64,000 nucleotides of DNA, taken from contig NZ_RJSE01000007.1 of the NCBI RefSeq assembly GCF_003725695.1, forward strand, positions 1,584,758 through 1,648,757, given 5' to 3'. The number at the start of each line of letters is the position of its first letter. The stretch's first letter is position 1. Below are positions 1 to 64,000 of this stretch, one piece after another. The position numbers were made by a program, and so were the translations under genes. The notes below the pieces were generated by a model that did no database searches, was not told the origin of the DNA, and saw nothing but the letters and a program-made list of their open reading frames with translations. Origin of the DNA: Nocardioides marmoriginsengisoli (lineage in GTDB: Bacteria; Actinomycetota; Actinomycetes; Propionibacteriales; Nocardioidaceae).

Positions 1-16
1 CTGCGCTCGGAGGTGA

Positions 17-748
17 CTACCCGCTGAGGTCGTCCCACAGCCGGGCGACGACGCCGGAGTAGTAGATCGCGTGGTCCTCGACCGAGCCGACCAGGTGTCC
101 CCAGAGCTCGAACGAGATGGTGCCGAAGATCGTGGTCCAGGCCATCAGCGTCCGGCCGACCAGCTCGGCCGGTGCGTCGGCGTCCGACCCGAGGCCGAAC
201 CGCGCGATCGCCTCGCGGGCTCCGGCGACCGCAGCGTCGAAGCCGGCCGGTGCTCCTACCGGCGCGACCGGAGCCGGTATGCCGGCCTCGTGCGCCGCGA
301 CGATGATCTGCACCAGCCGCACGATCACCCGGGTCGCCGGCACGATGGTGTCCTGCGGTGCGGCGTACCCGCTGACGGGGGAGCCGTAGAGCAGCGCGTA
401 GTCGTGCGGGTGCGCGATCGCCCACTCGCGGACGGCGGTGCAGGTGGCGGTCCACCGGGCTGCCGGGTCGTCGCGGTCGGGCACGGCGTCGTCGGCAGCC
501 TCCGCCGCGACGCCCAGTTCGTCGTACGCGCTGATCAGCAGGGCGGTGAGCAGGTCGTCCCGGCTGGGGAAGTACCGGTAGACGGCGGAGGAGACCATCC
601 CGACGTCGCGGGCGACCGCGCGCAGCGAGAGCTCGCCGGGTCCGGCCTCGGCCAGCCGGGCACGTGCGGCGAGCAGGATCTCCGCGGTGATCTCCTCGCG
701 GGCGCGCTGGCGTGCGGTCCGGGCCTTCGCGGGGGTGGCTGCGTTCAC
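17..748 (-). CDS. TetR family transcriptional regulator
   Basis: A 243-residue TetR-type repressor. The N-terminal helix-turn-helix lies at about residues 25-70, with the recognition segment around 41-60 (SLRAVARDVGMVSSAVYRYF), typical of the family. The remaining alpha-helical part is the ligand and dimerisation domain; its ligand cannot be read from sequence. The start is GTG (746-748). It is divergent from an NAD-binding epimerase-like gene, and two near-identical palindromes lie between them, so it very likely represses that gene and perhaps itself. Confidence 0.9.
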   Translation of the reverse strand: MNAATPAKARTARQRAREEITAEILLAARARLAEAGPGELSLRAVARDVGMVSSAVYRYFPSRDDLLTALLISAYDELGVAAEAADDAVPDRDDPAARWTATCTAVREWAIAHPHDYALLYGSPVSGYAAPQDTIVPATRVIVRLVQIIVAAHEAGIPAPVAPVGAPAGFDAAVAGAREAIARFGLGSDADAPAELVGRTLMAWTTIFGTISFELWGHLVGSVEDHAIYYSGVVARLWDDLSG

Positions 749-788
749 GGGACCACTCTGACGCAGGACGAGAGCAGGCGCAACAAAC

Positions 789-852
789 GAGAGCAGTGCT
801 CTTGCAATTCTCTGGGTGGAGTGCCATGCTCAAACCGAGAGCACCGCTCTCC
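789..852. promoter_or_regulatory. Twin TetR operators and divergent promoter
   Basis: Two copies of GAGAGC-N3-GCTCT sit at 789-803 (spacer AGT) and 837-852 (spacer ACC, right arm GCTCTC). Between them lie a possible -35 TTGCAA (802-807) and a weak -10 CATGCT (825-830) spaced by 17 bases and reading towards the epimerase-like gene, so the expected start point falls inside the second palindrome. This is the usual layout of a TetR repressor site. The palindromes are seen directly; assignment to the adjacent regulator is inference. Confidence 0.75.
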
Positions 853-875
853 ATTTGACTCGAAGGAGAAGGTTC

Positions 876-1796
876 ATGACCGATCGTCATCTCGTCGTCG
901 GCGCCGGCCCGGTCGGCCGCCACGTCGCCCAGCTGCTCGCGGACCGCGGCTCGGACGTCGTGGTCGCGACCCGTTCCGGGACCGACACCGGGATCGCCGG
1001 GGTCGGCCACCTAGCGCTGGACGCGTCCGACGCCGACGCGCTGAGCGCCGCCACCGAGGGTGCGTCGGTGCTCTACAACTGCGCGAACCCGGGGGACTAC
1101 ACCTCCTGGACCACCGTCTGGCCGCCGCTGGCCGAGGCGCTGCTGGTCGCGGCCGAGCGGTCCGGGGCGACGTGCGCGATCACCGGCAACCTCTACCCGT
1201 ACGGTCCCGTCGACGGCCCGATGAGCGAGAGCACGCCGGACGCCGCGACCGACCGCAAGGGCGTGCTCCGAGCGCGGATGTGGGCCGATGCCCGGGAGCT
1301 GCACGAGGCGGGCCGGATCCGGACCGTCGAGGTCCGCGGATCGGACTACGTCGGCACCGGCGTCGGCGGGAACGGTCACGTCAGCCGCCAGGTGCCGGGC
1401 ATGCTCGCCGGCAAGCGGGCCTGGGTCCTCGGCGCCAAGGACGAGCCGCACGCCTTCACCGACGTCCTGGACGTGGCCCGGCTGCTGGTGGCGGCCGCGG
1501 AGGACGAGACCGCGCTCGGGCGCACCTGGCTGGTCCCGAGCAACCCGCCGCGCACCCAGGCCGAGGCGCTGACCGACGTGATGGCGGCTGTCGGACGCCC
1601 GGCCCCGAAGGTCTCGGTGGTCCCCGGGCCGGTCCAGGCGGCCGCAGGACTGTTCGTGCCGCTGCTGCGCGAGCTCAACGAGCTCGCGTACCAGTGGAAC
1701 CGGCCGTACCTGATCGACGACAGCGCCGCGCGGGCGCACTTCGGGATGGAGCCGACTCCGTGGGACGAGGTCTGCCGCCGGACCGCCGTGGTCTAG
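876..1796 (+). CDS. NAD-dependent epimerase/dehydratase family protein
   Basis: A 306-residue Rossmann-fold protein of the extended short-chain dehydrogenase (NAD-dependent epimerase) group. The dinucleotide-binding motif GAGPVG is at residues 9-14. The ATG at 876 is preferred over an in-frame upstream start because AAGGAGAA (863-870) sits just before it and the upstream codons overlap the operator. The substrate is unknown. It probably responds to the divergent TetR regulator, as is common for detoxification-type oxidoreductases. Its end overlaps the convergent cyclase gene by four bases. Confidence 0.85.
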   Translation: MTDRHLVVGAGPVGRHVAQLLADRGSDVVVATRSGTDTGIAGVGHLALDASDADALSAATEGASVLYNCANPGDYTSWTTVWPPLAEALLVAAERSGATCAITGNLYPYGPVDGPMSESTPDAATDRKGVLRARMWADARELHEAGRIRTVEVRGSDYVGTGVGGNGHVSRQVPGMLAGKRAWVLGAKDEPHAFTDVLDVARLLVAAAEDETALGRTWLVPSNPPRTQAEALTDVMAAVGRPAPKVSVVPGPVQAAAGLFVPLLRELNELAYQWNRPYLIDDSAARAHFGMEPTPWDEVCRRTAVV

Positions 1797-3067
1797 GGGG
1801 CGGGCTCGTAGAGCGCGATCGGGAAGTGCACGCCCTTCACCATCACCTCGCCGCGCGACGAGCACGCCAGGAGGTCCTTGACCAGGTGCCAGCTCGTGCT
1901 GGACAGCAGGATCCCGCCGGGCTCCGCCTGGGCCTGGACCCGGGCCGCGATGTTCATCTGCAACCCGATCCCGGTGTAGGTCGCCCGGATCGCCGAACCG
2001 AAGGTGCCGACCGAGACCACCCCGGTGTTGATCCCGATCCGGGCGCTGGTCGGTTCCACGATGCCGTGCTCGTACCAGCTGCGGCTCCAGTCCGACAGGG
2101 ACGCCTGCAGCTCTCGGGCGGCGTGGATCGCGGACCGGACCTGGTCGACCGGGTCGATCTCCTCGGGCGCACCGAAGATCGCCATCACGCCGTCGCCGGC
2201 GAACTCGGTGACCGTGCCGCCGTGTCCCTCGATCAGGTCGGAGACCGACCCGAGGTAGTCGTTGATGATCAGCGCGAGGGCTTCGGGATCGATCCGGTCC
2301 GCCATCGCGGTGAAGCCGACGACGTCGGAGGAGAGCACCGTGATCCGGCGTCGTTGCGGCTGGTCGACCGAGCTGTCACCGTGCTCGATCCGGGAGACCA
2401 CCGAGCTTGGCGCGTACCGGCGGATCAGCGCGCGCTGGTGCTCGATGGTCCGCTCGGCCGCGTAGGAGGCGCGGAGGCCGCGCTCGCTCACCCAGGCCAT
2501 CGCCGGGCCGATCATCAGCACCGAGATCCCGAGCGTCACGTAGATGGCGGTCGCCGCGACCGGGGAGGTCGAACCGAGCGGCTCGGCCAGCCCGCGCCAG
2601 AGCGCCAGGGTGAAGACCAGTACCGCTAGGCCGACGCTGTGCCGGAACGGGCACTGCACCAGCGGGGCCAGGATCCCGTAGAACATCCCGGCGCCCAGGT
2701 AGGTCATCCGGTCGGCGTTGATCGCCGGGCCCAGGAGCAGGATGCTGTCCACGGTGGTCAGCGCGATGCCGAAGGTCGCGAACTCGACGACGTACCGGCC
2801 CCCGGAGTACCGCACCCAAGTCAGCCCGGCGACCAGGACCGGGACGTTCACGCACCAGCAGACGATCACGACCACGCTCAGGTCCACGTCGCCGGGTGCC
2901 AGCAGCAGCGCTGACGGGGAGGCCGCCAGCCACGCGATGACCGACGTGCCGCCGAGCGCGACGACGAGCGGGACCAGGTGCAGCTCGAGCCACCGGCGGT
3001 AGTCCGACTCGATGGGCGCCTCGAAGCGGCCGAGAGGTCCGTGCCGGTCCAAGGACACGACGTCCAT
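1793..3067 (-). CDS. Membrane-bound class III adenylate/guanylate cyclase
   Basis: A 424-residue protein. The first half holds several hydrophobic membrane segments; the second half is a class III nucleotide cyclase domain. The two metal-binding aspartates are visible in SSDVVGFT and FAGDGVMAIFG, and the later block INTGVVSVGTFGS...YTGIGLQMNIAARVQ is the catalytic core. It is expected to make cAMP or cGMP at the membrane. The start at 3067 is chosen because TACCGT lies six bases upstream, a leaderless-type -10; an in-frame start at 3106 is possible. It lies 61 bases downstream of the aminotransferase on the same strand but has its own likely promoter. Confidence 0.85.
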   Translation of the reverse strand: MDVVSLDRHGPLGRFEAPIESDYRRWLELHLVPLVVALGGTSVIAWLAASPSALLLAPGDVDLSVVVIVCWCVNVPVLVAGLTWVRYSGGRYVVEFATFGIALTTVDSILLLGPAINADRMTYLGAGMFYGILAPLVQCPFRHSVGLAVLVFTLALWRGLAEPLGSTSPVAATAIYVTLGISVLMIGPAMAWVSERGLRASYAAERTIEHQRALIRRYAPSSVVSRIEHGDSSVDQPQRRRITVLSSDVVGFTAMADRIDPEALALIINDYLGSVSDLIEGHGGTVTEFAGDGVMAIFGAPEEIDPVDQVRSAIHAARELQASLSDWSRSWYEHGIVEPTSARIGINTGVVSVGTFGSAIRATYTGIGLQMNIAARVQAQAEPGGILLSSTSWHLVKDLLACSSRGEVMVKGVHFPIALYEPAP

Positions 3068-3128
3068 GAATCGACGGTAGCGGGAGTCGGGTGCGCCCGT
3101 CACCACCTCACGACGGCGGCTCCCGGGG

Positions 3129-4517
3129 TTACAGGTGGTTCTCGGCCTCGGTCAGCACCGTCCGCAGGGTCCGCTCGATCTCGTCGAAGTGCTGCTGGTC
3201 GCAGATCAGCGGCGGGGAGAGCTGGATCACCGGGTCGCCGCGGTCGTCGGCGCGGCAGTACAGGCCGGCCTCGAACAGAGCCTTGGAGAGGAAGCCGCGC
3301 AGCAGTCGCTCGGACTCGTCCTCGTCGAACGTCTCCTTGGTGGCCTTGTCCTTGACCAGCTCGATCCCGTAGAAGAAGCCGGCCCCGCGGACGTCGCCCA
3401 CCAGCGGCAGGTCGCGCAGCTTCTCCAGGGTCGCCCTGAAGGCGCCCTCCTCGTCCAGCACGTGCTGGTTGAGGCCCTCCTTCTCGAAGATGTCCAGGTT
3501 CGCCATCGCGACCGCGGTCGAGACCGGGTGGCCGCCGAACGTGTAGCCGTGCAGGAAGGTGGTGTCGCCGGTCTTGAACGGTTCGAAGAGCCGGTCGGTG
3601 GCGATCATCGCGCCGAGCGGGGAGTACCCGGAGGTGAGTCCCTTGGCGCAGGTGATGATGTCCGGCTGGTAGCCGTACCGGTCGGCGGCGAACATGTGGC
3701 CGAGCCGGCCGAACGCGCAGATCACCTCGTCGGAGACCAGCAGCACGTCGTACTCGTCGCAGATCTCGCGGACCCGCTCGAAGTAGCCGACCGGCGGCGG
3801 GAAGCAGCCGCCGGAGTTCTGCACCGGCTCCAGGAAGACGGCGGCGACGGTGTCGGCGCCCTCGTGCTCGATCGCCTCGGCGATCCTGTTCGCGGCCCAC
3901 TGACCGAAGGCGTACTCGTCGGCTTCGGTGCCGCCCTGGAACTGCTCCGGTGCGCGGTAGAGGTTTGTGTTGGGGACCCGGAAGGTGCTCGGCACCAGCG
4001 GCTCGAAGGGCGCCTTCATCCCGGGGATGCCGGTGATCGAGAGCGCTCCCTGCGGGGTGCCGTGGTAGGCGATCGCCCGGCTGATCACCTTGTGCTTGGT
4101 CGGCTTGCCGGTCTCCTTGAAGTACTGCTTGGCCAGCTTCCAGGCGGTCTCGACGGCCTCGCCGCCGCCGGTGGTGAAGAAGACCCGGTTCAGGTCGCCC
4201 GGCGCGTAGTCGGCGACCCGGGCGGCGAGGTCCATCGCGCCCGGGTGGGCGTAGGACCAGAGCGGGAAGAACGCCAGCTGCTCCGCCTGCTTGGCGGCCG
4301 CCTCGGCGAGCTCGGCGCGACCGTGCCCGGCCTGGACGACGAAGAGGCCGGCCAGACCGTCGAGGTAGCGCCGTCCCTGGGTGTCGTAGACGTAGGCGCC
4401 CTCGCCGCGCACGATCGTGGGGATCGGGTTCGTCGCGTACGACGAGTGCCGGGTGAAGTGCATCCAGAGGTGGTCGCGGCCCGCTTGCTGACGGGTTGCT
4501 TCTGCTGCGTCGCTCAT
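3129..4517 (-). CDS. Class III PLP-dependent aminotransferase (putrescine/omega-amino acid type)
   Basis: A 462-residue class III aminotransferase. The PLP lysine is K292 in TCAKGLTSGYSPLGA, the cofactor aspartate is D263 in SDEVICAFGR, and the phosphate-binding TTGGGEAVE is at 115-123. The family moves a terminal amino group from polyamines, GABA or beta-alanine to pyruvate or 2-oxoglutarate. It is divergent from an aminobutyraldehyde-type dehydrogenase, which points to putrescine or another diamine as substrate. The exact donor cannot be fixed from sequence. Start ATG at 4517. Confidence 0.85.
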   Translation of the reverse strand: MSDAAEATRQQAGRDHLWMHFTRHSSYATNPIPTIVRGEGAYVYDTQGRRYLDGLAGLFVVQAGHGRAELAEAAAKQAEQLAFFPLWSYAHPGAMDLAARVADYAPGDLNRVFFTTGGGEAVETAWKLAKQYFKETGKPTKHKVISRAIAYHGTPQGALSITGIPGMKAPFEPLVPSTFRVPNTNLYRAPEQFQGGTEADEYAFGQWAANRIAEAIEHEGADTVAAVFLEPVQNSGGCFPPPVGYFERVREICDEYDVLLVSDEVICAFGRLGHMFAADRYGYQPDIITCAKGLTSGYSPLGAMIATDRLFEPFKTGDTTFLHGYTFGGHPVSTAVAMANLDIFEKEGLNQHVLDEEGAFRATLEKLRDLPLVGDVRGAGFFYGIELVKDKATKETFDEDESERLLRGFLSKALFEAGLYCRADDRGDPVIQLSPPLICDQQHFDEIERTLRTVLTEAENHL

Positions 4518-4583
4518 GGGAGCAGTCTGCCAAGGCCAGGTCAGCCAAGCAAGTGAATCCGCACCGGGCGGGCACTTTTAAGG

Positions 4584-4597
4584 TTGCTTTCGAGCAA
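4584..4597. promoter_or_regulatory. Inverted repeat TTGCT-TTCG-AGCAA between divergent catabolic genes
   Basis: The 155-base divergent region between the aminotransferase and the aldehyde dehydrogenase contains a perfect 5+5 inverted repeat with a 4-base centre. Lrp/AsnC proteins often control such amine-catabolism pairs, and this could be their site, but no regulator gene is adjacent. I found no convincing -35/-10 pair for either gene. Confidence 0.35.
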
Positions 4598-4672
4598 ACA
4601 ACGGCTCTGATTCTGCGGATTTCGTTGTGAACGCGCTTGACGCGGTTCGGTCGAATCGTTTGACTTGGGCCC

Positions 4673-6106
4673 ATGCCTGAGACCTTCGCCAACTTCATCA
4701 ACGGCGCCTCCACGGCCGCCGCCGACGGTGCGACCTACGACGTGATCGACCCGACCACGGGGGAGGTGTACGCACAGGCGCCGATGTCCGGGGCCGCCGA
4801 CGTCGACCGGGCGTACGCCGCCGCCGCCGCGGCCTTCGAGACCTGGGGCAGCACGACGCCGCAGGACCGGGCCGCCGCGCTGCTCAAGATCGCCGACGCC
4901 ATCGAGGCGCGCACCGACGAGTTCAACGCCGTCGAGTGCCGCGACACCGGCAAGCCGCTGCACCTCACCCTCAGCGAGGAGATGCCGTACGCCGCCGACC
5001 ACTTCCGCTTCTTCGCCGGCGCCGCCCGGGTCCTCGAGGGGAAGGCGGCCGGGGAGTACATGGCCGATCACACCTCCTGGATCCGCCGCGAGCCGGTCGG
5101 CGTCGTCGGTCAGGTGACGCCGTGGAACTACCCGCTGCTGATGATGATCTGGAAGATCGCCCCGGCGCTCGCCGGGGGCAACACGATCGTGCTCAAGCCG
5201 AGCGACACCACGCCGGCGTCCTCGACGCTGCTCGCCGAGCTCTGCGGCGAGTTCCTGCCGCCGGGCGTGCTCAACGTGGTCTGCGGCGACCGGGACACCG
5301 GCCGCGCCCTGGTCGAGCACAAGACCCCGGCGATGGTGGCGATCACCGGGTCGGTCCGGGCCGGCATGGAGGTGGCGGCCTCGGCGGCGACCGACCTCAA
5401 GCGGGTGCACCTCGAGCTCGGCGGCAAGGCGCCGGTGATCGTCTTCGACGACGCCGACATCGCCAAGGCCGCGGAGGGGATCGCCGGTGCCGGGCTCTTC
5501 AACGGCGGCCAGGACTGCACCGCCGCGACCCGGGTGCTGGTGGGGCCCGGGATCCACGACGAGTTCGTCGCCGCGCTGGCCGAGGCGGCCCAGGGGATGC
5601 CGACCGGGATGCCCGATTCCGAGGACACCTACTACGGGCCGCTCAACAACCAGGGCCAGCTCGACCGGGTCGCCGGGATGGTCGACCGGCTGCCCGACCA
5701 CGCGAACCTGGTCACCGGCGGAGCGCGCCAGGGCGACCGCGGCTACTTCTACGAGCCGACCGTGGTCTCGAACCTGCGCCAGGACGACGAGCAGATCCAG
5801 TCCGAGATCTTCGGGCCGGTGATGACGGTGCAGAAGTTCAGCGACGAGGGAGAGGCGCTGCGCTGGGCCAACGGTGTCGAGTACGGGCTCTCCTCCAGCG
5901 TCTGGACCAAGGACCACGCCCGGGCGATGCGGATGTCGAAGAACCTCGACTTCGGCGTGGTCTGGATCAACACCCACATCCCGTTCGTCTCCGAGATGCC
6001 GCACGGAGGGTTCAAGCACTCCGGCTACGGCAAGGACCTGTCGATGTACGGGCTCGAGGACTACACGCGGATCAAGCACGTCATGTCCTACATCGGCCAG
6101 GATTAG
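4673..6106 (+). CDS. Aldehyde dehydrogenase (gamma-aminobutyraldehyde dehydrogenase type)
   Basis: A 477-residue NAD(P)-dependent aldehyde dehydrogenase. Catalytic residues are in place: N152 in TPWNYP, general base E248 in HLELGGKAP, and nucleophile C282 in NGGQDCTAA. Its length and motifs resemble gamma-aminobutyraldehyde dehydrogenases that oxidise 4-aminobutanal to GABA. With the divergent aminotransferase this would give putrescine to GABA. The saccharopine dehydrogenase-like gene starts 10 bases after its stop, so the two are co-transcribed. Confidence 0.85.
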   Translation: MPETFANFINGASTAAADGATYDVIDPTTGEVYAQAPMSGAADVDRAYAAAAAAFETWGSTTPQDRAAALLKIADAIEARTDEFNAVECRDTGKPLHLTLSEEMPYAADHFRFFAGAARVLEGKAAGEYMADHTSWIRREPVGVVGQVTPWNYPLLMMIWKIAPALAGGNTIVLKPSDTTPASSTLLAELCGEFLPPGVLNVVCGDRDTGRALVEHKTPAMVAITGSVRAGMEVAASAATDLKRVHLELGGKAPVIVFDDADIAKAAEGIAGAGLFNGGQDCTAATRVLVGPGIHDEFVAALAEAAQGMPTGMPDSEDTYYGPLNNQGQLDRVAGMVDRLPDHANLVTGGARQGDRGYFYEPTVVSNLRQDDEQIQSEIFGPVMTVQKFSDEGEALRWANGVEYGLSSSVWTKDHARAMRMSKNLDFGVVWINTHIPFVSEMPHGGFKHSGYGKDLSMYGLEDYTRIKHVMSYIGQD

Positions 6107-6116
6107 GCGCCGCGAC

Positions 6117-7343
6117 GTGAAGATCCTCTTGGTCGGCGCCGGTGGGGTCGGCGGTGCGTTCACCGCGATCGCTGCCCGCCGCGACTTCTTCGAGGCGATC
6201 GTGATCGCGGACTACGACGAAGCCAAGGCGCAGCATGCCGCCGGCGCGTTGGACGAGCGCTTCACCGCGGCGAAGATCGACGCGTCCTCGGCCGAGGCCG
6301 TCACCGCACTCTGCCGCGAGCACGGCATCACGCACGTGATGAACGCGGTCGACCCGGTCTTCAACATGCCGATCTTCGACGGGGCGTTCGCCGCCGGCGC
6401 CGACTACCTCGACATGGCGATGTCGCTGAGCAAGCCGCACCCGGAGGCGCCGTACGAGAAGGTCGGGGTGATGCTCGGCGACGAGCAGTTCGCGGTCGCT
6501 GAGGAGTGGGAGGCGGCCGGCCGGCTGGCCCTGGTCGGGATGGGCGTCGAGCCCGGGCTCTCCGACGTCTTCGCCCGGTACGCCGCCGACCACCTGTTCT
6601 CCGAGATCGACGAGCTCGGCACCCGGGACGGCGCCAACCTGGTGGTCACCGACGACGACGGGAACGAGATCTTCGCGCCGTCGTTCTCGATGTGGACCAC
6701 GATCGAGGAGTGCCTGAACCCGCCCGTCATCTGGGAGAAGGAGCGAGGTTGGTTCACCACCCCGCCGTTCAGCGAACCCGAGGTCTTCGACTTCCCCGAG
6801 GGCATCGGCCCGGTCGAGTGCGTCAACGTCGAGCACGAAGAGGTGCTGCTGATGCCGCGCTGGGTCGACTGCAAGCGGGCGACCTTCAAGTACGGCCTCG
6901 GTGACGAGTTCATCACCATCCTCAAGGTGCTGCACACCCTCGGCCTGGACAGCACCGAGAAGGTCCGGGTTAAAGGCGTCGAGGTGAGTCCGCGGGATGT
7001 CGTCGCGGCGGTGCTGCCGGACCCGGCGACCGTCGGCCCGCGGATGAAGGGCAAGACCTGTGCCGGACTCTGGGTCACCGGCAAGGGCAAAGACGGCGAG
7101 AAGCGGTCGACGTACCTCTACCACGTGGTCGACAACGAGACCGTGATGGCGGACTACGGCCACCAGTGCGTCGTCTGGCAGACGGCGATCAACCCGGTGG
7201 TGGCGCTCGAGCTGATCGCCACCGGGGTCTGGTCCGGCGCCGGCGTCCTCGGGCCGGAGGCCTTCGACGCGGTGCCGTTCCTCGACCTGCTCACCGCCTA
7301 CGGGTCGCCGTGGGGTCAGCAGGAGCTCGCTCCCCAGGGGTGA
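6117..7343 (+). CDS. Saccharopine dehydrogenase family protein
   Basis: A 408-residue NAD(P)-binding protein. The N-terminal Rossmann motif is GAGGVGGAF (residues 7-15), and the rest matches the saccharopine dehydrogenase/carboxynorspermidine synthase fold in length and layout. The start is the GTG at 6117 directly before KILLVGAGG; earlier codons in the frame lie inside the upstream gene. Members act on lysine-type or polyamine-type secondary amines. As the second gene of the operon it probably handles a related amine intermediate; the true reaction is unknown. Confidence 0.8.
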   Translation: MKILLVGAGGVGGAFTAIAARRDFFEAIVIADYDEAKAQHAAGALDERFTAAKIDASSAEAVTALCREHGITHVMNAVDPVFNMPIFDGAFAAGADYLDMAMSLSKPHPEAPYEKVGVMLGDEQFAVAEEWEAAGRLALVGMGVEPGLSDVFARYAADHLFSEIDELGTRDGANLVVTDDDGNEIFAPSFSMWTTIEECLNPPVIWEKERGWFTTPPFSEPEVFDFPEGIGPVECVNVEHEEVLLMPRWVDCKRATFKYGLGDEFITILKVLHTLGLDSTEKVRVKGVEVSPRDVVAAVLPDPATVGPRMKGKTCAGLWVTGKGKDGEKRSTYLYHVVDNETVMADYGHQCVVWQTAINPVVALELIATGVWSGAGVLGPEAFDAVPFLDLLTAYGSPWGQQELAPQG

Positions 7344-7349
7344 CTGCCC

Positions 7350-10300
7350 TCAGGTGAACCTGATCCGGACGGCGGCCGAGGTCCCCTTCAGGTTCGCGCT
7401 GCTGGCGAGCGTGATCGCCCGGAACGTGTAGGCGCCCTTGCGCTTCTTGAAGGTGAGCACGTACCCGAGCGTCGGTCGCGCGGCGCCCGGGAGCCGGACC
7501 TTCCTGACCGTCGTCCTGGTCGACAGCGTCCGCCACGATCCCTTGACGAGTTGCTGCAGCACCACGGTCGTGCCGGCACGTGCGGGCGTCGCGGCACCCC
7601 ACACGGTGGCGGCCTTCTTGTGGCTCAGCGCTCGCTTGACGGCCTTGGCGGTGAGGGCGAAGGCGACCTTGACGGCGGTGGCCGGGCCGGTGGTGGCGAG
7701 ATGGTCGGTGTCACCGCCGTAGACCCACCGGTACGTCGTGGCCGCGGTCGGGGCGACCGAGATCGAGACCGTCCCGGTCGCGGAGGTGGTCGCGGTCCCG
7801 ACGGTCCGGAAAGCACCCGAGGTGCCGGCCCGGGCCTGCAGCGTCAGCACGGCACCTGCCACCGGCTGTCCCGTGATGGTCCGGAGGGCCCCGGTCACGA
7901 CGACCCGCTTGCCCGCGACAGTCTGGGTCGCACCGGGTTTGATGCTCAGGACCGTCACCGCCGGCGGGGGCGTCGTGTGACCGGTGAAGGTCAGCCGGGC
8001 ATCAGCATTGGTGTCCGCGCCCAGGGTGACCTGGACGTCGGCCGCCGTCGCCTGCGAGGTCGCGTCGGTGCCGTACCAGCGCGCGGCGTACTCGGCGCCC
8101 GCCGGAGGCGTCACCCGGAGCCGGTAGGTCCCGACGTCGAGGGTGAGCGTGTAGGACCCGTCGTCGCCGGTCGTCGCCGAGCCGACCTCGCCGCCGGCCG
8201 GCAGGTACGCGTGCACGGTCGCCCCGGCCAGAGGCACCGGCCCGGAGCCGGGATCGCCGGTGATCGTCCCGGTCACGCTCCCGCCCGACTGCAGCACGCC
8301 GTCGATGCCGGTGCGGCTCTGGTACGCCGCGAGGAGCATCCCGGCGCCACCGTCGTAGGCCAGCGGGACGTAGTGGTCCGAGCCGTCGCCGAAGTAGACC
8401 GAGTAGCCGCCCGGCGGCAGGCCGCCGATCGACCAGGTGCCGTCGCTCGCGGTGGTGGTGGTGTAGTCGCGGCCCGCGAGCGGGCTGCCGTCGTCGAGGT
8501 TGGCGTGGACGCGCACGGCGATGCCGCCGACCGGTCCTCCCGCGGTGGTCACCGTGCCGGCGAACCGGCCCGCGCCGGAGAGCACCTGGTCCAGGTCGAG
8601 CAGCTCGGGGGAGTTCCCGTACCCGGGGACGGCGGTCCACTCGCCGGCGAACATGTCGGCCGGCGCCGGCCAGGTGGCGGGAAGGTTCGCATCGGTCGCG
8701 GCGCCCACCCAGCGGGGCCGGTGCAGGCCGTCGCCCGGGACGACGAGGAGCAGGTAGTCCTGCTGGTCCGCGTAGTAGCCGTCGGGCCAGGTCCGCGGCG
8801 GGTAGATCAGGTAGTCGCCCTCGGCGTCGGTCGTCGCGGTCACGCACGGTTGCGGGGCGGCGTAGTAGTCGCCGGCGCAGGCGTTGTGGCCGTAGAGGTC
8901 CCACTCGGTGTCGTCCGTGGTGAAGACCGGGTCGATCCGGCCGCGCAGCCACAGCTGGACCGAGGCGTTCGCGACCGGGTCGCCGGCCGAGTCGGTGATC
9001 CTCCCGGCGAGGACGGGGACCTGGGGGAGGGTCGCGGTGATGCCGCTGGTGACGACTCCCGCCTCGACCTGGACCGGGCTCTCGATGTCGAAAGCACCGG
9101 CGAGCTTGCTGCGGGTGACCCAGGTGCAGCCCCAGTCGCAGTAGCGGTAGACCCACGCACGCGGGTAGTCCGGGCGGGAGGCCGGAGCGTCGATCGCCAG
9201 CAGGTAGCTCCCGGCCGGCAGTGCGAGCTCGAACTTCCCTGAACCGTCGACCGGGCCGGTCACGCTGTCGCCCGCGCCGCCGTACGGGATGGCCGTGACG
9301 GTCGTCCCCGCGAACACCGGGGTGATCGTCCCGCTGATCCCGCCGGGCAGTGCCGGCAGGCCGATGTCGGTGCCGGTGACCGCGCCGCCGTTGGCGACGG
9401 TGATGTTCGCGGCCGTCGCGAAGCTGGTGGCGTTGCCGTTCCAGGCCGGGCCGCTGGACAGGCCGGTCGGCACCGCGCGCACCCGGTAGCTCCCGGGCGT
9501 CAGAGTGCCGAGGGGGTAGCTGCCGTCGGCGCCGGTCGTAGCGGTCCGCGCCACCCCGCCGTCGGTCGTGCCGTCGACCCGGTGCGCCTCGACGGTCGCG
9601 CCGCTGACCGCCGCGGCGGCCGCGTCCCGGACCTTGCCGGAGATCGACCCGTAGCGGGCGAGGGTGAAGCCGACGCCGGTGGTCTCCGCTCCATCCGCGA
9701 CCACCACGTTCGGTGCGGTGGCGAAGGTCGAGGCACCTCCGTTCCACCGGCCCACATGGGCGGGGTCGACCGCGTAGAGGCGGTAGTTCCCGGAGGCGAG
9801 GGCGGGGATCAGGTACTGACCGCTGCCGTTGGTGGTGGTGTTCTTGCCGGTCGGGTCCTGGGTGCCGTCGCCGTTGACCCGGTACGCCGTCACGGTGACG
9901 CCGGACTTGACCCCGGTGTCGTCGGAGACGGTCCCGCTGATGCCGCCCTTGGTGGTCAGCTTCACCGCGATCGTGGTTTGGCCGCCGTTCGGTGCGACCA
10001 CGGCGGTCGCGGCCGCGTAGGTGTCGCCCTTGCCGCCGTACCAGCGGCTGGCGGCCGTCGCGTCGTTGGACTGGACGAAGACCTTGTAGCTGCCGGGCGT
10101 CAGCCCCGTCACCGCGAACGCGCCGCTCCCGGAGGTCCGGATGTAGCCGACGCAGCCGTCGTCGTTGCACGGGTCGGTGAAGACGTCGGTCTCGGGCTCG
10201 GCGCTGTACACGAAGACCCAGGCGTCGACGGCGGTGCCGGTCGTCAGACCGGTGACCGTCCCCTGGATGGTGCCGGTCGCGGCGGAGGCGCTGGGCGCCA

Positions 10301-10370
10301 CGGCCACCAGGCCGCCCAGCGCGAGCAGGGTGAGGACCAGCAGGGAGGCGACGGCCTTGAGACGAGCCAC
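7350..10370 (-). CDS. Large secreted protein with repeated carboxypeptidase-regulatory-like domains
   Basis: A 1006-residue exported protein. The start is GTG at 10370 with GAGAGGAA upstream, followed by a signal peptide ending SASA-ATGTIQG. The body is a chain of beta-sandwich repeats that each open with a segment like GxIxGxVxD and carry sequences such as GSYKVFVQS or GNYRLYAVD and RWYGG or RWNGG, typical of carboxypeptidase regulatory-like/Cna-B-type modules. The last ~250 residues are a different basic beta-rich region (KPGATQTVAGKRVVVTGAL, later LTFKKRKGAYTF). No LPxTG motif or C-terminal membrane helix is seen, so it is probably released or weakly wall-bound. Function unknown. Confidence 0.8.
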   Translation of the reverse strand: MARLKAVASLLVLTLLALGGLVAVAPSASAATGTIQGTVTGLTTGTAVDAWVFVYSAEPETDVFTDPCNDDGCVGYIRTSGSGAFAVTGLTPGSYKVFVQSNDATAASRWYGGKGDTYAAATAVVAPNGGQTTIAVKLTTKGGISGTVSDDTGVKSGVTVTAYRVNGDGTQDPTGKNTTTNGSGQYLIPALASGNYRLYAVDPAHVGRWNGGASTFATAPNVVVADGAETTGVGFTLARYGSISGKVRDAAAAAVSGATVEAHRVDGTTDGGVARTATTGADGSYPLGTLTPGSYRVRAVPTGLSSGPAWNGNATSFATAANITVANGGAVTGTDIGLPALPGGISGTITPVFAGTTVTAIPYGGAGDSVTGPVDGSGKFELALPAGSYLLAIDAPASRPDYPRAWVYRYCDWGCTWVTRSKLAGAFDIESPVQVEAGVVTSGITATLPQVPVLAGRITDSAGDPVANASVQLWLRGRIDPVFTTDDTEWDLYGHNACAGDYYAAPQPCVTATTDAEGDYLIYPPRTWPDGYYADQQDYLLLVVPGDGLHRPRWVGAATDANLPATWPAPADMFAGEWTAVPGYGNSPELLDLDQVLSGAGRFAGTVTTAGGPVGGIAVRVHANLDDGSPLAGRDYTTTTASDGTWSIGGLPPGGYSVYFGDGSDHYVPLAYDGGAGMLLAAYQSRTGIDGVLQSGGSVTGTITGDPGSGPVPLAGATVHAYLPAGGEVGSATTGDDGSYTLTLDVGTYRLRVTPPAGAEYAARWYGTDATSQATAADVQVTLGADTNADARLTFTGHTTPPPAVTVLSIKPGATQTVAGKRVVVTGALRTITGQPVAGAVLTLQARAGTSGAFRTVGTATTSATGTVSISVAPTAATTYRWVYGGDTDHLATTGPATAVKVAFALTAKAVKRALSHKKAATVWGAATPARAGTTVVLQQLVKGSWRTLSTRTTVRKVRLPGAARPTLGYVLTFKKRKGAYTFRAITLASSANLKGTSAAVRIRFT

Positions 10371-10393
10371 GGGCGAAACGTTCCTCTCGATCG

Positions 10394-10409
10394 GAATTCG
10401 TTCGAATTC
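10394..10409. promoter_or_regulatory. Paired GAATTC sites upstream of the secreted-protein gene
   Basis: GAATTC-GTTC-GAATTC lies 24 bases upstream of the secreted-protein start, just before its ribosome site, in an AT-richer patch. It could be an operator or part of the promoter. A 7-bp stem, CGGGGTG (10417-10423) with CACCCCG (10444-10450), sits behind it and may end transcription coming from the RiPP genes. Confidence 0.35.
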
Positions 10410-10459
10410 TCGACAGCGGGGTGCCGTGAAGTCCTCAGGGTGCCACCCCGAACATTGCC

Positions 10460-10741
10460 CTAGACCGGGGCGATCAGCTTCCGGGCCACGAGGTCGTCGA
10501 GGAACGCGACCACGTCCGGGCGGCAGGTGTCCGGGTCGATCGCGTACTCCGCGCAGACCAGGACCACCAGGTCCTCCAGGGTCCGCGGCTCGACGAGGTG
10601 CTGCCAGATCGACGCGGCCACGTCGCGCAGGCCGTAGTACTCGCCCTGCTCCTGCCCCATCATCACCAGCTCGCCGTCCATCTCGACCGCGTTGAGCTCG
10701 GGACGCCGGAGGTAGGCGACGTCGGGGGCACTGCTGGTCAT
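10460..10741 (-). CDS. PqqD-family leader-recognition protein (lasso B1-like)
   Basis: A 93-residue PqqD-fold protein. Proteins of this fold (RRE) grip the leader of a RiPP precursor and deliver it to the B2 peptidase. The segments MDGELVMMGQEQGEYYGLRDVAASIWQ and LVEPRTLEDLVVLVCAEYAID follow the PqqD pattern. It is the last gene of the minus-strand RiPP operon, and its ATG overlaps the stop of the kinase-like gene (ATGA, 10738-10741), so the two are translationally coupled. Confidence 0.88.
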   Translation of the reverse strand: MTSSAPDVAYLRRPELNAVEMDGELVMMGQEQGEYYGLRDVAASIWQHLVEPRTLEDLVVLVCAEYAIDPDTCRPDVVAFLDDLVARKLIAPV

Positions 10742-11661
10742 GCACACTCCTGCGGGAGGTCGATTCGGGTGTCGGCCAGGATCGTATCCGCGGTCGCGCC
10801 CGCGGTCATGGTTTCGACCGGACGCTGCACCCGGGTGACCCGCGCGCCGGCGACGAGCCGGGCGCACTGCTGCAGGTGCCGGGCCACCGCGTCCGGGCCG
10901 TGCACCAGCTCGTTGCGGTAGGTGTGCTCGTGCAGCAGGCCGAAGGTGGCCGCGCCGCGGACCGGCTCGGTGGTCAGCTCGGTCCCGGTGTGCCGCTCCA
11001 GGACGTAGATCCAGCGCACCGGCAACGGCGCCAGCTCGGCCCGGCGCAGCGGCAGCTGGAACTTCTCGTGGTCGTCGTTGATCCGCTCCAGGCCGTCGGT
11101 CCCGACGCCGAGGCGCTCCAGGGCGTCGTCCCAGAGCTTGATCCGCGGATAGCCGGGGAGCGCGTTCCCGTCGGCGTCGACCGGGACCACGTCGTCGGAG
11201 AGGACGTCGTACCCGCGCCGGTCGAATTCCGCCGCGAGGGTGGACTTGCCGGCCCCGGAGTGCCCGACCACGACCGCGCAGGCATCGCCGATCCGGACCG
11301 CGTTGCCGTGCAGCACCAGGTGGTCGCGCTGCATCATCACGGCCCCCATCACGCTGCCGAGCAGGAAGAGCCGGATCGCCTTGGGGTCGGCGCCGGGCAC
11401 CGGGTCGATGACCACCTCGCGACCGGCTCGGGCCTCGTAGCGACCCACGTCGGGAACCTCGACGCCGCAGCGGTCGCCGGTGCGCCACAGCCCGTAGGGG
11501 AGCGGGTCGGTGCCGGCCGGCGGCGGCTCGAGCGGACCGAACCGGATCGTCACGTCCGGAGCGTCGGACGTCTCCAGCGGTGCGCCGAGGTCGGGGAGGT
11601 CGAGGTCACTACGGAGCACCAGTCCGTAGCAGGAGTACGTCCTCGGGGAGCCAGCGCTCAC
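10738..11661 (-). CDS. HPr-kinase-like protein (lasso-type peptide kinase)
   Basis: A 307-residue P-loop protein of the HPr kinase-like group found in RiPP clusters. Walker A is GHSGAGKST at 133-141, and the acidic pair D156-D157 follows in the position expected for metal binding. Homologues in lasso clusters (for example paeninodin) phosphorylate the C-terminal serine of the precursor. The precursor here also ends in serine, which fits. The GTG start overlaps the B2 stop (GTGA) and its own stop overlaps the PqqD start. It is not the phosphotransferase-system HPr kinase, given its neighbours and its divergent N-terminus. Confidence 0.82.
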   Translation of the reverse strand: MSAGSPRTYSCYGLVLRSDLDLPDLGAPLETSDAPDVTIRFGPLEPPPAGTDPLPYGLWRTGDRCGVEVPDVGRYEARAGREVVIDPVPGADPKAIRLFLLGSVMGAVMMQRDHLVLHGNAVRIGDACAVVVGHSGAGKSTLAAEFDRRGYDVLSDDVVPVDADGNALPGYPRIKLWDDALERLGVGTDGLERINDDHEKFQLPLRRAELAPLPVRWIYVLERHTGTELTTEPVRGAATFGLLHEHTYRNELVHGPDAVARHLQQCARLVAGARVTRVQRPVETMTAGATADTILADTRIDLPQECA

Positions 11662-12143
11662 GCGCGATCACGCTGCCGTGCGGATCGGGGGGACCAGGAG
11701 AACGCCCCGACCTCGGTGTACTCGCGACCGTTGCCCCCGGTCACGGCCACGTCGCCGGCGTGCACCCAGGCGTGCGCGACCAGGGCGTCGCCGTCCCGGC
11801 GCACCCCGAAGGAGACGACGTGCGGGATCCGGCGGAGTGCCAGGAAGGTCCGCGCGGTCAGCGCCTGCGGGTAGCAGTCCGACCGCCAGGGCGCGTGCGC
11901 GGCGGCCGCCTCGACGATCCGCCCGATGTGGGCGGCACGGACCAGCTGCTCGGGTTCGAGTGCCGGTGCCGGCCGCTGCCCGGCGCCGGTGCGGTCCTCG
12001 CCGAGCAGCCGTCGTACGGCGGTGAACGGCAGCAGGATGATGAGAAGGCGGGCAAAACCGAGCAGGAACCAGGCCGCCGTGAAGCGGACCTGGTCCCTGA
12101 GTCCTAGACGGACAAAACCCCGCATCGTGTGAACGAATCGCAT
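11658..12143 (-). CDS. Lasso peptide B2-like leader peptidase (transglutaminase fold)
   Basis: A 161-residue member of the transglutaminase-like family known as lasso B2. The likely catalytic residues are C90 (in WRSDCYPQALTARTFL), H124 (VAHAWV) and D131 (HAGDVAV). A hydrophobic stretch lies at about 22-42. B2 cleaves the leader from the precursor with help from the PqqD protein. The start at 12143 is the ATG before RFVHTMRGF; the longer upstream frame would overlap the precursor gene. It begins 49 bases after the precursor stop. Confidence 0.88.
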   Translation of the reverse strand: MRFVHTMRGFVRLGLRDQVRFTAAWFLLGFARLLIILLPFTAVRRLLGEDRTGAGQRPAPALEPEQLVRAAHIGRIVEAAAAHAPWRSDCYPQALTARTFLALRRIPHVVSFGVRRDGDALVAHAWVHAGDVAVTGGNGREYTEVGAFSWSPRSARQRDRA

Positions 12144-12192
12144 GGTGCGCGGCCTCGTGACCCCCGAGTGTCCTTTGATCGGCGTCGAGCCG

Positions 12193-12312
12193 TCAGCTAC
12201 CGAGCGGCGGGAACGGGATGTGGATCCCGAGCCCGATGTCGATGTCACTGGTGGCCCGAAGACTGAGCGACTCCAGCTTGGGAGCGCTGTAAGCCTTGTC
12301 AGAACCGGTCAT
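12193..12312 (-). CDS. RiPP precursor peptide, lasso-type leader, 39 residues
   Basis: A small gene encoding 39 residues. Its RBS AGGAG (12319-12323) sits six bases before the ATG. The leader begins MTGSDKAYSAPKLESL; Y8, P11 and L13 match the Y-x-x-P-x-L motif by which PqqD proteins recognise lasso leaders. It continues SLRATS, with threonine at residue 21. If Thr is at -2, the core is DIDIGLGIHIPFPPLGS (23-39). That core has no Asp or Glu at ring positions 7-9 and ends in Ser, the residue phosphorylated in kinase-containing clusters. It is the first gene of the B2-kinase-PqqD operon. The reading frame is certain; the cleavage point is inferred. Confidence 0.85.
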   Translation of the reverse strand: MTGSDKAYSAPKLESLSLRATSDIDIGLGIHIPFPPLGS

Positions 12313-12330
12313 GTGGAGCTCCTGTCGGTT

Positions 12331-12354
12331 GTTGCCTTCTCAATCAGAGGCAAC
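12331..12354 (-). promoter_or_regulatory. Stem-loop in the precursor 5' region
   Basis: GTTGCCT (12331-12337) and AGGCAAC (12348-12354) form a perfect 7-bp stem with a 10-base loop, ending seven bases before the precursor's ribosome site. It could be an operator or an mRNA element that protects or controls the precursor message. No confident -10/-35 was found for this strand in the 131-base divergent region. Confidence 0.5.
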
Positions 12355-12431
12355 GATTCGGCACTCGGGAGGTAACGCATTTCCGCGAAGAACTTCTCTC
12401 CGTTCGACCACCCCGGACGCCTGCGGGCTCC

Positions 12432-12446
12432 TACGCTTGGCAGGTG
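12432..12446 (+). promoter_or_regulatory. Leaderless promoter of the nucleotidyltransferase-transporter operon
   Basis: TACGCT (12432-12437) is followed by six bases and then the GTG start at 12444. No Shine-Dalgarno is present, so transcription probably starts at the initiation codon itself. Confidence 0.55.
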
Positions 12447-13646
12447 TCTCCCTCCCCATCGGCCGTACGGCGTGTCCGCGCCTGGGTCCGGGGGTCGCTG
12501 AGGCTGGAATCCGGCCTCGCCTGGATCCCCGAACCGGCCACCGAATCGGCGGCCGACCTGGTCGACGCCGTCCGGCGGCACCGCGTCGCCGAGCTGGTCG
12601 GCGCGCACCCGGCCGAGGTCGGCGTACCGGCACCGGTCGCCGAGGAGATCGCCCTCATCCGGACCGCGAACCGGCGCGCGCTGATGGTGCAGGTGCTCGA
12701 GATCGAGCGGGTGCAACGGCTCTTCGAGCAGGCCGACCTGGACTGCCTGGTGATCAAGGGGCCCGCCCTGGCGGTGCAGAGCGCCGGGGACCGGACGGCG
12801 CGCGGAGCCGGCGACGTCGACCTGCTGGTCGCGCCAGACCGGGTCGCCGAGGCGCACCACCTGCTGATCGCGAACGGCTGGGCACTGCGCGCGGGCAGCG
12901 AGGTCACCCCCGGCACCTGGGCCTGGCGGCACACCCTCGGCTCGTTCAACGCCTTCACCTACGACGGGCCCGGCAGCACCGTGGACCTGCACTGGCGGCT
13001 CGACCCGACCCTGGACGCGCTGCCGACCTTCGCCGAGGTCTGGGCGCGCCGCGAGATCGTCGACCTCGGCGGCATCCTGGTGCCGACCCTGGCGCGGACC
13101 GACCTGCTCGCGCACACCAGCCTGCACACTGCCAAGGACTCCTGGCGCTGGATGCGCAGCCTGGTCGACGTCTACCGGTTGGCCGCACTGCCCTCGACCT
13201 GGGAACGCGCCGGGACGACCGAGCCGCTGCGCCGGCTCGAGGTGAGCACGCTCGCCGTGACCAGGTTCGTCGTCGGTCTGCCGCCGTCGGTCCCGGCATC
13301 AGTGGTCCGCCGGCTCGACCAGGTGCCGGCCGCCGTCCTGACCCGTGCGGTGCAGGCGCAGGAGCGGCCGGTCTACGCACCGGTCCCGTTCCCCGGCGCC
13401 GAGAGCATGCGGCTGCTGCGCTACATGGTGGCCGCCAGCGGCACGCCCCGGGACCTGGCGCACTCGGCGGTGAGCACCGCGTTGCCGGTGAAGGCGGTCG
13501 TCGGCATCGAGAGCCGCACCGCCTGGACCGGCGTCCCGCTGACCCTGCTCTACCGGCTCCGCCGGGTCCGCCGCCGCAGCGTCGCGTGGGCCCGTCGCGA
13601 ACCGGGCGCCGGAGTCGTCGAGCCGCTGGTCAGGAGCCGCGGATGA
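12444..13646 (+). CDS. Nucleotidyltransferase family protein of RiPP cluster
   Basis: A 400-residue protein of the nucleotidyltransferase family (PF14907 type). The signature is IKGPALAVQSAGDRTARG followed by AGDVDLLV; D124 and D126 are the likely metal ligands. Such genes recur in lasso clusters that also carry an HPr-like kinase. In the pseudomycoidin pathway the homologue adds a sugar to the phosphate placed by the kinase. Here it is divergent from the precursor operon and overlaps the exporter gene. Acting on the same peptide is inferred from context. Confidence 0.8.
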   Translation: MSPSPSAVRRVRAWVRGSLRLESGLAWIPEPATESAADLVDAVRRHRVAELVGAHPAEVGVPAPVAEEIALIRTANRRALMVQVLEIERVQRLFEQADLDCLVIKGPALAVQSAGDRTARGAGDVDLLVAPDRVAEAHHLLIANGWALRAGSEVTPGTWAWRHTLGSFNAFTYDGPGSTVDLHWRLDPTLDALPTFAEVWARREIVDLGGILVPTLARTDLLAHTSLHTAKDSWRWMRSLVDVYRLAALPSTWERAGTTEPLRRLEVSTLAVTRFVVGLPPSVPASVVRRLDQVPAAVLTRAVQAQERPVYAPVPFPGAESMRLLRYMVAASGTPRDLAHSAVSTALPVKAVVGIESRTAWTGVPLTLLYRLRRVRRRSVAWARREPGAGVVEPLVRSRG

Positions 13647-15349
13647 TGGGTCGGGCGCTGGCCTGCCTGCGCCTGATGAGCGGGACCGTCGGCCGGACCC
13701 GGGTGCTGGTCCTGCTGGTGCTCCAGGCCGGTGTCGCCGTCCTCGAGGGTGCCGGGCTGGTGCTGCTGGTCCCGGTGATCCAGGCCCTCGGCGGCGGAGA
13801 CCGGTTCTCCGTGCCCGGGCTCAGCGTGCAGCTGACGCTGCCGCGCGCTTTCGCGCTGGTGATCGCCGTGGTGGTGCTGCGCGGCCTCGGCCAGTGGTGG
13901 GCCGCGGTCCTGGCCGTCGACATCCGGCTGGCGACCGTCGACCGGCTCCGGCTCGGCCTGATCAACGACCTCTACGGCTCGGACTGGACCTATCTCGCGG
14001 CGCAGCGGCGCAGCGAGGTGATCCAGAGCCTGACCACCAACGTCGAGCGGGCCCAGAGCGCGGTGGCGATGGTGCTGCGGATCTTCGTCAGCGCCTTCCT
14101 GATCGTCGCCACCGCCGCTGTCGGCGTGCTGCTGGCGCCGGTGGTCGGCGGGCTGGCGCTGGTCGCGGTCGTCGTGGTGATGCTGCTGGCCGCCCGGTCC
14201 ACCCGGGGTGCGACCGCCCTCGGGCAGGTGATGAGCGCTCGGATCGCCGGTTTCGGCGCCGCCCTCTCCGACTCGCTGGGATCGGCGCGGGTGATGCGGG
14301 CCCACGGTGCCGAGCGGGCCTGGTCCGAGCTCGTCGCCGAGGAGGCCGCCCGGGTCCGCGAGGTGCGCAGCAACTACGTGGCCCGGTCCTCGATGGTCAG
14401 CGCCACCCTCGGTGTCGTCGGGGTCGTCGCCGTGCTCGGCCTGATCCTGCTCGGCCGGGAGATCGGCCTCTCGCTGGCCGAGCTGGCCACCCTGATCGTG
14501 GTCGCGACCCGGCTGCTGGCGACCGCCCAGACGCTGCTGATCTCGGCGCAGACCTTCGCCAACGACGTCCCGGCGCTGGAGTCGCTAGTGGACTTCCGCG
14601 CCGAGATCCTCCAGCACCCCGAGCTGGCCGGCCGGACCGGCGCGCCCGCGCCGATCACGCCGCGGGTCGAGCGTCCCGGGCGTCGACGGGCCGTCGGCCT
14701 GGTCGAGCTGCACGGGCTCGGGGTGACCTACCCGGGTGACGAGGAGCCGGCACTGGCCGGCATCGACCTGGAGATCCCGAACCGCGGGCTGGTCACGGTG
14801 ACCGGCCCGAGCGGTTCCGGGAAGAGCACCCTGCTGGACGTGATCCTCGGGCTGCTGCCCCCGGACGAGGGCGAGCTGCTGGTCGACGGCGAGCCGGTCG
14901 CCGACCTGGCGGGCTGGCGGCGCCGGATCGGGTACGTGCCGCAGCAGACCGTGCTGGTGCCCGGGACCGTCCGGCAGAACCTGGCGTGGTCGATGCAGCC
15001 GGGAACGCCGCTGACCGACGACCGCGCCTGGGCCGCCCTGGAGACGGCCGAGCTGGCGGACGTCGTCCGGGCCCTGCCGGGGAGGCTGCAGGCTCCGCTG
15101 CAGGAGCTCGCCGAGCTCTCCGGCGGCGAGCAGCAGCGGCTGGCGATCGCCCGGGCGCTGGTCCGCGACCCGGAGCTGCTGATCCTCGACGAGGCGACCA
15201 GCGCGCTCGACCGGGCCACCGAGAGCCGGATCCTGGCTCGCCTGCTGGACGGCAACCGCGCCGTGCTGATGGTGACCCACCGAGCCCTGAGCGAGCACCC
15301 GGGAACGGTGCTGCGCCTGGAGAACGGTCTGTCCACAGGCTCGGACTGA
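13643..15349 (+). CDS. ABC exporter with fused membrane and ATPase domains
   Basis: A 568-residue half-transporter. The N-terminal ~320 residues hold six membrane segments; the C-terminal part is the ATPase with Walker A GPSGSGKST (~387-395), Q-loop YVPQQTVLVPGT, signature LSGGEQQR (~491-498), Walker B LLILDEATSALD and H-loop MVTH. No N-terminal C39 peptidase domain exists, as in lasso D-type exporters where B2 has already cleaved the leader. The ATG at 13643 overlaps the nucleotidyltransferase stop. It most likely exports the mature peptide. Confidence 0.87.
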   Translation: MMGRALACLRLMSGTVGRTRVLVLLVLQAGVAVLEGAGLVLLVPVIQALGGGDRFSVPGLSVQLTLPRAFALVIAVVVLRGLGQWWAAVLAVDIRLATVDRLRLGLINDLYGSDWTYLAAQRRSEVIQSLTTNVERAQSAVAMVLRIFVSAFLIVATAAVGVLLAPVVGGLALVAVVVVMLLAARSTRGATALGQVMSARIAGFGAALSDSLGSARVMRAHGAERAWSELVAEEAARVREVRSNYVARSSMVSATLGVVGVVAVLGLILLGREIGLSLAELATLIVVATRLLATAQTLLISAQTFANDVPALESLVDFRAEILQHPELAGRTGAPAPITPRVERPGRRRAVGLVELHGLGVTYPGDEEPALAGIDLEIPNRGLVTVTGPSGSGKSTLLDVILGLLPPDEGELLVDGEPVADLAGWRRRIGYVPQQTVLVPGTVRQNLAWSMQPGTPLTDDRAWAALETAELADVVRALPGRLQAPLQELAELSGGEQQRLAIARALVRDPELLILDEATSALDRATESRILARLLDGNRAVLMVTHRALSEHPGTVLRLENGLSTGSD

Positions 15350-15353
15350 GAAA

Positions 15354-15392
15354 TTGGAACGATCCAGAAGACTCGGCTAACGTCGGCTCGTG
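15354..15392 (+). promoter_or_regulatory. Promoter of the glucan phosphorylase gene
   Basis: TTGGAA (15354-15359), 18 bases, TAACGT (15378-15383), then six bases to the GTG start at 15390. This is the clearest full -35/-10 pair among the leaderless starts in the window. Confidence 0.6.
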
Positions 15393-17957
15393 CGCGCGAT
15401 CAGACGATTCACCGTCCGTCCCGTCCTCCCGTCGAGCCTGGCCGCGGTGCTGGACCTGGCCACCAACCTGCGCTGGTCCTGGCACCCGCCGACCCAGGAC
15501 CTGTTCGCGGCGATGGACGCCGACGCGTGGGCCGAGTCCGGCCACGACCCGGTCAAGATGCTCGGGTCGATCCTGCCGAGCAGGCTGGACGAGCTCGCCG
15601 CCGACACCGCGTTCCTGGACCGGCTCGCGGGGGTCCGCGCCGACCTGGAGGCGTACCTGACCGGGGACCGCTGGTTCCAGAAGAGCGCGGCGCCGACGAC
15701 GATCGCCTACTTCTCCCCGGAGTACGGGATCACCTCGGTGCTGCCGCAGTACTCCGGCGGCCTCGGCATCCTGGCCGGCGACCACCTCAAGACCGCCAGC
15801 GACCTGGGCGTCCCGCTGATCGGGGTCGGCCTGCTCTACCGGCACGGCTACTTCCGGCAGTCGCTCTCCCGGGAGGGCTGGCAGCAGGAGACCTACCCGG
15901 TGCTCGACCCGGACGGGCTGCCGATCACGCCGCTGCGCGAGGCTGACGGGTCGCACGCCCAGGTCCGCCTCGACATCCCCGGCGACCACCCGCTGCTGGC
16001 CCGGATCTGGGTCGCCCAGGTCGGCCGGGTCCCGCTGCTGCTGCTCGACTCCGACGTCGAAGCCAACCCTCCCGCCCTGCAGGAGGTCACCGACCGGCTG
16101 TACGGCGGCACTCCCGAGCACCGGTTGCGCCAGGAGCTGCTCCTCGGGGTCGGCGGCGTCCGGGCGCTGCGCGCCTGGTCCCGGATCACCGGCGCTCCCG
16201 AGCCGGAGGTCTTCCACACCAACGAGGGCCATGCCGGCTTCCTCGGCCTGGAGCGGATCCGGGAGCTCAGCGTCGCCGAGGGCGGTCCCGGGCTGGCCTT
16301 CGCCGAGGCGCTCGAGGTCAGCCGCGCCGGCACCGTCTTCACCACCCACACCCCGGTCCCGGCCGGGATCGACCGGTTCCCGCGGGACCTGATCGCCCAG
16401 TACTTCGGCTCGCAGAGTGCGGTGCCCGGGGTCGCGGTCGACGACGTGCTGGCACTGGGAGCCGAGGACTACGAGGGCGGTGACCCGGGCGTCTTCAACA
16501 TGGCGGTGATGGGCTTCCGGCTGGCCCAGCGCGCCAACGGGGTGTCGCTGCTGCACGGCCAGGTCAGCCGCGGCATGTTCAACGGCCTCTGGTCGGCGTT
16601 CGACGAGACCGACGTGCCGATCACCTCGATCACCAACGGCGTGCACGCGCCGACCTGGGTCGCCCGCGAGGTCTTCGAGCTGGCGACGTCGCTCGGCGCG
16701 GACGTGGACTCCGACGACGACCAGGTCTGGGACGTGGTCGACAAGATCCCGGCCGCCGACCTCTGGGCGACCAAGCGCGCGCTCCGGCTGCGGCTGGTCG
16801 AGGATGCGCGCGCCCGGCTGCGGAAGTCGTGGCAGCAGCGCGGCGCCGCCCCGGCCGAGCTCGGCTGGGTCGACGAGGTGCTCGACCCGGACGTGCTGAC
16901 GATCGGGTTCGCGCGCCGGGTGCCGTCGTACAAGCGGCTGACGCTGATGCTGCACGACCGGGACCGGCTGACCCGGCTGCTGACCGACCCGGAGCGGCCG
17001 ATCCAGCTGGTGATCGCGGGCAAGTCGCACCCGGCGGACGAGGGCGGCAAGAAGATGATCCAGGAGATCGTCCGGTACGCCGACGAGGCGGGCGTCCGGC
17101 ACCGGATCGTGTTCCTGCCGAACTACGACATCGCGATGGCGCAGCCGCTCTACCCCGGCTGCGACGTCTGGCTGAACAACCCGCTGCGGCCCTACGAGGC
17201 CTGCGGCACCTCCGGCATGAAGGCGGCGCTGAACGGCGGGCTCAACCTCTCCATCCTCGACGGCTGGTGGGACGAGTGGTACGACGGCGACAACGGCTGG
17301 GCGATCCCGTCGGCGGACGGCATCGACGACCCGGACGCCCGGGACGCGATCGAGGCGAACGCCCTCTACGAGCTGATCGAGAACGAGGTCGCCCCGCGGT
17401 TCTACGACCACGATGAGACAGGTTTGCCGATCCGCTGGATCGAGATGGTCCGGCACACCCTGAAGTCGCTGGGGCCGAAGGTGCTCTCCACCCGGATGGT
17501 GCGCGACTACGTCGAGCGGCTCTACGTGCCGGCTGCCGGCGCGGCCCGGGAGATCAACTCCGACTACGACGGAGCGCGCGACCTGGCCTCGTTCAAGGCC
17601 CGGGTCCGGGCCGGCTGGGAGCAGGTCCGGATCGACCACCTCGACTCCGCGGGGGTCTCCGAGTCGCCCGAGGTCGGCGGCGCGCTCGAGCTGAAGGCGT
17701 ACGTCAGCCTCGGCGACCTGGCTCCGGGCGACGTCGCGGTTCAGCTGGTCCACGGCCGGGTCAAGGGGGAGGACGCGATCCTCGAGCCGGCGGTCAGCAC
17801 CCTCGACCTGGTCGAGACCTACGAGGGCGGGCGGCACCGGTTCGAGACCCGGCTGGTCCTCGACCGCCCGGGTCCGTTCGGCTACACCGTGCGGGTGCTG
17901 CCGCGGCACCAGGCGCTGGCATCGGCTGCGGAGCTGGGGCTCGTCGCCCTAGCCTGA
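15390..17957 (+). CDS. glgP: Alpha-glucan (glycogen) phosphorylase
   Basis: An 855-residue phosphorylase of the shorter bacterial/archaeal type. An N-terminal domain (~15-120, NLRWSWHPPTQDLF) precedes the glucan phosphorylase core. The PLP lysine is K611 in EACGTSGMKAALNGG. It releases glucose-1-phosphate from storage glucan. The start is GTG at 15390 with no Shine-Dalgarno and a good -10 six bases upstream. It is followed after five bases by the MpaB-family gene, although that gene also has its own -10-like motif. Confidence 0.88.
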   Translation: MRAIRRFTVRPVLPSSLAAVLDLATNLRWSWHPPTQDLFAAMDADAWAESGHDPVKMLGSILPSRLDELAADTAFLDRLAGVRADLEAYLTGDRWFQKSAAPTTIAYFSPEYGITSVLPQYSGGLGILAGDHLKTASDLGVPLIGVGLLYRHGYFRQSLSREGWQQETYPVLDPDGLPITPLREADGSHAQVRLDIPGDHPLLARIWVAQVGRVPLLLLDSDVEANPPALQEVTDRLYGGTPEHRLRQELLLGVGGVRALRAWSRITGAPEPEVFHTNEGHAGFLGLERIRELSVAEGGPGLAFAEALEVSRAGTVFTTHTPVPAGIDRFPRDLIAQYFGSQSAVPGVAVDDVLALGAEDYEGGDPGVFNMAVMGFRLAQRANGVSLLHGQVSRGMFNGLWSAFDETDVPITSITNGVHAPTWVAREVFELATSLGADVDSDDDQVWDVVDKIPAADLWATKRALRLRLVEDARARLRKSWQQRGAAPAELGWVDEVLDPDVLTIGFARRVPSYKRLTLMLHDRDRLTRLLTDPERPIQLVIAGKSHPADEGGKKMIQEIVRYADEAGVRHRIVFLPNYDIAMAQPLYPGCDVWLNNPLRPYEACGTSGMKAALNGGLNLSILDGWWDEWYDGDNGWAIPSADGIDDPDARDAIEANALYELIENEVAPRFYDHDETGLPIRWIEMVRHTLKSLGPKVLSTRMVRDYVERLYVPAAGAAREINSDYDGARDLASFKARVRAGWEQVRIDHLDSAGVSESPEVGGALELKAYVSLGDLAPGDVAVQLVHGRVKGEDAILEPAVSTLDLVETYEGGRHRFETRLVLDRPGPFGYTVRVLPRHQALASAAELGLVALA

Positions 17958-17962
17958 CTCCC

Positions 17963-18775
17963 ATGCCCGTCGGTGACCTGGACTCCCTCGACACCGCCCT
18001 GCTCGCGACCGGCGCCTCGATCTTCACCGCGCTGTCGGGCACCGCGAACGTGGTGATGCAGCTCAGCCGTCCGGAGGTCGGGTACGGCGTCAAGGACAGC
18101 CAGGTGGTCGAGGGCAGCCTGTTCGGCAACCCGCGCCGCCGGCAGCGGACCACCGTGGGCCTGCTCGCGGTGGCGACCCTGGGCACCGCGGACGAGCGGG
18201 CGGCGTACCGGAGGGCGACGAACGCGTCGCACGCCCGGGTCCCGAACGCGTTCGACCCGGAGCTGCAGCGCTGGGTCGGTGCCTGCATCTACCGCGGCTT
18301 CGAGGAGGCTCGCGAACTGACCTACGGGCCGCTGCGCGGTGCCGAGCGGGAGGCGTTCTACCGGCAGGGGGCGATCTTCGGCGGGATGCTGCAGATGCCG
18401 GCCGAGCTCTGGCCGGCGGACCGGGACGCCTTCGAGGAGTACTGGCGCACCGGCCTCGCCGGCGCCCGGATCGACGACGCCGTCCGGGAGTACCTGCTCC
18501 GGGTGATCCGCCTGGAGTACCTGCGTCGGCGGATCCCGGGGCCGGTCCTCCGGTTCCGGTTCTGGTTGGTCAGCGGCTACCTCCCGGCCGAGCTCCGGGC
18601 CCAGCTGGGACTCACCTGGACGCCGCGGCAGCAGAAACGATTCGTCCGGTTCAACCGCATTCTGGGAAGAATCGTCCGTCTCCTGCCGCCACGAGCGCGG
18701 AATTGGCCGTTCACCCGCTCGATCCGCGGCATCCGTTCCCGGCTGGCCGACGGCCGCGACCTGTTCGATTCCTGA
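17963..18775 (+). CDS. MpaB-family (DUF2236) oxygenase-like protein
   Basis: A 270-residue protein of the DUF2236/MpaB family, related to latex-clearing protein, some members of which bind haem. It shows the family's early motif GTANVVMQLSRPEVGYGVKDSQ and a conserved RRATNASHARV segment. Substrate and reaction are unknown. TAGCCT lies seven bases before the ATG, suggesting a leaderless transcript, although the gene also directly follows glgP. Confidence 0.75.
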   Translation: MPVGDLDSLDTALLATGASIFTALSGTANVVMQLSRPEVGYGVKDSQVVEGSLFGNPRRRQRTTVGLLAVATLGTADERAAYRRATNASHARVPNAFDPELQRWVGACIYRGFEEARELTYGPLRGAEREAFYRQGAIFGGMLQMPAELWPADRDAFEEYWRTGLAGARIDDAVREYLLRVIRLEYLRRRIPGPVLRFRFWLVSGYLPAELRAQLGLTWTPRQQKRFVRFNRILGRIVRLLPPRARNWPFTRSIRGIRSRLADGRDLFDS

Positions 18776-18817
18776 GACGTGCTACTCACCAGTAGGACCC
18801 GTGGCACCATTCTCGCC

Positions 18818-20035
18818 ATGACTGAGACCGCAGCCACGATCAACGAGACCCTGGTGCTCCCGTACCTCAACCACGCCGTGCGGATGTACGAGCAGAAGTA
18901 CGCCCTCCGCGGCGACATCGACGCCGCCATGCGGTTCGGCTGCGGCTACCCGCGCGGCCCGCTGACCACGCTGGACGAGCTCGGCCTGGACACCGTCCGC
19001 GACGCCCTCGCGGCCCGGTACGCCGAGACCGGCGACAACCTGCACAAGCCGGCCGACCTGCTCGAGTCGCTGGTCGCCGAGGGCCGCACCGGCAAGGCCG
19101 CCGGCCGCGGCTTCTACACCTACGCCGACGGCGAGGTCGTCAGCGACGACGAGACCCCGTCGGCCGACGACAAGCCGCAGCTCAAGCACGAGATCGCCAA
19201 GGTCGGCGTCGTCGGCACCGGCACGATGGCCTCGGGCATCGCCCAGGTCTTCGCCCAGAGCGGGTACGACGTGGTCTTCGTCGGCCGCGGCGAGGACAAG
19301 GTCGCCGGCGTCATCGCCGGGATCACCAAGGGCCTGGACAAGCTGATCGAGCGAGGCAAGTCCGATGAGGAGACCAAGGCCGCCGTCCTGGGCCGCCTGA
19401 CCGGCGCCACCACCCGCGACGCCCTGGCCGACGTCGACATCGTCGTCGAGGCCATCGCCGAGGACCTCGACCTCAAGCTCGAGCTGTTCCGCGACTTCGA
19501 CCGGATCATCAAGCCGGGCGCGATCCTGGCGACCACCACGAGCTCGCTGCCGATCACCCAGCTGGCCGAGGCGACCGCGCGTCCGGAGTCGGTCATCGGC
19601 ATGCACTTCTTCAACCCGGCGACCGCGATGAAGCTGGTCGAGGTCGTCACCGCCCCCGCCACCGGCGCGGACGTCAACGAGACCACCCTCGCGCTCTGCG
19701 CCAAGGTCGGCAAGGTCGCCGTCTCCTGCGCCGACCGCTCCGGGTTCATCGTGAACTGCCTGCTGTTCCCGTACCTCAACGACGCCTGCACCCTGGCTGA
19801 GGCGGGCACCGAGCTCACCGTCATCGACGACGCCATCAAGGCCGAGGCCGGCTTCCCGATGGGTCCCTTCCAGCTGCTCGACGTGGTCGGCAACGACGTC
19901 TCGCTGGCCATCCAGAAGGAGCTCTTCGCCGAGTTCAAGGAGCCCGGTTTCGCGCCGGCCGCCTCGCTGGAGAAGGTCGTCGCCGACGGGCACCTCGGTC
20001 GCAAGACCAAGCGCGGGTTCCACGACTACAGCTGA
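18818..20035 (+). CDS. 3-hydroxyacyl-CoA dehydrogenase family protein with duplicated C-terminal domain
   Basis: A 405-residue protein with an unusual order: a 3-hydroxyacyl-CoA dehydrogenase C-terminal domain first (~8-100, ending AAGRGFYTY), then the NAD-binding domain (~127-310, VGVVGTGTMASGIAQVFAQSG), then a second C-terminal domain ending KTKRGFHDYS. It is expected to interconvert 3-hydroxybutyryl-CoA-type thioesters and acetoacetyl-CoA types. The start is the ATG at 18818 (MTETAATI); an in-frame GTG at 18779 lies against the upstream stop. It fits with the thiolase and ccrA elsewhere in the window. Confidence 0.85.
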   Translation: MTETAATINETLVLPYLNHAVRMYEQKYALRGDIDAAMRFGCGYPRGPLTTLDELGLDTVRDALAARYAETGDNLHKPADLLESLVAEGRTGKAAGRGFYTYADGEVVSDDETPSADDKPQLKHEIAKVGVVGTGTMASGIAQVFAQSGYDVVFVGRGEDKVAGVIAGITKGLDKLIERGKSDEETKAAVLGRLTGATTRDALADVDIVVEAIAEDLDLKLELFRDFDRIIKPGAILATTTSSLPITQLAEATARPESVIGMHFFNPATAMKLVEVVTAPATGADVNETTLALCAKVGKVAVSCADRSGFIVNCLLFPYLNDACTLAEAGTELTVIDDAIKAEAGFPMGPFQLLDVVGNDVSLAIQKELFAEFKEPGFAPAASLEKVVADGHLGRKTKRGFHDYS

Positions 20036-20043
20036 TCCTTCCC

Positions 20044-20108
20044 GGACGTCGAGCTTGCCCCGGACGTCGAGCTTGTCGAGACGCCGCAGCTCGACAAGCT
20101 CGACGTCC
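20044..20108. terminator. Long perfect hairpin between convergent genes (REP-like element)
   Basis: A perfect 19-bp stem, left arm 20062-20080 and right arm 20090-20108 around a 9-base loop, lies between the convergent 3-hydroxyacyl-CoA dehydrogenase and DinB-like genes. A third partial copy of the arm (GGACGTCGAGCTTG) is at 20044-20057. It should stop transcription from both sides. Reverse-complemented, 20041-20083 is almost identical to a segment inside nirB, so it belongs to a dispersed repeat family. Confidence 0.8.
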
Positions 20109-20113
20109 GAGGC

Positions 20114-20698
20114 TCAGACGGCGGGCTTCCAGGGCTTGAGCCAGTCGGTCTCCGGCCAGCCCTCGATCGCCGCGACGAGCTCGTAGAGGGTGGCTCCGTC
20201 GACGCCCTCGCGGATGATGTCGGCGTGCCCGGCGTGCCGCGCGAGCTCCTCGATCAGGTGGAACCAGACCCAGCGGACCGACCAGGCGTCGATGTCCTTC
20301 GGGTTCCAGGGTGCGTCCGGCACCGGGACCGGGGCGGCGAGGTCGGCGGTCGCGACCGCGTCGAGCACCCGGGCGCAGACCTGGTCGAACCGGGCGAGCA
20401 GCGGCTCGAGCCCGGCCTCGGGGTCGTAGCGGAACCCGTCGCCGTAGTCGGCGACCGCGGCCGGGTCCGCCGGCGCCGGTCGCGACGGTGCCGCCAGGGC
20501 GAGCTCGAGCCAGTGCTCCTGAGTCTCGGTGACGTGCTTGATCAGGCCGCCGAGCGTCAGCGCGCTGACGGTGCTGACCTCGCCGGCCTGGGCGTCGGTG
20601 AGGCCGTGCACCACCACCCGGAAGGCGTCCTGCTGCTGGGCGATGTAACCGATCAGGGCTTCGGTCTCGTTGCTGACGGGGGCGACTTGTGCGGCCAT
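20114..20698 (-). CDS. DinB/DUF664 family protein
   Basis: A 194-residue four-helix-bundle protein of the DinB-like/DUF664 superfamily, which includes mycothiol-dependent enzymes. Candidate metal ligands are H55 (GGLIKHVTET) and the HAGH pair around 155-158, a usual triad spacing. The start is the ATG at 20698 with AAAGGAC upstream; longer frames run into the WYL regulator's promoter. It is divergent from that regulator with a perfect palindrome between them, so it may be its target. Confidence 0.8.
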   Translation of the reverse strand: MAAQVAPVSNETEALIGYIAQQQDAFRVVVHGLTDAQAGEVSTVSALTLGGLIKHVTETQEHWLELALAAPSRPAPADPAAVADYGDGFRYDPEAGLEPLLARFDQVCARVLDAVATADLAAPVPVPDAPWNPKDIDAWSVRWVWFHLIEELARHAGHADIIREGVDGATLYELVAAIEGWPETDWLKPWKPAV

Positions 20699-20754
20699 CG
20701 GGCTGTCCTTTGCTCGGGGGATCTGGTGGTCGGTTCCATCGTCGCGTCCCAATA

Positions 20755-20769
20755 GGACAGATTCTGTCC
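20755..20769. promoter_or_regulatory. Perfect 15-base palindrome, likely WYL regulator operator
   Basis: GGACAGA-T-TCTGTCC lies between the divergent DinB-like and WYL genes, 24 bases before the GTG at 20793. CATTCT (20781-20786) is six bases from that GTG and may be a -10. The perfect symmetry and position suggest autoregulation and control of the DinB-like gene. Confidence 0.65.
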
Positions 20770-20792
20770 GCATGTTCTGCCATTCTGGATCC

Positions 20793-21767
20793 GTGCCCGA
20801 TCTCGAGCCCGGCGCCGGCCCGACCCGCCGAGCGCTGCGCCTGCTGAGCCTGCTCCAGTCCCGCCCGACCTGGAGCGGACCGGAGCTGGCCGAGCGGCTC
20901 GGGGTCACCACCCGCAGCGTCCGGCGCGACGTCGAGCGGCTGCGGTCGATGGGGTACCCGGTGAACGCGCAGCAGGGGACCATCGGCGGTTACCAGCTCG
21001 GGGCCGGCCGGGCCCTGCCGCCGCTGCTCCTCGACGACGAGGAGGCGGTGGCGGTCGCGGTGTCGCTGCGGCTCGCCGCCGGCGGGACGGTGGCCGGCGC
21101 GAGCGAGGCGGCGCTCCGGGCGCTGACCAAGCTCGACCAGGTGCTGCCACCACGGCTGCGTTCCGAGATCGCCGCGATCCTCGCCGCCACCGACATGATC
21201 GACAGCCCGGCCACCGAGGTCGACCCGGACGCGCTGCTGGCGCTGGCCAAGTGCTGCCGGGACCGCCGCCGGGCGAGCTTCGAGTACGTCGCCCGGGAGG
21301 GCGCCCGGACCGAGCGCCGGGTCGAACCGGTCCGGCTGGTCGCCACCGGACGGCGCTGGTACCTGATGGCCTGGGACCTGGAGCGCGAGGACTGGCGGAC
21401 CTTCCGGCTGGACCGGATGACCGCGGTCACCGAGAGCACCTGGCGGTTCGACTTCCGCGAGCACCCCGACCCGGTCGAGTACGTCGGCCGCTCGATCAGC
21501 TCGCCGTACCGGTTCCTGGCGCGGGTGCACGTGCGGGCGCCGTACGACGAGGTCCGCGCCCGGGTGCTGCCGGCGTACGGCACGGTCAGCCCGGTCGATG
21601 CGGACCGGTGCCTGCTGGAGGCCGGGAGCGGCAACCTGTACGCGCTGGCCTTTCACCTGTGCTGGCTCGGCTGGGACATCGACGTGCTCGAGCCGCCGGA
21701 GCTGCGCACGGTGCTGGCCGAGCTCGGCGACCGGATGACCCGGGCCGGCCGGTCGGCTCAGTCCTGA
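20793..21767 (+). CDS. WYL-domain transcriptional regulator (YafY type)
   Basis: A 324-residue regulator with an N-terminal winged helix (residues ~8-60, RRALRLLSLLQSRPTWSGPELAERLGVTTRSVRRDVERL) and a WYL ligand-sensing domain whose signature RWYLMAWDLEREDWRTFRLDRM is visible near the middle. GTG at 20793 is preferred because the product then begins just before the helix and CATTCT is correctly placed; an ATG at 20772 would add seven residues. It ends overlapping the convergent response-regulator gene by ten bases. Confidence 0.85.
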   Translation: MPDLEPGAGPTRRALRLLSLLQSRPTWSGPELAERLGVTTRSVRRDVERLRSMGYPVNAQQGTIGGYQLGAGRALPPLLLDDEEAVAVAVSLRLAAGGTVAGASEAALRALTKLDQVLPPRLRSEIAAILAATDMIDSPATEVDPDALLALAKCCRDRRRASFEYVAREGARTERRVEPVRLVATGRRWYLMAWDLEREDWRTFRLDRMTAVTESTWRFDFREHPDPVEYVGRSISSPYRFLARVHVRAPYDEVRARVLPAYGTVSPVDADRCLLEAGSGNLYALAFHLCWLGWDIDVLEPPELRTVLAELGDRMTRAGRSAQS

Positions 21768-22414
21768 CCGAGGCCGCTCTCGCGCGCGGTCACGATCGCG
21801 GCCGAGCGGTCCCGGACGCCGAGCTTGTTGAGCACGTTGGAGACGTGGTTGCGCACCGTCTTCGGGCTGAGCACCAGGCGCCGGGAGATCGCCAGGTTGT
21901 CGAACCCGCGGGCGACCAGGTCGAGCACCTCGCGCTCCCGGTCGGTGAGCTCCGGGAACGGCACCCGGACGGCGGTACGCCCCGAGGTGACGGTCGCCAT
22001 CGCCCGCTCCGCGATCTTGGGCCCGAGGATCATCGCGCCGCCGGCGACCGCGCGCAGCGCCTGCTCGACCTCCTCCGGGGACGACGCCTTGAGCAGGTAG
22101 CCGCGAGCACCGGCGCGCATCGCGGCGACCACGGACTCGTCGTCCTCCTGCATCGTGACGACCAGGACGGCCAGGCCGGGCCGGCGCCGGACGATCTCGC
22201 GGGTCGCCTCGATCCCGGAGTCCTCGCCCAGGTGCAGGTCCATCAGCACCACGTCGACGGTCTCGGTCGCCGCGTCGTACGCCTCCTGGGCGGTCTCCGC
22301 CTCGGCGACCACCCGGACGCCGTCCAGCGAGTGCAGCAGCGCGGTCATGCCCAGCCGGAAGACCGGGTGGTCGTCGACGATCAGCACCCGGATCTCGTCG
22401 GCGGACTCAGGCAC
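21758..22414 (-). CDS. NarL/LuxR-family response regulator
   Basis: A 218-residue two-component regulator. The receiver domain (7-125) has the acidic pair in VDDHP and phospho-acceptor D59 in VVLMDLHLG. A LuxR-type helix-turn-helix is at ~150-210 (LTDREREVLDLVARGFDNLAISRRL, SPKTVRNHVSNVL). It overlaps the stop of the sensor kinase upstream by eight bases, so the two form a translationally coupled pair. Target genes are unknown. Confidence 0.93.
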   Translation of the reverse strand: MPESADEIRVLIVDDHPVFRLGMTALLHSLDGVRVVAEAETAQEAYDAATETVDVVLMDLHLGEDSGIEATREIVRRRPGLAVLVVTMQEDDESVVAAMRAGARGYLLKASSPEEVEQALRAVAGGAMILGPKIAERAMATVTSGRTAVRVPFPELTDREREVLDLVARGFDNLAISRRLVLSPKTVRNHVSNVLNKLGVRDRSAAIVTARESGLGQD

Positions 22415-24425
22415 GGGACACCTCCAGGGGCAGCACGGCCCGGACCCGGGTCCCGCTCGGTTGGTTGTCGAGGACCTCGAGTATCCCGCCGAGCTCCTCG
22501 GCGCGCTCGCGCATCGAGGAGCTGCCCACGCCGGGGACGGCGTCCGGGCCGATCCCGGAGCCGTCGTCGGCGATCTCGACCACCAGTGCGTCCTCGCGGA
22601 CGGCGGCGTCGAGCCGGCACCGGGTCGCGCCGCTGTGCCGGCCGGCGTTGGAGAGCGCCTCGGTGGCGATCGCGTACGCCGTCGCCGCCAGGCCCGGGTC
22701 CAGTCCTGCCGGGATGCCGGTCGCGGTGCTGGTCACGTCCAGCCCGGTGTCGCGGTGCCGGGCCGCCAGCTCGGCGAGTGCGGGCCCGAGGCCGAGCTCG
22801 TCGAGGACCGGCGGCAGCAGGCTGTGCGAGAGGCTGCGGACGTCCTGGACGCGCTGGTCGAGCTCACCCTGGAGCTGCTGGAGGATCTTCCCGGCCGCCT
22901 CGTCGTCGCGGCCGAGGAGGTTGCGCGCCCCCTGGAGGCCGAGCCGGAGCCCGGCCAGCGAGGGGCCGAGGCCGTCGTGGATCTCGCGCCGGATCACCCG
23001 GCGTTCCTCGAGCCGGACCCGGGTCAGCCGCGCCCGGGCCTCGTCGACCTGGCGGGCCTGGTGCAGCACGGCGAGCGCCGTCGCGGCCACGGCTCCGAAC
23101 TCGGCGATCATCTGCTCGCCGCGGGGACCGAGGGACTCTCCCGCCGGCAGGGTGACCTCGACGGTGCCGACCTCCTCGCCGCGGTGCAGCAGCGGCACCA
23201 CGGTGGGCGCGGACGTGGGTTCGCCCCAGGGCACCGCGCGGGCGCCGATCGGCCGGATCGTGACCGACTCCAGCCGCATCCCGGTGCCCAGGTCGCGAGC
23301 CAGCCCGGCGAAGAGCTCGTCGGCGCTGCCGGCCTCGCCGAGCTGGTTGCCGAAGCGGCGGACCAGGTGCGCCGGGTCGGCCACGGCGTCGCCGTACACG
23401 AGCCGGTTGACCCGGGCCTCCGCGACCAGGCGCGCCGGCTGGACGGCGACCGCCACCGCGGCCGCGCTGACCAGGTGCGCGAAGCCGTCGCCGGGAATGA
23501 CCTGCTGGGCGACCAGCGAGACCAGCAGGTAGACGCCGACCAGGCCGAGGGCGAGCAGCGCGGAGAGCGTCGCCCGGCTGATCGCGAGGTCCAGCCCCCA
23601 CATCCGGCCGCGGAGGACCGCCACCAGGATCGCGGCCGGGAACAGGGCTTGCGCGGCGAGGTGCAGGGCCGGGGTGATGCTGAGGACGTCCAGGAAGTTC
23701 CAGGTGTCGCCGAAGAGGGCGACGGTGGGGACCTGCAGCTCGTCGTCGTACCCGATCGGCATCGTCAGCGGCAGGAACGAGAGCGCCATCACCAGCGTGC
23801 CCAGGGCCAGCCAGCCGAGCCCGTTGCGCTCCTCGGCCGGGCCGGTACGCCGGCGGAGCTCGACGGCGGCCGCGGTCAGCACGCCGAGCGCGACGGTGAC
23901 GATGAAGAGCGTCCGGTCCCAGGCGCCCTCCTTCGCGTAGCGCTCGTAGACCATGACGGCGATCACGCCGGTGCCGGTCACCGGGCCGAGCCACTCCCAG
24001 CGCAACGGGCGGTCCCGGATCAGCCAGGGGATCACCAGGAAGAGGGCGAGGGTGCCGGGCACCCAGGCGGTGTTCTGCAGCTGGGCGTCCTCGACGTACG
24101 GGGTCAGCCGGCCGAAGAACGGGGCATCGGGGTAGCGGAGGGTGAGGGTCGTCCAGCCGTAGCTGAGCGAGGCCAGGCCGCCGCCGACGGCCGTGACCGC
24201 CAGGATCCACGGGACCGGGTGCCGGCGGCGGGACAGGGTGACGGCGGCGACCGTCCCGTAGACGATCGCCACCATCACGTCGACGGCGAAGAACCAGAAG
24301 CCGATGTCCGCCGAGGGTCGGGCCACCACGACGAGCGCGACCGCGAGCGCAGCGATCGCCCAGGCGGCGACCGCGATCGCGGTCGCCACCCGGGGCATTC
24401 CGGGAACCGGAGAGGTCAGGGACAT
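22407..24425 (-). CDS. Membrane sensor histidine kinase (HisKA_3/NarX type)
   Basis: A 672-residue sensor. Roughly seven or more membrane segments occupy the first ~280 residues, then a linker sensor region, then HisKA_3 with the phospho-acceptor H483 in RREIHDGLGPSLAG, and a HATPase domain (ALSNAGRHSG, DDGSGIG, SSMRERAEELGG). It phosphorylates the adjacent response regulator. The ATG at 24425 is close to TACGCT nine bases upstream, with no strong Shine-Dalgarno. The signal sensed is unknown. Confidence 0.9.
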   Translation of the reverse strand: MSLTSPVPGMPRVATAIAVAAWAIAALAVALVVVARPSADIGFWFFAVDVMVAIVYGTVAAVTLSRRRHPVPWILAVTAVGGGLASLSYGWTTLTLRYPDAPFFGRLTPYVEDAQLQNTAWVPGTLALFLVIPWLIRDRPLRWEWLGPVTGTGVIAVMVYERYAKEGAWDRTLFIVTVALGVLTAAAVELRRRTGPAEERNGLGWLALGTLVMALSFLPLTMPIGYDDELQVPTVALFGDTWNFLDVLSITPALHLAAQALFPAAILVAVLRGRMWGLDLAISRATLSALLALGLVGVYLLVSLVAQQVIPGDGFAHLVSAAAVAVAVQPARLVAEARVNRLVYGDAVADPAHLVRRFGNQLGEAGSADELFAGLARDLGTGMRLESVTIRPIGARAVPWGEPTSAPTVVPLLHRGEEVGTVEVTLPAGESLGPRGEQMIAEFGAVAATALAVLHQARQVDEARARLTRVRLEERRVIRREIHDGLGPSLAGLRLGLQGARNLLGRDDEAAGKILQQLQGELDQRVQDVRSLSHSLLPPVLDELGLGPALAELAARHRDTGLDVTSTATGIPAGLDPGLAATAYAIATEALSNAGRHSGATRCRLDAAVREDALVVEIADDGSGIGPDAVPGVGSSSMRERAEELGGILEVLDNQPSGTRVRAVLPLEVSRA

Positions 24426-24487
24426 GGTGGCCGAAGCGTAGGGCGGCGACCCGGCCTCCTGCCGTCCTTTCCGGCAAAGGTCCTCGG

Positions 24488-25189
24488 TCAACTCAGCTCG
24501 TCGCGGTCGCCGAAGGCGAAGCCGAGCGCGATCACGAAGACCAGGATCGGACCGGTGAACCCGGCCATGTACTGCAGCGGGGAGATCCCGGCGACCAGGG
24601 TGAGACCGCCGAGGATCGCACCGACCCAGCCGATCCAGCGCGGCGCGGCCGCCTGCTTGAAGACGGCGACCGCGATCGCGACGCCGGCCACCCCGGCGCC
24701 GACCCAGAGCCACGGGACGGTGCCGACCCAGTGCCCGTACAGGGCACCGACCTCCGGGACCAGCTCGCCCTTCGGCGCGTTCACGCCGAAGATGAACTCG
24801 GTGTCGAGGGCGCTCCCCATCAGGCCCGCGACCGAGGCGAGCAGCAGGCCGGCGGCGGCGACGTCCGGCAAGATGCTGCCGGCCCGGGTCTGCTCGCCCA
24901 GGCGACGGCGGATGCCGGCGGCGAAGACCAGCAGGGTCACGCAGGCGAGCATCGTGAACGTGTGGAACGCGATCAGGTTCCCGGTGGCGTCCTTGAGGCT
25001 CGCCACGATCTTCTCGGCGTTGCCGAGGTTCTCCTCCTCGTAGACGGCGGAGACGCTCAGCGAGGCGCCGATGGCGAGGATGCCGGAGAGGCCGGCGGCG
25101 ACGCCGGCGTAGGCCCAGCCGCGGCCGGGTCCGGCGGAATCGGCCTTGCTGCCCGCGCGGCGGGGGAGGGTGGAGGTCGCCGTGGACAT
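24488..25189 (-). CDS. Multi-pass membrane protein of unknown function
   Basis: A 233-residue integral membrane protein with about seven hydrophobic segments. A basic, Ser/Thr-rich N-terminus (MSTATSTLPRRAGSKADS) is followed by the first helix, and the second segment starts NLIAFHTFTMLACVTLLVFAAG. No catalytic motif was recognised. The start is ATG 25189 with GAAAGGAAC upstream. It lies 62 bases before the histidine kinase on the same strand, with a small hairpin between, so it may be a separate transcript. Confidence 0.7.
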   Translation of the reverse strand: MSTATSTLPRRAGSKADSAGPGRGWAYAGVAAGLSGILAIGASLSVSAVYEEENLGNAEKIVASLKDATGNLIAFHTFTMLACVTLLVFAAGIRRRLGEQTRAGSILPDVAAAGLLLASVAGLMGSALDTEFIFGVNAPKGELVPEVGALYGHWVGTVPWLWVGAGVAGVAIAVAVFKQAAAPRWIGWVGAILGGLTLVAGISPLQYMAGFTGPILVFVIALGFAFGDRDELS

Positions 25190-25309
25190 GGCGTCGGTTC
25201 CTTTCGATCTGGTCAGGTTGTCCGGACCAGGCTGGTGCGCCCGCCGTCCCGGCCGCCACGGGCGGGCGTCCCGAGTTCCCGGGCTCCTGGCCGGGCCTAG
25301 GCTGGACGC

Positions 25310-26077
25310 ATGACCCGGGTGCTGCGGACGCTGCTGATCGCGCTCGTCCTGCCGCTGCTCGTTCCCGGAGCCGCCGAGGCGTCGGTGACCCCGCTGCCGA
25401 CCGCCGGCGACGCCGACTACCAGCTCGGCGGCACCCGCTCGGTGCCGGAGTCGGTGACGATCGTGGTGCGGGACCGGCGGGCGGCACCGGTCCCGGACCG
25501 GTACAACATCTGCTACGTCAACGGCTTCCAGACCCAGCCGGACGAGCGCAGGTTCTGGCGCAAGCACGGGGGGCTGGTGCTGAAGAGGAACGGCCGCCCG
25601 GTCGTGGACGAGGGCTGGGGGGAGTGGCTGCTCGACACCCGGACTCCGGCCAAGCGCCAGCGGCTGGCGACGATCCTCGGACGCTGGATCGACGGGTGCG
25701 CACGATCCGGATTCGACGCCGTCGAGTTCGACAACCTCGACTCGTTCTCCCGGAGCCGCCGGCTGATCAGCCGGGCCGACAACAGGGCGATGGCCCGGCT
25801 CCTGGTCGCCCGCGCCCACCGCGCCGGACTGGCCGCGGGCCAGAAGAACTGGGCGGAGTGGAACGGACGTCGTGCCGGCTTCGACTTCGCGATCGCCGAG
25901 AGCTGCGGCCGGTGGCGGGAGTGCGGTGCGTACGTCGCCCACTACGGCGCCCGGGTGGTGGCGATCGAGTACCGCCGCGCGGACTTCGCCTGGACCTGCG
26001 CGCGCTACGGCGACCGGCTCCCGGTGGTGCTCCGCGACCGGGACCTGACGAGCGCCGGGGTCCGCCGGTTCTGCTGA
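25310..26077 (+). CDS. Secreted GH114-like (endo alpha-1,4-polygalactosaminidase family) protein
   Basis: A 255-residue secreted protein. The signal peptide (residues 1-~24) ends in GAAEA. The mature part follows the GH114/TM1410 barrel pattern: NICYVNGFQTQPDE, VDEGWGEWLLDTR, and the acidic strand FDAVEFDNLDSF, then GQKNWAEW and FAIAESCGRW. Family members hydrolyse galactosaminoglycan-type polymers, but the substrate here is not certain. TAGGCT (25298-25303) lies exactly six bases before the ATG, a leaderless start. Confidence 0.8.
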   Translation: MTRVLRTLLIALVLPLLVPGAAEASVTPLPTAGDADYQLGGTRSVPESVTIVVRDRRAAPVPDRYNICYVNGFQTQPDERRFWRKHGGLVLKRNGRPVVDEGWGEWLLDTRTPAKRQRLATILGRWIDGCARSGFDAVEFDNLDSFSRSRRLISRADNRAMARLLVARAHRAGLAAGQKNWAEWNGRRAGFDFAIAESCGRWRECGAYVAHYGARVVAIEYRRADFAWTCARYGDRLPVVLRDRDLTSAGVRRFC

Positions 26078-26100
26078 CCCGGATCTGGCAGGCTGGCGTG

Positions 26101-26910
26101 GTGAACGCGCTGCACACCACCTCGTACGGCGAGCAGGGCAGCCGGGTGGTCTTCCTGCACGGCCTCTTCGGTCAGGGGCGCAACTGGACCCAGCACGCCA
26201 AGGCGCTCGCCGTCGAGCACCGGGTGCTGCTCGTCGACCTGCCCGACCACGGCCGATCGACCTGGACGCAGGGCCCTCCCGGGGGACGGGGCTTCGACAT
26301 CCTCGAGGTGGCCGACACGATCGCCGGGGAGCTGGCCGGTGACGATCCGGTCGCGCTGGTGGGGCACTCGCTGGGCGGCAAGGTCGCGATGGCGCTGACG
26401 CTGCGCCATCCCGGGCTGGTCGAGCGGCTCTGCGTGGTCGACATCGCACCTGTCGCCTACCAGCGCGCCAGTGAGTTCGCCGGGTACATCGAGGCGATGC
26501 GCGGGCTCGACCTCGCCGCGCTGGCTCAGCGCGCCGATGCCGAGGACGCCCTCGCCGCGGCGGTGCCGAACCGGACGGTGCGATCGTTCCTGCTCCAGAA
26601 CCTGCGCCGCGAGACCGACCCCGGCGGGGCGAGCGGCTGGCGCTGGCAGGCCAACCTGCTGGGACTCGGCCGCGACCTGGGGGCGATCAGCTCCTGGCCC
26701 GAGGACGGGCTGGCCGGTACGGCGCCGTACGGCGGCCCGGTGCTCTGGCTGGCCGGGGCGAACTCGGAGTACGTCACGGACGAGTACGCCCCCGCGATGG
26801 ACCGGTGGTTCCCGCGGAACCGGCGGGTGACGATCAAGAACGCCGGGCACTGGGTGCACTCGGAGCAGCCGGAGGTCTTCCTCGAGGTGCTGCGGCGGTT
26901 CCTGGCGTAG
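26101..26910 (+). CDS. Alpha/beta-fold hydrolase
   Basis: A 269-residue alpha/beta hydrolase of the esterase YbfF-like group. The oxyanion-region motif FLHGLFGQGRNW, the nucleophile elbow GHSLGGKVAM and the late histidine NAGHWVHSEQPE are all present. Start GTG 26101; CAGGCT lies six bases upstream, suggesting a leaderless message, and the preceding gene ends only 23 bases away. The substrate is unknown. Confidence 0.85.
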   Translation: MNALHTTSYGEQGSRVVFLHGLFGQGRNWTQHAKALAVEHRVLLVDLPDHGRSTWTQGPPGGRGFDILEVADTIAGELAGDDPVALVGHSLGGKVAMALTLRHPGLVERLCVVDIAPVAYQRASEFAGYIEAMRGLDLAALAQRADAEDALAAAVPNRTVRSFLLQNLRRETDPGGASGWRWQANLLGLGRDLGAISSWPEDGLAGTAPYGGPVLWLAGANSEYVTDEYAPAMDRWFPRNRRVTIKNAGHWVHSEQPEVFLEVLRRFLA

Positions 26911-26914
26911 CGGG

Positions 26915-27448
26915 TCAGCCGCTCTGGCGGGCGCGATAGGCGGCGACCGCGTTGCGGTTTCCGCACGTCGTCGAGCAGAACTTCCGGGAGCGGTTCCGGG
27001 ACAGGTCCAGGACCACCCCGTCGCAGTCCTCGTCGGCGCAGACGGCGAGACGGGACATCTCGTCGGCCCGGATCACGTCGACCATCGCCATCGCGGTCTC
27101 GACCACGATCCGCACGTCCAGCGGCTCGGAGATCGCGACCGCGTGGATGTGCCAGTCCAGGTCGCCGTGCCGGATCAGCTGGGGGACCGCCTGGGCCTCG
27201 GTGAGCATCGTGTTGACGGTCGCCACCGCCTCGTCACGGGTGCAGGTCAGCAGGGCACGCAGGTCGCCGCGGAGCGCGCGGACGGCGTCCAGCTCGGCGG
27301 TGGTCCGCTCGTGCGCGCCGGTGTACTGGTGCCGCTCGTAGAACGCGTCGAGGTCGGCGACCCGGGTCAGGGTGTCCGGCTCCAGCTCGGAGTTCGCCAG
27401 CTCGACGGCAGCCAGCAGCGCCGTCTCGGTGTCATGAGCAAAAACCAT
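26915..27448 (-). CDS. CGNR zinc-finger regulator (ABATE domain)
   Basis: A 177-residue protein with an N-terminal ABATE stress-type domain and a C-terminal CGNR zinc finger: CADEDCDGVVLDLSRN followed by RSRKFCSTTCGNRNAVAAYR, with the four cysteines intact. CGNR proteins are thought to be DNA-binding regulators. TAATCT sits six bases before the ATG at 27448, so the message is probably leaderless. It is divergent from an EamA transporter and probably controls it. Confidence 0.85.
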   Translation of the reverse strand: MVFAHDTETALLAAVELANSELEPDTLTRVADLDAFYERHQYTGAHERTTAELDAVRALRGDLRALLTCTRDEAVATVNTMLTEAQAVPQLIRHGDLDWHIHAVAISEPLDVRIVVETAMAMVDVIRADEMSRLAVCADEDCDGVVLDLSRNRSRKFCSTTCGNRNAVAAYRARQSG

Positions 27449-27487
27449 TTTGACAGATTACCACTTGAGTCCGTACTGTCATGAGCC
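27430..27487. promoter_or_regulatory. Overlapping divergent promoters with TGTCATGAGC repeats
   Basis: Towards the transporter: TTGACA (27450-27455), 18 bases, TACTGT (27474-27479), eight bases before the ATG at 27488. Towards the CGNR gene: the -10 TAATCT occupies 27455-27460 on the minus strand and so collides with the transporter -35. A 10-base direct repeat TGTCATGAGC flanks the region (27430-27439 and 27477-27486), each copy holding the palindrome TCATGA; it is a likely binding site for the CGNR protein. Confidence 0.6.
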
Positions 27488-28465
27488 ATGAAGCAGTTCA
27501 CTCATGACGCACCGCAGGGAATCGCTACCGGCCTGGGCTGGGCGCTGCTCTCCGCGGCGTTGTTCGGGACCTCGGGCGCCCTCGGCAGCGGCCTGATGGA
27601 CGCGGGCTGGTCGGCCGGCGGGGCGGTCGCGGCCCGGGTGAGCATCGCCGCGCTGGTGCTGCTCGTCCCGGCCTGGATCGCCCTGGACGGGCGCTGGTCG
27701 CTGCTTCGCGCCGAGCTGGGCACGCTCGTGGCCTACGGACTGGTCGCCGTTGCCGGCTGCCAGCTCGCCTACTTCAACGCCATCCAGCACATGGAGGTCG
27801 GCGTCGCCCTGCTGATCGAGTACGCCGCCCCGGTGGCCGTCCTGGGCTGGGCCTGGTTCCGGCACGGCCAGCGTCCCGGGCGGGTGACGATCCTCGGCTC
27901 CGTGGTCGCCGTGCTCGGCCTGGTGCTGGTGCTGGACGTGGTCTCGGGGGCGAGCGTCAGCATCCCCGGTGTCTCCTGGTCGCTGCTCGCGATGGTCGGG
28001 GCCGCGGTGTACTTCATCCTCTCCGCGCGCCGGAGCGAGCTGCCCCCGCTGGTCCTCGCCGGCGGTGGGCTCGCGCTCGCGGCGGTCACGCTGATCGGTG
28101 CCGGCGCGATCGGCGTGCTCGACCTGTCCGGTTCCACCCGGGACGTCGACTACTCCGGGACCACGGTTCCGTTCTGGGCGCCGCTGCTGGCTCTGGGTCT
28201 GCTCTCCGGGGCGATCGCGTACGTCAGCGGTATCGCGGCCTCGCGGCGACTGGGCTCCCGGGTGGCGTCATTCGTCGCCCTGATCGAGGTGCTCTTCGCA
28301 CTGCTCTTCGCCTGGCTGCTGCTCCGCCAGCTCCCGGGCGCGATCCAGTTCGCCGGTGCCGGCTTGGTACTGATCGGCGTGATCGTGGTGAAGGCGGGGG
28401 AGAAGCAGACGGTCCGGCTCCAGGTCGCCCCGGAGCCGGACACGGTGCTGGCGGAAGCCGCTTAG
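27488..28465 (+). CDS. EamA/DMT family transporter
   Basis: A 325-residue drug/metabolite transporter with ten predicted membrane helices in two EamA repeats (about 15-150 and 165-300). The pattern AYFNAIQHMEVGVALLIEYAAPVAVLGWAW in the first repeat is typical. It is expected to export a small molecule or amino acid. It has a good -35/-10 promoter and is divergent from the CGNR regulator. Its stop overlaps the convergent coiled-coil gene by four bases. Confidence 0.87.
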   Translation: MKQFTHDAPQGIATGLGWALLSAALFGTSGALGSGLMDAGWSAGGAVAARVSIAALVLLVPAWIALDGRWSLLRAELGTLVAYGLVAVAGCQLAYFNAIQHMEVGVALLIEYAAPVAVLGWAWFRHGQRPGRVTILGSVVAVLGLVLVLDVVSGASVSIPGVSWSLLAMVGAAVYFILSARRSELPPLVLAGGGLALAAVTLIGAGAIGVLDLSGSTRDVDYSGTTVPFWAPLLALGLLSGAIAYVSGIAASRRLGSRVASFVALIEVLFALLFAWLLLRQLPGAIQFAGAGLVLIGVIVVKAGEKQTVRLQVAPEPDTVLAEAA

Positions 28466-29709
28466 GCCTCCTCGGCCTCGTCCTCGTCCTTGTCGTCGTC
28501 GCTGCCGAAGCCGGCGACGACGTCCTTCAGGGCGCCGAGCTGCGCGACGATCGCGTCGCGGCGCTTGGAGACCCGGGCCACTTCGGCCTTGATCGCGGAG
28601 AGCGCCCGCTCGGACTCGGCGTGGCCGGAGCTGCGCAGGCTCTCGGCCTCCTTCTTGGCGGCGTTGACCAGCTGCTCGGCCTCCCGGCGGGCCTTGGAGA
28701 GCAGCGAGTCGGCCTCGGCCTGGGCGTTGTCGCGGTGCAGGTTCGCGGCGTTGATCGACTCCCGCGAGCGGTCCTCGGCGGCGTTCGCGCGGGCCTCCGC
28801 CTCGGAGACCAGCCGGTGCGACTCCGTCGTGGCGGTCTCGTGGTGCTCCGCCGCCTCGCGGACCAGTCGCTCGCGCTCGACGGCCATCACCCGGCGGGCC
28901 TCGCTGACCTCGCGGTCGACGCCGGCCCGGGCCTGCTCGACCTCGCGGGCGGTGCTGGTGCGCAGGGCGGTGGTCGCCTGCTCGGTCGCCAGCCGCAACT
29001 GGTCGGCCTCGCGCTGGGCGGCCGCGAGGTGGTCGTCGGCGTCGGCCTTGAGCCGGCGGCGCTCGGCCTCGATCTCGGCCATCGTCCGGATCCGCAGGTC
29101 GTCGAGCTCGCCGAGCTGGACCACGCGCATGTCGTCGGCGTCGCTCTCGGCCTGGGCGCGGACCGCCGCGGCGTCGCGCTCGGCCTGGGCCAGCAACGAG
29201 GCGGCCTTCTCGGTCGCCTCGCCGAGGACGTCCTCGGCCTGCTCCTCGGCCAGGCGCAGCATCTCGCTCGCCCGGCCGCCGAGACCGGCGTACGACGGGG
29301 CCTCGACCTCGCTGGCCTTCTCCTGGAGCCGGGCGTTCTCGGCCTGGCCTGCGCGGACCTTCTCCTGGGCCTCGTTCAGGCTCGCGATCAGGCCGGCCTT
29401 CTCCGCCGAGATGGTGCGCAGGTGCTTGTCGACCGCGTCCTTGTCGTACCCGCCGCGACGGACCAGCGGCAGTGCGGCGGCACTCGTCGAGGCGGCCTTC
29501 GGCGGCACCAGCGGTGCGTTCGCCGAGCGGGCGGGCTCCGCGGTGGCCGGCGCTGCCGGCGCGGCGACGGGAGCGGCCGGAGCGGGTGCCGGCTTCGCGG
29601 CGGCGGGTGCCGGCGGTGTGCTCTGATCGACGACCCGGGGGATCACCTGCGTCGGCTCGTCCGCGTCGGCGGCCTCGTCGAAGATGGACAGTCCTCGGTC
29701 GTCACTCAT
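28462..29709 (-). CDS. Long coiled-coil protein, DivIVA/Scy-like in character
   Basis: A 415-residue cytoplasmic protein. Residues 1-~95 are a disordered Pro/Ala-rich region (QSTPPAPAAAKPAPAPAAP), a short segment ~100-130 (RRGGYDKDAVDKHLRTISAEKAGL) resembles the DivIVA N-terminal hook, and ~130-400 is almost continuous Ala/Glu/Arg heptad coiled coil. The C-terminus is acidic. Such proteins organise polar growth or division in actinobacteria; this specific role is inferred. ATG at 29709 has GAGGGAAACC directly upstream. Confidence 0.7.
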   Translation of the reverse strand: MSDDRGLSIFDEAADADEPTQVIPRVVDQSTPPAPAAAKPAPAPAAPVAAPAAPATAEPARSANAPLVPPKAASTSAAALPLVRRGGYDKDAVDKHLRTISAEKAGLIASLNEAQEKVRAGQAENARLQEKASEVEAPSYAGLGGRASEMLRLAEEQAEDVLGEATEKAASLLAQAERDAAAVRAQAESDADDMRVVQLGELDDLRIRTMAEIEAERRRLKADADDHLAAAQREADQLRLATEQATTALRTSTAREVEQARAGVDREVSEARRVMAVERERLVREAAEHHETATTESHRLVSEAEARANAAEDRSRESINAANLHRDNAQAEADSLLSKARREAEQLVNAAKKEAESLRSSGHAESERALSAIKAEVARVSKRRDAIVAQLGALKDVVAGFGSDDDKDEDEAEEA

Positions 29710-29810
29710 GGTTTCCCTCATGGTCGGCGGTTGCATCGATTAGCCCCTCGAACCCAGTCTTGCCGATCGTGGACCGGAATCCCAAGCCGACCACAGTCCG
29801 GATACGCCGA

Positions 29811-29850
29811 CGGGGCCCGATCTCCGTCCCAGGACGGAGATCGAGCCCCG
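29811..29850 (-). terminator. Strong hairpin terminator after ccrA
   Basis: Stem of 12 bp (29818-29829 with 29832-29843), one mismatch, then 6 more bp (29811-29816 with 29845-29850). It lies 23-62 bases downstream of the ccrA stop on the minus strand and isolates ccrA from the coiled-coil gene. No U-tract follows, as usual in high-GC actinobacteria. Confidence 0.75.
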
Positions 29851-29872
29851 GTGACGGGTGCTCGAGCCGGGA

Positions 29873-31210
29873 TCAGACGCCGCGGAAGGCGTTGATCTTG
29901 TCGAGGTGCTTCGCGCGGAGCTCGGGGTTCTTGACGCCGAGGCCCTCCTCGGGCGAGAGGCAGAGGACGCCGACCTTGCCCTGGTGCTTGTTGTGGTGCA
30001 CGTCGAGCGCGGCCTGGCCGGTCTCCTCGAGCTTGTAGGTGCGCGACAGGGTCGGGTGGATCTTGCCTTGGGCGATGAGGCGGTTGGCCTCCCACGACTC
30101 GCGGTAGTTGGCGAAGTGGCTGGAGATGATCTTCTTCAGGTTCATCCACAGGTAGCGGTTGTCGTACTCGTGCATGTAGCCGGTGGTCGACGCGCAGGTG
30201 GTGATGGTGCCGCCCTTGCGGGTGACGTAGACCGAGGCGCCGAAGGTCTCCCGGCCCGGGTGCTCGAAGACGATGTCGATGTCCTCGCCGCCGGTGAGCT
30301 CGCGGATTGCCTTGCCGAAGCGCTGCCACTCCTTCGGGTTCTGCTTGGTGCCCTCCTCGTTCCAGAACTTCGGAGCGAGCTCGGAGCGGTTGATCACCAT
30401 CTCGGCGCCCATGTTGCGCACGATCTGGGCCTTCTCCTCGTTGGAGACGACGCAGACCGGGTTCGCGCCGCCGTTGAGCGCGTACTGGGTGGCGAAGCCG
30501 CCGAGGCCGCCGGAGGCACCCCAGATGAGGACGTTGTCGCCCTGCTTCATGTTGCCGCCGTTGGAGGAGACCAGCTGGCGGTAGGCGGTGGAGTTCACCA
30601 GGCCGGGCGAGGCCGACTCCTCCCAGGTGAGGTGCTCGGGCTTGGGCATGAGCTGGTTGGCCTTGACCATCGCGACGTCGGCGAGACCGCCGAAGTTGGT
30701 CTCGAAGCCCCAGATCCGCTGCGAGGTGTCGAGCATCGTGTCGTTGTGGCCGTCGGGAGCCTCGAGCTCGACCGAGAGGCAGTGCGCGACGACGCGGTCG
30801 CCGGCCTTCCACCGGGTCACGCCCGCGCCGGTGGCCAGCACGACGCCGGACAGGTCCGAGCCGACGATGTGGTACGGCAGGTCGTGCCGCTTGGAGAGCT
30901 CGGACTCGCGGCCGTAGCGCTCCAGGAAGCCGAAGGTGGAGACCGGCTCGAAGATCGAGGTCCAGACGGTGTTGTAGTTGATCGAGCTGGCCATCACCGC
31001 GACCAGGGCCTCGCCCGGGCCGAGCTCGGGGAGCGGGACCTCGTCGAGGTGGAGCGACTTGCGGGGGTCCTTGTCCCGCGACTCCTGGCCCTCGAACATG
31101 TCGACCTCGTCCTTGTGGACCGTCACGGCCCGGTAGGACTCGGGGAGAGCGAGGGCTGCGAAGTCCTCGCTGGAGGCATCCGCGTTGATCGCGTCGAGAA
31201 TGTGCTGCAC
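29873..31210 (-). CDS. ccrA: Crotonyl-CoA carboxylase/reductase
   Basis: A 445-residue medium-chain dehydrogenase/reductase that reductively carboxylates crotonyl-CoA to ethylmalonyl-CoA with NADPH. N80, F169-E170 and H365 (SINYNT, WGFETN, SSHFANY) line up with the CO2-binding residues reported for the Kitasatospora enzyme; GASGGLGGFA (231-240) is the NADPH motif. It supplies ethylmalonyl-CoA for acetyl-CoA assimilation or polyketide extension. The start is GTG (31208-31210) with AGGAG eight bases upstream. A 7-bp inverted repeat lies in its promoter region. Confidence 0.95.
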   Translation of the reverse strand: MQHILDAINADASSEDFAALALPESYRAVTVHKDEVDMFEGQESRDKDPRKSLHLDEVPLPELGPGEALVAVMASSINYNTVWTSIFEPVSTFGFLERYGRESELSKRHDLPYHIVGSDLSGVVLATGAGVTRWKAGDRVVAHCLSVELEAPDGHNDTMLDTSQRIWGFETNFGGLADVAMVKANQLMPKPEHLTWEESASPGLVNSTAYRQLVSSNGGNMKQGDNVLIWGASGGLGGFATQYALNGGANPVCVVSNEEKAQIVRNMGAEMVINRSELAPKFWNEEGTKQNPKEWQRFGKAIRELTGGEDIDIVFEHPGRETFGASVYVTRKGGTITTCASTTGYMHEYDNRYLWMNLKKIISSHFANYRESWEANRLIAQGKIHPTLSRTYKLEETGQAALDVHHNKHQGKVGVLCLSPEEGLGVKNPELRAKHLDKINAFRGV

Positions 31211-31241
31211 GTCAGGAACTCCTGCTCTCTGGCTTACTTGC

Positions 31242-31272
31242 TGACTCGGGGCCGAATGTTACCCGCGAGTCA
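31242..31272. promoter_or_regulatory. Inverted repeat upstream of ccrA
   Basis: TGACTCG (31242-31248) and CGAGTCA (31266-31272) are perfectly complementary with a 17-base spacer, 32-62 bases upstream of the ccrA start. Position and symmetry suggest an operator, or a terminator for the upstream epimerase gene, which ends only 54 bases away. Confidence 0.45.
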
Positions 31273-31325
31273 CGTGGTGTGGGCCGGGCTGTGCCCGACG
31301 TCTCAGTGGCCGGTAATCCGGCGCC

Positions 31326-31799
31326 TCAGTGGCCGTCGGCGGCCGGCTCGACCAGCTCCACCAGGACCCCGCCGGCGTCCTTGGGGTGGATGAAGTTGAT
31401 CCGGCTGTTGGCGGTTCCGCGCTTCGGGGCGTCGTACAGGAGGCGCAGGCCGCGCTCGCGCAGCACCGCGGAGGCCTTCTCGACGTCGGTGACGCGGTAG
31501 GCCAGCTGCTGGAGGCCCGGGCCGGAACGGTCCAGGAACTTCGCGATCGTCGACTCGTCGTTGAGCGGGGCCAGCAGCTGGATCCGCTGGGTGCCCGAGA
31601 GATCAGCGTCGCCTCCGCCCCTGTTGATCTGCATCATCGCCTCCTCGACCTTCTGCTCCTCGTTGACCTCGCGGTGCGCGACCGTCATGCCGAACGCGGT
31701 CGTGTACAGCTCGATCGCGGCGTCCAGGTCGGGGACGGCGACGCCGACGTGGTCGATGCAGAGGAAGAGTTCGTCGGGCAGGCCCAGGGGAGTGGTCAT
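31326..31799 (-). CDS. mce: Methylmalonyl/ethylmalonyl-CoA epimerase
   Basis: A 157-residue vicinal-oxygen-chelate protein. The family pattern IDHVGVAVPDLDAAIELY at the start, QLLAPLNDES in the middle, GLQQLAYRVTDVEKA and the ending VLVELVEP match methylmalonyl-CoA epimerases, including the metal-binding His, Gln and Glu positions. It equilibrates (2R)- and (2S)-methylmalonyl- or ethylmalonyl-CoA. It lies upstream of ccrA on the same strand, which favours a role on ethylmalonyl-CoA. ATG 31799 is used because the fold begins immediately after it. Confidence 0.88.
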   Translation of the reverse strand: MTTPLGLPDELFLCIDHVGVAVPDLDAAIELYTTAFGMTVAHREVNEEQKVEEAMMQINRGGGDADLSGTQRIQLLAPLNDESTIAKFLDRSGPGLQQLAYRVTDVEKASAVLRERGLRLLYDAPKRGTANSRINFIHPKDAGGVLVELVEPAADGH

Positions 31800-31915
31800 G
31801 GGCACATCTTCATGGTGCGGCGACCCAACCTCAACGACCTGTGACGAGGCCGACAACCAGTATTAGGTGCCGGTGATACCTTGATGCCGCTTCCGCCGAC
31901 CCCCAGGAGTCTTGA

Positions 31916-32152
31916 ATGTCCGACCGTCTGCTCGAGGTTTTCTCGGAGGGACTCTCGATCCCCGTCGCCGAGCTCAACGACGAGACCAGCCCGACCAACA
32001 CCTCGGCCTGGGACTCGCTGGCCGCGATGGAGATGGTCACCCTGATCGAGGACGAGTTCGACGTGCGCCTCAAGGTCGCGGAGATCATGAAGATGCGTTC
32101 GATCGGCCTGGCCCGGACGGTTCTCCGCGGCAAGGGCGTCGAGGGCATCTGA
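31916..32152 (+). CDS. Acyl carrier protein
   Basis: A 78-residue acyl carrier protein. Ser34 in TSAWDSLAAMEM is the phosphopantetheine site, and the acidic helix EMVTLIEDEFDVRL follows. The RBS CAGGAG precedes the ATG. It is the first gene of the FkbH-MBOAT operon and starts nine bases before the FkbH gene, so its cargo is most likely the group loaded by FkbH. It is the counterpart of DltC in the Dlt comparison described under findings. Confidence 0.9.
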   Translation: MSDRLLEVFSEGLSIPVAELNDETSPTNTSAWDSLAAMEMVTLIEDEFDVRLKVAEIMKMRSIGLARTVLRGKGVEGI

Positions 32153-32160
32153 CAACGCGG

Positions 32161-33870
32161 ATGACGGTGACTGACCCGAGCACGGTGGTCGGCCTCACGG
32201 CCAGCTTCACGCCTCAACCACTGGTCAGGCCGCTGCGCGCTGCCCTGGAATCGGCCCTGGAATCGGTTCTGGGCGACTCGGCAACCGCCGAGGTGCTGGT
32301 CGCCGACTTCAACCAGGTGCACCAGACCCTGCTCGACCCGGCCTCGAGCTTCGAGAAGCCGCTCGACCGGCTGCTGGTGCTCTGGCGGATCGAGGACGTG
32401 TTCTCGGCCGCCGTGACCATCTGGGTGATCGAGTCCGGGGACGCCTCCGCGCTGGTCGCCGACGTCCGGCAGCTGGGCGCGCTGGTCGCCCAGGCCGCGG
32501 CAGCCGGCGTACCGGTCGTCGCCACGATCCCGCCGGTGCCGGAGTTCTCCTGGCTGGACCCGCTGGACACCCGCACCAGCGTGCGGCTGACCGTTCTGCA
32601 CGGCCAGCTGGTGGCCGCGTTCGTCGACGGGATCGGTCAGGCGCCGGTGACCCTGGTCGACCTGGCCGCTCTCCAGCGCCAGCACGGCAGCGCCCGGGCG
32701 CACGACACCCGCAACGACCTGATGTACCACCAGCCCTACACCAGCGAGTTCGCCAAGGTCCTCGGCACGCTCCTCGGCGAGGCGCTCGCCCAGCTGGGCC
32801 GGCCGACGCCGAAGGTGCTGGCCGTGGACGCCGACAACACCCTGTGGGGCGGGATCGTCGGCGAGGACGGCGCCGACGGCATCCTGATCGGCGACAGCTT
32901 CCCGGGCAACGGCTTCCGCGCCCTGCAGCAGGGACTGGCCTACCAGGCCGCCAACGGAGCCCTGCTCGCGATGGTGAGCAAGAACAACGAGCAGGACGTC
33001 GAGGAGGTCTTCGACAACCGCTCCGGGGACATGGTCCTCGGCCGGTCCAGCTTCGCCGCCAAGCGGGTCGACTGGAACAGCAAGGCCGACAACATCGCCG
33101 CCATCGCCGCCGAGCTGAACCTGGGCATCGACAGCTTCGTCTTCATCGACGACAACGACGTCGAGCTGGACGAGGTCCGGCAGCGGCTGTCCGGTGTCGA
33201 GGTCGTCAAGGTCACCGACGAGGCTTCCGAGATCGCCGAGCTGACGGCCGGCTTCAAGGCCTTCCGGTTCGCCCGGGTCTCCCAGGAGGACCGCGAGCGG
33301 ACCGCGATGATGCAGATCGAGGCGGACCGCAAGTCCGCCGCCTCCGGTGCGCTCTCGCACGAGGACTTCCTGCGGTCCCTCGAGCTGACCGTCCGGGTCT
33401 TCGAGCCGACCGAGGCGCACGTCGGACGGGTCGCGCAGCTGATCAACAAGACCAACCAGTTCAACCTGACCACCATCCGGCGCGACGAGGCCGAGGTGGC
33501 CGCCCTGGTCGCCGACGGCACCCACCGGGTCTACGCCGCCGAGGTGTCGGACCGGTTCGGCGGCTACGGGCTGGTCGCGGTCGCGATCGTGGAGACCGGC
33601 GCGGAGCGCTGGGACGTGGACACCTTCCTGATGAGCTGCCGGGTACTGCGCCGCGGTGTCGAGGACGCGATCCTGGCGTGCATCGCCGAGGACGCTGCGG
33701 CTGTCGGAGCCACCGCGCTGCGCGGACGCTACGTCCCGTCGGCCAAGAACGTCCAGGTCGCCGACTTCTACACCGAGCGCGGTTTCAGCAGCTCCGGAGA
33801 GGGTCAGTACGACGCCGTGCTGCCGATCGCCCCGGCGGCGGACCACGTGACGGTGCTCCGCGATGCTTGA
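32161..33870 (+). CDS. FkbH-like HAD-IIIC family protein
   Basis: A 569-residue FkbH-type enzyme. Residues ~1-210 form an N-terminal domain, 218-360 the HAD-like domain with VLAVDADNTLWGG (D223 and D225), and ~420-560 a GNAT-like C-terminal domain. FkbH proteins take 1,3-bisphosphoglycerate, remove phosphate and load the glyceryl group on a carrier protein as a thioester. The adjacent carrier gene fits that chemistry. ATG 32161 follows the carrier stop by eight bases; its own stop overlaps the MBOAT start. Confidence 0.85.
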   Translation: MTVTDPSTVVGLTASFTPQPLVRPLRAALESALESVLGDSATAEVLVADFNQVHQTLLDPASSFEKPLDRLLVLWRIEDVFSAAVTIWVIESGDASALVADVRQLGALVAQAAAAGVPVVATIPPVPEFSWLDPLDTRTSVRLTVLHGQLVAAFVDGIGQAPVTLVDLAALQRQHGSARAHDTRNDLMYHQPYTSEFAKVLGTLLGEALAQLGRPTPKVLAVDADNTLWGGIVGEDGADGILIGDSFPGNGFRALQQGLAYQAANGALLAMVSKNNEQDVEEVFDNRSGDMVLGRSSFAAKRVDWNSKADNIAAIAAELNLGIDSFVFIDDNDVELDEVRQRLSGVEVVKVTDEASEIAELTAGFKAFRFARVSQEDRERTAMMQIEADRKSAASGALSHEDFLRSLELTVRVFEPTEAHVGRVAQLINKTNQFNLTTIRRDEAEVAALVADGTHRVYAAEVSDRFGGYGLVAVAIVETGAERWDVDTFLMSCRVLRRGVEDAILACIAEDAAAVGATALRGRYVPSAKNVQVADFYTERGFSSSGEGQYDAVLPIAPAADHVTVLRDA

Positions 33871-35080
33871 CAGCGATCCGTTCCTGTACTTCTCCGACCT
33901 GCTCGTCCTGATGGTCGTCGTCGTACCGCTCTACTACGTCGCGCCCTGGGCCTGGTTCCGCCAGCTCCTGCTCGGCCTGACCGGCGTCTACCTGACCTTC
34001 CTGATCGCGCCGCGGCTGCTCGCGTTCTACGTGCTCTTCTGGCTGCTGGTCTACGTCTTGCAGCACGCCGCCCGGCTGTTCCGGGACCGCCGGTTCAGCT
34101 GGCTGTGGACGACCCTGCTGATCGGGCTCGCCCTGGCGCCGATGCTGACCTGGAAGCTGTTCGCGGACTGGTCGGTACCCGAGTTCAACATCCAGTTCAA
34201 CGCGCTGGTCGACTGGCTCAACCCGTGGGTCGGCTCGATCGACCGGGTGCGCAGCCTGATCCTGCCGATCGGCCTGAGCTTCGCGACCTTCCGCGCGGTC
34301 GACCAGCTGATCAAGGTGCGCCTGGAGATCGTCGAGCCGCTCTCGCCGCTGCGGCAGTTCTCGTTCGCGTTCTTCCCGTCCGTGCTGGTGATCGGCCCGG
34401 TGATCGAGTACACCGAGATCGAGTCCGGGCTGGCGACGAAGCCGCGCTGGGATCCGCAGGACACCCTGGCCGGGATCCTCACCGTCGCCCTGGGCGCGAT
34501 CAAGGTGTTCGGCATCGCCTACGTCCTCCGGGGCAGCCAGGGCGTCTTCGGGACGAGCACCAGCGACGGGTCCCCGCTGGAGTACTGGCTCGAGCTGGCG
34601 ATGTACGCCTGGTACTTCTACTTCAACTTCTCCGGGTTCTCCGACATGGCGATCGGCAGCGCCCGGATCCTCGGCTACCGGCTGGCACCGAACTTCAACA
34701 ACCCGTACCTGAAGACGAACCCGCAGGACTTCTGGAACAGCTGGCACATGAGCCTGACCCGGTTCGCCCAGCGCAACGTGTTCGTGCCGATGGGCGGCAT
34801 GCGGGCGCGCACCCAGTACCTCGCCATCGTCGCGACGATGATGGTGATCGCGCTCTGGCACGACGTCAGCTTCTCGCTGCTGATCTTCGGTGCGTACCAC
34901 TCGGCGGGTCTGATCGGGCACCGCTGGTGGATCGCCCGGCACCCGGTCCCCGCGGACCGCCCGCTGGTACGCCGGGTGGGCGCGAACGTGCTGTTCTTCG
35001 CGTTCTACCTGCTCAGCCTGCCGCTGCTCAGCCTCGAGCTGTCCTCGCTCCTCGACTTCTACGGGAGGCTGCTGTGGTGA
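33863..35080 (+). CDS. MBOAT-family O-acyltransferase (DltB/AlgI type)
   Basis: A 405-residue polytopic membrane acyltransferase. The MBOAT signature is visible: FNFSGFSDMAIG, then NPYLKTNPQDFWNSWHMSLTRFAQRNVF, and the active-site histidine H333 in IALWHDVSFSLLIFGAYHS. Proteins of this group pass an acyl group across the membrane from a carrier protein (DltB) or onto polysaccharide (AlgI). The start overlaps the FkbH stop by eight bases and its stop overlaps the next start (GTGA). Confidence 0.9.
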   Translation: MLDSDPFLYFSDLLVLMVVVVPLYYVAPWAWFRQLLLGLTGVYLTFLIAPRLLAFYVLFWLLVYVLQHAARLFRDRRFSWLWTTLLIGLALAPMLTWKLFADWSVPEFNIQFNALVDWLNPWVGSIDRVRSLILPIGLSFATFRAVDQLIKVRLEIVEPLSPLRQFSFAFFPSVLVIGPVIEYTEIESGLATKPRWDPQDTLAGILTVALGAIKVFGIAYVLRGSQGVFGTSTSDGSPLEYWLELAMYAWYFYFNFSGFSDMAIGSARILGYRLAPNFNNPYLKTNPQDFWNSWHMSLTRFAQRNVFVPMGGMRARTQYLAIVATMMVIALWHDVSFSLLIFGAYHSAGLIGHRWWIARHPVPADRPLVRRVGANVLFFAFYLLSLPLLSLELSSLLDFYGRLLW

Positions 35081-36276
35081 TCGTCGACCGGTTGCTCGCC
35101 TGGCTCCGGACGGGGCCCGGCTACGTCCCGACGCGCTGGTCGCTGCTCCGGATCGCGATCGTCACCGTGGTCGCGCTGGTGGTGGCCGGGATGGTGCTCC
35201 CGGGGAAGATCAGCACCATCGACGACGGCAAGTACAACGGCCTGGCGACCAAGACCACCCGCAACATCGCGCTCCCGTTCGGGGACACCCGCGGGTTCCG
35301 TCCGACGGATCGACCGAACTCGTTCCGGGTCGCCTGGGTGGGCGGGTCCGAGCTGCTCGGCAAGGGCCTGGGGAAGCGCGCGTTCATCCCGGGGGTCGCC
35401 GCCAAGGAGATCGGCCGGGTCGGGGGCAAGCCGATCTCGACCGACATCTACTACATGGACGCGATCCGGCTCACCGACGAGCTCAGCGCCCTGACCAGCG
35501 CGGTCGCGTCCAAGCCCGACCTGGTGGTCGTCAGCCTCAACCCGGTGTGGGTGATGAACGACCTGGCCGTGCAGCAGTGGGGCTACCTGGACGGCAACCT
35601 GGCGCTGCACAGCGTCGACAAGCCGGCGCTGTGGCCGGTCGTCGCCTCCCTGGTGAGCCCCGGCGACGCCGGGTGGAAGGTGCTCTCCGGCATCAGCGGT
35701 GTCGTCAACGACCGCTATGACTGGGGCGTCGACCTGACCGAGAAGACCGCCGGGTGGTCCTTCCTGCACGAGATCAAGGACGCGAAGCCGCCGGAGCTCT
35801 CGAAGCTGGCCCAGCTCGGGCTGCGCCGCCCGGTGGACTTCTTCTTCGGGGAGTCCCAGGAGGTCGAGGACGCCGCCGGTGACGTCACCGCTGCCCAGTT
35901 CGCGATCCTGGCCCGCGAGGTGGCTTCCCGGTCGTCCTTCAACCGCACCGTGCTGCGGGCGATGATGGACGTCGTCGACCGCGCCGGCGTGGACGCGTAC
36001 TTCTACATGCCGCCGATCAACGCCGAGTTCTACCAGCACCCGGAGGCGAAGCGGTACGTCGACCAAGTCCGGGCGATGCTGGCCGAGGCGTCCGAGGGCC
36101 GGACCAACGCGCACCTCTTCCTCGACCCGCAAGGTCTCCAGGACCGGGTCCCGGAGACCGAGTACGAGGACATCGTGCACGTGCTCGACCCGAAGCCGGA
36201 GGCGGGCGTGCTCGCCGACGACCTCTGCAAGCTGCTCAAGTCCTGGAACCGGGACCCGACCTGCGAAGGGCGCTGA
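35077..36276 (+). CDS. Membrane-anchored SGNH-like protein, DltD/AlgJ-like
   Basis: A 399-residue protein with one N-terminal membrane helix (~23-42, IAIVTVVALVVAGMVL) and a large extracytoplasmic domain. A candidate SGNH serine is S91 in VAWVGGSELLGKG, followed by KPDLVVVSLNPVW and the late YMPPINAEF and DIVHVLDP. This layout resembles DltD or AlgJ, partners of MBOAT acyltransferases. The match to the family is by pattern only. The GTG at 35077 is preferred over 35074 because GGGAGG is eight bases upstream and gives a GTGA overlap. Confidence 0.72.
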   Translation: MIVDRLLAWLRTGPGYVPTRWSLLRIAIVTVVALVVAGMVLPGKISTIDDGKYNGLATKTTRNIALPFGDTRGFRPTDRPNSFRVAWVGGSELLGKGLGKRAFIPGVAAKEIGRVGGKPISTDIYYMDAIRLTDELSALTSAVASKPDLVVVSLNPVWVMNDLAVQQWGYLDGNLALHSVDKPALWPVVASLVSPGDAGWKVLSGISGVVNDRYDWGVDLTEKTAGWSFLHEIKDAKPPELSKLAQLGLRRPVDFFFGESQEVEDAAGDVTAAQFAILAREVASRSSFNRTVLRAMMDVVDRAGVDAYFYMPPINAEFYQHPEAKRYVDQVRAMLAEASEGRTNAHLFLDPQGLQDRVPETEYEDIVHVLDPKPEAGVLADDLCKLLKSWNRDPTCEGR

Positions 36277-36278
36277 GG

Positions 36279-36431
36279 ATGGAACCCGAGAAGACGCCGA
36301 CGGAGCGCCGTACCGGCCTGCCGTCGCGGTTGCTGATCGAGCTGGTCATCGGGCTCGGGCTCGCCGGCGCGGTGGTCCTGGTGGCGTGGGCCTCCAGCAC
36401 CGCGATCCGCTTCGTGTACGGCGGCTACTGA
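36279..36431 (+). CDS. Single-helix membrane microprotein, DltX-like
   Basis: A 50-residue gene two bases after the SGNH-like stop. A charged N-terminus (MEPEKTPTERR) is followed by one membrane helix (~18-38) and a short outer tail ending AIRFVYGGY. The last six residues, FVYGGY, match the F-x-Y-x-x-F/Y pattern at the end of DltX microproteins, where the tyrosine is reported to carry the acyl group. The reading frame is unambiguous; the role is inferred from size, topology, position and this tail. The next gene starts one base after its stop. Confidence 0.75.
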   Translation: MEPEKTPTERRTGLPSRLLIELVIGLGLAGAVVLVAWASSTAIRFVYGGY

Positions 36432-36432
36432 G

Positions 36433-36861
36433 ATGCCGGCGATCGGCGGGGACCAGGAGCTCGGCCCGGGGCTGCACCACGTCGGCTACGTGGTGCCGCG
36501 GATGGCGGCCGGGATCCGGCGCTTCGAGGAGGCCGGCGGCGAGGTCGTGATCGGGCCGACCGACGACCCGGGGCTCGGGGTCAGCTGCGTGCTGATCCGG
36601 CTCCCCGAGGGTGTCGACATCGAGCTGGTCGCCCCGCTGCCGGACAGCGAGTCGCCGATCACCGCGCGGCTCCAGCGCGGCGGCGGCCTGGATCACCTGT
36701 GCTTCTGGGTCGACGACCTCGACGCCTCGCTGGCCCGCGAGCTGGAGAACGACGCGATGCTGCTGGTGCCGCCGACGCACGCGCTCACCTTCGACACCAC
36801 GATCGCCTTCGTGCAGCGCCGCGGCGGCCTGGTCGTCGAGCTGATGAGCACGAAGCGCTGA
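36433..36861 (+). CDS. VOC-family (glyoxalase-like) protein
   Basis: A 142-residue vicinal-oxygen-chelate protein. LHHVGYVVPRMAAGIRRFEE opens the first half, VDIELVAPL closes it, and LDHLCFWVDDLDASL and LVVELMS mark the second half, with metal-binding His and Glu positions kept. It resembles a methylmalonyl-CoA epimerase-like protein, but the substrate is unknown. It begins one base after the microprotein stop and is therefore part of the FkbH-MBOAT operon. Confidence 0.78.
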   Translation: MPAIGGDQELGPGLHHVGYVVPRMAAGIRRFEEAGGEVVIGPTDDPGLGVSCVLIRLPEGVDIELVAPLPDSESPITARLQRGGGLDHLCFWVDDLDASLARELENDAMLLVPPTHALTFDTTIAFVQRRGGLVVELMSTKR

Positions 36862-36864
36862 GCG

Positions 36865-37773
36865 TCAGGCCTTGGCCAGCACGTAGGCGACGTTGATCGG
36901 CAGGTTCTGCTCGCGGGACTCCTCGAGGGTCTTCCCCTCGTAGGGCAGCCGGAGCGGCTCCACGATCCGCAGCCCGCTGCCGGTGATCATCTCCTCCAGC
37001 TCGTCGGTGGTCCGCCACAGGAAGATGTGGTCGACCGCCGGCGCGTTGATGCAGGTGGTGATGAAGATGTACGCGTCGTCCTTGGCCAGCTCGGCGATCC
37101 GGCGCAGGAAGACCTCGGGCTGCTCGACGTGCTCGAGAACCTCGCCCATGACGACGGCGTCGAACGAGCCGGCCTCCAGGTCGGCGGCCTCCAGGAAGTC
37201 GCGCAGCTCGACCCGGGCCGGCGCGCCCGGGTGGAAGTGCTCGACGATCGTCCGGGTCTGCTCCACGCTCGCGGCGGAGAGGTCGACGCCGAGGTAGTCG
37301 TCGAAGCTTCCGGTCTCGATCGCGTCGAGCAGCAGGAAGCCGTGCCCCGGGCCGACCTCCAGGTAGCGACCGCCGCGGTCGCGGGGGATCGTGCGGTGCA
37401 GGAGCCGGGCCATCTCGACGTGGTTGGGCCAGAGGAAGTTCGTGATCGCCAGCCCGTACATGTAGCGGTCCATGTACTCGCGGTCGTGGTAGACCGCGTC
37501 GGCGACCTCGGCGAAGGTCGAGTGCCGGTAGGTGCCGTGGTCGCGGAAGTAGATCTGCTCCTCGAGGGTGTCGCCGAGGATGGTCAGGTAGCTCTCCGCG
37601 AGGTAGTCGAGGGTCAGGCCCTTGCCCATGCAGAACGAGAGGTAGCCGGAGAGGCGGGTCACCTCCTCGGGGGTGGCGCCGCTGATCGCCTGGTCGAGGA
37701 AGCTGCGATGGACGGGATACTGGTCGGCGATGTTCTCGAGGAGGCTGTCGACGACGGCTGTGGTCTCAGTCAT
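36865..37773 (-). CDS. Class I SAM-dependent methyltransferase
   Basis: A 302-residue methyltransferase. An N-terminal helical part (~1-125) precedes the Rossmann core. The SAM motif is YLEVGPGHGFLLLDAI (~138-153), with acidic residue D of GVDLSA after the next strand and VMGEVLEHVEQPE as motif post-II. The target is unknown. It is convergent with the VOC gene (three bases apart) and has its own promoter, so it is not in the FkbH operon, although it may serve the same product. Confidence 0.85.
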   Translation of the reverse strand: MTETTAVVDSLLENIADQYPVHRSFLDQAISGATPEEVTRLSGYLSFCMGKGLTLDYLAESYLTILGDTLEEQIYFRDHGTYRHSTFAEVADAVYHDREYMDRYMYGLAITNFLWPNHVEMARLLHRTIPRDRGGRYLEVGPGHGFLLLDAIETGSFDDYLGVDLSAASVEQTRTIVEHFHPGAPARVELRDFLEAADLEAGSFDAVVMGEVLEHVEQPEVFLRRIAELAKDDAYIFITTCINAPAVDHIFLWRTTDELEEMITGSGLRIVEPLRLPYEGKTLEESREQNLPINVAYVLAKA

Positions 37774-37845
37774 AGCGTGTGCAGGCTACCGCGACGGCCG
37801 TGACAGGCAACCCCGACATGCGGCGGCCCGCCGGCGTGCGGGCGT

Positions 37846-37901
37846 GTGACCGGTACGACATCGATCGGGGGCGAGACCCCCTCCCGAGATCGGTGACCGG
37901 T
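37846..37901. promoter_or_regulatory. Divergent regulatory region before the thiolase gene
   Basis: The 185-base region between the methyltransferase and thiolase holds two direct copies of GTGACCGGT (37846-37854 and 37893-37901) and, between them, a GGGGG-CGAGA-CCCCC hairpin (37867-37881). The GTGACCGGT copies may bind a fatty-acid or acyl-CoA regulator. TAGTGT just after the second copy could be a -10 for the thiolase operon. Confidence 0.4.
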
Positions 37902-37958
37902 GGGTAGTGTCGGGGAGTTCCCTTTCTTGCTCGTCAGAGCGTTCCTTCAGGAGGACCC

Positions 37959-39149
37959 ATGTCCGTCAATGTCATCGTCGCCGGCGCCCGTACGCCGATC
38001 GGCCGCCTGCTCGGCGGCCTGAAGAGCCTCTCGGCTGCTGACCTCGGTGGCGTCGCCATCGCGGGCGCCCTGGAGAAGGCCGGCGTCGCCGCCGACAAGG
38101 TCGACTACCTGATCATGGGCCAGGTCATCCTGGCCGGCGCCGGCCAGAACCCGGCCCGCGCGGCCGGTCTCGCCGGCGGCCTGCCCGCGAACATCCCGTC
38201 GATCACGATCAACAAGGTCTGCCTGTCGGGCCTGAACGCGATCGCGATGGCCGACCAGATGATCCGCGCCGGTGAGCACGAGATCATCGTGGCCGGCGGC
38301 ATGGAGTCGATGACGAACGCCCCGCACCTGCTGCCGAAGTCCCGTGAGGGCTTCAAGTTCGGCGACACCAGCCTGGTGGACTCGATGGCGTACGACGCCC
38401 TCTACGACCAGGCCACCAAGCAGGCGATGGGCGGCCTCACCGAGCAGATCAACGCCGAGGGCGTGAAGCTGACCCGCGAGGAGCAGGACGCGTTCGCGGC
38501 CGCCTCGCACCAGAAGGCCGCCGAGGCCTGGAAGAACGGCGTCTTCGACGAGGAGGTCGTCCCGGTGACGATCCCGCAGCGTCGCGGCGACGCGATCGTG
38601 GTCTCCGCCGACGAGGGCGTCCGCGGCGACACCACCGCCGAGTCCCTGGGCAAGCTGCCGGCGGCGTTCGCCAAGGAGGGCACCATCACCGCCGGTTCGG
38701 CCTCGCAGATCTCGGACGGCGCCTGCGCCGTCGTCGTGATGAGCAAGGCCAAGGCCGAGGAGCTGGGCCTGGAGTGGCTGGCCGAGATCGGTTCGCACGG
38801 CATGGTCGCCGGCCCGGACTCCAGCCTGCAGCTGCAGCCGGCCAACGCCACCAAGCTCGCCTGCGACAAGGAGGGCATCGCCCCGACCGACCTCGACCTG
38901 ATCGAGTTCAACGAGGCGTTCGCCGCGGTCGGCATCGAGTCCACCCGCGCGCTCGGCCTGGACGAGTCGAAGATCAACGTCAACGGCGGCGCGATCGCCC
39001 TGGGCCACCCGGTCGGCATGTCCGGCGCCCGGGTCGTGCTGCACCTGGCGCTCGAGCTGAAGCGCCGCGGTGGCGGCATCGGCGCGGCGGCCCTGTGCGG
39101 TGGTGGCGGTCAGGGTGACGCCCTGATCGTGCGCGTCCCGAAGGCGTAA
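37959..39149 (+). CDS. Acetyl-CoA C-acetyltransferase (thiolase)
   Basis: A 396-residue biosynthetic-type thiolase. The active-site residues are C88 ([12 protein letters not shown]), H350 ([12 protein letters not shown]) and C380 ([11 protein letters not shown]). It condenses two acetyl-CoA to acetoacetyl-CoA or cleaves it. The RBS AGGAGG lies just before the ATG. The next gene (meaB) starts at the base after its stop, so the two share an operon. With the 3-hydroxyacyl-CoA dehydrogenase and ccrA it covers acetyl-CoA to ethylmalonyl-CoA except the enoyl-CoA hydratase. Confidence 0.93.
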
Positions 39150-40115
39150 GTGAGCCGCAGAACGACAGCAGACGTCCCCGGACTGGTCGCGAAGGCCAGG
39201 TCCGGGGACGCTCGTTCTGTCGCCCGGCTGATCTCGCTGGTCGAGGACGCCTCGCCGCTGCTGCGCGAGGTGATGGCGCTGCTCGCCCCCCTGGCCGGCG
39301 GCGCCCACGTCGTCGGCATCACCGGCTCGCCCGGGGTCGGCAAGTCCACCTCGACCAACGCCCTGGTCGGTGCGCTGCGGAGGCAGGGCAAGCGGGTCGG
39401 CGTCCTGGCGGTGGATCCGTCCTCCCCGTTCTCCGGCGGCGCGCTGCTCGGTGACCGGATCCGGATGCAGGACCACGCGCTCGACCCGGAGGTGTACATC
39501 CGGTCGATGGCCTCCCGCGGTCACCTCGGCGGACTCTCCTGGGCCGCCCCGCAGGCGCTGCGGGTGCTGGACGCGGCCGGTTGCGACGTGATCCTGGTCG
39601 AGACCGTCGGTGTCGGGCAGAGCGAGGTGGAGATCGCCTCGATGGCCGACACCACCTTGGTGCTGCTCGCGCCCGGGATGGGTGACGGCATCCAGGCGGC
39701 GAAGGCCGGCATCCTGGAGATCGGTGACCTCTACGTGATCAACAAGGCGGACCGCGACGGCGCCGACACCGTACGCCGGGAGCTCCGCGGCATGCTCGCC
39801 CTCGGTGAGCGCCCCGAGGGTTCCTGGAACCAGCCGATCCTCAAGACCGTGGCGATGCGCGACGAGGGCGTCGACGAGGTGGTCGAGGCGATCGACGCGC
39901 ACCTGGCCCACCTGCGGGACTCGGGAGAGCTGGCCCGGCGCCGGGCGCTGCGGGCCCGCGAGGAGATCGAGGCGATCGCGGTGACCTCGCTGCGCGAGCG
40001 CTGGGGCGACGTGCACGCCCGCACCGAGCTGGACGTTCTCGCCGAACAGGTCGTGGCCGGAACCACGGACCCCTACGCTGCTGCGGACGAGCTGCTCGCC
40101 ACCTACGCGGAGTGA
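39150..40115 (+). CDS. meaB: MeaB-family GTPase chaperone of acyl-CoA mutase
   Basis: A 321-residue P-loop GTPase of the MeaB/ArgK group. Walker A is GSPGVGKST (59-67); then AVDPSSPFSGGALLGDRIRM, VETVGVGQSEVEI and the guanine-specificity NKAD. MeaB proteins load and protect B12-dependent acyl-CoA mutases. The start is GTG directly after the thiolase stop. Its likely client in this window is the isobutyryl-CoA mutase large subunit 2.7 kb downstream, or a methylmalonyl-CoA mutase elsewhere. Confidence 0.92.
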   Translation: MSRRTTADVPGLVAKARSGDARSVARLISLVEDASPLLREVMALLAPLAGGAHVVGITGSPGVGKSTSTNALVGALRRQGKRVGVLAVDPSSPFSGGALLGDRIRMQDHALDPEVYIRSMASRGHLGGLSWAAPQALRVLDAAGCDVILVETVGVGQSEVEIASMADTTLVLLAPGMGDGIQAAKAGILEIGDLYVINKADRDGADTVRRELRGMLALGERPEGSWNQPILKTVAMRDEGVDEVVEAIDAHLAHLRDSGELARRRALRAREEIEAIAVTSLRERWGDVHARTELDVLAEQVVAGTTDPYAAADELLATYAE

Positions 40116-40125
40116 AGGAGTCCCG

Positions 40126-40947
40126 ATGAGAGTCGTGGTCACCGGTGCCGGTCCCGACTCGATCGGGCTCGCCACCGCACGGGCGCTGCGCGACCTGGGC
40201 CACGAGGTCCTGGTCAGCACCCGGTCGACGCCGGTGGACGGCTTCGCCTGGCACCCGCTCGACCTGGCCGACCGCGCGTCGGTGGCCGCGTTCGCAGACT
40301 GGGTCGGGTCGGGGCCGCTGGACGCGCTGGTCAACAACGCCGGCATCCACCTCGACCTGCGGGCGACGTGGAAGGAGCCGAAGCTGCTCGACGGCCACGA
40401 GATCCACTGGCGGACCAACTACCTCGGCACGATGCAGCTCACCGAGGCGCTGCTCCCCGCGGTGCTCAGCGCCGGCGCGGTGACCGGTGACGCCCGGATC
40501 GTGCACGTCGTCTCCTACCTGCACACCCGCGGACGCAACGAGTTCCTCTTCGACGGCGTCGCGCCGTACAGCTCCTGGAAGGCGTACGGGACCACCAAGC
40601 TCGCGCTGATGCACGATGCCGCCCGACTCAGCGGCGAGTACGCCGACCGCGGCCTGCGGGCGGTCTCGGTGCACCCCGGCAAGGTGCTGACCAAGATCGC
40701 CGACGGCGGCCTGGCGAACACGCCGGTGCTGGCGAAGCTGCGGTCCTTCGCGCGGCCGGTGGAGAAGCTGCTGCTGCTCACGCCGGAGCAGGGCGCCGAG
40801 ACGACCGTGCACACCTTGACCACCGCGGACCTGGTCCCCGGCGGCTACTACGCCAAGAGCGCGCTCGCCGAGCCGTCGGCGGACGCGCGGGACGCCTCGG
40901 TCCGCGACCGTCTGCGCGCCGAGACCACCGCCTGGCTGGAGGGCTGA
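40126..40947 (+). CDS. Short-chain dehydrogenase/reductase
   Basis: A 273-residue SDR resembling retinol dehydrogenase-type enzymes. The cofactor motif is TGAGPDSIGLA (6-16), NNAG lies in LDALVNNAGIH, and the catalytic pair is Y154/K158 in YGTTK. The substrate is unknown. The RBS AAGGAG precedes the ATG, ten bases after meaB, so it is part of the thiolase-meaB operon. It is followed one base later by a VOC gene. Confidence 0.87.
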   Translation: MRVVVTGAGPDSIGLATARALRDLGHEVLVSTRSTPVDGFAWHPLDLADRASVAAFADWVGSGPLDALVNNAGIHLDLRATWKEPKLLDGHEIHWRTNYLGTMQLTEALLPAVLSAGAVTGDARIVHVVSYLHTRGRNEFLFDGVAPYSSWKAYGTTKLALMHDAARLSGEYADRGLRAVSVHPGKVLTKIADGGLANTPVLAKLRSFARPVEKLLLLTPEQGAETTVHTLTTADLVPGGYYAKSALAEPSADARDASVRDRLRAETTAWLEG

Positions 40948-40948
40948 G

Positions 40949-41446
40949 ATGACCGCGACCATCGCCACCGGACCGGTCACCCAGATCGCCTGGGTGACCG
41001 ACGACATCGCCGCCACCGAGGCGTTCCTCTCCACCGCCTTCGGCGCCGGCACCTGGACCCGGATGAACGACATCCGCTTCGCGCCGGAGGACTGCACCCT
41101 GCGCGGCGAGCCGGCCGACTTCGTCATCCACGTCTCGATCGTCTACGTCGGCGACCTCCAGCTGGAGGTGATCCAGCCGGTCAGCGGCACCTCCATCTAC
41201 TCCGAGTTCCTGGCGGAGAAGGGCCCGGGACTGCACCACCTCTGCTTCGACGTCGAGGACATGGAGGCGGCGCTGGCGGCTGCGGCGGAGCTCGGGCACC
41301 CGGTGCACCAGGCCGGCAGCATGATGGCCGGCGGGATGGACTTCGCCTACATCGACGGCACCGCGCACGGGGTCCCGTACGTCGAGATCGCCCGGATCGG
41401 TCCCGAGATGAAGGCGATCTTCGAGGCGATCAAAGCGCAGTCGTGA
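40949..41446 (+). CDS. VOC-family protein, methylmalonyl-CoA epimerase-like
   Basis: A 165-residue VOC protein: VTQIAWVTDDIAATEAFLS at the start, LQLEVIQPVSG, then GLHHLCFDVEDMEAAL and VPYVEIARIG. The pattern is like epimerases and fosfomycin-resistance folds; substrate unknown. It is the third VOC gene in the window and the last of the thiolase operon. It is followed by a small hairpin (CGCGC 41447-41451 with GCGCG 41458-41462) that may end the transcript. Confidence 0.8.
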   Translation: MTATIATGPVTQIAWVTDDIAATEAFLSTAFGAGTWTRMNDIRFAPEDCTLRGEPADFVIHVSIVYVGDLQLEVIQPVSGTSIYSEFLAEKGPGLHHLCFDVEDMEAALAAAAELGHPVHQAGSMMAGGMDFAYIDGTAHGVPYVEIARIGPEMKAIFEAIKAQS

Positions 41447-41466
41447 CGCGCGGCTGAGCGCGCCTC

Positions 41467-41496
41467 CCCGATAGTCGGGTTCCCGATTGGTACAAA
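41467..41496 (+). promoter_or_regulatory. Alternating CCCGA/TCGGG arms and -10 before the small membrane protein
   Basis: CCCGA (41467-41471), TCGGG (41475-41479) and CCCGA (41482-41486) can pair in two mutually exclusive ways, and TACAAA (41491-41496) is a likely -10 directly after. This looks like an operator covering the -35 region. No recognisable -35 was seen. Confidence 0.45.
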
Positions 41497-41563
41497 TGAG
41501 GGGACTTGTGCGCACTCGGGCGCACGAAGGTCGTCGGACACGGACCGGAACGGGAGCAGAGCG

Positions 41564-41737
41564 ATGGCGCTGAAGAAGGTGGTACCCCTTCTCCTGGTGG
41601 TGTTCATCGGCTACTACATGTTCACCGACCCGAGCGGGCTGGCCGAGGTGGCGAAGGACGGTGCGGCCTCCCTGTGGGACGGCCTGACCCGGCTCTTCTC
41701 GGCCACCATCGACTTCCTCGACGCGATCCTGTCCTGA
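41564..41737 (+). CDS. Small single-helix protein (57 residues)
   Basis: A 57-residue gene with GGGAG seven bases before its ATG. The N-terminal segment KKVVPLLLVVFIGYYMF is a membrane helix or signal anchor; the rest (SGLAEVAKDGAASLWDG...FSATIDFLDAILS) is an amphipathic helical tail. I do not recognise a family. It precedes the PH-domain membrane protein by 11 bases and may be co-transcribed with it. Confidence 0.6.
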   Translation: MALKKVVPLLLVVFIGYYMFTDPSGLAEVAKDGAASLWDGLTRLFSATIDFLDAILS

Positions 41738-41748
41738 GGGGCGCCGTC

Positions 41749-42273
41749 ATGGCCGTGCTGCCGCGGTTCCTCACCGACCCCGACATCGGTCGGCACCTGC
41801 TCCGCGACGAGGGGGAGGTGATCGTCGACGAGGTCCGCAAGCACCGGATCGTGTACGTCGTCCCGGCGCTGATCGCCTGCGCCGGCGTGGCCTTCCTGGT
41901 GGTCTCGGCGGTCGCGTCGGTCCAGCTCGCCTGGTTGCCGATGCTGCTCGGGTTCGGCCTGCTGGTCTGGGCCGCGTGGCGGGCGCTGGCGGCGAACCTG
42001 GACCGGTTCGTGATCACCAACATGCGGGTCTTCCGGGTCAACGGGGTGCTCTCCCGCTCGCTGGCCACGATGCCGCTGGGCAGGATCCTGGACATCACCG
42101 TGGTGAAGCCGATGACCGGCCGGGTGCTGGGCTACGGCCACTTCACCTTCGAGTCCGCGGCCCAGGACCAGGGCCTGCGGGAGATCCGGTTCGTGGGTGC
42201 CCCCGACCAGCGCGACCTGGCCATCCAGCGCGTGGTGCAGCGCTCCGGCCTGCGCGGGCCCAAGGTGAACTGA
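41749..42273 (+). CDS. PH-domain membrane protein
   Basis: A 174-residue protein with two membrane helices (~38-58 and ~63-80) followed by a bacterial PH-like domain: RFVITNMRVFRVNGVLSRSLATMPLGRILDITVVKP. The function of this family is not established, though it is common in actinobacterial envelopes. ATG 41749 starts at MAVLPRFL. The MarR gene starts with GTG one base after its stop, so the two are co-transcribed. Confidence 0.78.
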   Translation: MAVLPRFLTDPDIGRHLLRDEGEVIVDEVRKHRIVYVVPALIACAGVAFLVVSAVASVQLAWLPMLLGFGLLVWAAWRALAANLDRFVITNMRVFRVNGVLSRSLATMPLGRILDITVVKPMTGRVLGYGHFTFESAAQDQGLREIRFVGAPDQRDLAIQRVVQRSGLRGPKVN

Positions 42274-42274
42274 C

Positions 42275-42760
42275 GTGCTCGACTTCGATCCGATCGACGA
42301 GGCGGCCCGGCAGTGGGGGCTGCGCTGGACGGGCGTGCCGGAGATGCACGCGGTCACCTCGCTGATGCGGGTGCACCAGCTGGTGCTCTCCCGGCTCGAC
42401 GCGCTGCTGCGGCCGCACGACCTGACCTTCGCCCGCTACGAGGCGCTGGTGCTGCTCTCGTTCACCTCGGCCGGCTCGTTGCCGCTCGGGAAGATGGGGG
42501 AGCGGCTCCAGGTGCACCCGACCTCGGTCACCCCGATCGTGGACCGGCTGGAGTCCGCGGGCCTGGTCCGCCGGCGCCCGCACCCGGTGGACCGGCGCGC
42601 GGTGCTGGCGGAGATCACCCCCGCCGGCCGCGAGCTGGTCGAGGTCGCCACGGCGGACCTGCTGGCCGCCGGCTTCGGGGTGGCGGCGCTGGAGGAGCCG
42701 GACCTGCGCCAGGTCTCCGAGCTGCTCCGCCCGGTCCGGGAGGCGGCGGGCGACTTCTAG
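42275..42760 (+). CDS. MarR-family transcriptional regulator
   Basis: A 161-residue MarR regulator. The winged helix is clear: LPLGKMGERLQVHPTSVTPIVDRLESAGLVRRRPHPVDRRAVLAEITPAG (~68-118). GTG start at 42275. It lies 52 bases upstream of the isobutyryl-CoA mutase gene, and an inverted repeat lies in that promoter, so it probably controls the mutase. Confidence 0.88.
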   Translation: MLDFDPIDEAARQWGLRWTGVPEMHAVTSLMRVHQLVLSRLDALLRPHDLTFARYEALVLLSFTSAGSLPLGKMGERLQVHPTSVTPIVDRLESAGLVRRRPHPVDRRAVLAEITPAGRELVEVATADLLAAGFGVAALEEPDLRQVSELLRPVREAAGDF

Positions 42761-42779
42761 GGCGGTTCTCCCGGGGCTT

Positions 42780-42806
42780 CCCAAATTTAGTTGGGTGTCC
42801 TACTAT
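42780..42806 (+). promoter_or_regulatory. Inverted repeat and leaderless -10 of the mutase gene
   Basis: CCCAA (42780-42784), six bases, TTGGG (42791-42795), followed by TACTAT (42801-42806) exactly six bases before the ATG at 42813. The repeat overlaps the -35 zone and is a plausible MarR site. Confidence 0.6.
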
Positions 42807-42812
42807 CTTGCT

Positions 42813-44513
42813 ATGGAACACTCTGGAGAGAACTCCGCCCGCTCCCGGTGGCAAGAACGGTACGCCGCTTCGCGCCTCCGCGATGCCGACTTCACGACTC
42901 TCTCCGGGATGGAGGTCGAGCCGGCGTACGGGACCGAGGACTCCGAGTGGCCTGGCGAGTTCCCGTTCACCCGCGGCCTCTACGCGGCCGGGCAGCGCGC
43001 CCGGACCTGGACGATCCGGCAGTTCGCCGGCTTCGGCAACGCCCAGCAGACCAACGAGCGCTACAAGATGATCCTCGGCCGCGGCGGCGGCGGCCTCTCG
43101 GTCGCGTTCGACATGCCGACCCTGATGGGCCGCGACTCCGACGACCCGCGCTCGCTCGGCGAGGTCGGCCACTGCGGGGTGGCGATCGACTCGGCCGCCG
43201 ACATGGAGGTGCTCTTCGACGGCATCGACCTCGGCGCCACCACCACGTCGATGACGATCAGCGGGCCCGCCGTACCGATCTTCTGCATGATGCTGGTCGC
43301 GGCCGAGCGGGCCGGGGTCGAGACCGGTGAGCTCAACGGCACCCTGCAGACCGACATCTTCAAGGAGTACATCGCCCAGAAGGAGTGGATCTTCGGGCCC
43401 GAGCCGCACCTGCGCCTGATCGGCGACCTGATGGAGTACTGCGCGGAGAACATCCCGGCGTACAAGCCGCTCTCGGTCTCCGGCTACCACATCCGCGAGG
43501 CCGGCTCGACGGCCGCGCAGGAGCTCGCCTTCACCCTGGCCGACGGGTTCGGGTACGTCGAGCTCGGCCTGGAGCGCGGCCTGGACGTCGACGTCTTCGG
43601 CCCCGGCCTGAGCTTCTTCTTCGACAGCCACCTGGACTTCTTCGAGGAGATCGCGAAGTTCCGCGCCGCCCGCCGGATCTGGGCGACCTGGATGCGCGAC
43701 GTCTACGGCGCGAAGACCGAGAAGGCGCAGTGGATGCGGTTCCACACCCAGACCGCGGGCGTCTCGCTGACCGCCCAGCAGCCGTACAACAACGTCGTCC
43801 GGACCGCGGTCGAGGCCCTCGCCGGCGTCCTCGGCGGCACCAACTCGCTGCACACCAACGCCCTCGACGAGACCCTTGCCCTGCCGAGCGAGCAGGCGGC
43901 CGAGATCGCGCTGCGCACCCAGCAGGTGATCATGGAGGAGACCGGCGTCATCAACGTCGCCGACCCGCTCGGCGGCTCCTGGTACGTCGAGGCGCTGACC
44001 GACCAGATCGAGGCCGAGGCGAACGCGATCTTCGAGAAGATCCTGTCCCTCGGCGGCTCCTCGCTGAAGGCGACCGACCACGCCGGCCTCGCCGCAGCTA
44101 CCGCGAACGGCGAGAAGCCGATCACCCAGGGCCTGCTCCGCGGGATCGAGGACGGCTGGTTCATGTCCGAGATCGCGGAGGCGGCCTTCGTCTACCAGAA
44201 GGCGCTGGAGAAGGGTGACAAGAAGGTCGTCGGGGTCAACGTGCACCTGGACTCGGTCACCCACGACCTGGAGATCCTCCGGGTCTCGCACGAGGTCGAG
44301 ATCGAGCAGGTCCGCGAGCTCCGGGCCCGCAAAGCCGACCGGGACGCGGCGGTGATCGGCGCGGCCCTCGAGCGGATGCTGGTGGTGGCCCGCGAGGGCG
44401 GCAACATGATCCCGGCGATGCTCGACGCCTGCCGCGCCGAGGCGACGCTCAGCGAGATCTGCGACGCGCTCCGGGTGGAGTGGGGCGAGTACCGGGAGCC
44501 GGCCCGCTTCTAG
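42813..44513 (+). CDS. icmA: Isobutyryl-CoA mutase (acyl-CoA mutase) large subunit
   Basis: A 566-residue B12-dependent mutase catalytic subunit. The block WTIRQFAGFGNAQQTNERYKMIL has phenylalanine where methylmalonyl-CoA mutase has its active-site tyrosine (QYAGF), a mark of the isobutyryl-CoA type, and the length equals IcmA of streptomycetes as I recall it. It interconverts isobutyryl- and n-butyryl-CoA. It lacks a B12-binding domain, so a separate small subunit is needed; none is in the window. The start is chosen by the leaderless -10; a GTG at 42795 is less likely. Ethylmalonyl-CoA mutase is a weaker alternative. Confidence 0.82.
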   Translation: MEHSGENSARSRWQERYAASRLRDADFTTLSGMEVEPAYGTEDSEWPGEFPFTRGLYAAGQRARTWTIRQFAGFGNAQQTNERYKMILGRGGGGLSVAFDMPTLMGRDSDDPRSLGEVGHCGVAIDSAADMEVLFDGIDLGATTTSMTISGPAVPIFCMMLVAAERAGVETGELNGTLQTDIFKEYIAQKEWIFGPEPHLRLIGDLMEYCAENIPAYKPLSVSGYHIREAGSTAAQELAFTLADGFGYVELGLERGLDVDVFGPGLSFFFDSHLDFFEEIAKFRAARRIWATWMRDVYGAKTEKAQWMRFHTQTAGVSLTAQQPYNNVVRTAVEALAGVLGGTNSLHTNALDETLALPSEQAAEIALRTQQVIMEETGVINVADPLGGSWYVEALTDQIEAEANAIFEKILSLGGSSLKATDHAGLAAATANGEKPITQGLLRGIEDGWFMSEIAEAAFVYQKALEKGDKKVVGVNVHLDSVTHDLEILRVSHEVEIEQVRELRARKADRDAAVIGAALERMLVVAREGGNMIPAMLDACRAEATLSEICDALRVEWGEYREPARF

Positions 44514-46666
44514 ACCTTCTGCTCCTGACTGGGCACGGCCGGTGCGCCGGCGAGCACGGCCAGCCGGGGGAGCCGGAACACGAAGGTGCTGCCGGTCCCG
44601 CGCGGGGCGCCCACGACGTGGATCGTGCCGCCGTGCCGGTCCACGATCCGCCGGCAGATCGCCAGGCCGAGGCCGGTCCCGTGGAAGCCGTCCCCGTGCG
44701 CACGGTGGAAGGTCTCGAAGACCTCCTCGCGCTGGTGCTCCGGGATGCCGATCCCGTTGTCCACCACGCGGAGCTCCAGCCAGTCGCCGATCACCTCGCC
44801 GGACACCTCGACGACCGGGCGGACGCCGGGGCCGACGTACTTGAGGGCGTTGCCGATCAGGTTGTCCAGCAGCTGCCGCACCAGGCCGGCGTCGGCCCAG
44901 ACCCGGAGCCCGTCGGCGACCGCGATCAGCGGTGCGGACGGGCCGTCGGAACGCATCGCGGCGAGGGCGCGGACGGTCGCGGTGACGTCGACGGGGCCGT
45001 AGCGGAGCGACTGGTCGCGGGCGATCGTGTAGGACATCAGGTCGGCGATGAAGTCCCGCATGTGGGTGGCCGCGCGATCGATCCGAGTCACCATCACCTC
45101 GCCGACGACGGGGGAGACCGGGCCCCGGGAGAACTCGTCGGCCAGCGCCTCGGTCCAGCCGCCCAGCACCGAGAGCGGGTTGAAGAGGTCGTGGGCGACC
45201 ACCCCGGCGAACGAGGCCAGGGTGTCGCGGTGCTGGCGCTCCAGGGTGACGTCGCGGAGGTTGACCATCGCGCGGCGCGGGACCGCCGGGTCGTCGGAGA
45301 GCAGCGGCTGACCGCTGATCTCCAGCACCCGTCCCTCCGGGATCGAGGCGGCCCGGACGTGGACGTCGAACGGTGCGACGGTCTCCCCGGCGAGCGCTCG
45401 CGCGTTGGCCATCTCCTCGTCCTTCAGCGGGAGGCCGTTGCTGTGGAAGAGGCCGTACTCGGAGGCGCCGCGGACGTGGTCCGGGACCTCGTCGAGCAGG
45501 CCGGCCAGCTCCCGGCTGGCGGAGTTGTGCAGGAGTAGGCGACCGCCGTCCTCGACGACGACCACCCCCTCCTGCATCGACTCGAGCACGGCGTCGAGGA
45601 GCTGGGCCCGTTCGTCGGCGGCCCGTCGGGCAGCAGCCAGCTCGACGTTGGCGGCATCCCGCTCGGCCCGGCTGAAGGCGAGGGCGAGGCCGGTCAGGAC
45701 CGTCATCGCGACGAAGGCCTGCGCCACCAGGGCTCGGTAGTGGATCGAGCCCACGGCGGCGAACGGCCCGTCACCGGCGAGGGTGAACGCGATCCCGCAG
45801 ATGCCCATCACGACGCCGTGGACGGTCACCACGACCGGTCCGAAGCGCAGCCCGGCCCAGACCGACATCACCAGGAGCAGGAACGACAGCGGCCGCCCGG
45901 TGGGGTCGCTGAAGATCAGGAACGAGAGCACCACCGTCAGCGCGAGCAGCGCGACCGCCTCCAGCAGGCGTCGCCGGGAGGACGGACGGAGGGCCTCCCG
46001 CACGGACCGCGCCGCGGCCGCCGGGCCGCCTGCCCGGGCCAGCGGCCGTCCGGCCAGGATGCTGAGGACCGTGATCACGATCAGCGCCACCGTGTTGCGC
46101 CCCCACCAGACCGCCAGGGTGAGGGGGTCGAGGGTGACCCCGAGCAGGGCCGCGGAGCCGACGAACGCCGTGGTCAGCCCGGCCACGCCGGAGAGGCCGG
46201 CGGCCAGGGTGAGCCGGCCCAGGTCCACCAGCCGGTGCAGCTGCTCGGTGCCGCCGAGGCCCCAGAGGTGCGGGGTCCAGAGCCGGGTGAGCGCCACGAA
46301 GACCAGGACCTGGGTCAGGTTGGTGGCGAGGAAGATCCCGGCCCGGGGCAGCGTGGCGCCGGTCGTCGTCGTGACGACCACGATCGAGATCGACAGGGCC
46401 AGCAGGTCCGCGGGCCAGGTCCGCCGGTTGCCGCTGGCGATCCACAGTCCCGCGATGCCGATAGCCGGCCAGATCAGGCTGATCCCCTGGCCGCCGATCA
46501 CGGTCGCCCGGCCGAGGTAGCCGGCGAGGACGAAGAGCGTCGTCCCGACGGCAAGGCGGAGCGCCCGACCTCCCCACGTCGGTTCCCTCGTGCCTGCCCC
46601 CGCACTGGTCACGAAGGTCCGATCGGCACCGCCCGCGCCGACCTGAGTGAGATCCGCAACCGGCAT
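44510..46666 (-). CDS. MASE1-domain sensor histidine kinase with PAS
   Basis: A 718-residue sensor. About eight membrane helices in residues ~30-310 match a MASE1-type sensor (GGQGISLIWPAIGIAGLWIASGNRR), then a PAS domain (~340-460, LLDAVLESMQEGVVVVEDGGRLLLHN), HisKA with H492 in FAGVVAHDLFNPLS, and HATPase (LIGNALKYVG, VVDNGIGIP, GTGLGLAICRRIVDRHGG). No response regulator is adjacent. ATG 46666 is chosen because CATTGT lies five bases upstream and longer starts collide with the divergent gene. It overlaps the mutase stop by four bases. Confidence 0.85.
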   Translation of the reverse strand: MPVADLTQVGAGGADRTFVTSAGAGTREPTWGGRALRLAVGTTLFVLAGYLGRATVIGGQGISLIWPAIGIAGLWIASGNRRTWPADLLALSISIVVVTTTTGATLPRAGIFLATNLTQVLVFVALTRLWTPHLWGLGGTEQLHRLVDLGRLTLAAGLSGVAGLTTAFVGSAALLGVTLDPLTLAVWWGRNTVALIVITVLSILAGRPLARAGGPAAAARSVREALRPSSRRRLLEAVALLALTVVLSFLIFSDPTGRPLSFLLLVMSVWAGLRFGPVVVTVHGVVMGICGIAFTLAGDGPFAAVGSIHYRALVAQAFVAMTVLTGLALAFSRAERDAANVELAAARRAADERAQLLDAVLESMQEGVVVVEDGGRLLLHNSASRELAGLLDEVPDHVRGASEYGLFHSNGLPLKDEEMANARALAGETVAPFDVHVRAASIPEGRVLEISGQPLLSDDPAVPRRAMVNLRDVTLERQHRDTLASFAGVVAHDLFNPLSVLGGWTEALADEFSRGPVSPVVGEVMVTRIDRAATHMRDFIADLMSYTIARDQSLRYGPVDVTATVRALAAMRSDGPSAPLIAVADGLRVWADAGLVRQLLDNLIGNALKYVGPGVRPVVEVSGEVIGDWLELRVVDNGIGIPEHQREEVFETFHRAHGDGFHGTGLGLAICRRIVDRHGGTIHVVGAPRGTGSTFVFRLPRLAVLAGAPAVPSQEQKV

Positions 46667-46682
46667 CGGACACAATGGAGCC

Positions 46683-47600
46683 ATGACGCAGCAGCCCTTC
46701 TCCCGTCCCGGTGCCGTCGACCTCGCCGGGCTCCAGGCGCCGCCCGCCGGCGGTGCCACCGGTGCCCCCGGGGTCAGCGGTGCCTACACCGTCGTCGTCG
46801 ACGAGGCGAACTTCCAGACCGTCCTGGAGAGCTCGATGTCCGCGGCGGTCCTGCTCGCCTTCTTCTCGAGCTCCCGGTCCCCGGAGAGCATGCAGCTCGC
46901 CGACGACCTCCAGCTGCTCTCCAACGAGTTCGAGGGCCGGTTCCTGCTGGGCCGGGTCGACATCGACGCCAACCCGCAGATCGCGAAGGCGATGCAGATC
47001 CCGTCGGTACCGCTCGTGGTGCTGGTCGCGCAGGGACGGCCGATGCCGCTGCTCCAGAACGCGGCCCCGATCGAGGAGCTGCGGTCCGCGATCACCCAGG
47101 TGCTCCAGCAGCTCACCACCAGCGGCTTCGCCGGGCGGCACCAGCCCCGGGCCGCCGAGGTCGACGCCGAGACCGGCGAGGAGATCGTCGACCCGCGCTA
47201 CCTGCCGGCCCAGGACGCGCTCGAGCGCGGCGACATCGCCGGCGCGGTCGCGGAGTACCAGAAGCTGGTGGACGCCAACCGGGGAGACGCCGAGGCCGCC
47301 GCCGGGCTGGCAATGGCGCTACTGCTCCAGCGCACCGAGGGTGTCGACCTGAACGAGGCGCGTGCCGCTGCCGCGGCTGCCCCGGACGACGTCGCGGCGC
47401 AGACGATGGTGGCCGACCTGGACCTGCTCGGCGGGCACGTCGAGGACGCCTTCGTGCGCCTGGTCAACCTGGTCGGCCGTACCTCCGACGCCGATCGCGA
47501 CGCCGCCCGGACCCACCTGATCGGGCTCTTCGGCGCCGTCGGCAACGACGACCCGCGGGTGCAGAAGGCTCGGCGGGACCTGACGTCCGCCCTGTTCTGA
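46683..47600 (+). CDS. Thioredoxin-fold/TPR protein (YbbN/CnoX-like) without CxxC
   Basis: A 305-residue protein with a thioredoxin-like domain (~35-145) and a C-terminal tetratricopeptide region (~165-300). In the position of the redox motif it reads FFSSSRSPESM, with no cysteine, so it cannot be a disulphide reductase. YbbN/CnoX proteins act as holdases. CACAAT lies six bases before the ATG, giving a leaderless start; this -10 overlaps the kinase's -10 on the other strand. Confidence 0.82.
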   Translation: MTQQPFSRPGAVDLAGLQAPPAGGATGAPGVSGAYTVVVDEANFQTVLESSMSAAVLLAFFSSSRSPESMQLADDLQLLSNEFEGRFLLGRVDIDANPQIAKAMQIPSVPLVVLVAQGRPMPLLQNAAPIEELRSAITQVLQQLTTSGFAGRHQPRAAEVDAETGEEIVDPRYLPAQDALERGDIAGAVAEYQKLVDANRGDAEAAAGLAMALLLQRTEGVDLNEARAAAAAAPDDVAAQTMVADLDLLGGHVEDAFVRLVNLVGRTSDADRDAARTHLIGLFGAVGNDDPRVQKARRDLTSALF

Positions 47601-47610
47601 CGGGGCGGTT

Positions 47611-47734
47611 GTTACGCGGGTCTCACGCCGTCATCGCGGCACTGTGATCCAGATCGCGCAATTCACGCCGCTCGGCAGGCCCTTGCGAGAAACGGTTTAC
47701 CTGCGGGACATCGCTGACGTGATCGCCGCGAAAC
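47611..47734 (+). promoter_or_regulatory. Candidate GlnR/NnaR sites before the nitrate operon
   Basis: The 195-base region before the nitrate transporter contains GTTAC-N6-CTCAC (47611-47626), a free GAAAC (47689-47693), TTTAC-N6-GACAT (47696-47711) and GTGAT-N6-GAAAC (47719-47734). These approach the actinobacterial GlnR pattern GTnAC-N6-GAAAC. The last is the best match. This fits nitrogen control, but each half-site is imperfect. Confidence 0.45.
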
Positions 47735-47795
47735 ATCACGCTGACACCTTCTGGTCAGGATCCATCCACGGGTCCGTGACCGTGAAGGAGTGCGG

Positions 47796-49355
47796 ATGTC
47801 CGCCACCGAGACCCCCACGCAGCAGTCCGTCGGCACCAGCACGTTCGCACCACCGCCGCGCAACGGCTGGATCGACCACTGGGAGCCCGAGGACCCGGAG
47901 TTCTGGGAATCGGTCGGCAAGCCGGTCGCCCGCCGCAACCTGATCTTCTCGATCCTCGCCGAGCACCTCGGCTTCTCGGTCTGGCTGCTCTGGAGCGTCA
48001 GCGCGGCGCTGCTCACCAAGGCCGGCTTCGGGTTCACCCCGCAGCAGCTCTTCTGGTTGGTGGCCGTGCCCAACCTGGTCGGCTCGCTGCTCCGGCTGCC
48101 GTACACCTTCGCGGTGCCGAAGTTCGGCGGCCGGAACTGGACCGTGATCAGCGCGCTGCTGCTGGTGATCCCGACGCTGCTCTTCGCGTTCTTCGTGCAG
48201 CGCCCGGACACCCCGTTCTGGGTCTTCGTGGTGATCGCCGCGACCGCGGGCTTCGGCGGCGGCAACTTCGCCTCCTCGATGGCGAGCATCAACTTCTTCT
48301 TCCCCGCCGACAAGAAGGGCGCGGCGCTCGGGCTGAACGCCGCCGGTGGCAACGCCGGTGTCGCGGTGATCCAGTTCTTCCTGCCGATCATCGTCGGCGG
48401 GGCCGGCGCCTTCGGCCTGGTCAAGGCCAGCCAGAGCGGCATCGTCCTGGAGCGGGCCGGTTACCTGTACGCCGTGCTCGCGGTGCTGGCCGCCGTCTGC
48501 GCCTACGCCTTCATGAACAACCTGCGGGCCGCCTACTCCCGTCCCCGGGAGCAGCTCGCCGTGGTCCGCTACCGGCACACCTGGGTGATGGCGTTCCTCT
48601 ACATCGGCACCTTCGGCTCGTTCATCGGCTACTCGGCCGCGATGCCGCTGCTGATCAAGATCAACTTCTTCCGCTCGCCGATCCCGTCGGCCTCGATCGG
48701 CATCAACTTCGTCTACTACGCCTTCCTGGGTGCGCTGGTCGGCTCCATCGCCCGGCCGTTCGGCGGCTGGCTGGCCGACAAGTACGGCGGTGCCCGAGTC
48801 ACCCTCGGTGCCTTCGTCGCGATGATCCTCGGCACCCTGACGGTGTACTTCACGCTGACCCGCCTGGACACGGTCCCGGTGCCGTCGCCGGAGAAGCTCG
48901 CCGCCTGGACCAAGGACCCGGCCAGCTTCCCCGGGTTCTCCCCGGAGGTCGTCGCCGCGGTGAACCACAACTCCGACATCTTCCCGTTCTTCCTGCTGGC
49001 CTTCCTCTTCGTCTTCGCGGCCACCGGGATCGGCAACGGGTCGGCGTACCGGATGATCCCGGCGATCTGGAAGACCTACGCCGCCTCCGCCGGCCCCGAG
49101 GGCAGCCAGCCGCGCGCCGACGCCGAGGCGAAGTCCACCAAGGAGGCCTCCGCGGTGCTCGGCATCGTCGGCGCGGTGGGGGCGATCGGCGGGTTCCTGA
49201 TCCCGATCACCTTCAGCTCGCCGTGGGTGGCCGACCCGGTGCAGGCGACCAAGAGCGCGTTCGTCGTCTTCACGGTCTTCTACGTGATCTGCCTCGCGGT
49301 GACCTGGGCCTACTACCTGCGTCCGGGCTCCGCGATGGCGAAGGCGCGGGTATGA
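47796..49355 (+). CDS. narK: Nitrate/nitrite MFS transporter
   Basis: A 519-residue major facilitator transporter of the NarK/NasA type with twelve predicted helices. After a short cytoplasmic start (FAPPPRNGWIDHWEPEDPEFWE) it shows ATAGFGGGNFASSMASINFFFPADKKGAALGLNAAGGNAG, the nitrate-signature-like glycine-rich region, and a matching region in the second half (ATGIGNGSAYRMIP). ATG 47796 is chosen because AAGGAG (47785-47790) fits; a GTG at 47790 overlaps that site. It imports nitrate for the reductases that follow, and its stop overlaps the next start (ATGA). Confidence 0.92.
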   Translation: MSATETPTQQSVGTSTFAPPPRNGWIDHWEPEDPEFWESVGKPVARRNLIFSILAEHLGFSVWLLWSVSAALLTKAGFGFTPQQLFWLVAVPNLVGSLLRLPYTFAVPKFGGRNWTVISALLLVIPTLLFAFFVQRPDTPFWVFVVIAATAGFGGGNFASSMASINFFFPADKKGAALGLNAAGGNAGVAVIQFFLPIIVGGAGAFGLVKASQSGIVLERAGYLYAVLAVLAAVCAYAFMNNLRAAYSRPREQLAVVRYRHTWVMAFLYIGTFGSFIGYSAAMPLLIKINFFRSPIPSASIGINFVYYAFLGALVGSIARPFGGWLADKYGGARVTLGAFVAMILGTLTVYFTLTRLDTVPVPSPEKLAAWTKDPASFPGFSPEVVAAVNHNSDIFPFFLLAFLFVFAATGIGNGSAYRMIPAIWKTYAASAGPEGSQPRADAEAKSTKEASAVLGIVGAVGAIGGFLIPITFSSPWVADPVQATKSAFVVFTVFYVICLAVTWAYYLRPGSAMAKARV

Positions 49356-51478
49356 CGCCAGCCGGGACCGACACGCACTGTCCGTACTGCGCGCTGCAGT
49401 GCGCGATGACGCTGACTCCCTCGGAGGAGGGAGTCGGCGTCGCCGCACGCTCCTTCCCGACCAACAAGGGCGGTCTCTGCCAGAAGGGCTGGACCAGCGC
49501 CGAGGTGCTCACCCTGACCGACCGGATCACCACGCCGTTGCTGCGCGGCACCTCCGGGGAGCTGGAGCCGGTCTCCTGGGCGCAGGCGGTCGCCTTCGTT
49601 GCCGACCGGGTCCGGACGCTGCAGGCGGAGCACGGGCGGGACGCGATCGGCGTCTTCGGCGGCGGCGGGCTGACCAACGAGAAGGCCTACCAGCTGGGCA
49701 AGTTCACCCGCACGGTGCTGCGCAGCAGGCACATCGACTACAACGGCCGGTTCTGCATGTCCTCGGCCGCGGCCGCCGGCAACCGCGCCTTCGGGATCGA
49801 CCGCGGCCTGCCGTTCCCGCTCGCCGATCTCAGCGAGGCCGAGGCGGTGCTGCTGCTCGGCAGCAACGTCGCCGACACGATGCCGCCGCTGGTCCAGCAC
49901 CTGGCCGGCGTCCGCGAGCGCGGGGGACTGCTGGTCGTCGACCCGCGCCGTTCGGCGACGGCGGCACTGGCGGAGGACGGTGCCGGGATCCACCTGCAGC
50001 CGCTGCCCGGGACCGACCAGGCGCTGCTGCTGGGACTGCTGCACCTGGTGGTCGCCGAGGGGCTGGCCGACGAGGAGTACCTGGCCGCCCGGGTCACCGG
50101 CTGGGACGACGTACGGCGCTCGGTCGCGCTCTGGTGGCCGACCCGGGTGGCGTCAATCACCGGCGTACCGGAAGAGGTGCTCCGGCGTACCGTGCAGGTG
50201 CTGGCCGCCGCGTCGCCGACGCGGGGCGGCGGGGGCGCGATGGTGCTCACCGGTCGCGGCGCCGAGCAGCACACCGACGGCACCGACACGGTGACCGCGG
50301 CGATCAACCTGGCGCTCGCGCTCGGCCTTCCGGGCAGTCGGGCCAGCGGCTACGGCTGCCTGACCGGTCAGGGCAACGGCCAGGGCGGACGCGAGCACGG
50401 CCAGAAGGCCGATCAGCTGCCGGGCTACCGCTCGATCGAGGACCCGGCCGCGCGGGCGCACGTCGCGCGCGTCTGGGGTGTCGAGGAGGCGACCATCCCC
50501 GGCAAGGGCGTGCCGGCGGTCCAGCTGCTCGACAAGCTCGGGGGCGAGGTGCGGGCGCTCTTCGTGCACGGCGCCAACCTCCTGGTCAGCGCTCCCGACG
50601 CCACCGCGGTCCGCCGTCGGGTGGAGTCCCTGGACCTGCTCGTGGTCTGCGACTTCGTGCCCAGCGAGACCGCGCTGCTCGCCGACGTCGTGCTGCCGGT
50701 CACCCAGTGGGCCGAGGAGGAGGGCACGATGACCTCGCTGGAGGGCCGGATCCTGCGCCGGCGGAAGGCGATCGACCCGCCGGGCAAGGCCCGCAGCGAG
50801 CTCGAGATCCTGGCCGACCTGGCCGGGCTGCTCGGCTCCGAGGTGCACTTCGACACCGAGCCGGCGCTGGTCTTCGACGAGCTGGCCCGGGCCAGTGCCG
50901 GCGGGGTGGCCGACTACTCGGGGCTGTCGCACGCGCGACTCGACGCCGAGACCGGGCCCCTGCACTGGCCGGTGCCGGCCGGCTCCGGAGGGACGCCGCG
51001 GCTCTTCCGCGACCGGTTCGGCCACGCCGACGGACGGGCCCGGATGGTTCCGGTCAGCCCGGGCGGTCCCGCGGACGACCTGCGACCGGACGCCCCGCTG
51101 TACCTGGTCACCGGACGGGTGCTGGCGCAGTACCAGTCGGGGGCCCAGACCCGCCGGGTCGCCGCGCTCGACCGGTCCGCACCGGGGCCGTTCGTCGAGC
51201 TGCACCCGAACCTGGCGGCGCGCTACGGGATCGACGACGGCGACGACGTCCGGGTCACCTCGGCCCGGGGCGCCGCGGTGGCGCGGGCCCGGATCACCAC
51301 CGCGATCCGTCCGGACACCGTCTTCATGCCGTTCCACTGGTCCGGCGCCGGGATGGCGAACGCGGTCACCAACGACGCGACCGACCCGGTCTCCGGGATG
51401 CCCGAGTTCAAGGTCTGCGCGGTCGAGATCGCCCGCGCCGCGCAGCCGTCCGAGATTCTGGAGGAGGTGCTCGCATGA
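49352..51478 (+). CDS. nasC: Assimilatory nitrate reductase catalytic subunit (molybdopterin)
   Basis: A 708-residue Mo-bis-MGD oxidoreductase. An N-terminal [4Fe-4S] site has C10, C13, C17 and C43 (HCPYCALQC, GGLCQKGW); the likely Mo ligand is C135 in NGRFCMSSAAAAGNRAFG. The C-terminal MGD-binding domain is present (LVTGRVLAQYQSGAQTRR). Its length is like assimilatory NasC/NasA without an extra BFD or flavin domain; the next gene supplies those. It reduces nitrate to nitrite in the cytoplasm. Overlaps on both sides (ATGA) show tight coupling. Confidence 0.92.
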   Translation: MTPAGTDTHCPYCALQCAMTLTPSEEGVGVAARSFPTNKGGLCQKGWTSAEVLTLTDRITTPLLRGTSGELEPVSWAQAVAFVADRVRTLQAEHGRDAIGVFGGGGLTNEKAYQLGKFTRTVLRSRHIDYNGRFCMSSAAAAGNRAFGIDRGLPFPLADLSEAEAVLLLGSNVADTMPPLVQHLAGVRERGGLLVVDPRRSATAALAEDGAGIHLQPLPGTDQALLLGLLHLVVAEGLADEEYLAARVTGWDDVRRSVALWWPTRVASITGVPEEVLRRTVQVLAAASPTRGGGGAMVLTGRGAEQHTDGTDTVTAAINLALALGLPGSRASGYGCLTGQGNGQGGREHGQKADQLPGYRSIEDPAARAHVARVWGVEEATIPGKGVPAVQLLDKLGGEVRALFVHGANLLVSAPDATAVRRRVESLDLLVVCDFVPSETALLADVVLPVTQWAEEEGTMTSLEGRILRRRKAIDPPGKARSELEILADLAGLLGSEVHFDTEPALVFDELARASAGGVADYSGLSHARLDAETGPLHWPVPAGSGGTPRLFRDRFGHADGRARMVPVSPGGPADDLRPDAPLYLVTGRVLAQYQSGAQTRRVAALDRSAPGPFVELHPNLAARYGIDDGDDVRVTSARGAAVARARITTAIRPDTVFMPFHWSGAGMANAVTNDATDPVSGMPEFKVCAVEIARAAQPSEILEEVLA

Positions 51479-52995
51479 GCCCGCAGAAGATCGTCGTGGT
51501 CGGTGCCGGCATGGTCGGTCACCGGTTCGTGGACGAGCTGGTCCGCGCGGACCGGACCGGCCGCTACGCCGTCGAGCTGATCGGTGCGGAGAGCTACGAG
51601 CCGTACAACCGGATCCTGCTCTCCGAGGTCGTCGCCGGCCGCGCCGACCTCAAGGCGCTCAGCCTGCCGCTGCCGGACTCCGAGCGGGTGACGTTCCGAC
51701 GCGGATGCGCCGCCGTGGGGCTCGACCTCGCCGAGCGCCGGGTGCTGCTCGACGACGGCTCGGCGTCCTCCTTCGACCGGCTGGTGCTGGCCACCGGCGC
51801 GACGGCCTTCGTGCCGCCGATCGAGGGCCTGGAGAGCGGACCTCGGCACGTGCACGTGCTGCGCACCCTGGACGACTGCCGCAACATCGCCGCCCGGGCG
51901 ATGAACGCCAAGCACGCCGTCGTGCTCGGCGGCGGGGTCCTCGGCCTCGAAGCCGCCTGCGGCCTGCGCCGGCGCGGGGTGCCGGTGACCGTGATCGACC
52001 TGGACGAGCACCTGATGGCGACCCAGCTCGACGGCCCGCCGGCCCGGATGCTGGCCGGGCGGTTGCGCGACCTCGGCATCGACGTGATCACCCGGAGCAG
52101 CATCAGCGAGGTGATCAGCGCGTACGACGAGATCGTCGCGGTCCGGCTCGCCGACGGCAGGCTGCTGGCCGCGGACCTGATGCTGGTCTCGTGCGGCGTG
52201 CGCGCCGAGGCCGGGCTGGCGGCGGCCGCGGGACTGGCCGTCGAACGCGGCATCGTGGTCGACGCCGACCTCACCACGGCCGACCCGCAGGTGCACGCGA
52301 TCGGGGACTGCGCGCAGGCTCCTGCCGGGATGACCGGGCTGCTGGCGCCCGGGTGGGCGCAGGCGGAACGGCTCGTCGAGCTGCTCGTCCGCGGAGTCGG
52401 GGCCGACGTCGACCTGCCGACCGCGAGCGCGGAGCCGGTGCGGCTCAAGGCGGCCGGCGTGGACCTGGTCACGATGGGCGTCCGGCCCTCCGCGGCCCGC
52501 GACGACGACCGGCTGGTCACGCTCACCGACAGCGGCGGCCGCCGGCACGTCGACCTCGTCATCCGGGAGGACGCCCTGGTCGGCGTGACCTGCCTCGGCG
52601 CCCCGGAGATCTCGGCAGCGCTGAGCGTCGCCTACGACCGCCGGACCCCGCTGCCGCTGGACCCGCTGACGATGCTGGTCCCGGAGGCCCGGACCGAGGA
52701 GTCCACCTCGCCGGTCCGGATGCCCGGCTCCACCACGGTCTGCCGGTGCAGCAGCGTCACCAAGAAGGAGATCGTCACCGCCTGGGAGCAGGGCGCCCGC
52801 AGTGCCGACGCGGTCGCCGCGACGACCCGGGCCAGCACCGGGTGCGGAGGCTGCCGGGACGTCGTGTGCGGCCTCGTGGACTGGCTGAACGCCAGCGACC
52901 CGGGAGTCGATCCCGGCGCCGATCCCGACGCGGGCCCGCCGAGCCGTAGCACGCCCGTAACACAGCGAAACACGACCGTTGAATCCACTACCTAA
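51475..52995 (+). CDS. nasB: FAD-dependent electron-transfer subunit of nitrate reductase (NasB-like)
   Basis: A 506-residue NAD(P)H/FAD oxidoreductase with FAD motif VVGAGMVGHRFV (8-19), NAD motif VVLGGGVLGLEAA, and a C-terminal BFD [2Fe-2S] domain with CRCSSVTKKEIV and STGCGGCRDVV. It resembles the N-terminal half of NirB. It should pass electrons from NAD(P)H to the nitrate reductase encoded just upstream. The last ~35 residues are an Asp/Pro/Thr-rich tail. Start ATG overlaps the nasC stop. Confidence 0.88.
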   Translation: MSPQKIVVVGAGMVGHRFVDELVRADRTGRYAVELIGAESYEPYNRILLSEVVAGRADLKALSLPLPDSERVTFRRGCAAVGLDLAERRVLLDDGSASSFDRLVLATGATAFVPPIEGLESGPRHVHVLRTLDDCRNIAARAMNAKHAVVLGGGVLGLEAACGLRRRGVPVTVIDLDEHLMATQLDGPPARMLAGRLRDLGIDVITRSSISEVISAYDEIVAVRLADGRLLAADLMLVSCGVRAEAGLAAAAGLAVERGIVVDADLTTADPQVHAIGDCAQAPAGMTGLLAPGWAQAERLVELLVRGVGADVDLPTASAEPVRLKAAGVDLVTMGVRPSAARDDDRLVTLTDSGGRRHVDLVIREDALVGVTCLGAPEISAALSVAYDRRTPLPLDPLTMLVPEARTEESTSPVRMPGSTTVCRCSSVTKKEIVTAWEQGARSADAVAATTRASTGCGGCRDVVCGLVDWLNASDPGVDPGADPDAGPPSRSTPVTQRNTTVESTT

Positions 52996-52998
52996 GGT
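52957..52998 (+). promoter_or_regulatory. Possible internal promoter before nirB
   Basis: GTAAC (52957-52961) and GAAAC (52967-52971), spaced by five bases, resemble a GlnR site with one base missing. TAAGGT (52993-52998) lies seven bases before the nirB ATG. nirB may thus have its own nitrogen-controlled start inside the end of the nasB gene. Confidence 0.4.
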
Positions 52999-53005
52999 GC
53001 CTGAC

Positions 53006-55627
53006 ATGACCAGTACTCACCCCTCACTGGCTGGTTCGTCCGACGGTTCGGACGCGCCGAAGCGGCTCGTCGTCGTCGGCGGCGGGATGGTGGCGCACCG
53101 TCTCGTCGAGGCGTTGCGCGACCGGGACGCGGACGGCGTCTGGTCGGTCGACCTGTACTGCGAGGAGGCGCACCCGCCGTACGACCGGGTGGCGCTGACG
53201 TCGTACTTCGCCGGGCAGTCGCCGACCGACCTGGTCCTGGGCGACCAGGACCTCGGCGCGGACCCCCTGGTCACCGTGCACCTGGGCAGCGCCGTGACCG
53301 CGATCGACCCTGTCTCGCGCACGGTCCGGGTCACCGAGGGCGAGCAGCCGTACGACGCCCTGGTGCTGGCGACGGGATCGTCGGCGTTCGTGCCGCCGGT
53401 GACCGGGGCCGACCTGCCCGGGTCCTTCGTCTACCGCACGATCGAGGACGTCCAGCAGCTCGAGGGCTGGGTCCACGGGCTGGGCGACGGCGTCCGCGGC
53501 GTCGTGGTCGGCGGCGGTCTGCTCGGCCTCGAGGCGGCCGGTGCCCTGCACGGGCTCGGCGTGGCCACGACCGTCGTGGAGTTCGCGGACCGGCTGATGC
53601 CGCTGCAGGTCGACGAGGGCGGCGGCGCCGCACTGCGGCGGATCGTCGAGGGGATGGGCGTCGAGGTGCTCACCTCGACCGCCAGCGCCGCGCTGCACCC
53701 GGGCGCCGACGGCCGGGTCTCGGCGATGGAGTTCGGCGACGGCACCAAGGTCGACGCGGAGGTCGTCGTCTTCGCCACCGGGGTCCGTCCGCGCGACGAG
53801 CTGGCCCGGGCGGCCGACCTGGTGATCGGCGAGCGCGGCGGGGTGGTGGTGGACGACGGGTGCGTCGTCTCGACAGGCTCGACGTCCGGGGGCTCGACGT
53901 CCGGGGGACAGATCTACGCGATCGGCGAGGTCGCCTGCATCCAGGGCCGCACCTGGGGCCTGGTCGGGCCCGGCTACACGATGGCCGAGGTCGTCGTCGA
54001 CCGGCTGCTCGGTGGCGAGGCGACCTTCCCCGGCGCCGACACCAGCACCAAGCTCAAGCTGCTCGGGGTCGACGTCGCCTCCTTCGGCGACGCGTTCGCG
54101 GAGGCCCCGGGGAGCCTGGAGGTCACCTACGCGGACCCGGTCGCCGGCGTCTACAAGAAGCTGGTGATGTCCGACGACGCCAAGACCCTGCTCGGTGGCG
54201 TCCTGGTCGGCGACGCCAGTGCCTACGCCTCGCTGCGGCCGATGCTCGGCGCCGAGCTCGGCTCGGACCCGAACGCCTGGTTGCTGCCGGAGGGCTCCGG
54301 TGCGCCGGTCACCGGCGACCTGCCCGACGCCGCGAACGTCTGCTCGTGCAACAACGTCACCGCCGGGACCATCCGGGCGTCGGTCTGCGAGGGCGGCTGC
54401 ACCGACCTGGGCGCGGTGAAGGCGTGCACCAAGGCCGGCACCAGCTGCGGGTCCTGCCTGCCCCTGGTCAAGCGCCTGATGACCACCGAGCTCGAGAAGT
54501 CCGGCATCGAGGTCAGCAACGCGCTCTGCGAGCACTTCGCGTTCAGCCGGGCCCAGCTCTTCGACATCATCTCGGTGACGGGGCTGCGCAGCTTCAGCGA
54601 GATCATCGGCCAGCACGGGACCGGACGCGGGTGCGACATCTGCCGCCCGGTGGTCGCGTCGATCCTCTCCTCGCTGGGCACCGGTCACGTGCTGGACAAG
54701 GACCTGGCCCGGCTCCAGGACACCAACGACCACGTGATGGCGAACCTGCAGAAGGACGGCACCTACTCCGTCGTCCCGCGGGTGCCGGCCGGCGAGATCA
54801 CCCCCGAGGGGCTGATCGCGATCGGGCAGGTCGCCGCCGACTACGGCCTCTACACCAAGATCACCGGCGGCCAGCGGATCGACCTCTTCGGTGCCCGCCT
54901 GGAGCAGCTGCCGGCGATCTGGAAGCGGCTGGTCGAGGCCGGGTTCGAGTCCGGGCACGCGTACGGCAAGTCGCTGCGCACCGTGAAGTCCTGCGTCGGC
55001 TCCACCTGGTGCCGGTACGGCGTCCAGGACTCGGTGGGGCTCGCCGTCGACCTGGAGCTGCGCTACCGCGGGCTCCGGTCGCCGCACAAGCTCAAGCTCG
55101 GCGTCTCCGGATGTGCTCGCGAGTGCGCCGAGGCGCGCGGGAAGGACGTCGGCGTGATCGCCACCGACAACGGCTGGAACCTGTACGTCGGCGGCAACGG
55201 CGGGTTCACCCCGCGGCACGCGCAGCTGTTCGCCGAGGACCTGGACACCGAGGAGCTGGTCCGGACGATCGACCGGTTCCTGATGTACTACGTCCGCACC
55301 GCCGACCGGCTGCAGCGGACGGCTCCTTGGGTCGAGGCGCACGAGGGCGGGATCGAGGCGATCCGGGAGGTCGTGATGGAGGACTCGCTCGGGATCTGCG
55401 CGGACCTGGACGCGGCGATGGCGGCGCACGTCGACAGCTACGCCGACGAGTGGGCTGCGACGCTGGCCGACCCGGAGAAGCTCTCCCAGTTCGTCTCGTT
55501 CCTCAACGCGCCGGAGGCGGGGGATCCGGATCTGACCTACGTGACCGAGCGCGGGCAACGGCGCCCGGCGACCGCGGACGAACGCGGGACCCTGATCGCC
55601 GGCGCGACGCTGGAGGTGCGTTCATGA
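53006..55627 (+). CDS. nirB: Nitrite reductase [NAD(P)H] large subunit
   Basis: An 873-residue NirB. Order: FAD/NAD domains (~22-400, VVVGGGMVAHRLVEAL and VVVGGGLLGLEAAGAL), a BFD-type cysteine region (VCSCNNVTAG...TSCGSC), and the sirohaem/[4Fe-4S] reductase domain with cluster cysteines in SCVGSTWCRYG and GCARECAEA. It reduces nitrite to ammonium. ATG 53006 is preferred to a TTG at 52979 that lies inside nasB. Around residues 287-301 it carries an insert of repeated SGG/TSG residues encoded by a REP-like repeat (see that entry). Overlaps nirD by ATGA. Confidence 0.94.
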   Translation: MTSTHPSLAGSSDGSDAPKRLVVVGGGMVAHRLVEALRDRDADGVWSVDLYCEEAHPPYDRVALTSYFAGQSPTDLVLGDQDLGADPLVTVHLGSAVTAIDPVSRTVRVTEGEQPYDALVLATGSSAFVPPVTGADLPGSFVYRTIEDVQQLEGWVHGLGDGVRGVVVGGGLLGLEAAGALHGLGVATTVVEFADRLMPLQVDEGGGAALRRIVEGMGVEVLTSTASAALHPGADGRVSAMEFGDGTKVDAEVVVFATGVRPRDELARAADLVIGERGGVVVDDGCVVSTGSTSGGSTSGGQIYAIGEVACIQGRTWGLVGPGYTMAEVVVDRLLGGEATFPGADTSTKLKLLGVDVASFGDAFAEAPGSLEVTYADPVAGVYKKLVMSDDAKTLLGGVLVGDASAYASLRPMLGAELGSDPNAWLLPEGSGAPVTGDLPDAANVCSCNNVTAGTIRASVCEGGCTDLGAVKACTKAGTSCGSCLPLVKRLMTTELEKSGIEVSNALCEHFAFSRAQLFDIISVTGLRSFSEIIGQHGTGRGCDICRPVVASILSSLGTGHVLDKDLARLQDTNDHVMANLQKDGTYSVVPRVPAGEITPEGLIAIGQVAADYGLYTKITGGQRIDLFGARLEQLPAIWKRLVEAGFESGHAYGKSLRTVKSCVGSTWCRYGVQDSVGLAVDLELRYRGLRSPHKLKLGVSGCARECAEARGKDVGVIATDNGWNLYVGGNGGFTPRHAQLFAEDLDTEELVRTIDRFLMYYVRTADRLQRTAPWVEAHEGGIEAIREVVMEDSLGICADLDAAMAAHVDSYADEWAATLADPEKLSQFVSFLNAPEAGDPDLTYVTERGQRRPATADERGTLIAGATLEVRS
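53866..53907 (+). repeat. REP-like repeat inserted in frame in nirB
   Basis: This 42-base segment, beginning CGTCTCGACAGGCTCGACGT and holding two copies of GCTCGACGTCCGGGG, matches the reverse complement of the intergenic hairpin element at 20041-20083 with one substitution and a short gap. Here it is read as coding sequence giving VVSTGSTSGGSTSGG. It lies in the surface loop region between the end of the NAD domain and IYAIGEVA, a place that would tolerate insertion. Confidence 0.75.
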
Positions 55628-55998
55628 GTGCGTGGGTGTCGGTCTGCACCAAGGGCCAGCTGATCTCGGAGCGCGGCGTCGCGGTCCTGGTGCACGACCA
55701 GCAGGTCGCGCTGTTCCGGGTGACCGGCGCCGACGGCTCCGACTTCGTCTACGCGGTCGGGCACCGTGATCCGTTCGCGGACGCCAACGTGATCGCCCGG
55801 GGCATCGTCGGGTCGGTCGGGTCGGGCTCCGAGCAGCGCGACACCGTAGCCTCGCCGATGTACAAGCACGTGTTCGACCTCGCCACCGGTGAGTGCCTCA
55901 CCGACCCGTCCGAGCGGATCCCGGTGTACCGCACCTGGATCGCCGGCGGCGTGGTCTACGTCCATCCCGTCCCGCTCGCCCCGTCCCTGGTCGCCTAG
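55624..55998 (+). CDS. nirD: Nitrite reductase small subunit
   Basis: A 124-residue NirD with a Rieske-like fold lacking cluster ligands (AWVSVCTKGQLISERGVAVLVHDQQVALFRV, SPMYKHVFDLATGECL). NirD partners NirB in ammonium-forming nitrite reduction. Its start overlaps the nirB stop (ATGA). The next gene starts 13 bases downstream. Confidence 0.92.
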   Translation: MSAWVSVCTKGQLISERGVAVLVHDQQVALFRVTGADGSDFVYAVGHRDPFADANVIARGIVGSVGSGSEQRDTVASPMYKHVFDLATGECLTDPSERIPVYRTWIAGGVVYVHPVPLAPSLVA

Positions 55999-56011
55999 GA
56001 CAGGAAGAACC

Positions 56012-57121
56012 TTGACCGAACTCACCCCGGTCCTCGCCGGAACCCGCATCCTCGTGACGGCCCAGCGCCGTTCCGACGAGCTGGCGGCCGCCCTGACCAG
56101 GCGCGGCGCCGACGTCACGGTCGCGCCGGCCCTCGGCGTGGTGCCGAGCATCGACGAGGAGACCTTGCTGCGCCGGGCTCGCGAGATCATCGCCGACCCG
56201 GCCGACACCTTCGTCGTGACGACCGGGATCGGCTTCCGCGGGCTGATGGACGCCTGCGAGACGGCCGGGCTCTACGAGGCACTGCTGGCAAACCTGGAGA
56301 GCACCCGGCTGGTCGCGCGCGGCCCGAAGGCCCGGGGTGCGCTGCAGGCCGTCGGTCTGAAGGCGGACTGGGTGGCTGAGTCCGAGACGTCCGCGGAGAT
56401 CGTCGAGTTCCTGCTCGCCGAGGGGGTCCAGGGGCAGCGGATCGCGGTCCAGCACCACGGTGCCGGCGACCCGCACCTGGAGGCGATGCTGGTCGGCGGC
56501 GGTGCCGAGATCGTGCCGCTGGAGGTCTACCGCTGGGGACCGCCGGCCGATCCGGCGGCGGTCACCGACACCGCGCTCGCGGTCGCGGCCGGCGGGTTCG
56601 ACGCGGTGATGTTCACCTCGGCCCCCGCCGCGATCGCCTGGCTGGCCGAGCTCGCCGAGCAGGGCATCACCGAGATCGTCGGTGACCTGGTGCGGTCCCA
56701 GAGGTTGCTGCTCGCGGCCGTCGGCCCGGTGACCGCGGAGCCGCTGGTCAACGCCGGGTTGCTGCCGGTGCACCCGGACCGGTCCCGGATGGGTGCGCTG
56801 GTCCGGCTGGTGATCCTGACCCTCGGTGACGAGGCGCACAGCGTGCCGACCCCCGCCGGGGTGCTGCACGTGCGGGCGGCCGCGGCGACGCTCGACCACG
56901 AGGTGCTGGCGCTCTCGCCCAACGGGTTGGCGATCCTGCGCCGGCTGGCGCTGCACCCGGGTGAGGTGGTCAGCCGCGACCGGCTCCTCGAGGTGCTGCC
57001 GGGAGAATCCTCGGACCCGCACACCGCCGAGGTGGCGGTGGCGCGGCTGCGCGAGTCGCTCTCCCCGCACCCGCTGGTGCGGACGGTGATCAAGCGCGGG
57101 TACGTGCTGCAGACGGTGTAG
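56012..57121 (+). CDS. nnaR: NnaR-like regulator: uroporphyrinogen-III synthase domain fused to winged helix
   Basis: A 369-residue fusion. Residues ~1-262 form a HemD (uroporphyrinogen-III synthase) domain (LAGTRILVTAQRRSDELAAAL, VVTTGIGFRGLMD, VQHHGAGDP), and ~285-369 an OmpR-type winged helix (LRRLALHPGEVVSRDRLLEVLPG, VAVARLRESL, VIKRGYVLQTV). This matches NnaR of Streptomyces, which helps GlnR activate nitrate genes. The start is TTG at 56012 with AGGAAG upstream. Placement at the end of the nitrate operon supports the role. It might keep enzyme activity for sirohaem; this is not known. Confidence 0.85.
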   Translation: MTELTPVLAGTRILVTAQRRSDELAAALTRRGADVTVAPALGVVPSIDEETLLRRAREIIADPADTFVVTTGIGFRGLMDACETAGLYEALLANLESTRLVARGPKARGALQAVGLKADWVAESETSAEIVEFLLAEGVQGQRIAVQHHGAGDPHLEAMLVGGGAEIVPLEVYRWGPPADPAAVTDTALAVAAGGFDAVMFTSAPAAIAWLAELAEQGITEIVGDLVRSQRLLLAAVGPVTAEPLVNAGLLPVHPDRSRMGALVRLVILTLGDEAHSVPTPAGVLHVRAAAATLDHEVLALSPNGLAILRRLALHPGEVVSRDRLLEVLPGESSDPHTAEVAVARLRESLSPHPLVRTVIKRGYVLQTV

Positions 57122-58021
57122 TCAGAGCGATCCCGCGTCGGCGAGCGCGGCGACGATCGCCCGCACGGCGGGGGAGCGGTCCTGGGTGCGGCGCCAGATC
57201 GCGAGGGTCTCGCGGGTGGGGACCGGGTCGGTGACCCGGATCGCTCGGGTGTTCACCGGGAGCGGGGCGCGGCCGAGGCGCGGGATCAGGGCGATCCCGA
57301 GTCCGGCGGAGACCAGCTCCAGGTGCGAGGCGAACTCCATCGCGACGTGCTCGATCCGCGGCAGCGCCCCGGTGCCGGCGTACATCCGGTGCAACCACTG
57401 GCGGCAGATAGTGCCCTCGGGGGTGGCGATCCAGCGCTCCTCGGCGAGGTCGGTCGGCGTGAGCCTGCGCCTGTCGGCCAGCGGGTGGTCCTGGTGCAGG
57501 ATCACCTCGGCCTCGTCGTGGTGGACGGTACGACGGTCCAGGTGCCCGGGTATCTCCAGCACCACGTCCCCCCAGCGGTGCACCAGCGCGACGTCGGCCT
57601 GCCCGGTGGCGACCTGGTCGACGGCGTCCCACGGCTCGAGCTCGCTGAGCCGGAGCCGCAGTCCCGGGTGCTCGCGCATCAGGGCGGCGGCGACCGGTCC
57701 GATCAGGCCGCGCATCGCAGTGGAGAACCCGGCCAGACCGATCTCGCCCACGACCTCGCCGGCGTGGGCGTGCAGGTCCGTCTCCAGGCGCTCGAGGTCG
57801 GCGGCGATCCGGGAGCCTTGCTCGACCAGCAGGCGTCCGGGGCCGGTGAGGATCACGCCCCGGCCGACCCGCTCGAGCAGCTCGACCCCGGACTGCCGCT
57901 CCAGGCGCTTGATCTGCTGCGAGACGGCGGAGGGGGTGAAGCCGAGCTCGTCCGCGGCGGCGACCACCGACCCGAACTGGTCGACGGCTTCCAGGGAGCG
58001 CAGCGCGGTCAGATCTATCAT
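57122..58021 (-). CDS. LysR-family transcriptional regulator
   Basis: A 299-residue LysR regulator. The helix-turn-helix is at ~1-60 (LRSLEAVDQFGSVVAAADELGFTPSAVSQQIKRLERQSGVELLER), and the remaining two-lobed effector domain is complete. TAATCT lies six bases before the ATG, giving a leaderless start. It is divergent from an EamA transporter with a perfect inverted repeat covering its own start, so it likely regulates both. Confidence 0.9.
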   Translation of the reverse strand: MIDLTALRSLEAVDQFGSVVAAADELGFTPSAVSQQIKRLERQSGVELLERVGRGVILTGPGRLLVEQGSRIAADLERLETDLHAHAGEVVGEIGLAGFSTAMRGLIGPVAAALMREHPGLRLRLSELEPWDAVDQVATGQADVALVHRWGDVVLEIPGHLDRRTVHHDEAEVILHQDHPLADRRRLTPTDLAEERWIATPEGTICRQWLHRMYAGTGALPRIEHVAMEFASHLELVSAGLGIALIPRLGRAPLPVNTRAIRVTDPVPTRETLAIWRRTQDRSPAVRAIVAALADAGSL

Positions 58022-58037
58022 GTAGTCAGATTACATG
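58019..58037. promoter_or_regulatory. LysR-type inverted repeat covering the regulator start
   Basis: CATGTA-N7-TACATG is a perfect 6+6 inverted repeat. The left arm contains the LysR start codon itself, and the -10 TAATCT of that gene lies within the repeat, so binding would block its own expression. LysR sites often have this T-N11-A form. Confidence 0.65.
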
Positions 58038-58094
58038 GATTCATGCAGAAGCAATCGCTGGTGCTTCATGAAGTTCGCGCCCAGACTTGTCTCC

Positions 58095-59015
58095 ATGAGC
58101 CCCCGTCACGTCGCCCTCGCCACCCTGGTCGCCGTGATCTGGGGGTTCAACTTCGTCGTGATCGAGTGGGGGATGGGGGACATCCCGCCGCTGCTCTTCG
58201 TGGCGCTGAGGTTCGCCGCGGTCGTCGTACCGGCGGCGTTCTTCGTGCCCCGCCCCGAGGCCGGCTGGCGGACGGTCGCGCTGGTCGGGATCTTCATGTC
58301 GCTGGGCCAGTTCGGCTTCCTGTACACCTCGATGGACCTCGGGATGCCGCCCGGCCTGGCGGCCCTGGTGCTCCAGGCGCAGGTCCTGTTCACGGTGCTG
58401 ATCGCCGCGCTCTGGCTGCGGGAGCCGCCGACCCGGCAGCAGCTGGCCGGCGTGCTCGTCGGTGCCGCCGGCCTGGCGGTCGTCGGGATCGGCCGGGGTG
58501 GGCACGTCCCGCTGGTCGCCCTGCTGCTCTGCCTGGCCGGTGCGTTGTCCTGGGGCATCGGGAACGTGGTCTCGCGTCGAGCCGGCGTGAAGTCCGGTCT
58601 GTCGATGGCGGTCTGGTCGTCGCTGGTGGTCCCGGTGCCGCTGGTCCTGCTCAGCCTGGTCGTCGACGGACCGGCGCAGGTCGGGGACGCGCTCACCCAG
58701 CTGGACGGGCGTGCGGCGCTCTCCACGCTCTACACCGCCGGGCTGGCGTCGCTGGTCGGGTACTCGATCTTCAACGGGCTGCTCGCCCGCTACCCGGCCT
58801 CCTCGGTGGTGCCGTTCGTGCTGATCGCGCCACCGGTGGCAATGCTCAGCGCCTGGATCCTCCTCGACGAGGCGCCCAACGCGGCCGAGGCGGTCGGCGG
58901 TCTGGTGGTCCTCGCCGGCGTCCTGGTCGCCCTCCGCCGTACCGGTGAACGACCCACGCTGCCCGTTTCGGACCGGTCTGAACCGCGGTCTCCACAGGTT
59001 TCCTCCACCGTCTGA
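58095..59015 (+). CDS. EamA/DMT family transporter
   Basis: A 306-residue transporter with ten predicted helices in two EamA repeats (VALATLVAVIWGFNFVVIEWGMGDIPPLLFVALRF opens the first; ALLLCLAGALSWGIGNVVSRR opens the second). It probably exports an amino acid or other small metabolite. ATG 58095 is used because helix one begins just after it; an upstream ATG at 58035 would add an uncharged, cysteine-containing leader overlapping the LysR site. Divergent from a LysR regulator. Confidence 0.87.
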   Translation: MSPRHVALATLVAVIWGFNFVVIEWGMGDIPPLLFVALRFAAVVVPAAFFVPRPEAGWRTVALVGIFMSLGQFGFLYTSMDLGMPPGLAALVLQAQVLFTVLIAALWLREPPTRQQLAGVLVGAAGLAVVGIGRGGHVPLVALLLCLAGALSWGIGNVVSRRAGVKSGLSMAVWSSLVVPVPLVLLSLVVDGPAQVGDALTQLDGRAALSTLYTAGLASLVGYSIFNGLLARYPASSVVPFVLIAPPVAMLSAWILLDEAPNAAEAVGGLVVLAGVLVALRRTGERPTLPVSDRSEPRSPQVSSTV

Positions 59016-59042
59016 CGGCGCGACCCCAACTGCACCAATTCG

Positions 59043-59060
59043 ATTCGCCTCCCGTTCACC
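59043..59060 (+). promoter_or_regulatory. PHO box before the pst operon
   Basis: ATTCGCC (59043-59049) and GTTCACC (59054-59060) are direct repeats with an 11-base period, matching the GTTCACC units bound by PhoP in actinobacteria. They lie about 110 bases before pstC. Only two units are clear. Confidence 0.6.
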
Positions 59061-59168
59061 TGGGGGGAGCCTTCTGGTCTCCGCCGGTAGCCACTGTGCG
59101 TCGTGGAAGCGGGCCCCACCCGCCTCTACGGGACTCGGCCCGTCGCTACGAACGATTCAGAGGCATGT

Positions 59169-60191
59169 GTGTCGACCGCAGTCGAGGTCCCTCCGGGCAC
59201 GGCGCCCCCGGCGCGTCCCCGAAGGTCGCTGACCTCGCGGCCCACCGGCGCCGACATCGTCTTCCACCGGGTCACCTCGACCAGCGCGATCATCGTGCTC
59301 GGGATCATGCTGCTGGTCGGCAGCTTCCTGGCGCTGCGTGCCGCCGACGCGCTCAGCGTCGCCAAGCTCGACTTCCTGACCGAGACCAAGTGGGAGCCGG
59401 ACGCCCACCACTTCGGGATCGCCGGCGTCCTCACCGGGACGGTCCTGATCGGCCTGGTCGCCATCCTCTTCGCGGTACCGCTGGCGACCGCGACCGCGCT
59501 GTACATCAGTGAGTACGCGCCGGCACGGCTGCAGCGCACCTTCATCACCCTGATCGACCTGATGGCCGCGGTCCCCAGCGTCGTCTACGGCCTCTGGGGC
59601 TTCTTCTTCCTGCAGAACCAGGTGGTCCCGCTGGCCCAGTGGATCTCGGAGCGCTTCGGGTGGCTGCCGTTCCTCGGCATCGACACCGAGGGGTACGTGA
59701 AGGGCAGCGCGACCTCCCAGAACACCGTCTTCACCTCCTCCACGTTCATCGCCGGGATCGTGGTCGCGTTCATGGTCACCCCGATCATGTGCGCCCTGAT
59801 GCGCGAGGCCTTCTCGCAGGCGCCGATCGGTGAGCGCGAGGGCGCCTACGCGCTCGGCAGCACCAAGTGGGGCATGATCCGCACCGTCGTGCTGCCGTTC
59901 GGCAAGGGCGGCATCATCGGCGGCTCGATGCTCGGCCTGGGCCGCGCCCTCGGCGAGACGATCGCGGTCTACATGGTGCTCTCGGTGGTGCCGGCGTTCC
60001 AGCCGAACATCTTCCAGAACGGCGGCAGCTCGGTCTCGTCGCTGATCGCGCTGCGGTACGGCGAGGCCCAGGAGTTCTCGCTCTCCGCGCTCTTCGCCGC
60101 CGGGCTGGCGCTCTTCCTGATGACGATGGCGATCAACTTCACCGCCTCCACGATCGTGGCCCGCAGCCGATCGGGGGCGGAGAGCGGATGA
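59169..60191 (+). CDS. pstC: Phosphate ABC transporter permease PstC
   Basis: A 340-residue permease with six main membrane helices after a 40-residue cytoplasmic start. The binding-protein-dependent transport motif is visible in REGAYALGSTKWGMIRTVVLPFGKGGIIGGSMLGLGRALGET. The start is GTG at 59169 with AGAGG upstream. Its stop overlaps the PstA start (ATGA). It forms the phosphate channel with PstA. No pstB is in the window; it would be expected after the end. Confidence 0.92.
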   Translation: MSTAVEVPPGTAPPARPRRSLTSRPTGADIVFHRVTSTSAIIVLGIMLLVGSFLALRAADALSVAKLDFLTETKWEPDAHHFGIAGVLTGTVLIGLVAILFAVPLATATALYISEYAPARLQRTFITLIDLMAAVPSVVYGLWGFFFLQNQVVPLAQWISERFGWLPFLGIDTEGYVKGSATSQNTVFTSSTFIAGIVVAFMVTPIMCALMREAFSQAPIGEREGAYALGSTKWGMIRTVVLPFGKGGIIGGSMLGLGRALGETIAVYMVLSVVPAFQPNIFQNGGSSVSSLIALRYGEAQEFSLSALFAAGLALFLMTMAINFTASTIVARSRSGAESG

Positions 60192-62995
60192 GCGTCGACA
60201 CCACCTCGAGGCCGGCGACGTTCCTGCCGACCAGGACCGAGCGCCAGGACGGGACCCACGCCGTCCCGCGATCGATCGGCACGATCAAGCGAGACGACGT
60301 CCTCGCCCTCGTCGGCGCCCTCGGAGCGGCCGCGGCGACCACGGCCGCCCTGGTGTCGCTGATGCCGATCACCGGTCCGATCGCCTGCGCCGTCATCGGC
60401 TACGCCCTGTTCCTCGGCTACTACGCGGCGCTGGTCGCGCTCGAGGAGAGCGCCCAGGTGGTCCGCGCCCGGCTCGCCTCGGCGGTGATCCACACGCTCA
60501 GCCTGATCCTGCTCACCGTGCTGATCCTGGTCGTCGGCTACACCCTGGTCCGCGGCGGCGAGGCGATGGTGCACTGGAATTTCTACACCCAGGACATGGA
60601 GGTCACCCGGCCGACCGACCCGTTGACGGTCGGCGGCATCAAGCACGCGATCGTCGGCACCCTGGAGCAGATCACCATCGCGCTGATCATCACGGTGCCG
60701 CTCGGTGTCCTCTGCGCGGTCTACCTCAACGAGTTCCCAGGCCGGTTCGCCCGGGTCGCGCGCACCGTCGTCGAGGCGATGACGGCGCTGCCCAGCGTCA
60801 TCGCCGGCCTGTTCATCTACGCGGTCTGGATCGTCGCCCTCGGCCACGAGAAGAGCGGCTACGCGGCGGCCTTCGCGATCAGCGTGATGATGCTGCCGAT
60901 CATCATCCGTGCTGCCGACGTGGTGCTCCGGCTGGTGCCCGGCCACCTCAAGGAGGCGTCGTACGCGCTCGGCACCAGCCACTGGCGCACGGTCTGGCAC
61001 GTGGTCCTGCCGACCTCCCGCTCCGGCCTCACCACGGCCGTCATCCTCGGCGCCGCTCGCGGCATCGGCGAGACCTCTCCGGTGCTGCTCACGGCCGGCT
61101 TCAACAACGCACTGAACGCGAACCCAGCGAAGGGCCCCCAAGTGTCACTCCCGCTCCAGGCATTCTCCGCCGTCCGCTCTCCCCAGGAGGCGATGGTCAC
61201 CCGTGGCTTCGGAACCGCGGCCTTCCTGCTGATCCTGGTGCTGGTGATGTTCGTGATCGCCCGGATCATCGGCGGTCGCGGGCCCGGGCAGCTCAACGCG
61301 CGGCAGCGCCGCAAGATCGCCCGCGACTCGCAGCGCGACCAGCAGCGGTTCGCCCAAAGGTCGGCCCAGAGGTCGGCAGGGCGTGCGGTGATCCGTGCCG
61401 GTGCCGTCCTCGCCGCGCTGGGCCTGCTGGCCGGCGTGACGTTGCGCCCGAGCCAGCCGGCCTCGGCGGCGGACAACTCCTACGTCCCGATCTCAGGGTC
61501 CGGGTCGAGCTGGTCGGCGAACGCGATCAAGGACTGGCAGGCCAACGTCGTCAAGTACGGCATGAAGGTCAACTACAACGGCGACGCCGGTTCCTCGGTC
61601 GGACGCAACGAGTTCAAGAACGCCACCGTGGACTTCGGCGTCTCCGAGATCCCCTACGGCCTGACCGACGGCGGGGTCACCGACCAGCCGCCGACCTTCA
61701 AGTACGCCTACATGCCGATCGTGGCCGGCGGCACCGCGTTCATGTACAACCTGAAGATCGGTGGCAAGAAGGTCACCAACCTGCGGCTCTCCGGCACCAA
61801 CATCGCCCGGATCTTCACCGGCAAGGCGACGATGTGGAACGACGCCGCCATCAAGAAGGACAACCCCGGCCTGGCGATGCCGGCCCGGCGGATCGTCCCG
61901 GTGGTCCGCTCGGACGGTTCCGGTACGACGGCCCAGCTGACCACCTGGCTCTCCAAGCGCTACCAGTCGCTCTGGGACCCGTACTGCAAGTCGGCCGGGC
62001 GGTCGACGCCGTGCGGCATCACCTCGTCGTACCCGGTGAAGTCGGGCAGCGGCTTCACCGCCCAGTCCGGGTCGCTCGGTGTCTCCGGCTACGTCGCCCA
62101 GAAGCAGAACGAGGGCACCATCACGTACGTCGAGTACTCCTACGCGCGGAACACCGGCTTCCCGGTGGCCAAGCTGCTGAACAAGAAGGGGTACTACGTC
62201 GAGCCGACCGCGGGCAACGTCGCCGTCGGGCTGCTGAAGGCGCAGATCAACAACAACGCCGGATCGGTGAACTACCTGACCCAGATCCTGGACGGCGTCT
62301 ACGACAACCCGGACGCGCGCGCGTACCCGCTGTCGAGCTACTCGTACATGATCGTGCCGCTCGAGGTCCGCGGCGCGTTCAGCACCGCCAAGGGCAAGAC
62401 CCTGGCCGCGTTCGCGAACTACTTCCTCTGCGACGGCCAGCAGCAGGCCGACTCGCTCGGCTACTCGCCGCTGCCGCGGAACCTGGTCCAGGCCGGCCTC
62501 AACCAGGTCAAGCGGATCCCGGGCTCCTCCGGGACGGTCGACATCTCCAAGTGCCGCAACCCCACGTTCTCCTCGTCCAGCCCGAACCTGCTCGCCACGA
62601 CGGCCAAGTTCCCGCCCGCGTGCGACAAGGCCGGCACGACCCAGTGCACGACCGGCACCGGGGGCGCCCAGGCGCCGACCGGGACCAGCTCGGGAGGCGG
62701 CACCACGACCGGCAACGGCACCGGCGGGACCGGGAGCCCCGGGACCGGCACCCCGGGGACCGAGGTGCCGGGAGCCGGGAGCACACCGGGCACGATCGAT
62801 CCGGACACCGGCCAGCCGATCGCCGACGGCGGGGAGACCAGCTCCCAGCCGGTCTCCGGAACCGCGCAGACCCTGGGCGCCGACTACTCGACCGGGACCC
62901 AGACCGCGCTGATGGTGATCGCCGGTCTCGCCCTGCTGCTGGTCGTGATGCTGCCGCCGCTGGTGGCCCAGCTGGCCCGGAGGAGGACCCCGTGA
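60188..62995 (+). CDS. PstA permease fused to PstS phosphate-binding protein
   Basis: One 935-residue frame. Residues 1-~395 are PstA (about eight helices; motif KEASYALGTSHWRTVWHVVLPTSRSGL...GAARGIGETSP). Residues 401-428 resemble a PstS signal peptide (VIRAGAVLAALGLLAG ending ASA-AD). Residues ~430-800 are PstS (ISGSGSSWSANAI, VRSDGSGTTAQLTTWL). A Gly/Thr/Pro linker (~815-890) and a final helix (907-928) followed by RRR complete it. An even helix count keeps the PstA end inside, so the extra helix puts PstS outside. No stop separates the parts; an internal GTG at 61388 could also start PstS alone. Confidence 0.85.
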   Translation: MSVDTTSRPATFLPTRTERQDGTHAVPRSIGTIKRDDVLALVGALGAAAATTAALVSLMPITGPIACAVIGYALFLGYYAALVALEESAQVVRARLASAVIHTLSLILLTVLILVVGYTLVRGGEAMVHWNFYTQDMEVTRPTDPLTVGGIKHAIVGTLEQITIALIITVPLGVLCAVYLNEFPGRFARVARTVVEAMTALPSVIAGLFIYAVWIVALGHEKSGYAAAFAISVMMLPIIIRAADVVLRLVPGHLKEASYALGTSHWRTVWHVVLPTSRSGLTTAVILGAARGIGETSPVLLTAGFNNALNANPAKGPQVSLPLQAFSAVRSPQEAMVTRGFGTAAFLLILVLVMFVIARIIGGRGPGQLNARQRRKIARDSQRDQQRFAQRSAQRSAGRAVIRAGAVLAALGLLAGVTLRPSQPASAADNSYVPISGSGSSWSANAIKDWQANVVKYGMKVNYNGDAGSSVGRNEFKNATVDFGVSEIPYGLTDGGVTDQPPTFKYAYMPIVAGGTAFMYNLKIGGKKVTNLRLSGTNIARIFTGKATMWNDAAIKKDNPGLAMPARRIVPVVRSDGSGTTAQLTTWLSKRYQSLWDPYCKSAGRSTPCGITSSYPVKSGSGFTAQSGSLGVSGYVAQKQNEGTITYVEYSYARNTGFPVAKLLNKKGYYVEPTAGNVAVGLLKAQINNNAGSVNYLTQILDGVYDNPDARAYPLSSYSYMIVPLEVRGAFSTAKGKTLAAFANYFLCDGQQQADSLGYSPLPRNLVQAGLNQVKRIPGSSGTVDISKCRNPTFSSSSPNLLATTAKFPPACDKAGTTQCTTGTGGAQAPTGTSSGGGTTTGNGTGGTGSPGTGTPGTEVPGAGSTPGTIDPDTGQPIADGGETSSQPVSGTAQTLGADYSTGTQTALMVIAGLALLLVVMLPPLVAQLARRRTP

Positions 62996-64000
62996 TCGCG
63001 CGTCGTGCCCTGGCCGCCGGTGTCGCGCTCGGCGCGGTGCTGGTCTCGCTGATCGCGCTCGGGACCCCGACCGGAGCGGTCGCGGCTGAGGACGACGGCT
63101 CGCTGACGGTGACCGGGGCGGGCCGGTTCGAAGACCTCAAGGTGACGATCAGCCAGCACACCCACCTGCGCAACCAGGTGATCCGGGTCTCCTGGACCGG
63201 CGGCGAGCAGAGCACCACCAGCGGCCGCAACTTCTTCAACAACTACCTGCAGATCATGCAGTGCTGGGGAGACGAGAGCGGCCCGAAGCGGGAGAAGTGC
63301 CAGTACGGCGGCATCTTCGACGACCCGCGCGGCGGTGCGTCGACCTCGACCCGGGAGATCCTCAACGACGGTCAGCACGACGACCCGGACGAGACCTACA
63401 CGGCACCGTTCCCGAAGACCGCCCTGGTGCCGTTCGAGTCGGTGACCGGCAAGGTCGTCACCACGAGGCGCAACGAGTTCTTCGACACCCAGTCGACCAA
63501 CGAGATCGACTACGGCCGGACCTCCAACGACGGCACCGGCGAGGAGTTCTTCGAGGTGCAGACCGGTCGCGAGGCGGCCGGGCTCGGCTGCGGCGTGGTC
63601 AAGGACGACGGCGACCCCCGGGACTGCTGGCTGGTGGTGGTGCCGCGCGACACGAAGGAGGTCACCGGCGCGGACGTCTCCGAGACGCCGTCGAACCGGC
63701 TGGAGACCTCGCCGCTGGCCGCGTCCAACTTCGCCCACGCGATCAGCTTCCGGCTGAAGTTCGACCCGGTCGGCACCACCTGCTCGATCGACTCGGCGGA
63801 GCGCCGGGTGCTCGGCAACGAGTCGGCAGCCGAGGCGGTCGGCCAGTGGCAGCCCGAGCTGTGCGACGCCACCGGGGCCAACTTCGGCTACTCGCAGATC
63901 GCCGACCAGAGCGCCCGTGCCCAGGCGCTGACCGAGACCCCCTGGCTGTCGCTGGTCAACCGGCCGCTGGACGCCGATCTGAACAGCGACGGCCGGTTGC
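62992..64000 (+). CDS. Secreted protein downstream of pst genes, partial at window end
   Basis: An open frame of 336 codons running off the window. It starts with GTG overlapping the fusion's stop (GTGA). Residues 1-~31 are a signal peptide (MIARRALAAGVALGAVLVSL, ending GAVA-AEDD). The mature part contains several paired cysteines (QCWGDES, REKCQYGG, GLGCGVVKDDGDPRDCW, TTCSID) and many charged loops. I do not recognise a family. Its place suggests a second surface component of phosphate uptake, perhaps a large binding protein. Confidence 0.75.
   Translation, partial: MIARRALAAGVALGAVLVSLIALGTPTGAVAAEDDGSLTVTGAGRFEDLKVTISQHTHLRNQVIRVSWTGGEQSTTSGRNFFNNYLQIMQCWGDESGPKREKCQYGGIFDDPRGGASTSTREILNDGQHDDPDETYTAPFPKTALVPFESVTGKVVTTRRNEFFDTQSTNEIDYGRTSNDGTGEEFFEVQTGREAAGLGCGVVKDDGDPRDCWLVVVPRDTKEVTGADVSETPSNRLETSPLAASNFAHAISFRLKFDPVGTTCSIDSAERRVLGNESAAEAVGQWQPELCDATGANFGYSQIADQSARAQALTETPWLSLVNRPLDADLNSDGRL

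Follow-up and report, generated by a model that had tools for sequence, protein, structure and literature searches.

A Dlt-like operon with an FkbH loader in Nocardioides marmoriginsengisoli and its probable role in placing a glycerate-type ester on the cell surface

The locus described here lies in a 64,000-nucleotide stretch of DNA (the window) from the soil actinobacterium Nocardioides marmoriginsengisoli, with a core set of genes at positions 31916-36431. All five genes that the initial annotation had placed there, encoding a carrier protein, an FkbH enzyme, an MBOAT, an SGNH protein and a 50-residue microprotein (5/5), were recovered, and the coordinates confirmed the tight packing it had described: from the acyl carrier protein (ACP) gene through FkbH, MBOAT and SGNH to the microprotein, the successive junctions are an 8-nt gap, an 8-nt overlap, a 4-nt overlap and a 2-nt gap, none exceeding 8 nt. 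A set of five genes, however, proved too small. A VOC gene follows the microprotein gene after a 1-nt gap, a convergent methyltransferase gene lies 3 nt past the VOC gene, and both belong to the set, which thus comprises seven genes (Table 1). Neither Rfam (gathering thresholds) nor tRNA scanning gave a hit anywhere in the window.

Table 1 The seven genes of the operon-centred set, in window coordinates
Feature	Position	Strand	Basis
Stand-alone acyl carrier protein (ACP), 78 aa	31916..32152	+	PP-binding PF00550
FkbH (HAD-IIIC) loader, 569 aa	32161..33870	+	TIGR01686; ATG start checked
Short DltB-like MBOAT, 405 aa	33863..35080	+	Pfam MBOAT; DltB structures
DltD-like SGNH acyltransferase (predicted), 399 aa	35077..36276	+	Predicted fold
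DltX-like single-pass microprotein, 50 aa	36279..36431	+	C-terminal FVYGGY
VOC (glyoxalase-fold) enzyme, 142 aa	36433..36861	+	Glyoxalase_4
Class I SAM methyltransferase, helical N-terminal domain, 302 aa	36865..37773	-	Methyltransf_23; fold of the model

The ACP matched the PP-binding family (E 2e-07) and carries its phosphopantetheine serine, Ser34, inside WDSLAAM, which was conserved in all seven relatives aligned, the protein itself included. FkbH scored 291 bits against its family model (cut-off 146.65; E 1e-86), and its motif residues D223/D225, K274, D330/D331 and Cys493 (SCRV) are intact. Across an alignment of 14 proteins, D-x-D, DD and SCRV were invariant and the lysine was present in 13, the motifs agreeing with those of the PKS-linked members of the alignment. 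The donor assigned to FkbH-like enzymes, worded as likely, is 1,3-bisphosphoglycerate (PMC7489565, PMC13122637), and for suomilide an FkbH-loaded glycerate that is afterwards O-methylated has been proposed (PMC13122637). The initial annotation had put FkbH in the place of the Dlt loader DltA, and the genomes agree with this: the DltA cut-off (TIGR01734, 559.85 bits) was reached in none of the seven genomes that carry the system and in 2/14 control genomes, the best scores being 309.9 bits in the genome G858 and 131.5 bits in N. marmoriginsengisoli, whose genome holds a single FkbH match.

The MBOAT, in which we noted His295 and His333, scored 76.2 bits against its Pfam family (cut-off 27; E 3.8e-21). 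It is homologous to DltB, matching TIGR04091 at E 3.7e-34 and the DltB chains 8jem and 6bug at E 8.5e-20 and 9.8e-20, but its 118.6 bits against TIGR04091 lie below the equivalog cut-off of 375. Whereas two ordinary long MBOATs of its own family end in a fused FLYFQF, the short MBOAT has no such motif and is accompanied by the microprotein instead; a fused C-terminal shuttle motif, FXYXXF, was likewise found in 0 of the 120 relatives listed of 307. When the MBOAT was compared with genomes of its phylum at a threshold of E 1e-40, only its own genome matched (1/396), and matches in 136 of 72,556 plasmid records included none spanning 80% of the query. The microprotein, which matched no family in profile scans, ends in the DltX-type motif FVYGGY, containing Tyr47 and differing from the FXYXXF of DltX in that tyrosine replaces the last phenylalanine. 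Among 431 open reading frames of at least 25 aa in the window, the microprotein alone has a C-terminal F.Y..[FY], and FVY[GQ]G[FY] forms the C-terminal end of all 120 relatives listed of 135 found. An acyl-tyrosine role of the C-terminal motif has been described for DltX and PatA (PMC12148441).

The SGNH protein combines an N-terminal membrane anchor with Ser91 (GGSE) and Asp365xxHis368; an alternative GTG start of its gene is present at 35074. No family exceeded its cut-off by sequence (Pfam DltD, 12 bits against 22.7), and comparison of its profile with PDB chains yielded five distinct sequences up to E 10, with designed helical repeats first and DltD absent, so that we relied on the fold instead. 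In the comparison of a predicted structure with DltD, a check proposed in the initial annotation, DltD occupied Foldseek ranks 1-12 and the predicted fold held catalytic Ser, Asp and His, albeit at low TM-scores (0.32-0.42); in VIA-align, GDSL hydrolases were level with DltD. The model is of moderate quality (pLDDT 70.6, with residues 194-234 and 247-268 below 50), and at that level it supports a DltD-like fold. An order-level search gave full-length matches in 2/196 genomes; a third match of 73 residues (E 9.7e-4) was discarded as chance. A DltB-like MBOAT, a predicted DltD-like fold and a DltX-type motif are thus all present, as expected of the Dlt-like transfer arm first suggested for this locus.

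The VOC protein (E 7.3e-17) and the methyltransferase (E 4.7e-19; model pLDDT 89.6) each occur in all seven system-carrying genomes. A VOC relative with 42% identity lies within an FkbH locus of Sinorhizobium meliloti, and a plasmid search with the methyltransferase at E 1e-5 matched two of 72,556 records, each match adjoining FkbH. The VOC gene was also considered as a second methylmalonyl-CoA epimerase and rejected, scoring 41.1 bits against TIGR03081 (cut-off 114.95); an epimerase gene at 31326-31799 scored 139.2 bits. On the basis of co-occurrence, we propose that the VOC enzyme tailors the acyl-ACP and that the methyltransferase O-methylates the acyl group. Alignment placed H-E-H-E at the metal positions of the VOC protein, which we take to be the pattern of glyoxalase I, an enzyme whose product is a 2-hydroxyacyl thioester. 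Both points would suit a transferred group that is not glyceryl-derived, with FkbH loading another acid or the VOC enzyme making a 2-hydroxyacyl-ACP, lactyl for example, from an aldehyde; we consider this quite unlikely in view of the agreement of the FkbH motifs with those of PKS-linked proteins and of the likely donor (PMC7489565, PMC13122637).

Subsequently, the gene set was surveyed across genomes, as the initial annotation had proposed. All seven genes recur in 7/7 system-carrying genomes examined, and the recurrence of the set therefore exceeds chance. These genomes include that of N. marmoriginsengisoli, Nocardioides jensenii, Marmoricola URHB0036, two Intrasporangiaceae and two of the order Acidimicrobiales. 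Three flanking genes are common to the first three and were not found in the two Intrasporangiaceae within the 21 kb examined. A contig scan gave four loci, an undercount because two exact peptide patterns were used. The ACP and FkbH genes are contiguous with the MBOAT gene in six of the seven genomes, and in G858 the set is divided between two contigs. Other MBOAT-SGNH pathways are said to take acyl-CoA donors (PMC12148441), as would be expected if ordinary O-acetylation genes merely lay beside an unrelated ACP and FkbH, a coincidence made highly improbable by the presence of ACP and FkbH in every genome of the seven, their contiguity with the MBOAT gene and the short form of an MBOAT devoid of the fused motif. 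Teichoic acid might serve as the acceptor in the five actinomycetes, where PF04464 was detected (5/7 genomes), but PF04464 was not found in either genome of the order Acidimicrobiales.

We also weighed whether FkbH and the ACP feed a small-molecule pathway, the MBOAT and SGNH protein acylating a secreted metabolite or glycolipid rather than a surface polymer. The best-known settings of FkbH are polyketide and nonribosomal peptide pathways, an MBOAT has been proposed to acylate a sugar of suomilide (PMC13122637), and all three annotated Streptomyces FkbH loci that were opened adjoin ketosynthase or PKS genes. However, the neighbours scanned at 27.5-44.5 kb, which comprise ethylmalonyl/methylmalonyl-CoA metabolism and other genes, include no PKS, NRPS, FkbI/FkbK-type dehydrogenase or FabH-like tetronate synthase; the nearest dehydrogenase-type gene, at 29873-31210, encodes crotonyl-CoA carboxylase/reductase (605 bits; cut-off 378.55). 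Moreover, the only FkbH match of the genome is the one in this set, an ABC-2 type exporter gene lies one gene away from the ACP gene in genome G986, and glycosyltransferase genes lie approximately 6 kb from FkbH in G858. Taken with these points, a small-molecule destination appears unlikely.

The arrangement of the methyltransferase gene bears on what the enzyme modifies. All five actinomycete genomes carry it on the opposite strand, and G858 has one copy with MBOAT, SGNH and microprotein and another with ACP, FkbH and VOC, both of which would accord with a variant of surface acylation in which the acceptor polymer, not the acyl group, is methylated. Two other loci point the other way: in Tistrella the methyltransferase gene lies between FkbH and ACP, and in Paroceanicella it stands beside ACP, FkbH and a VOC gene, with an MBOAT neither annotated nor matched in the stretch. 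Methylation of the acceptor is accordingly a possibility that we do not favour over O-methylation of the acyl group.

Furthermore, Sinorhizobium, Tistrella and Rhodobacteraceae SC52 group FkbH and ACP with an MBOAT bearing a fused C-terminal shuttle motif, the FXYXXF of PatA type in all three. The proteins adjacent to these MBOATs showed no relation to the SGNH profile (hhalign probability at most 1%); only their GxS and DxxH, as we read them, are SGNH-like. The Sinorhizobium and SC52 stretches examined yielded no relative of the methyltransferase and the Tistrella stretch examined none of the VOC proteins, and the VOC proteins of SC52 and Paroceanicella did not match that of the N. marmoriginsengisoli operon. 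We tentatively suggest, while judging it rather doubtful, that FkbH and ACP, with VOC and methyltransferase enzymes, form a general carrier-protein route to glycerate-type surface esters served by two exporters: in Actinomycetota a split one that resembles Dlt, and in Alphaproteobacteria a fused-shuttle MBOAT. In such a route D-glyceryl-ACP would be inverted at C2 by the VOC enzyme, and the L-glyceryl ester of gellan would arise by the same logic.

For the operon itself, we consider it reasonably probable that it encodes a trans-membrane acylation system, Dlt-like in working and loaded by FkbH, that transfers a tailored glyceryl group to a surface polymer. What the analysis shows directly is the set of genes and its co-occurrence, together with the conserved residues, the folds and the shuttle motif; the acyl group, its tailoring and the acceptor are inferred. 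In the cytoplasm, by analogy with its family, FkbH would move the glyceryl of 1,3-bisphosphoglycerate onto the phosphopantetheine arm of the ACP; the bound group might then be tailored, as co-occurrence suggests, with the VOC enzyme perhaps inverting or isomerising the 2-hydroxyacyl thioester at C2 and the methyltransferase perhaps adding an O-methyl group. Following the Dlt and PatAB mechanisms, the ACP would dock on the MBOAT, which would acylate Tyr47 near the outward-facing terminus of the microprotein; from this acyl-tyrosine the group would move to Ser91 of the DltD-like protein and finally form an ester with a hydroxyl on a surface polymer, either a glycan or one of teichoic type. For Dlt itself, acyl transport by DltD and DltX has been doubted and a regulatory role suggested instead (PMC11035591). 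A glycerate-type ester probably decorates the cell surface. The initial annotation had envisaged a glyceryl or derived group on a surface polymer; the Dlt-like arm with its FkbH loader upholds that outline, but plain glyceryl is less apt, since a set of seven genes that includes a VOC enzyme and a methyltransferase makes a tailored glyceryl the probable transferred group.

If this reading is true, FkbH enzymes gain a function beyond the making of polyketides and nonribosomal peptides, Dlt-type transfer becomes a modular platform with an exchangeable loader, and surface decoration is tied directly to a glycolytic intermediate. The origin of glycerate esters on bacterial polysaccharides, a loose end, acquires a testable gene set, and split and fused shuttles in FkbH-linked loci offer a natural experiment on the rise of DltX-type microproteins. 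In the openly licensed literature, where most subscription journals are missing, we found no report of a route from FkbH to surface acylation, which was also absent from the titles and abstract openings among the matches listed. There, FkbH with MBOAT led to aeruginosin-type peptides only, FkbH with bisphosphoglycerate to natural products only, judged by title, and glycerate ester with teichoic acid, or glyceric acid with Nocardioides teichoic, to nothing.

Compared with known systems, the operon is Dlt-like in working but not a member of Dlt. It shares with Dlt (DltA, B, C, D and X) a carrier, a short MBOAT, a membrane-anchored DltD-like SGNH protein, a shuttle-motif microprotein and, presumably, the order of transfer; it differs in having FkbH rather than the DltA ligase as loader, in its additional VOC enzyme and methyltransferase, in MBOAT and SGNH sequences that fall under the DltB and DltD cut-offs, and in an expected donor that is a glycolytic intermediate instead of an amino acid. 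PatAB likewise pairs an MBOAT with an SGNH protein and a C-terminal tyrosine motif, but its MBOAT is longer, carries the motif as a fusion and draws on acetyl-CoA as donor (PMC12148441), whereas here a separate microprotein and a carrier are found. The FkbH/ACP modules of PKS and NRPS pathways (methoxymalonyl, tetronate, suomilide) have the same two proteins, an expected glyceryl-S-ACP and a proposed precedent for O-methylation; the operon differs in that the scanned neighbours include neither PKS nor NRPS, and its acyl group should instead enter an export-and-transfer machine. The closest chemical likeness is to gellan of Sphingomonas, a bacterial polysaccharide with L-glycerate esters (PMC9104527, PMC9737242), for whose glyceryl ester the portions of these two papers at hand name no gene; the view of the initial annotation that the modification is undescribed was therefore too strong, and the decoration is not wholly new, glycerate esters being already known on gellan.

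The initial annotation had described five genes at window positions 31916–36431, encoding an ACP, an FkbH enzyme, an MBOAT, a DltD-like SGNH protein and a DltX-like microprotein. All five are present there, but the set is larger, as a VOC gene and a methyltransferase gene also belong to it. Only 1 nt separates the VOC gene from the microprotein gene, and the methyltransferase gene is convergent, 3 nt past the VOC gene; every junction among the six plus-strand genes, ACP through VOC, is a gap or overlap of at most 8 nt. A genome survey for the gene set recovered the original five together with VOC and methyltransferase in 7/7 distinct system-bearing genomes examined, comprising five actinomycetes (the own genome, N. 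jensenii, Marmoricola URHB0036, Intrasporangiaceae URHB0013 and Terrabacter Root85) and two members of the Acidimicrobiales order group, G858 and G986. In G858, ACP-FkbH-VOC-methyltransferase is separate from MBOAT-SGNH-microprotein-methyltransferase. The seven-gene set is real, conserved and coherent.

Queries with the MBOAT matched 5 of 341 genomes in the own family at E 1e-30 (three of the operon type, two with long MBOATs). At E 1e-50, two genomes matched among the 298 of the order that includes G858, and two among the 186 of the family that includes Terrabacter Root85. Across the phylum, the MBOAT matched 1 of 396 genomes at E 1e-40 and the methyltransferase 1 of 396 at E 1e-15 (at most five candidates scored per genome among the matches listed), in each case the own genome. 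The own genome shares flanking epimerase, thiolase and MeaB genes with N. jensenii and Marmoricola; in URHB0013 and Terrabacter Root85, both Intrasporangiaceae, none of the three was found within the 21 kb surrounding the operon.

The 569-aa FkbH protein reached 291 bits with TIGR01686, whose cut-off is 146.65. Fourteen FkbH proteins were aligned: seven of the operon system, five from Alphaproteobacteria and two from Streptomyces. All 14 retain D-x-D, DD and SCRV, and 13 retain the lysine; the SCRV cysteine presumably participates in catalysis. FkbH matched once in the own genome, and likewise once per genome in four relatives. We take the loader's presumed reaction, formation of glyceryl-ACP from 1,3-bisphosphoglycerate, from PMC7489565, which describes it as likely.

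The FkbH query matched 118 of 72,556 plasmid records, and we inspected nine loci via FkbH (one Niallia record being without annotation), a further unannotated S. meliloti stretch and one locus via the methyltransferase, whose query matched two of the 72,556 records, both adjoining FkbH.

Features of the window and of FkbH-linked loci in other genomes and plasmids
Source	Coordinates	Features
Window	10738–13646	HPr-kinase-like protein (below Pfam cut-off), Transglut_core3 protein, NTP_transf_5 protein, consecutive
Window	28462–44513	operon between methylmalonyl-CoA epimerase and thiolase-MeaB pair (also in N. jensenii, Marmoricola); further holds crotonyl-CoA carboxylase/reductase, methylmalonyl-CoA mutase
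Window	40949–41446	additional VOC gene
G858	L020 6978–8668	cytidylyltransferase and 2-hydroxyacid dehydrogenase, directly upstream of ACP-FkbH half
Fetched locus L023	24–380	relative of G858 cytidylyltransferase, ~11 kb from FkbH gene there
S. meliloti pSymB	L030 4384–10263	VOC, MBOAT, protein annotated TonB-dependent receptor, ACP, FkbH, consecutive
Rhodobacteraceae SC52		ACP, FkbH, MBOAT, hypothetical protein, VOC
Tistrella		FkbH, methyltransferase, ACP, MBOAT, hypothetical protein
Paroceanicella profunda plasmid	L032 7042–15076	ACP, FkbH, methyltransferase, VOC, then hypothetical protein and mprF
Niveispirillum		FkbH and ACP beside WcbI-type acetyltransferase
Aquisphaera		FkbH inside exopolysaccharide cluster
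Streptomyces, three annotated loci		PKS-like

The MBOATs of S. meliloti, SC52 and Tistrella carry the shuttle motif at their own end (FLYQGF in S. meliloti, FIYFNF or FIYAGF in the other two). The proteins following them display GxS and DxxH by eye (GGS and DxxH in S. meliloti); against the SGNH profile their hhalign probability was ≤1%, and Pfam returned nothing over cut-off. No VOC relative was found in the fetched Tistrella stretch and no MBOAT was annotated or matched in that of Paroceanicella, where the mprF neighbour may indicate use of the acyl group on lipid. Neither MBOAT nor VOC was listed within 6 kb of the three Streptomyces loci. The locus of S. meliloti, a model symbiont, lies near lsr genes. 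Separately, we take the trio at the first window entry to resemble a lasso-peptide-type cluster; at the Tistrella locus, asparagine synthase-related and HPr kinase genes lie ~8 kb from the methyltransferase.

The VOC query matched 53 plasmid records, which represent few independent events because 42 are from Sinorhizobium; several weaker matches are annotated methylmalonyl-CoA epimerase. In one alignment, H-E-H-E, which we take to be the glyoxalase I pattern, occupies the metal positions of the VOC proteins from this system and from S. meliloti, SC52 and Paroceanicella, and the window's methylmalonyl-CoA epimerase has H-Q-Q-E there. Since the SC52 and Paroceanicella proteins are mutually related (50% identity), unmatched by the window's VOC protein as query and below the epimerase cut-off (58 and 56 against 114.95 bits), they are, judged by sequence, another branch. 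The idea of inversion stems from the VOC fold, for which moving the C2 proton of a 2-hydroxyacyl thioester is chemically plausible. The methyltransferase model (pLDDT 89.6) shows the class I fold, to which a helical domain is added at the N terminus; its nearest folds include the O-methyltransferases MmcR and DnrK, with N-methyltransferases and others tying. For suomilide, on-carrier O-methylation of FkbH-loaded glycerate is proposed in the accessible part of PMC13122637.

Regarding the acceptor, an ABC-2 type exporter lies one gene from the ACP in G986 (ABC_tran 75.8 bits against 25, ABC2_membrane 50.3 against 26.9), and its cargo would be a polysaccharide; in G858, glycosyltransferases lie ~6 kb from the ACP-FkbH half. 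PF04464, covering teichoic-type polymerase genes, occurs in five of the seven system-bearing genomes and was not found in G858 or G986; teichoic acid is therefore unlikely to be the acceptor common to all seven.

L-glycerate occurs as a polysaccharide ester in gellan (PMC9104527, PMC9737242, as far as accessible), for which the accessible part of PMC9737242 mentions a glyceryltransferase activity and names no gene. A search of the openly licensed literature found no report of FkbH acting in surface acylation. In Dlt systems the loader is DltA, which exceeded its cut-off in 0/7 genomes with the FkbH system; because this feature was tested for and did not pass the threshold, we do not file the gene set as a Dlt member. 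In the reading given, in which we infer the acyl identity, the tailoring and the acceptor, the set would work like Dlt.
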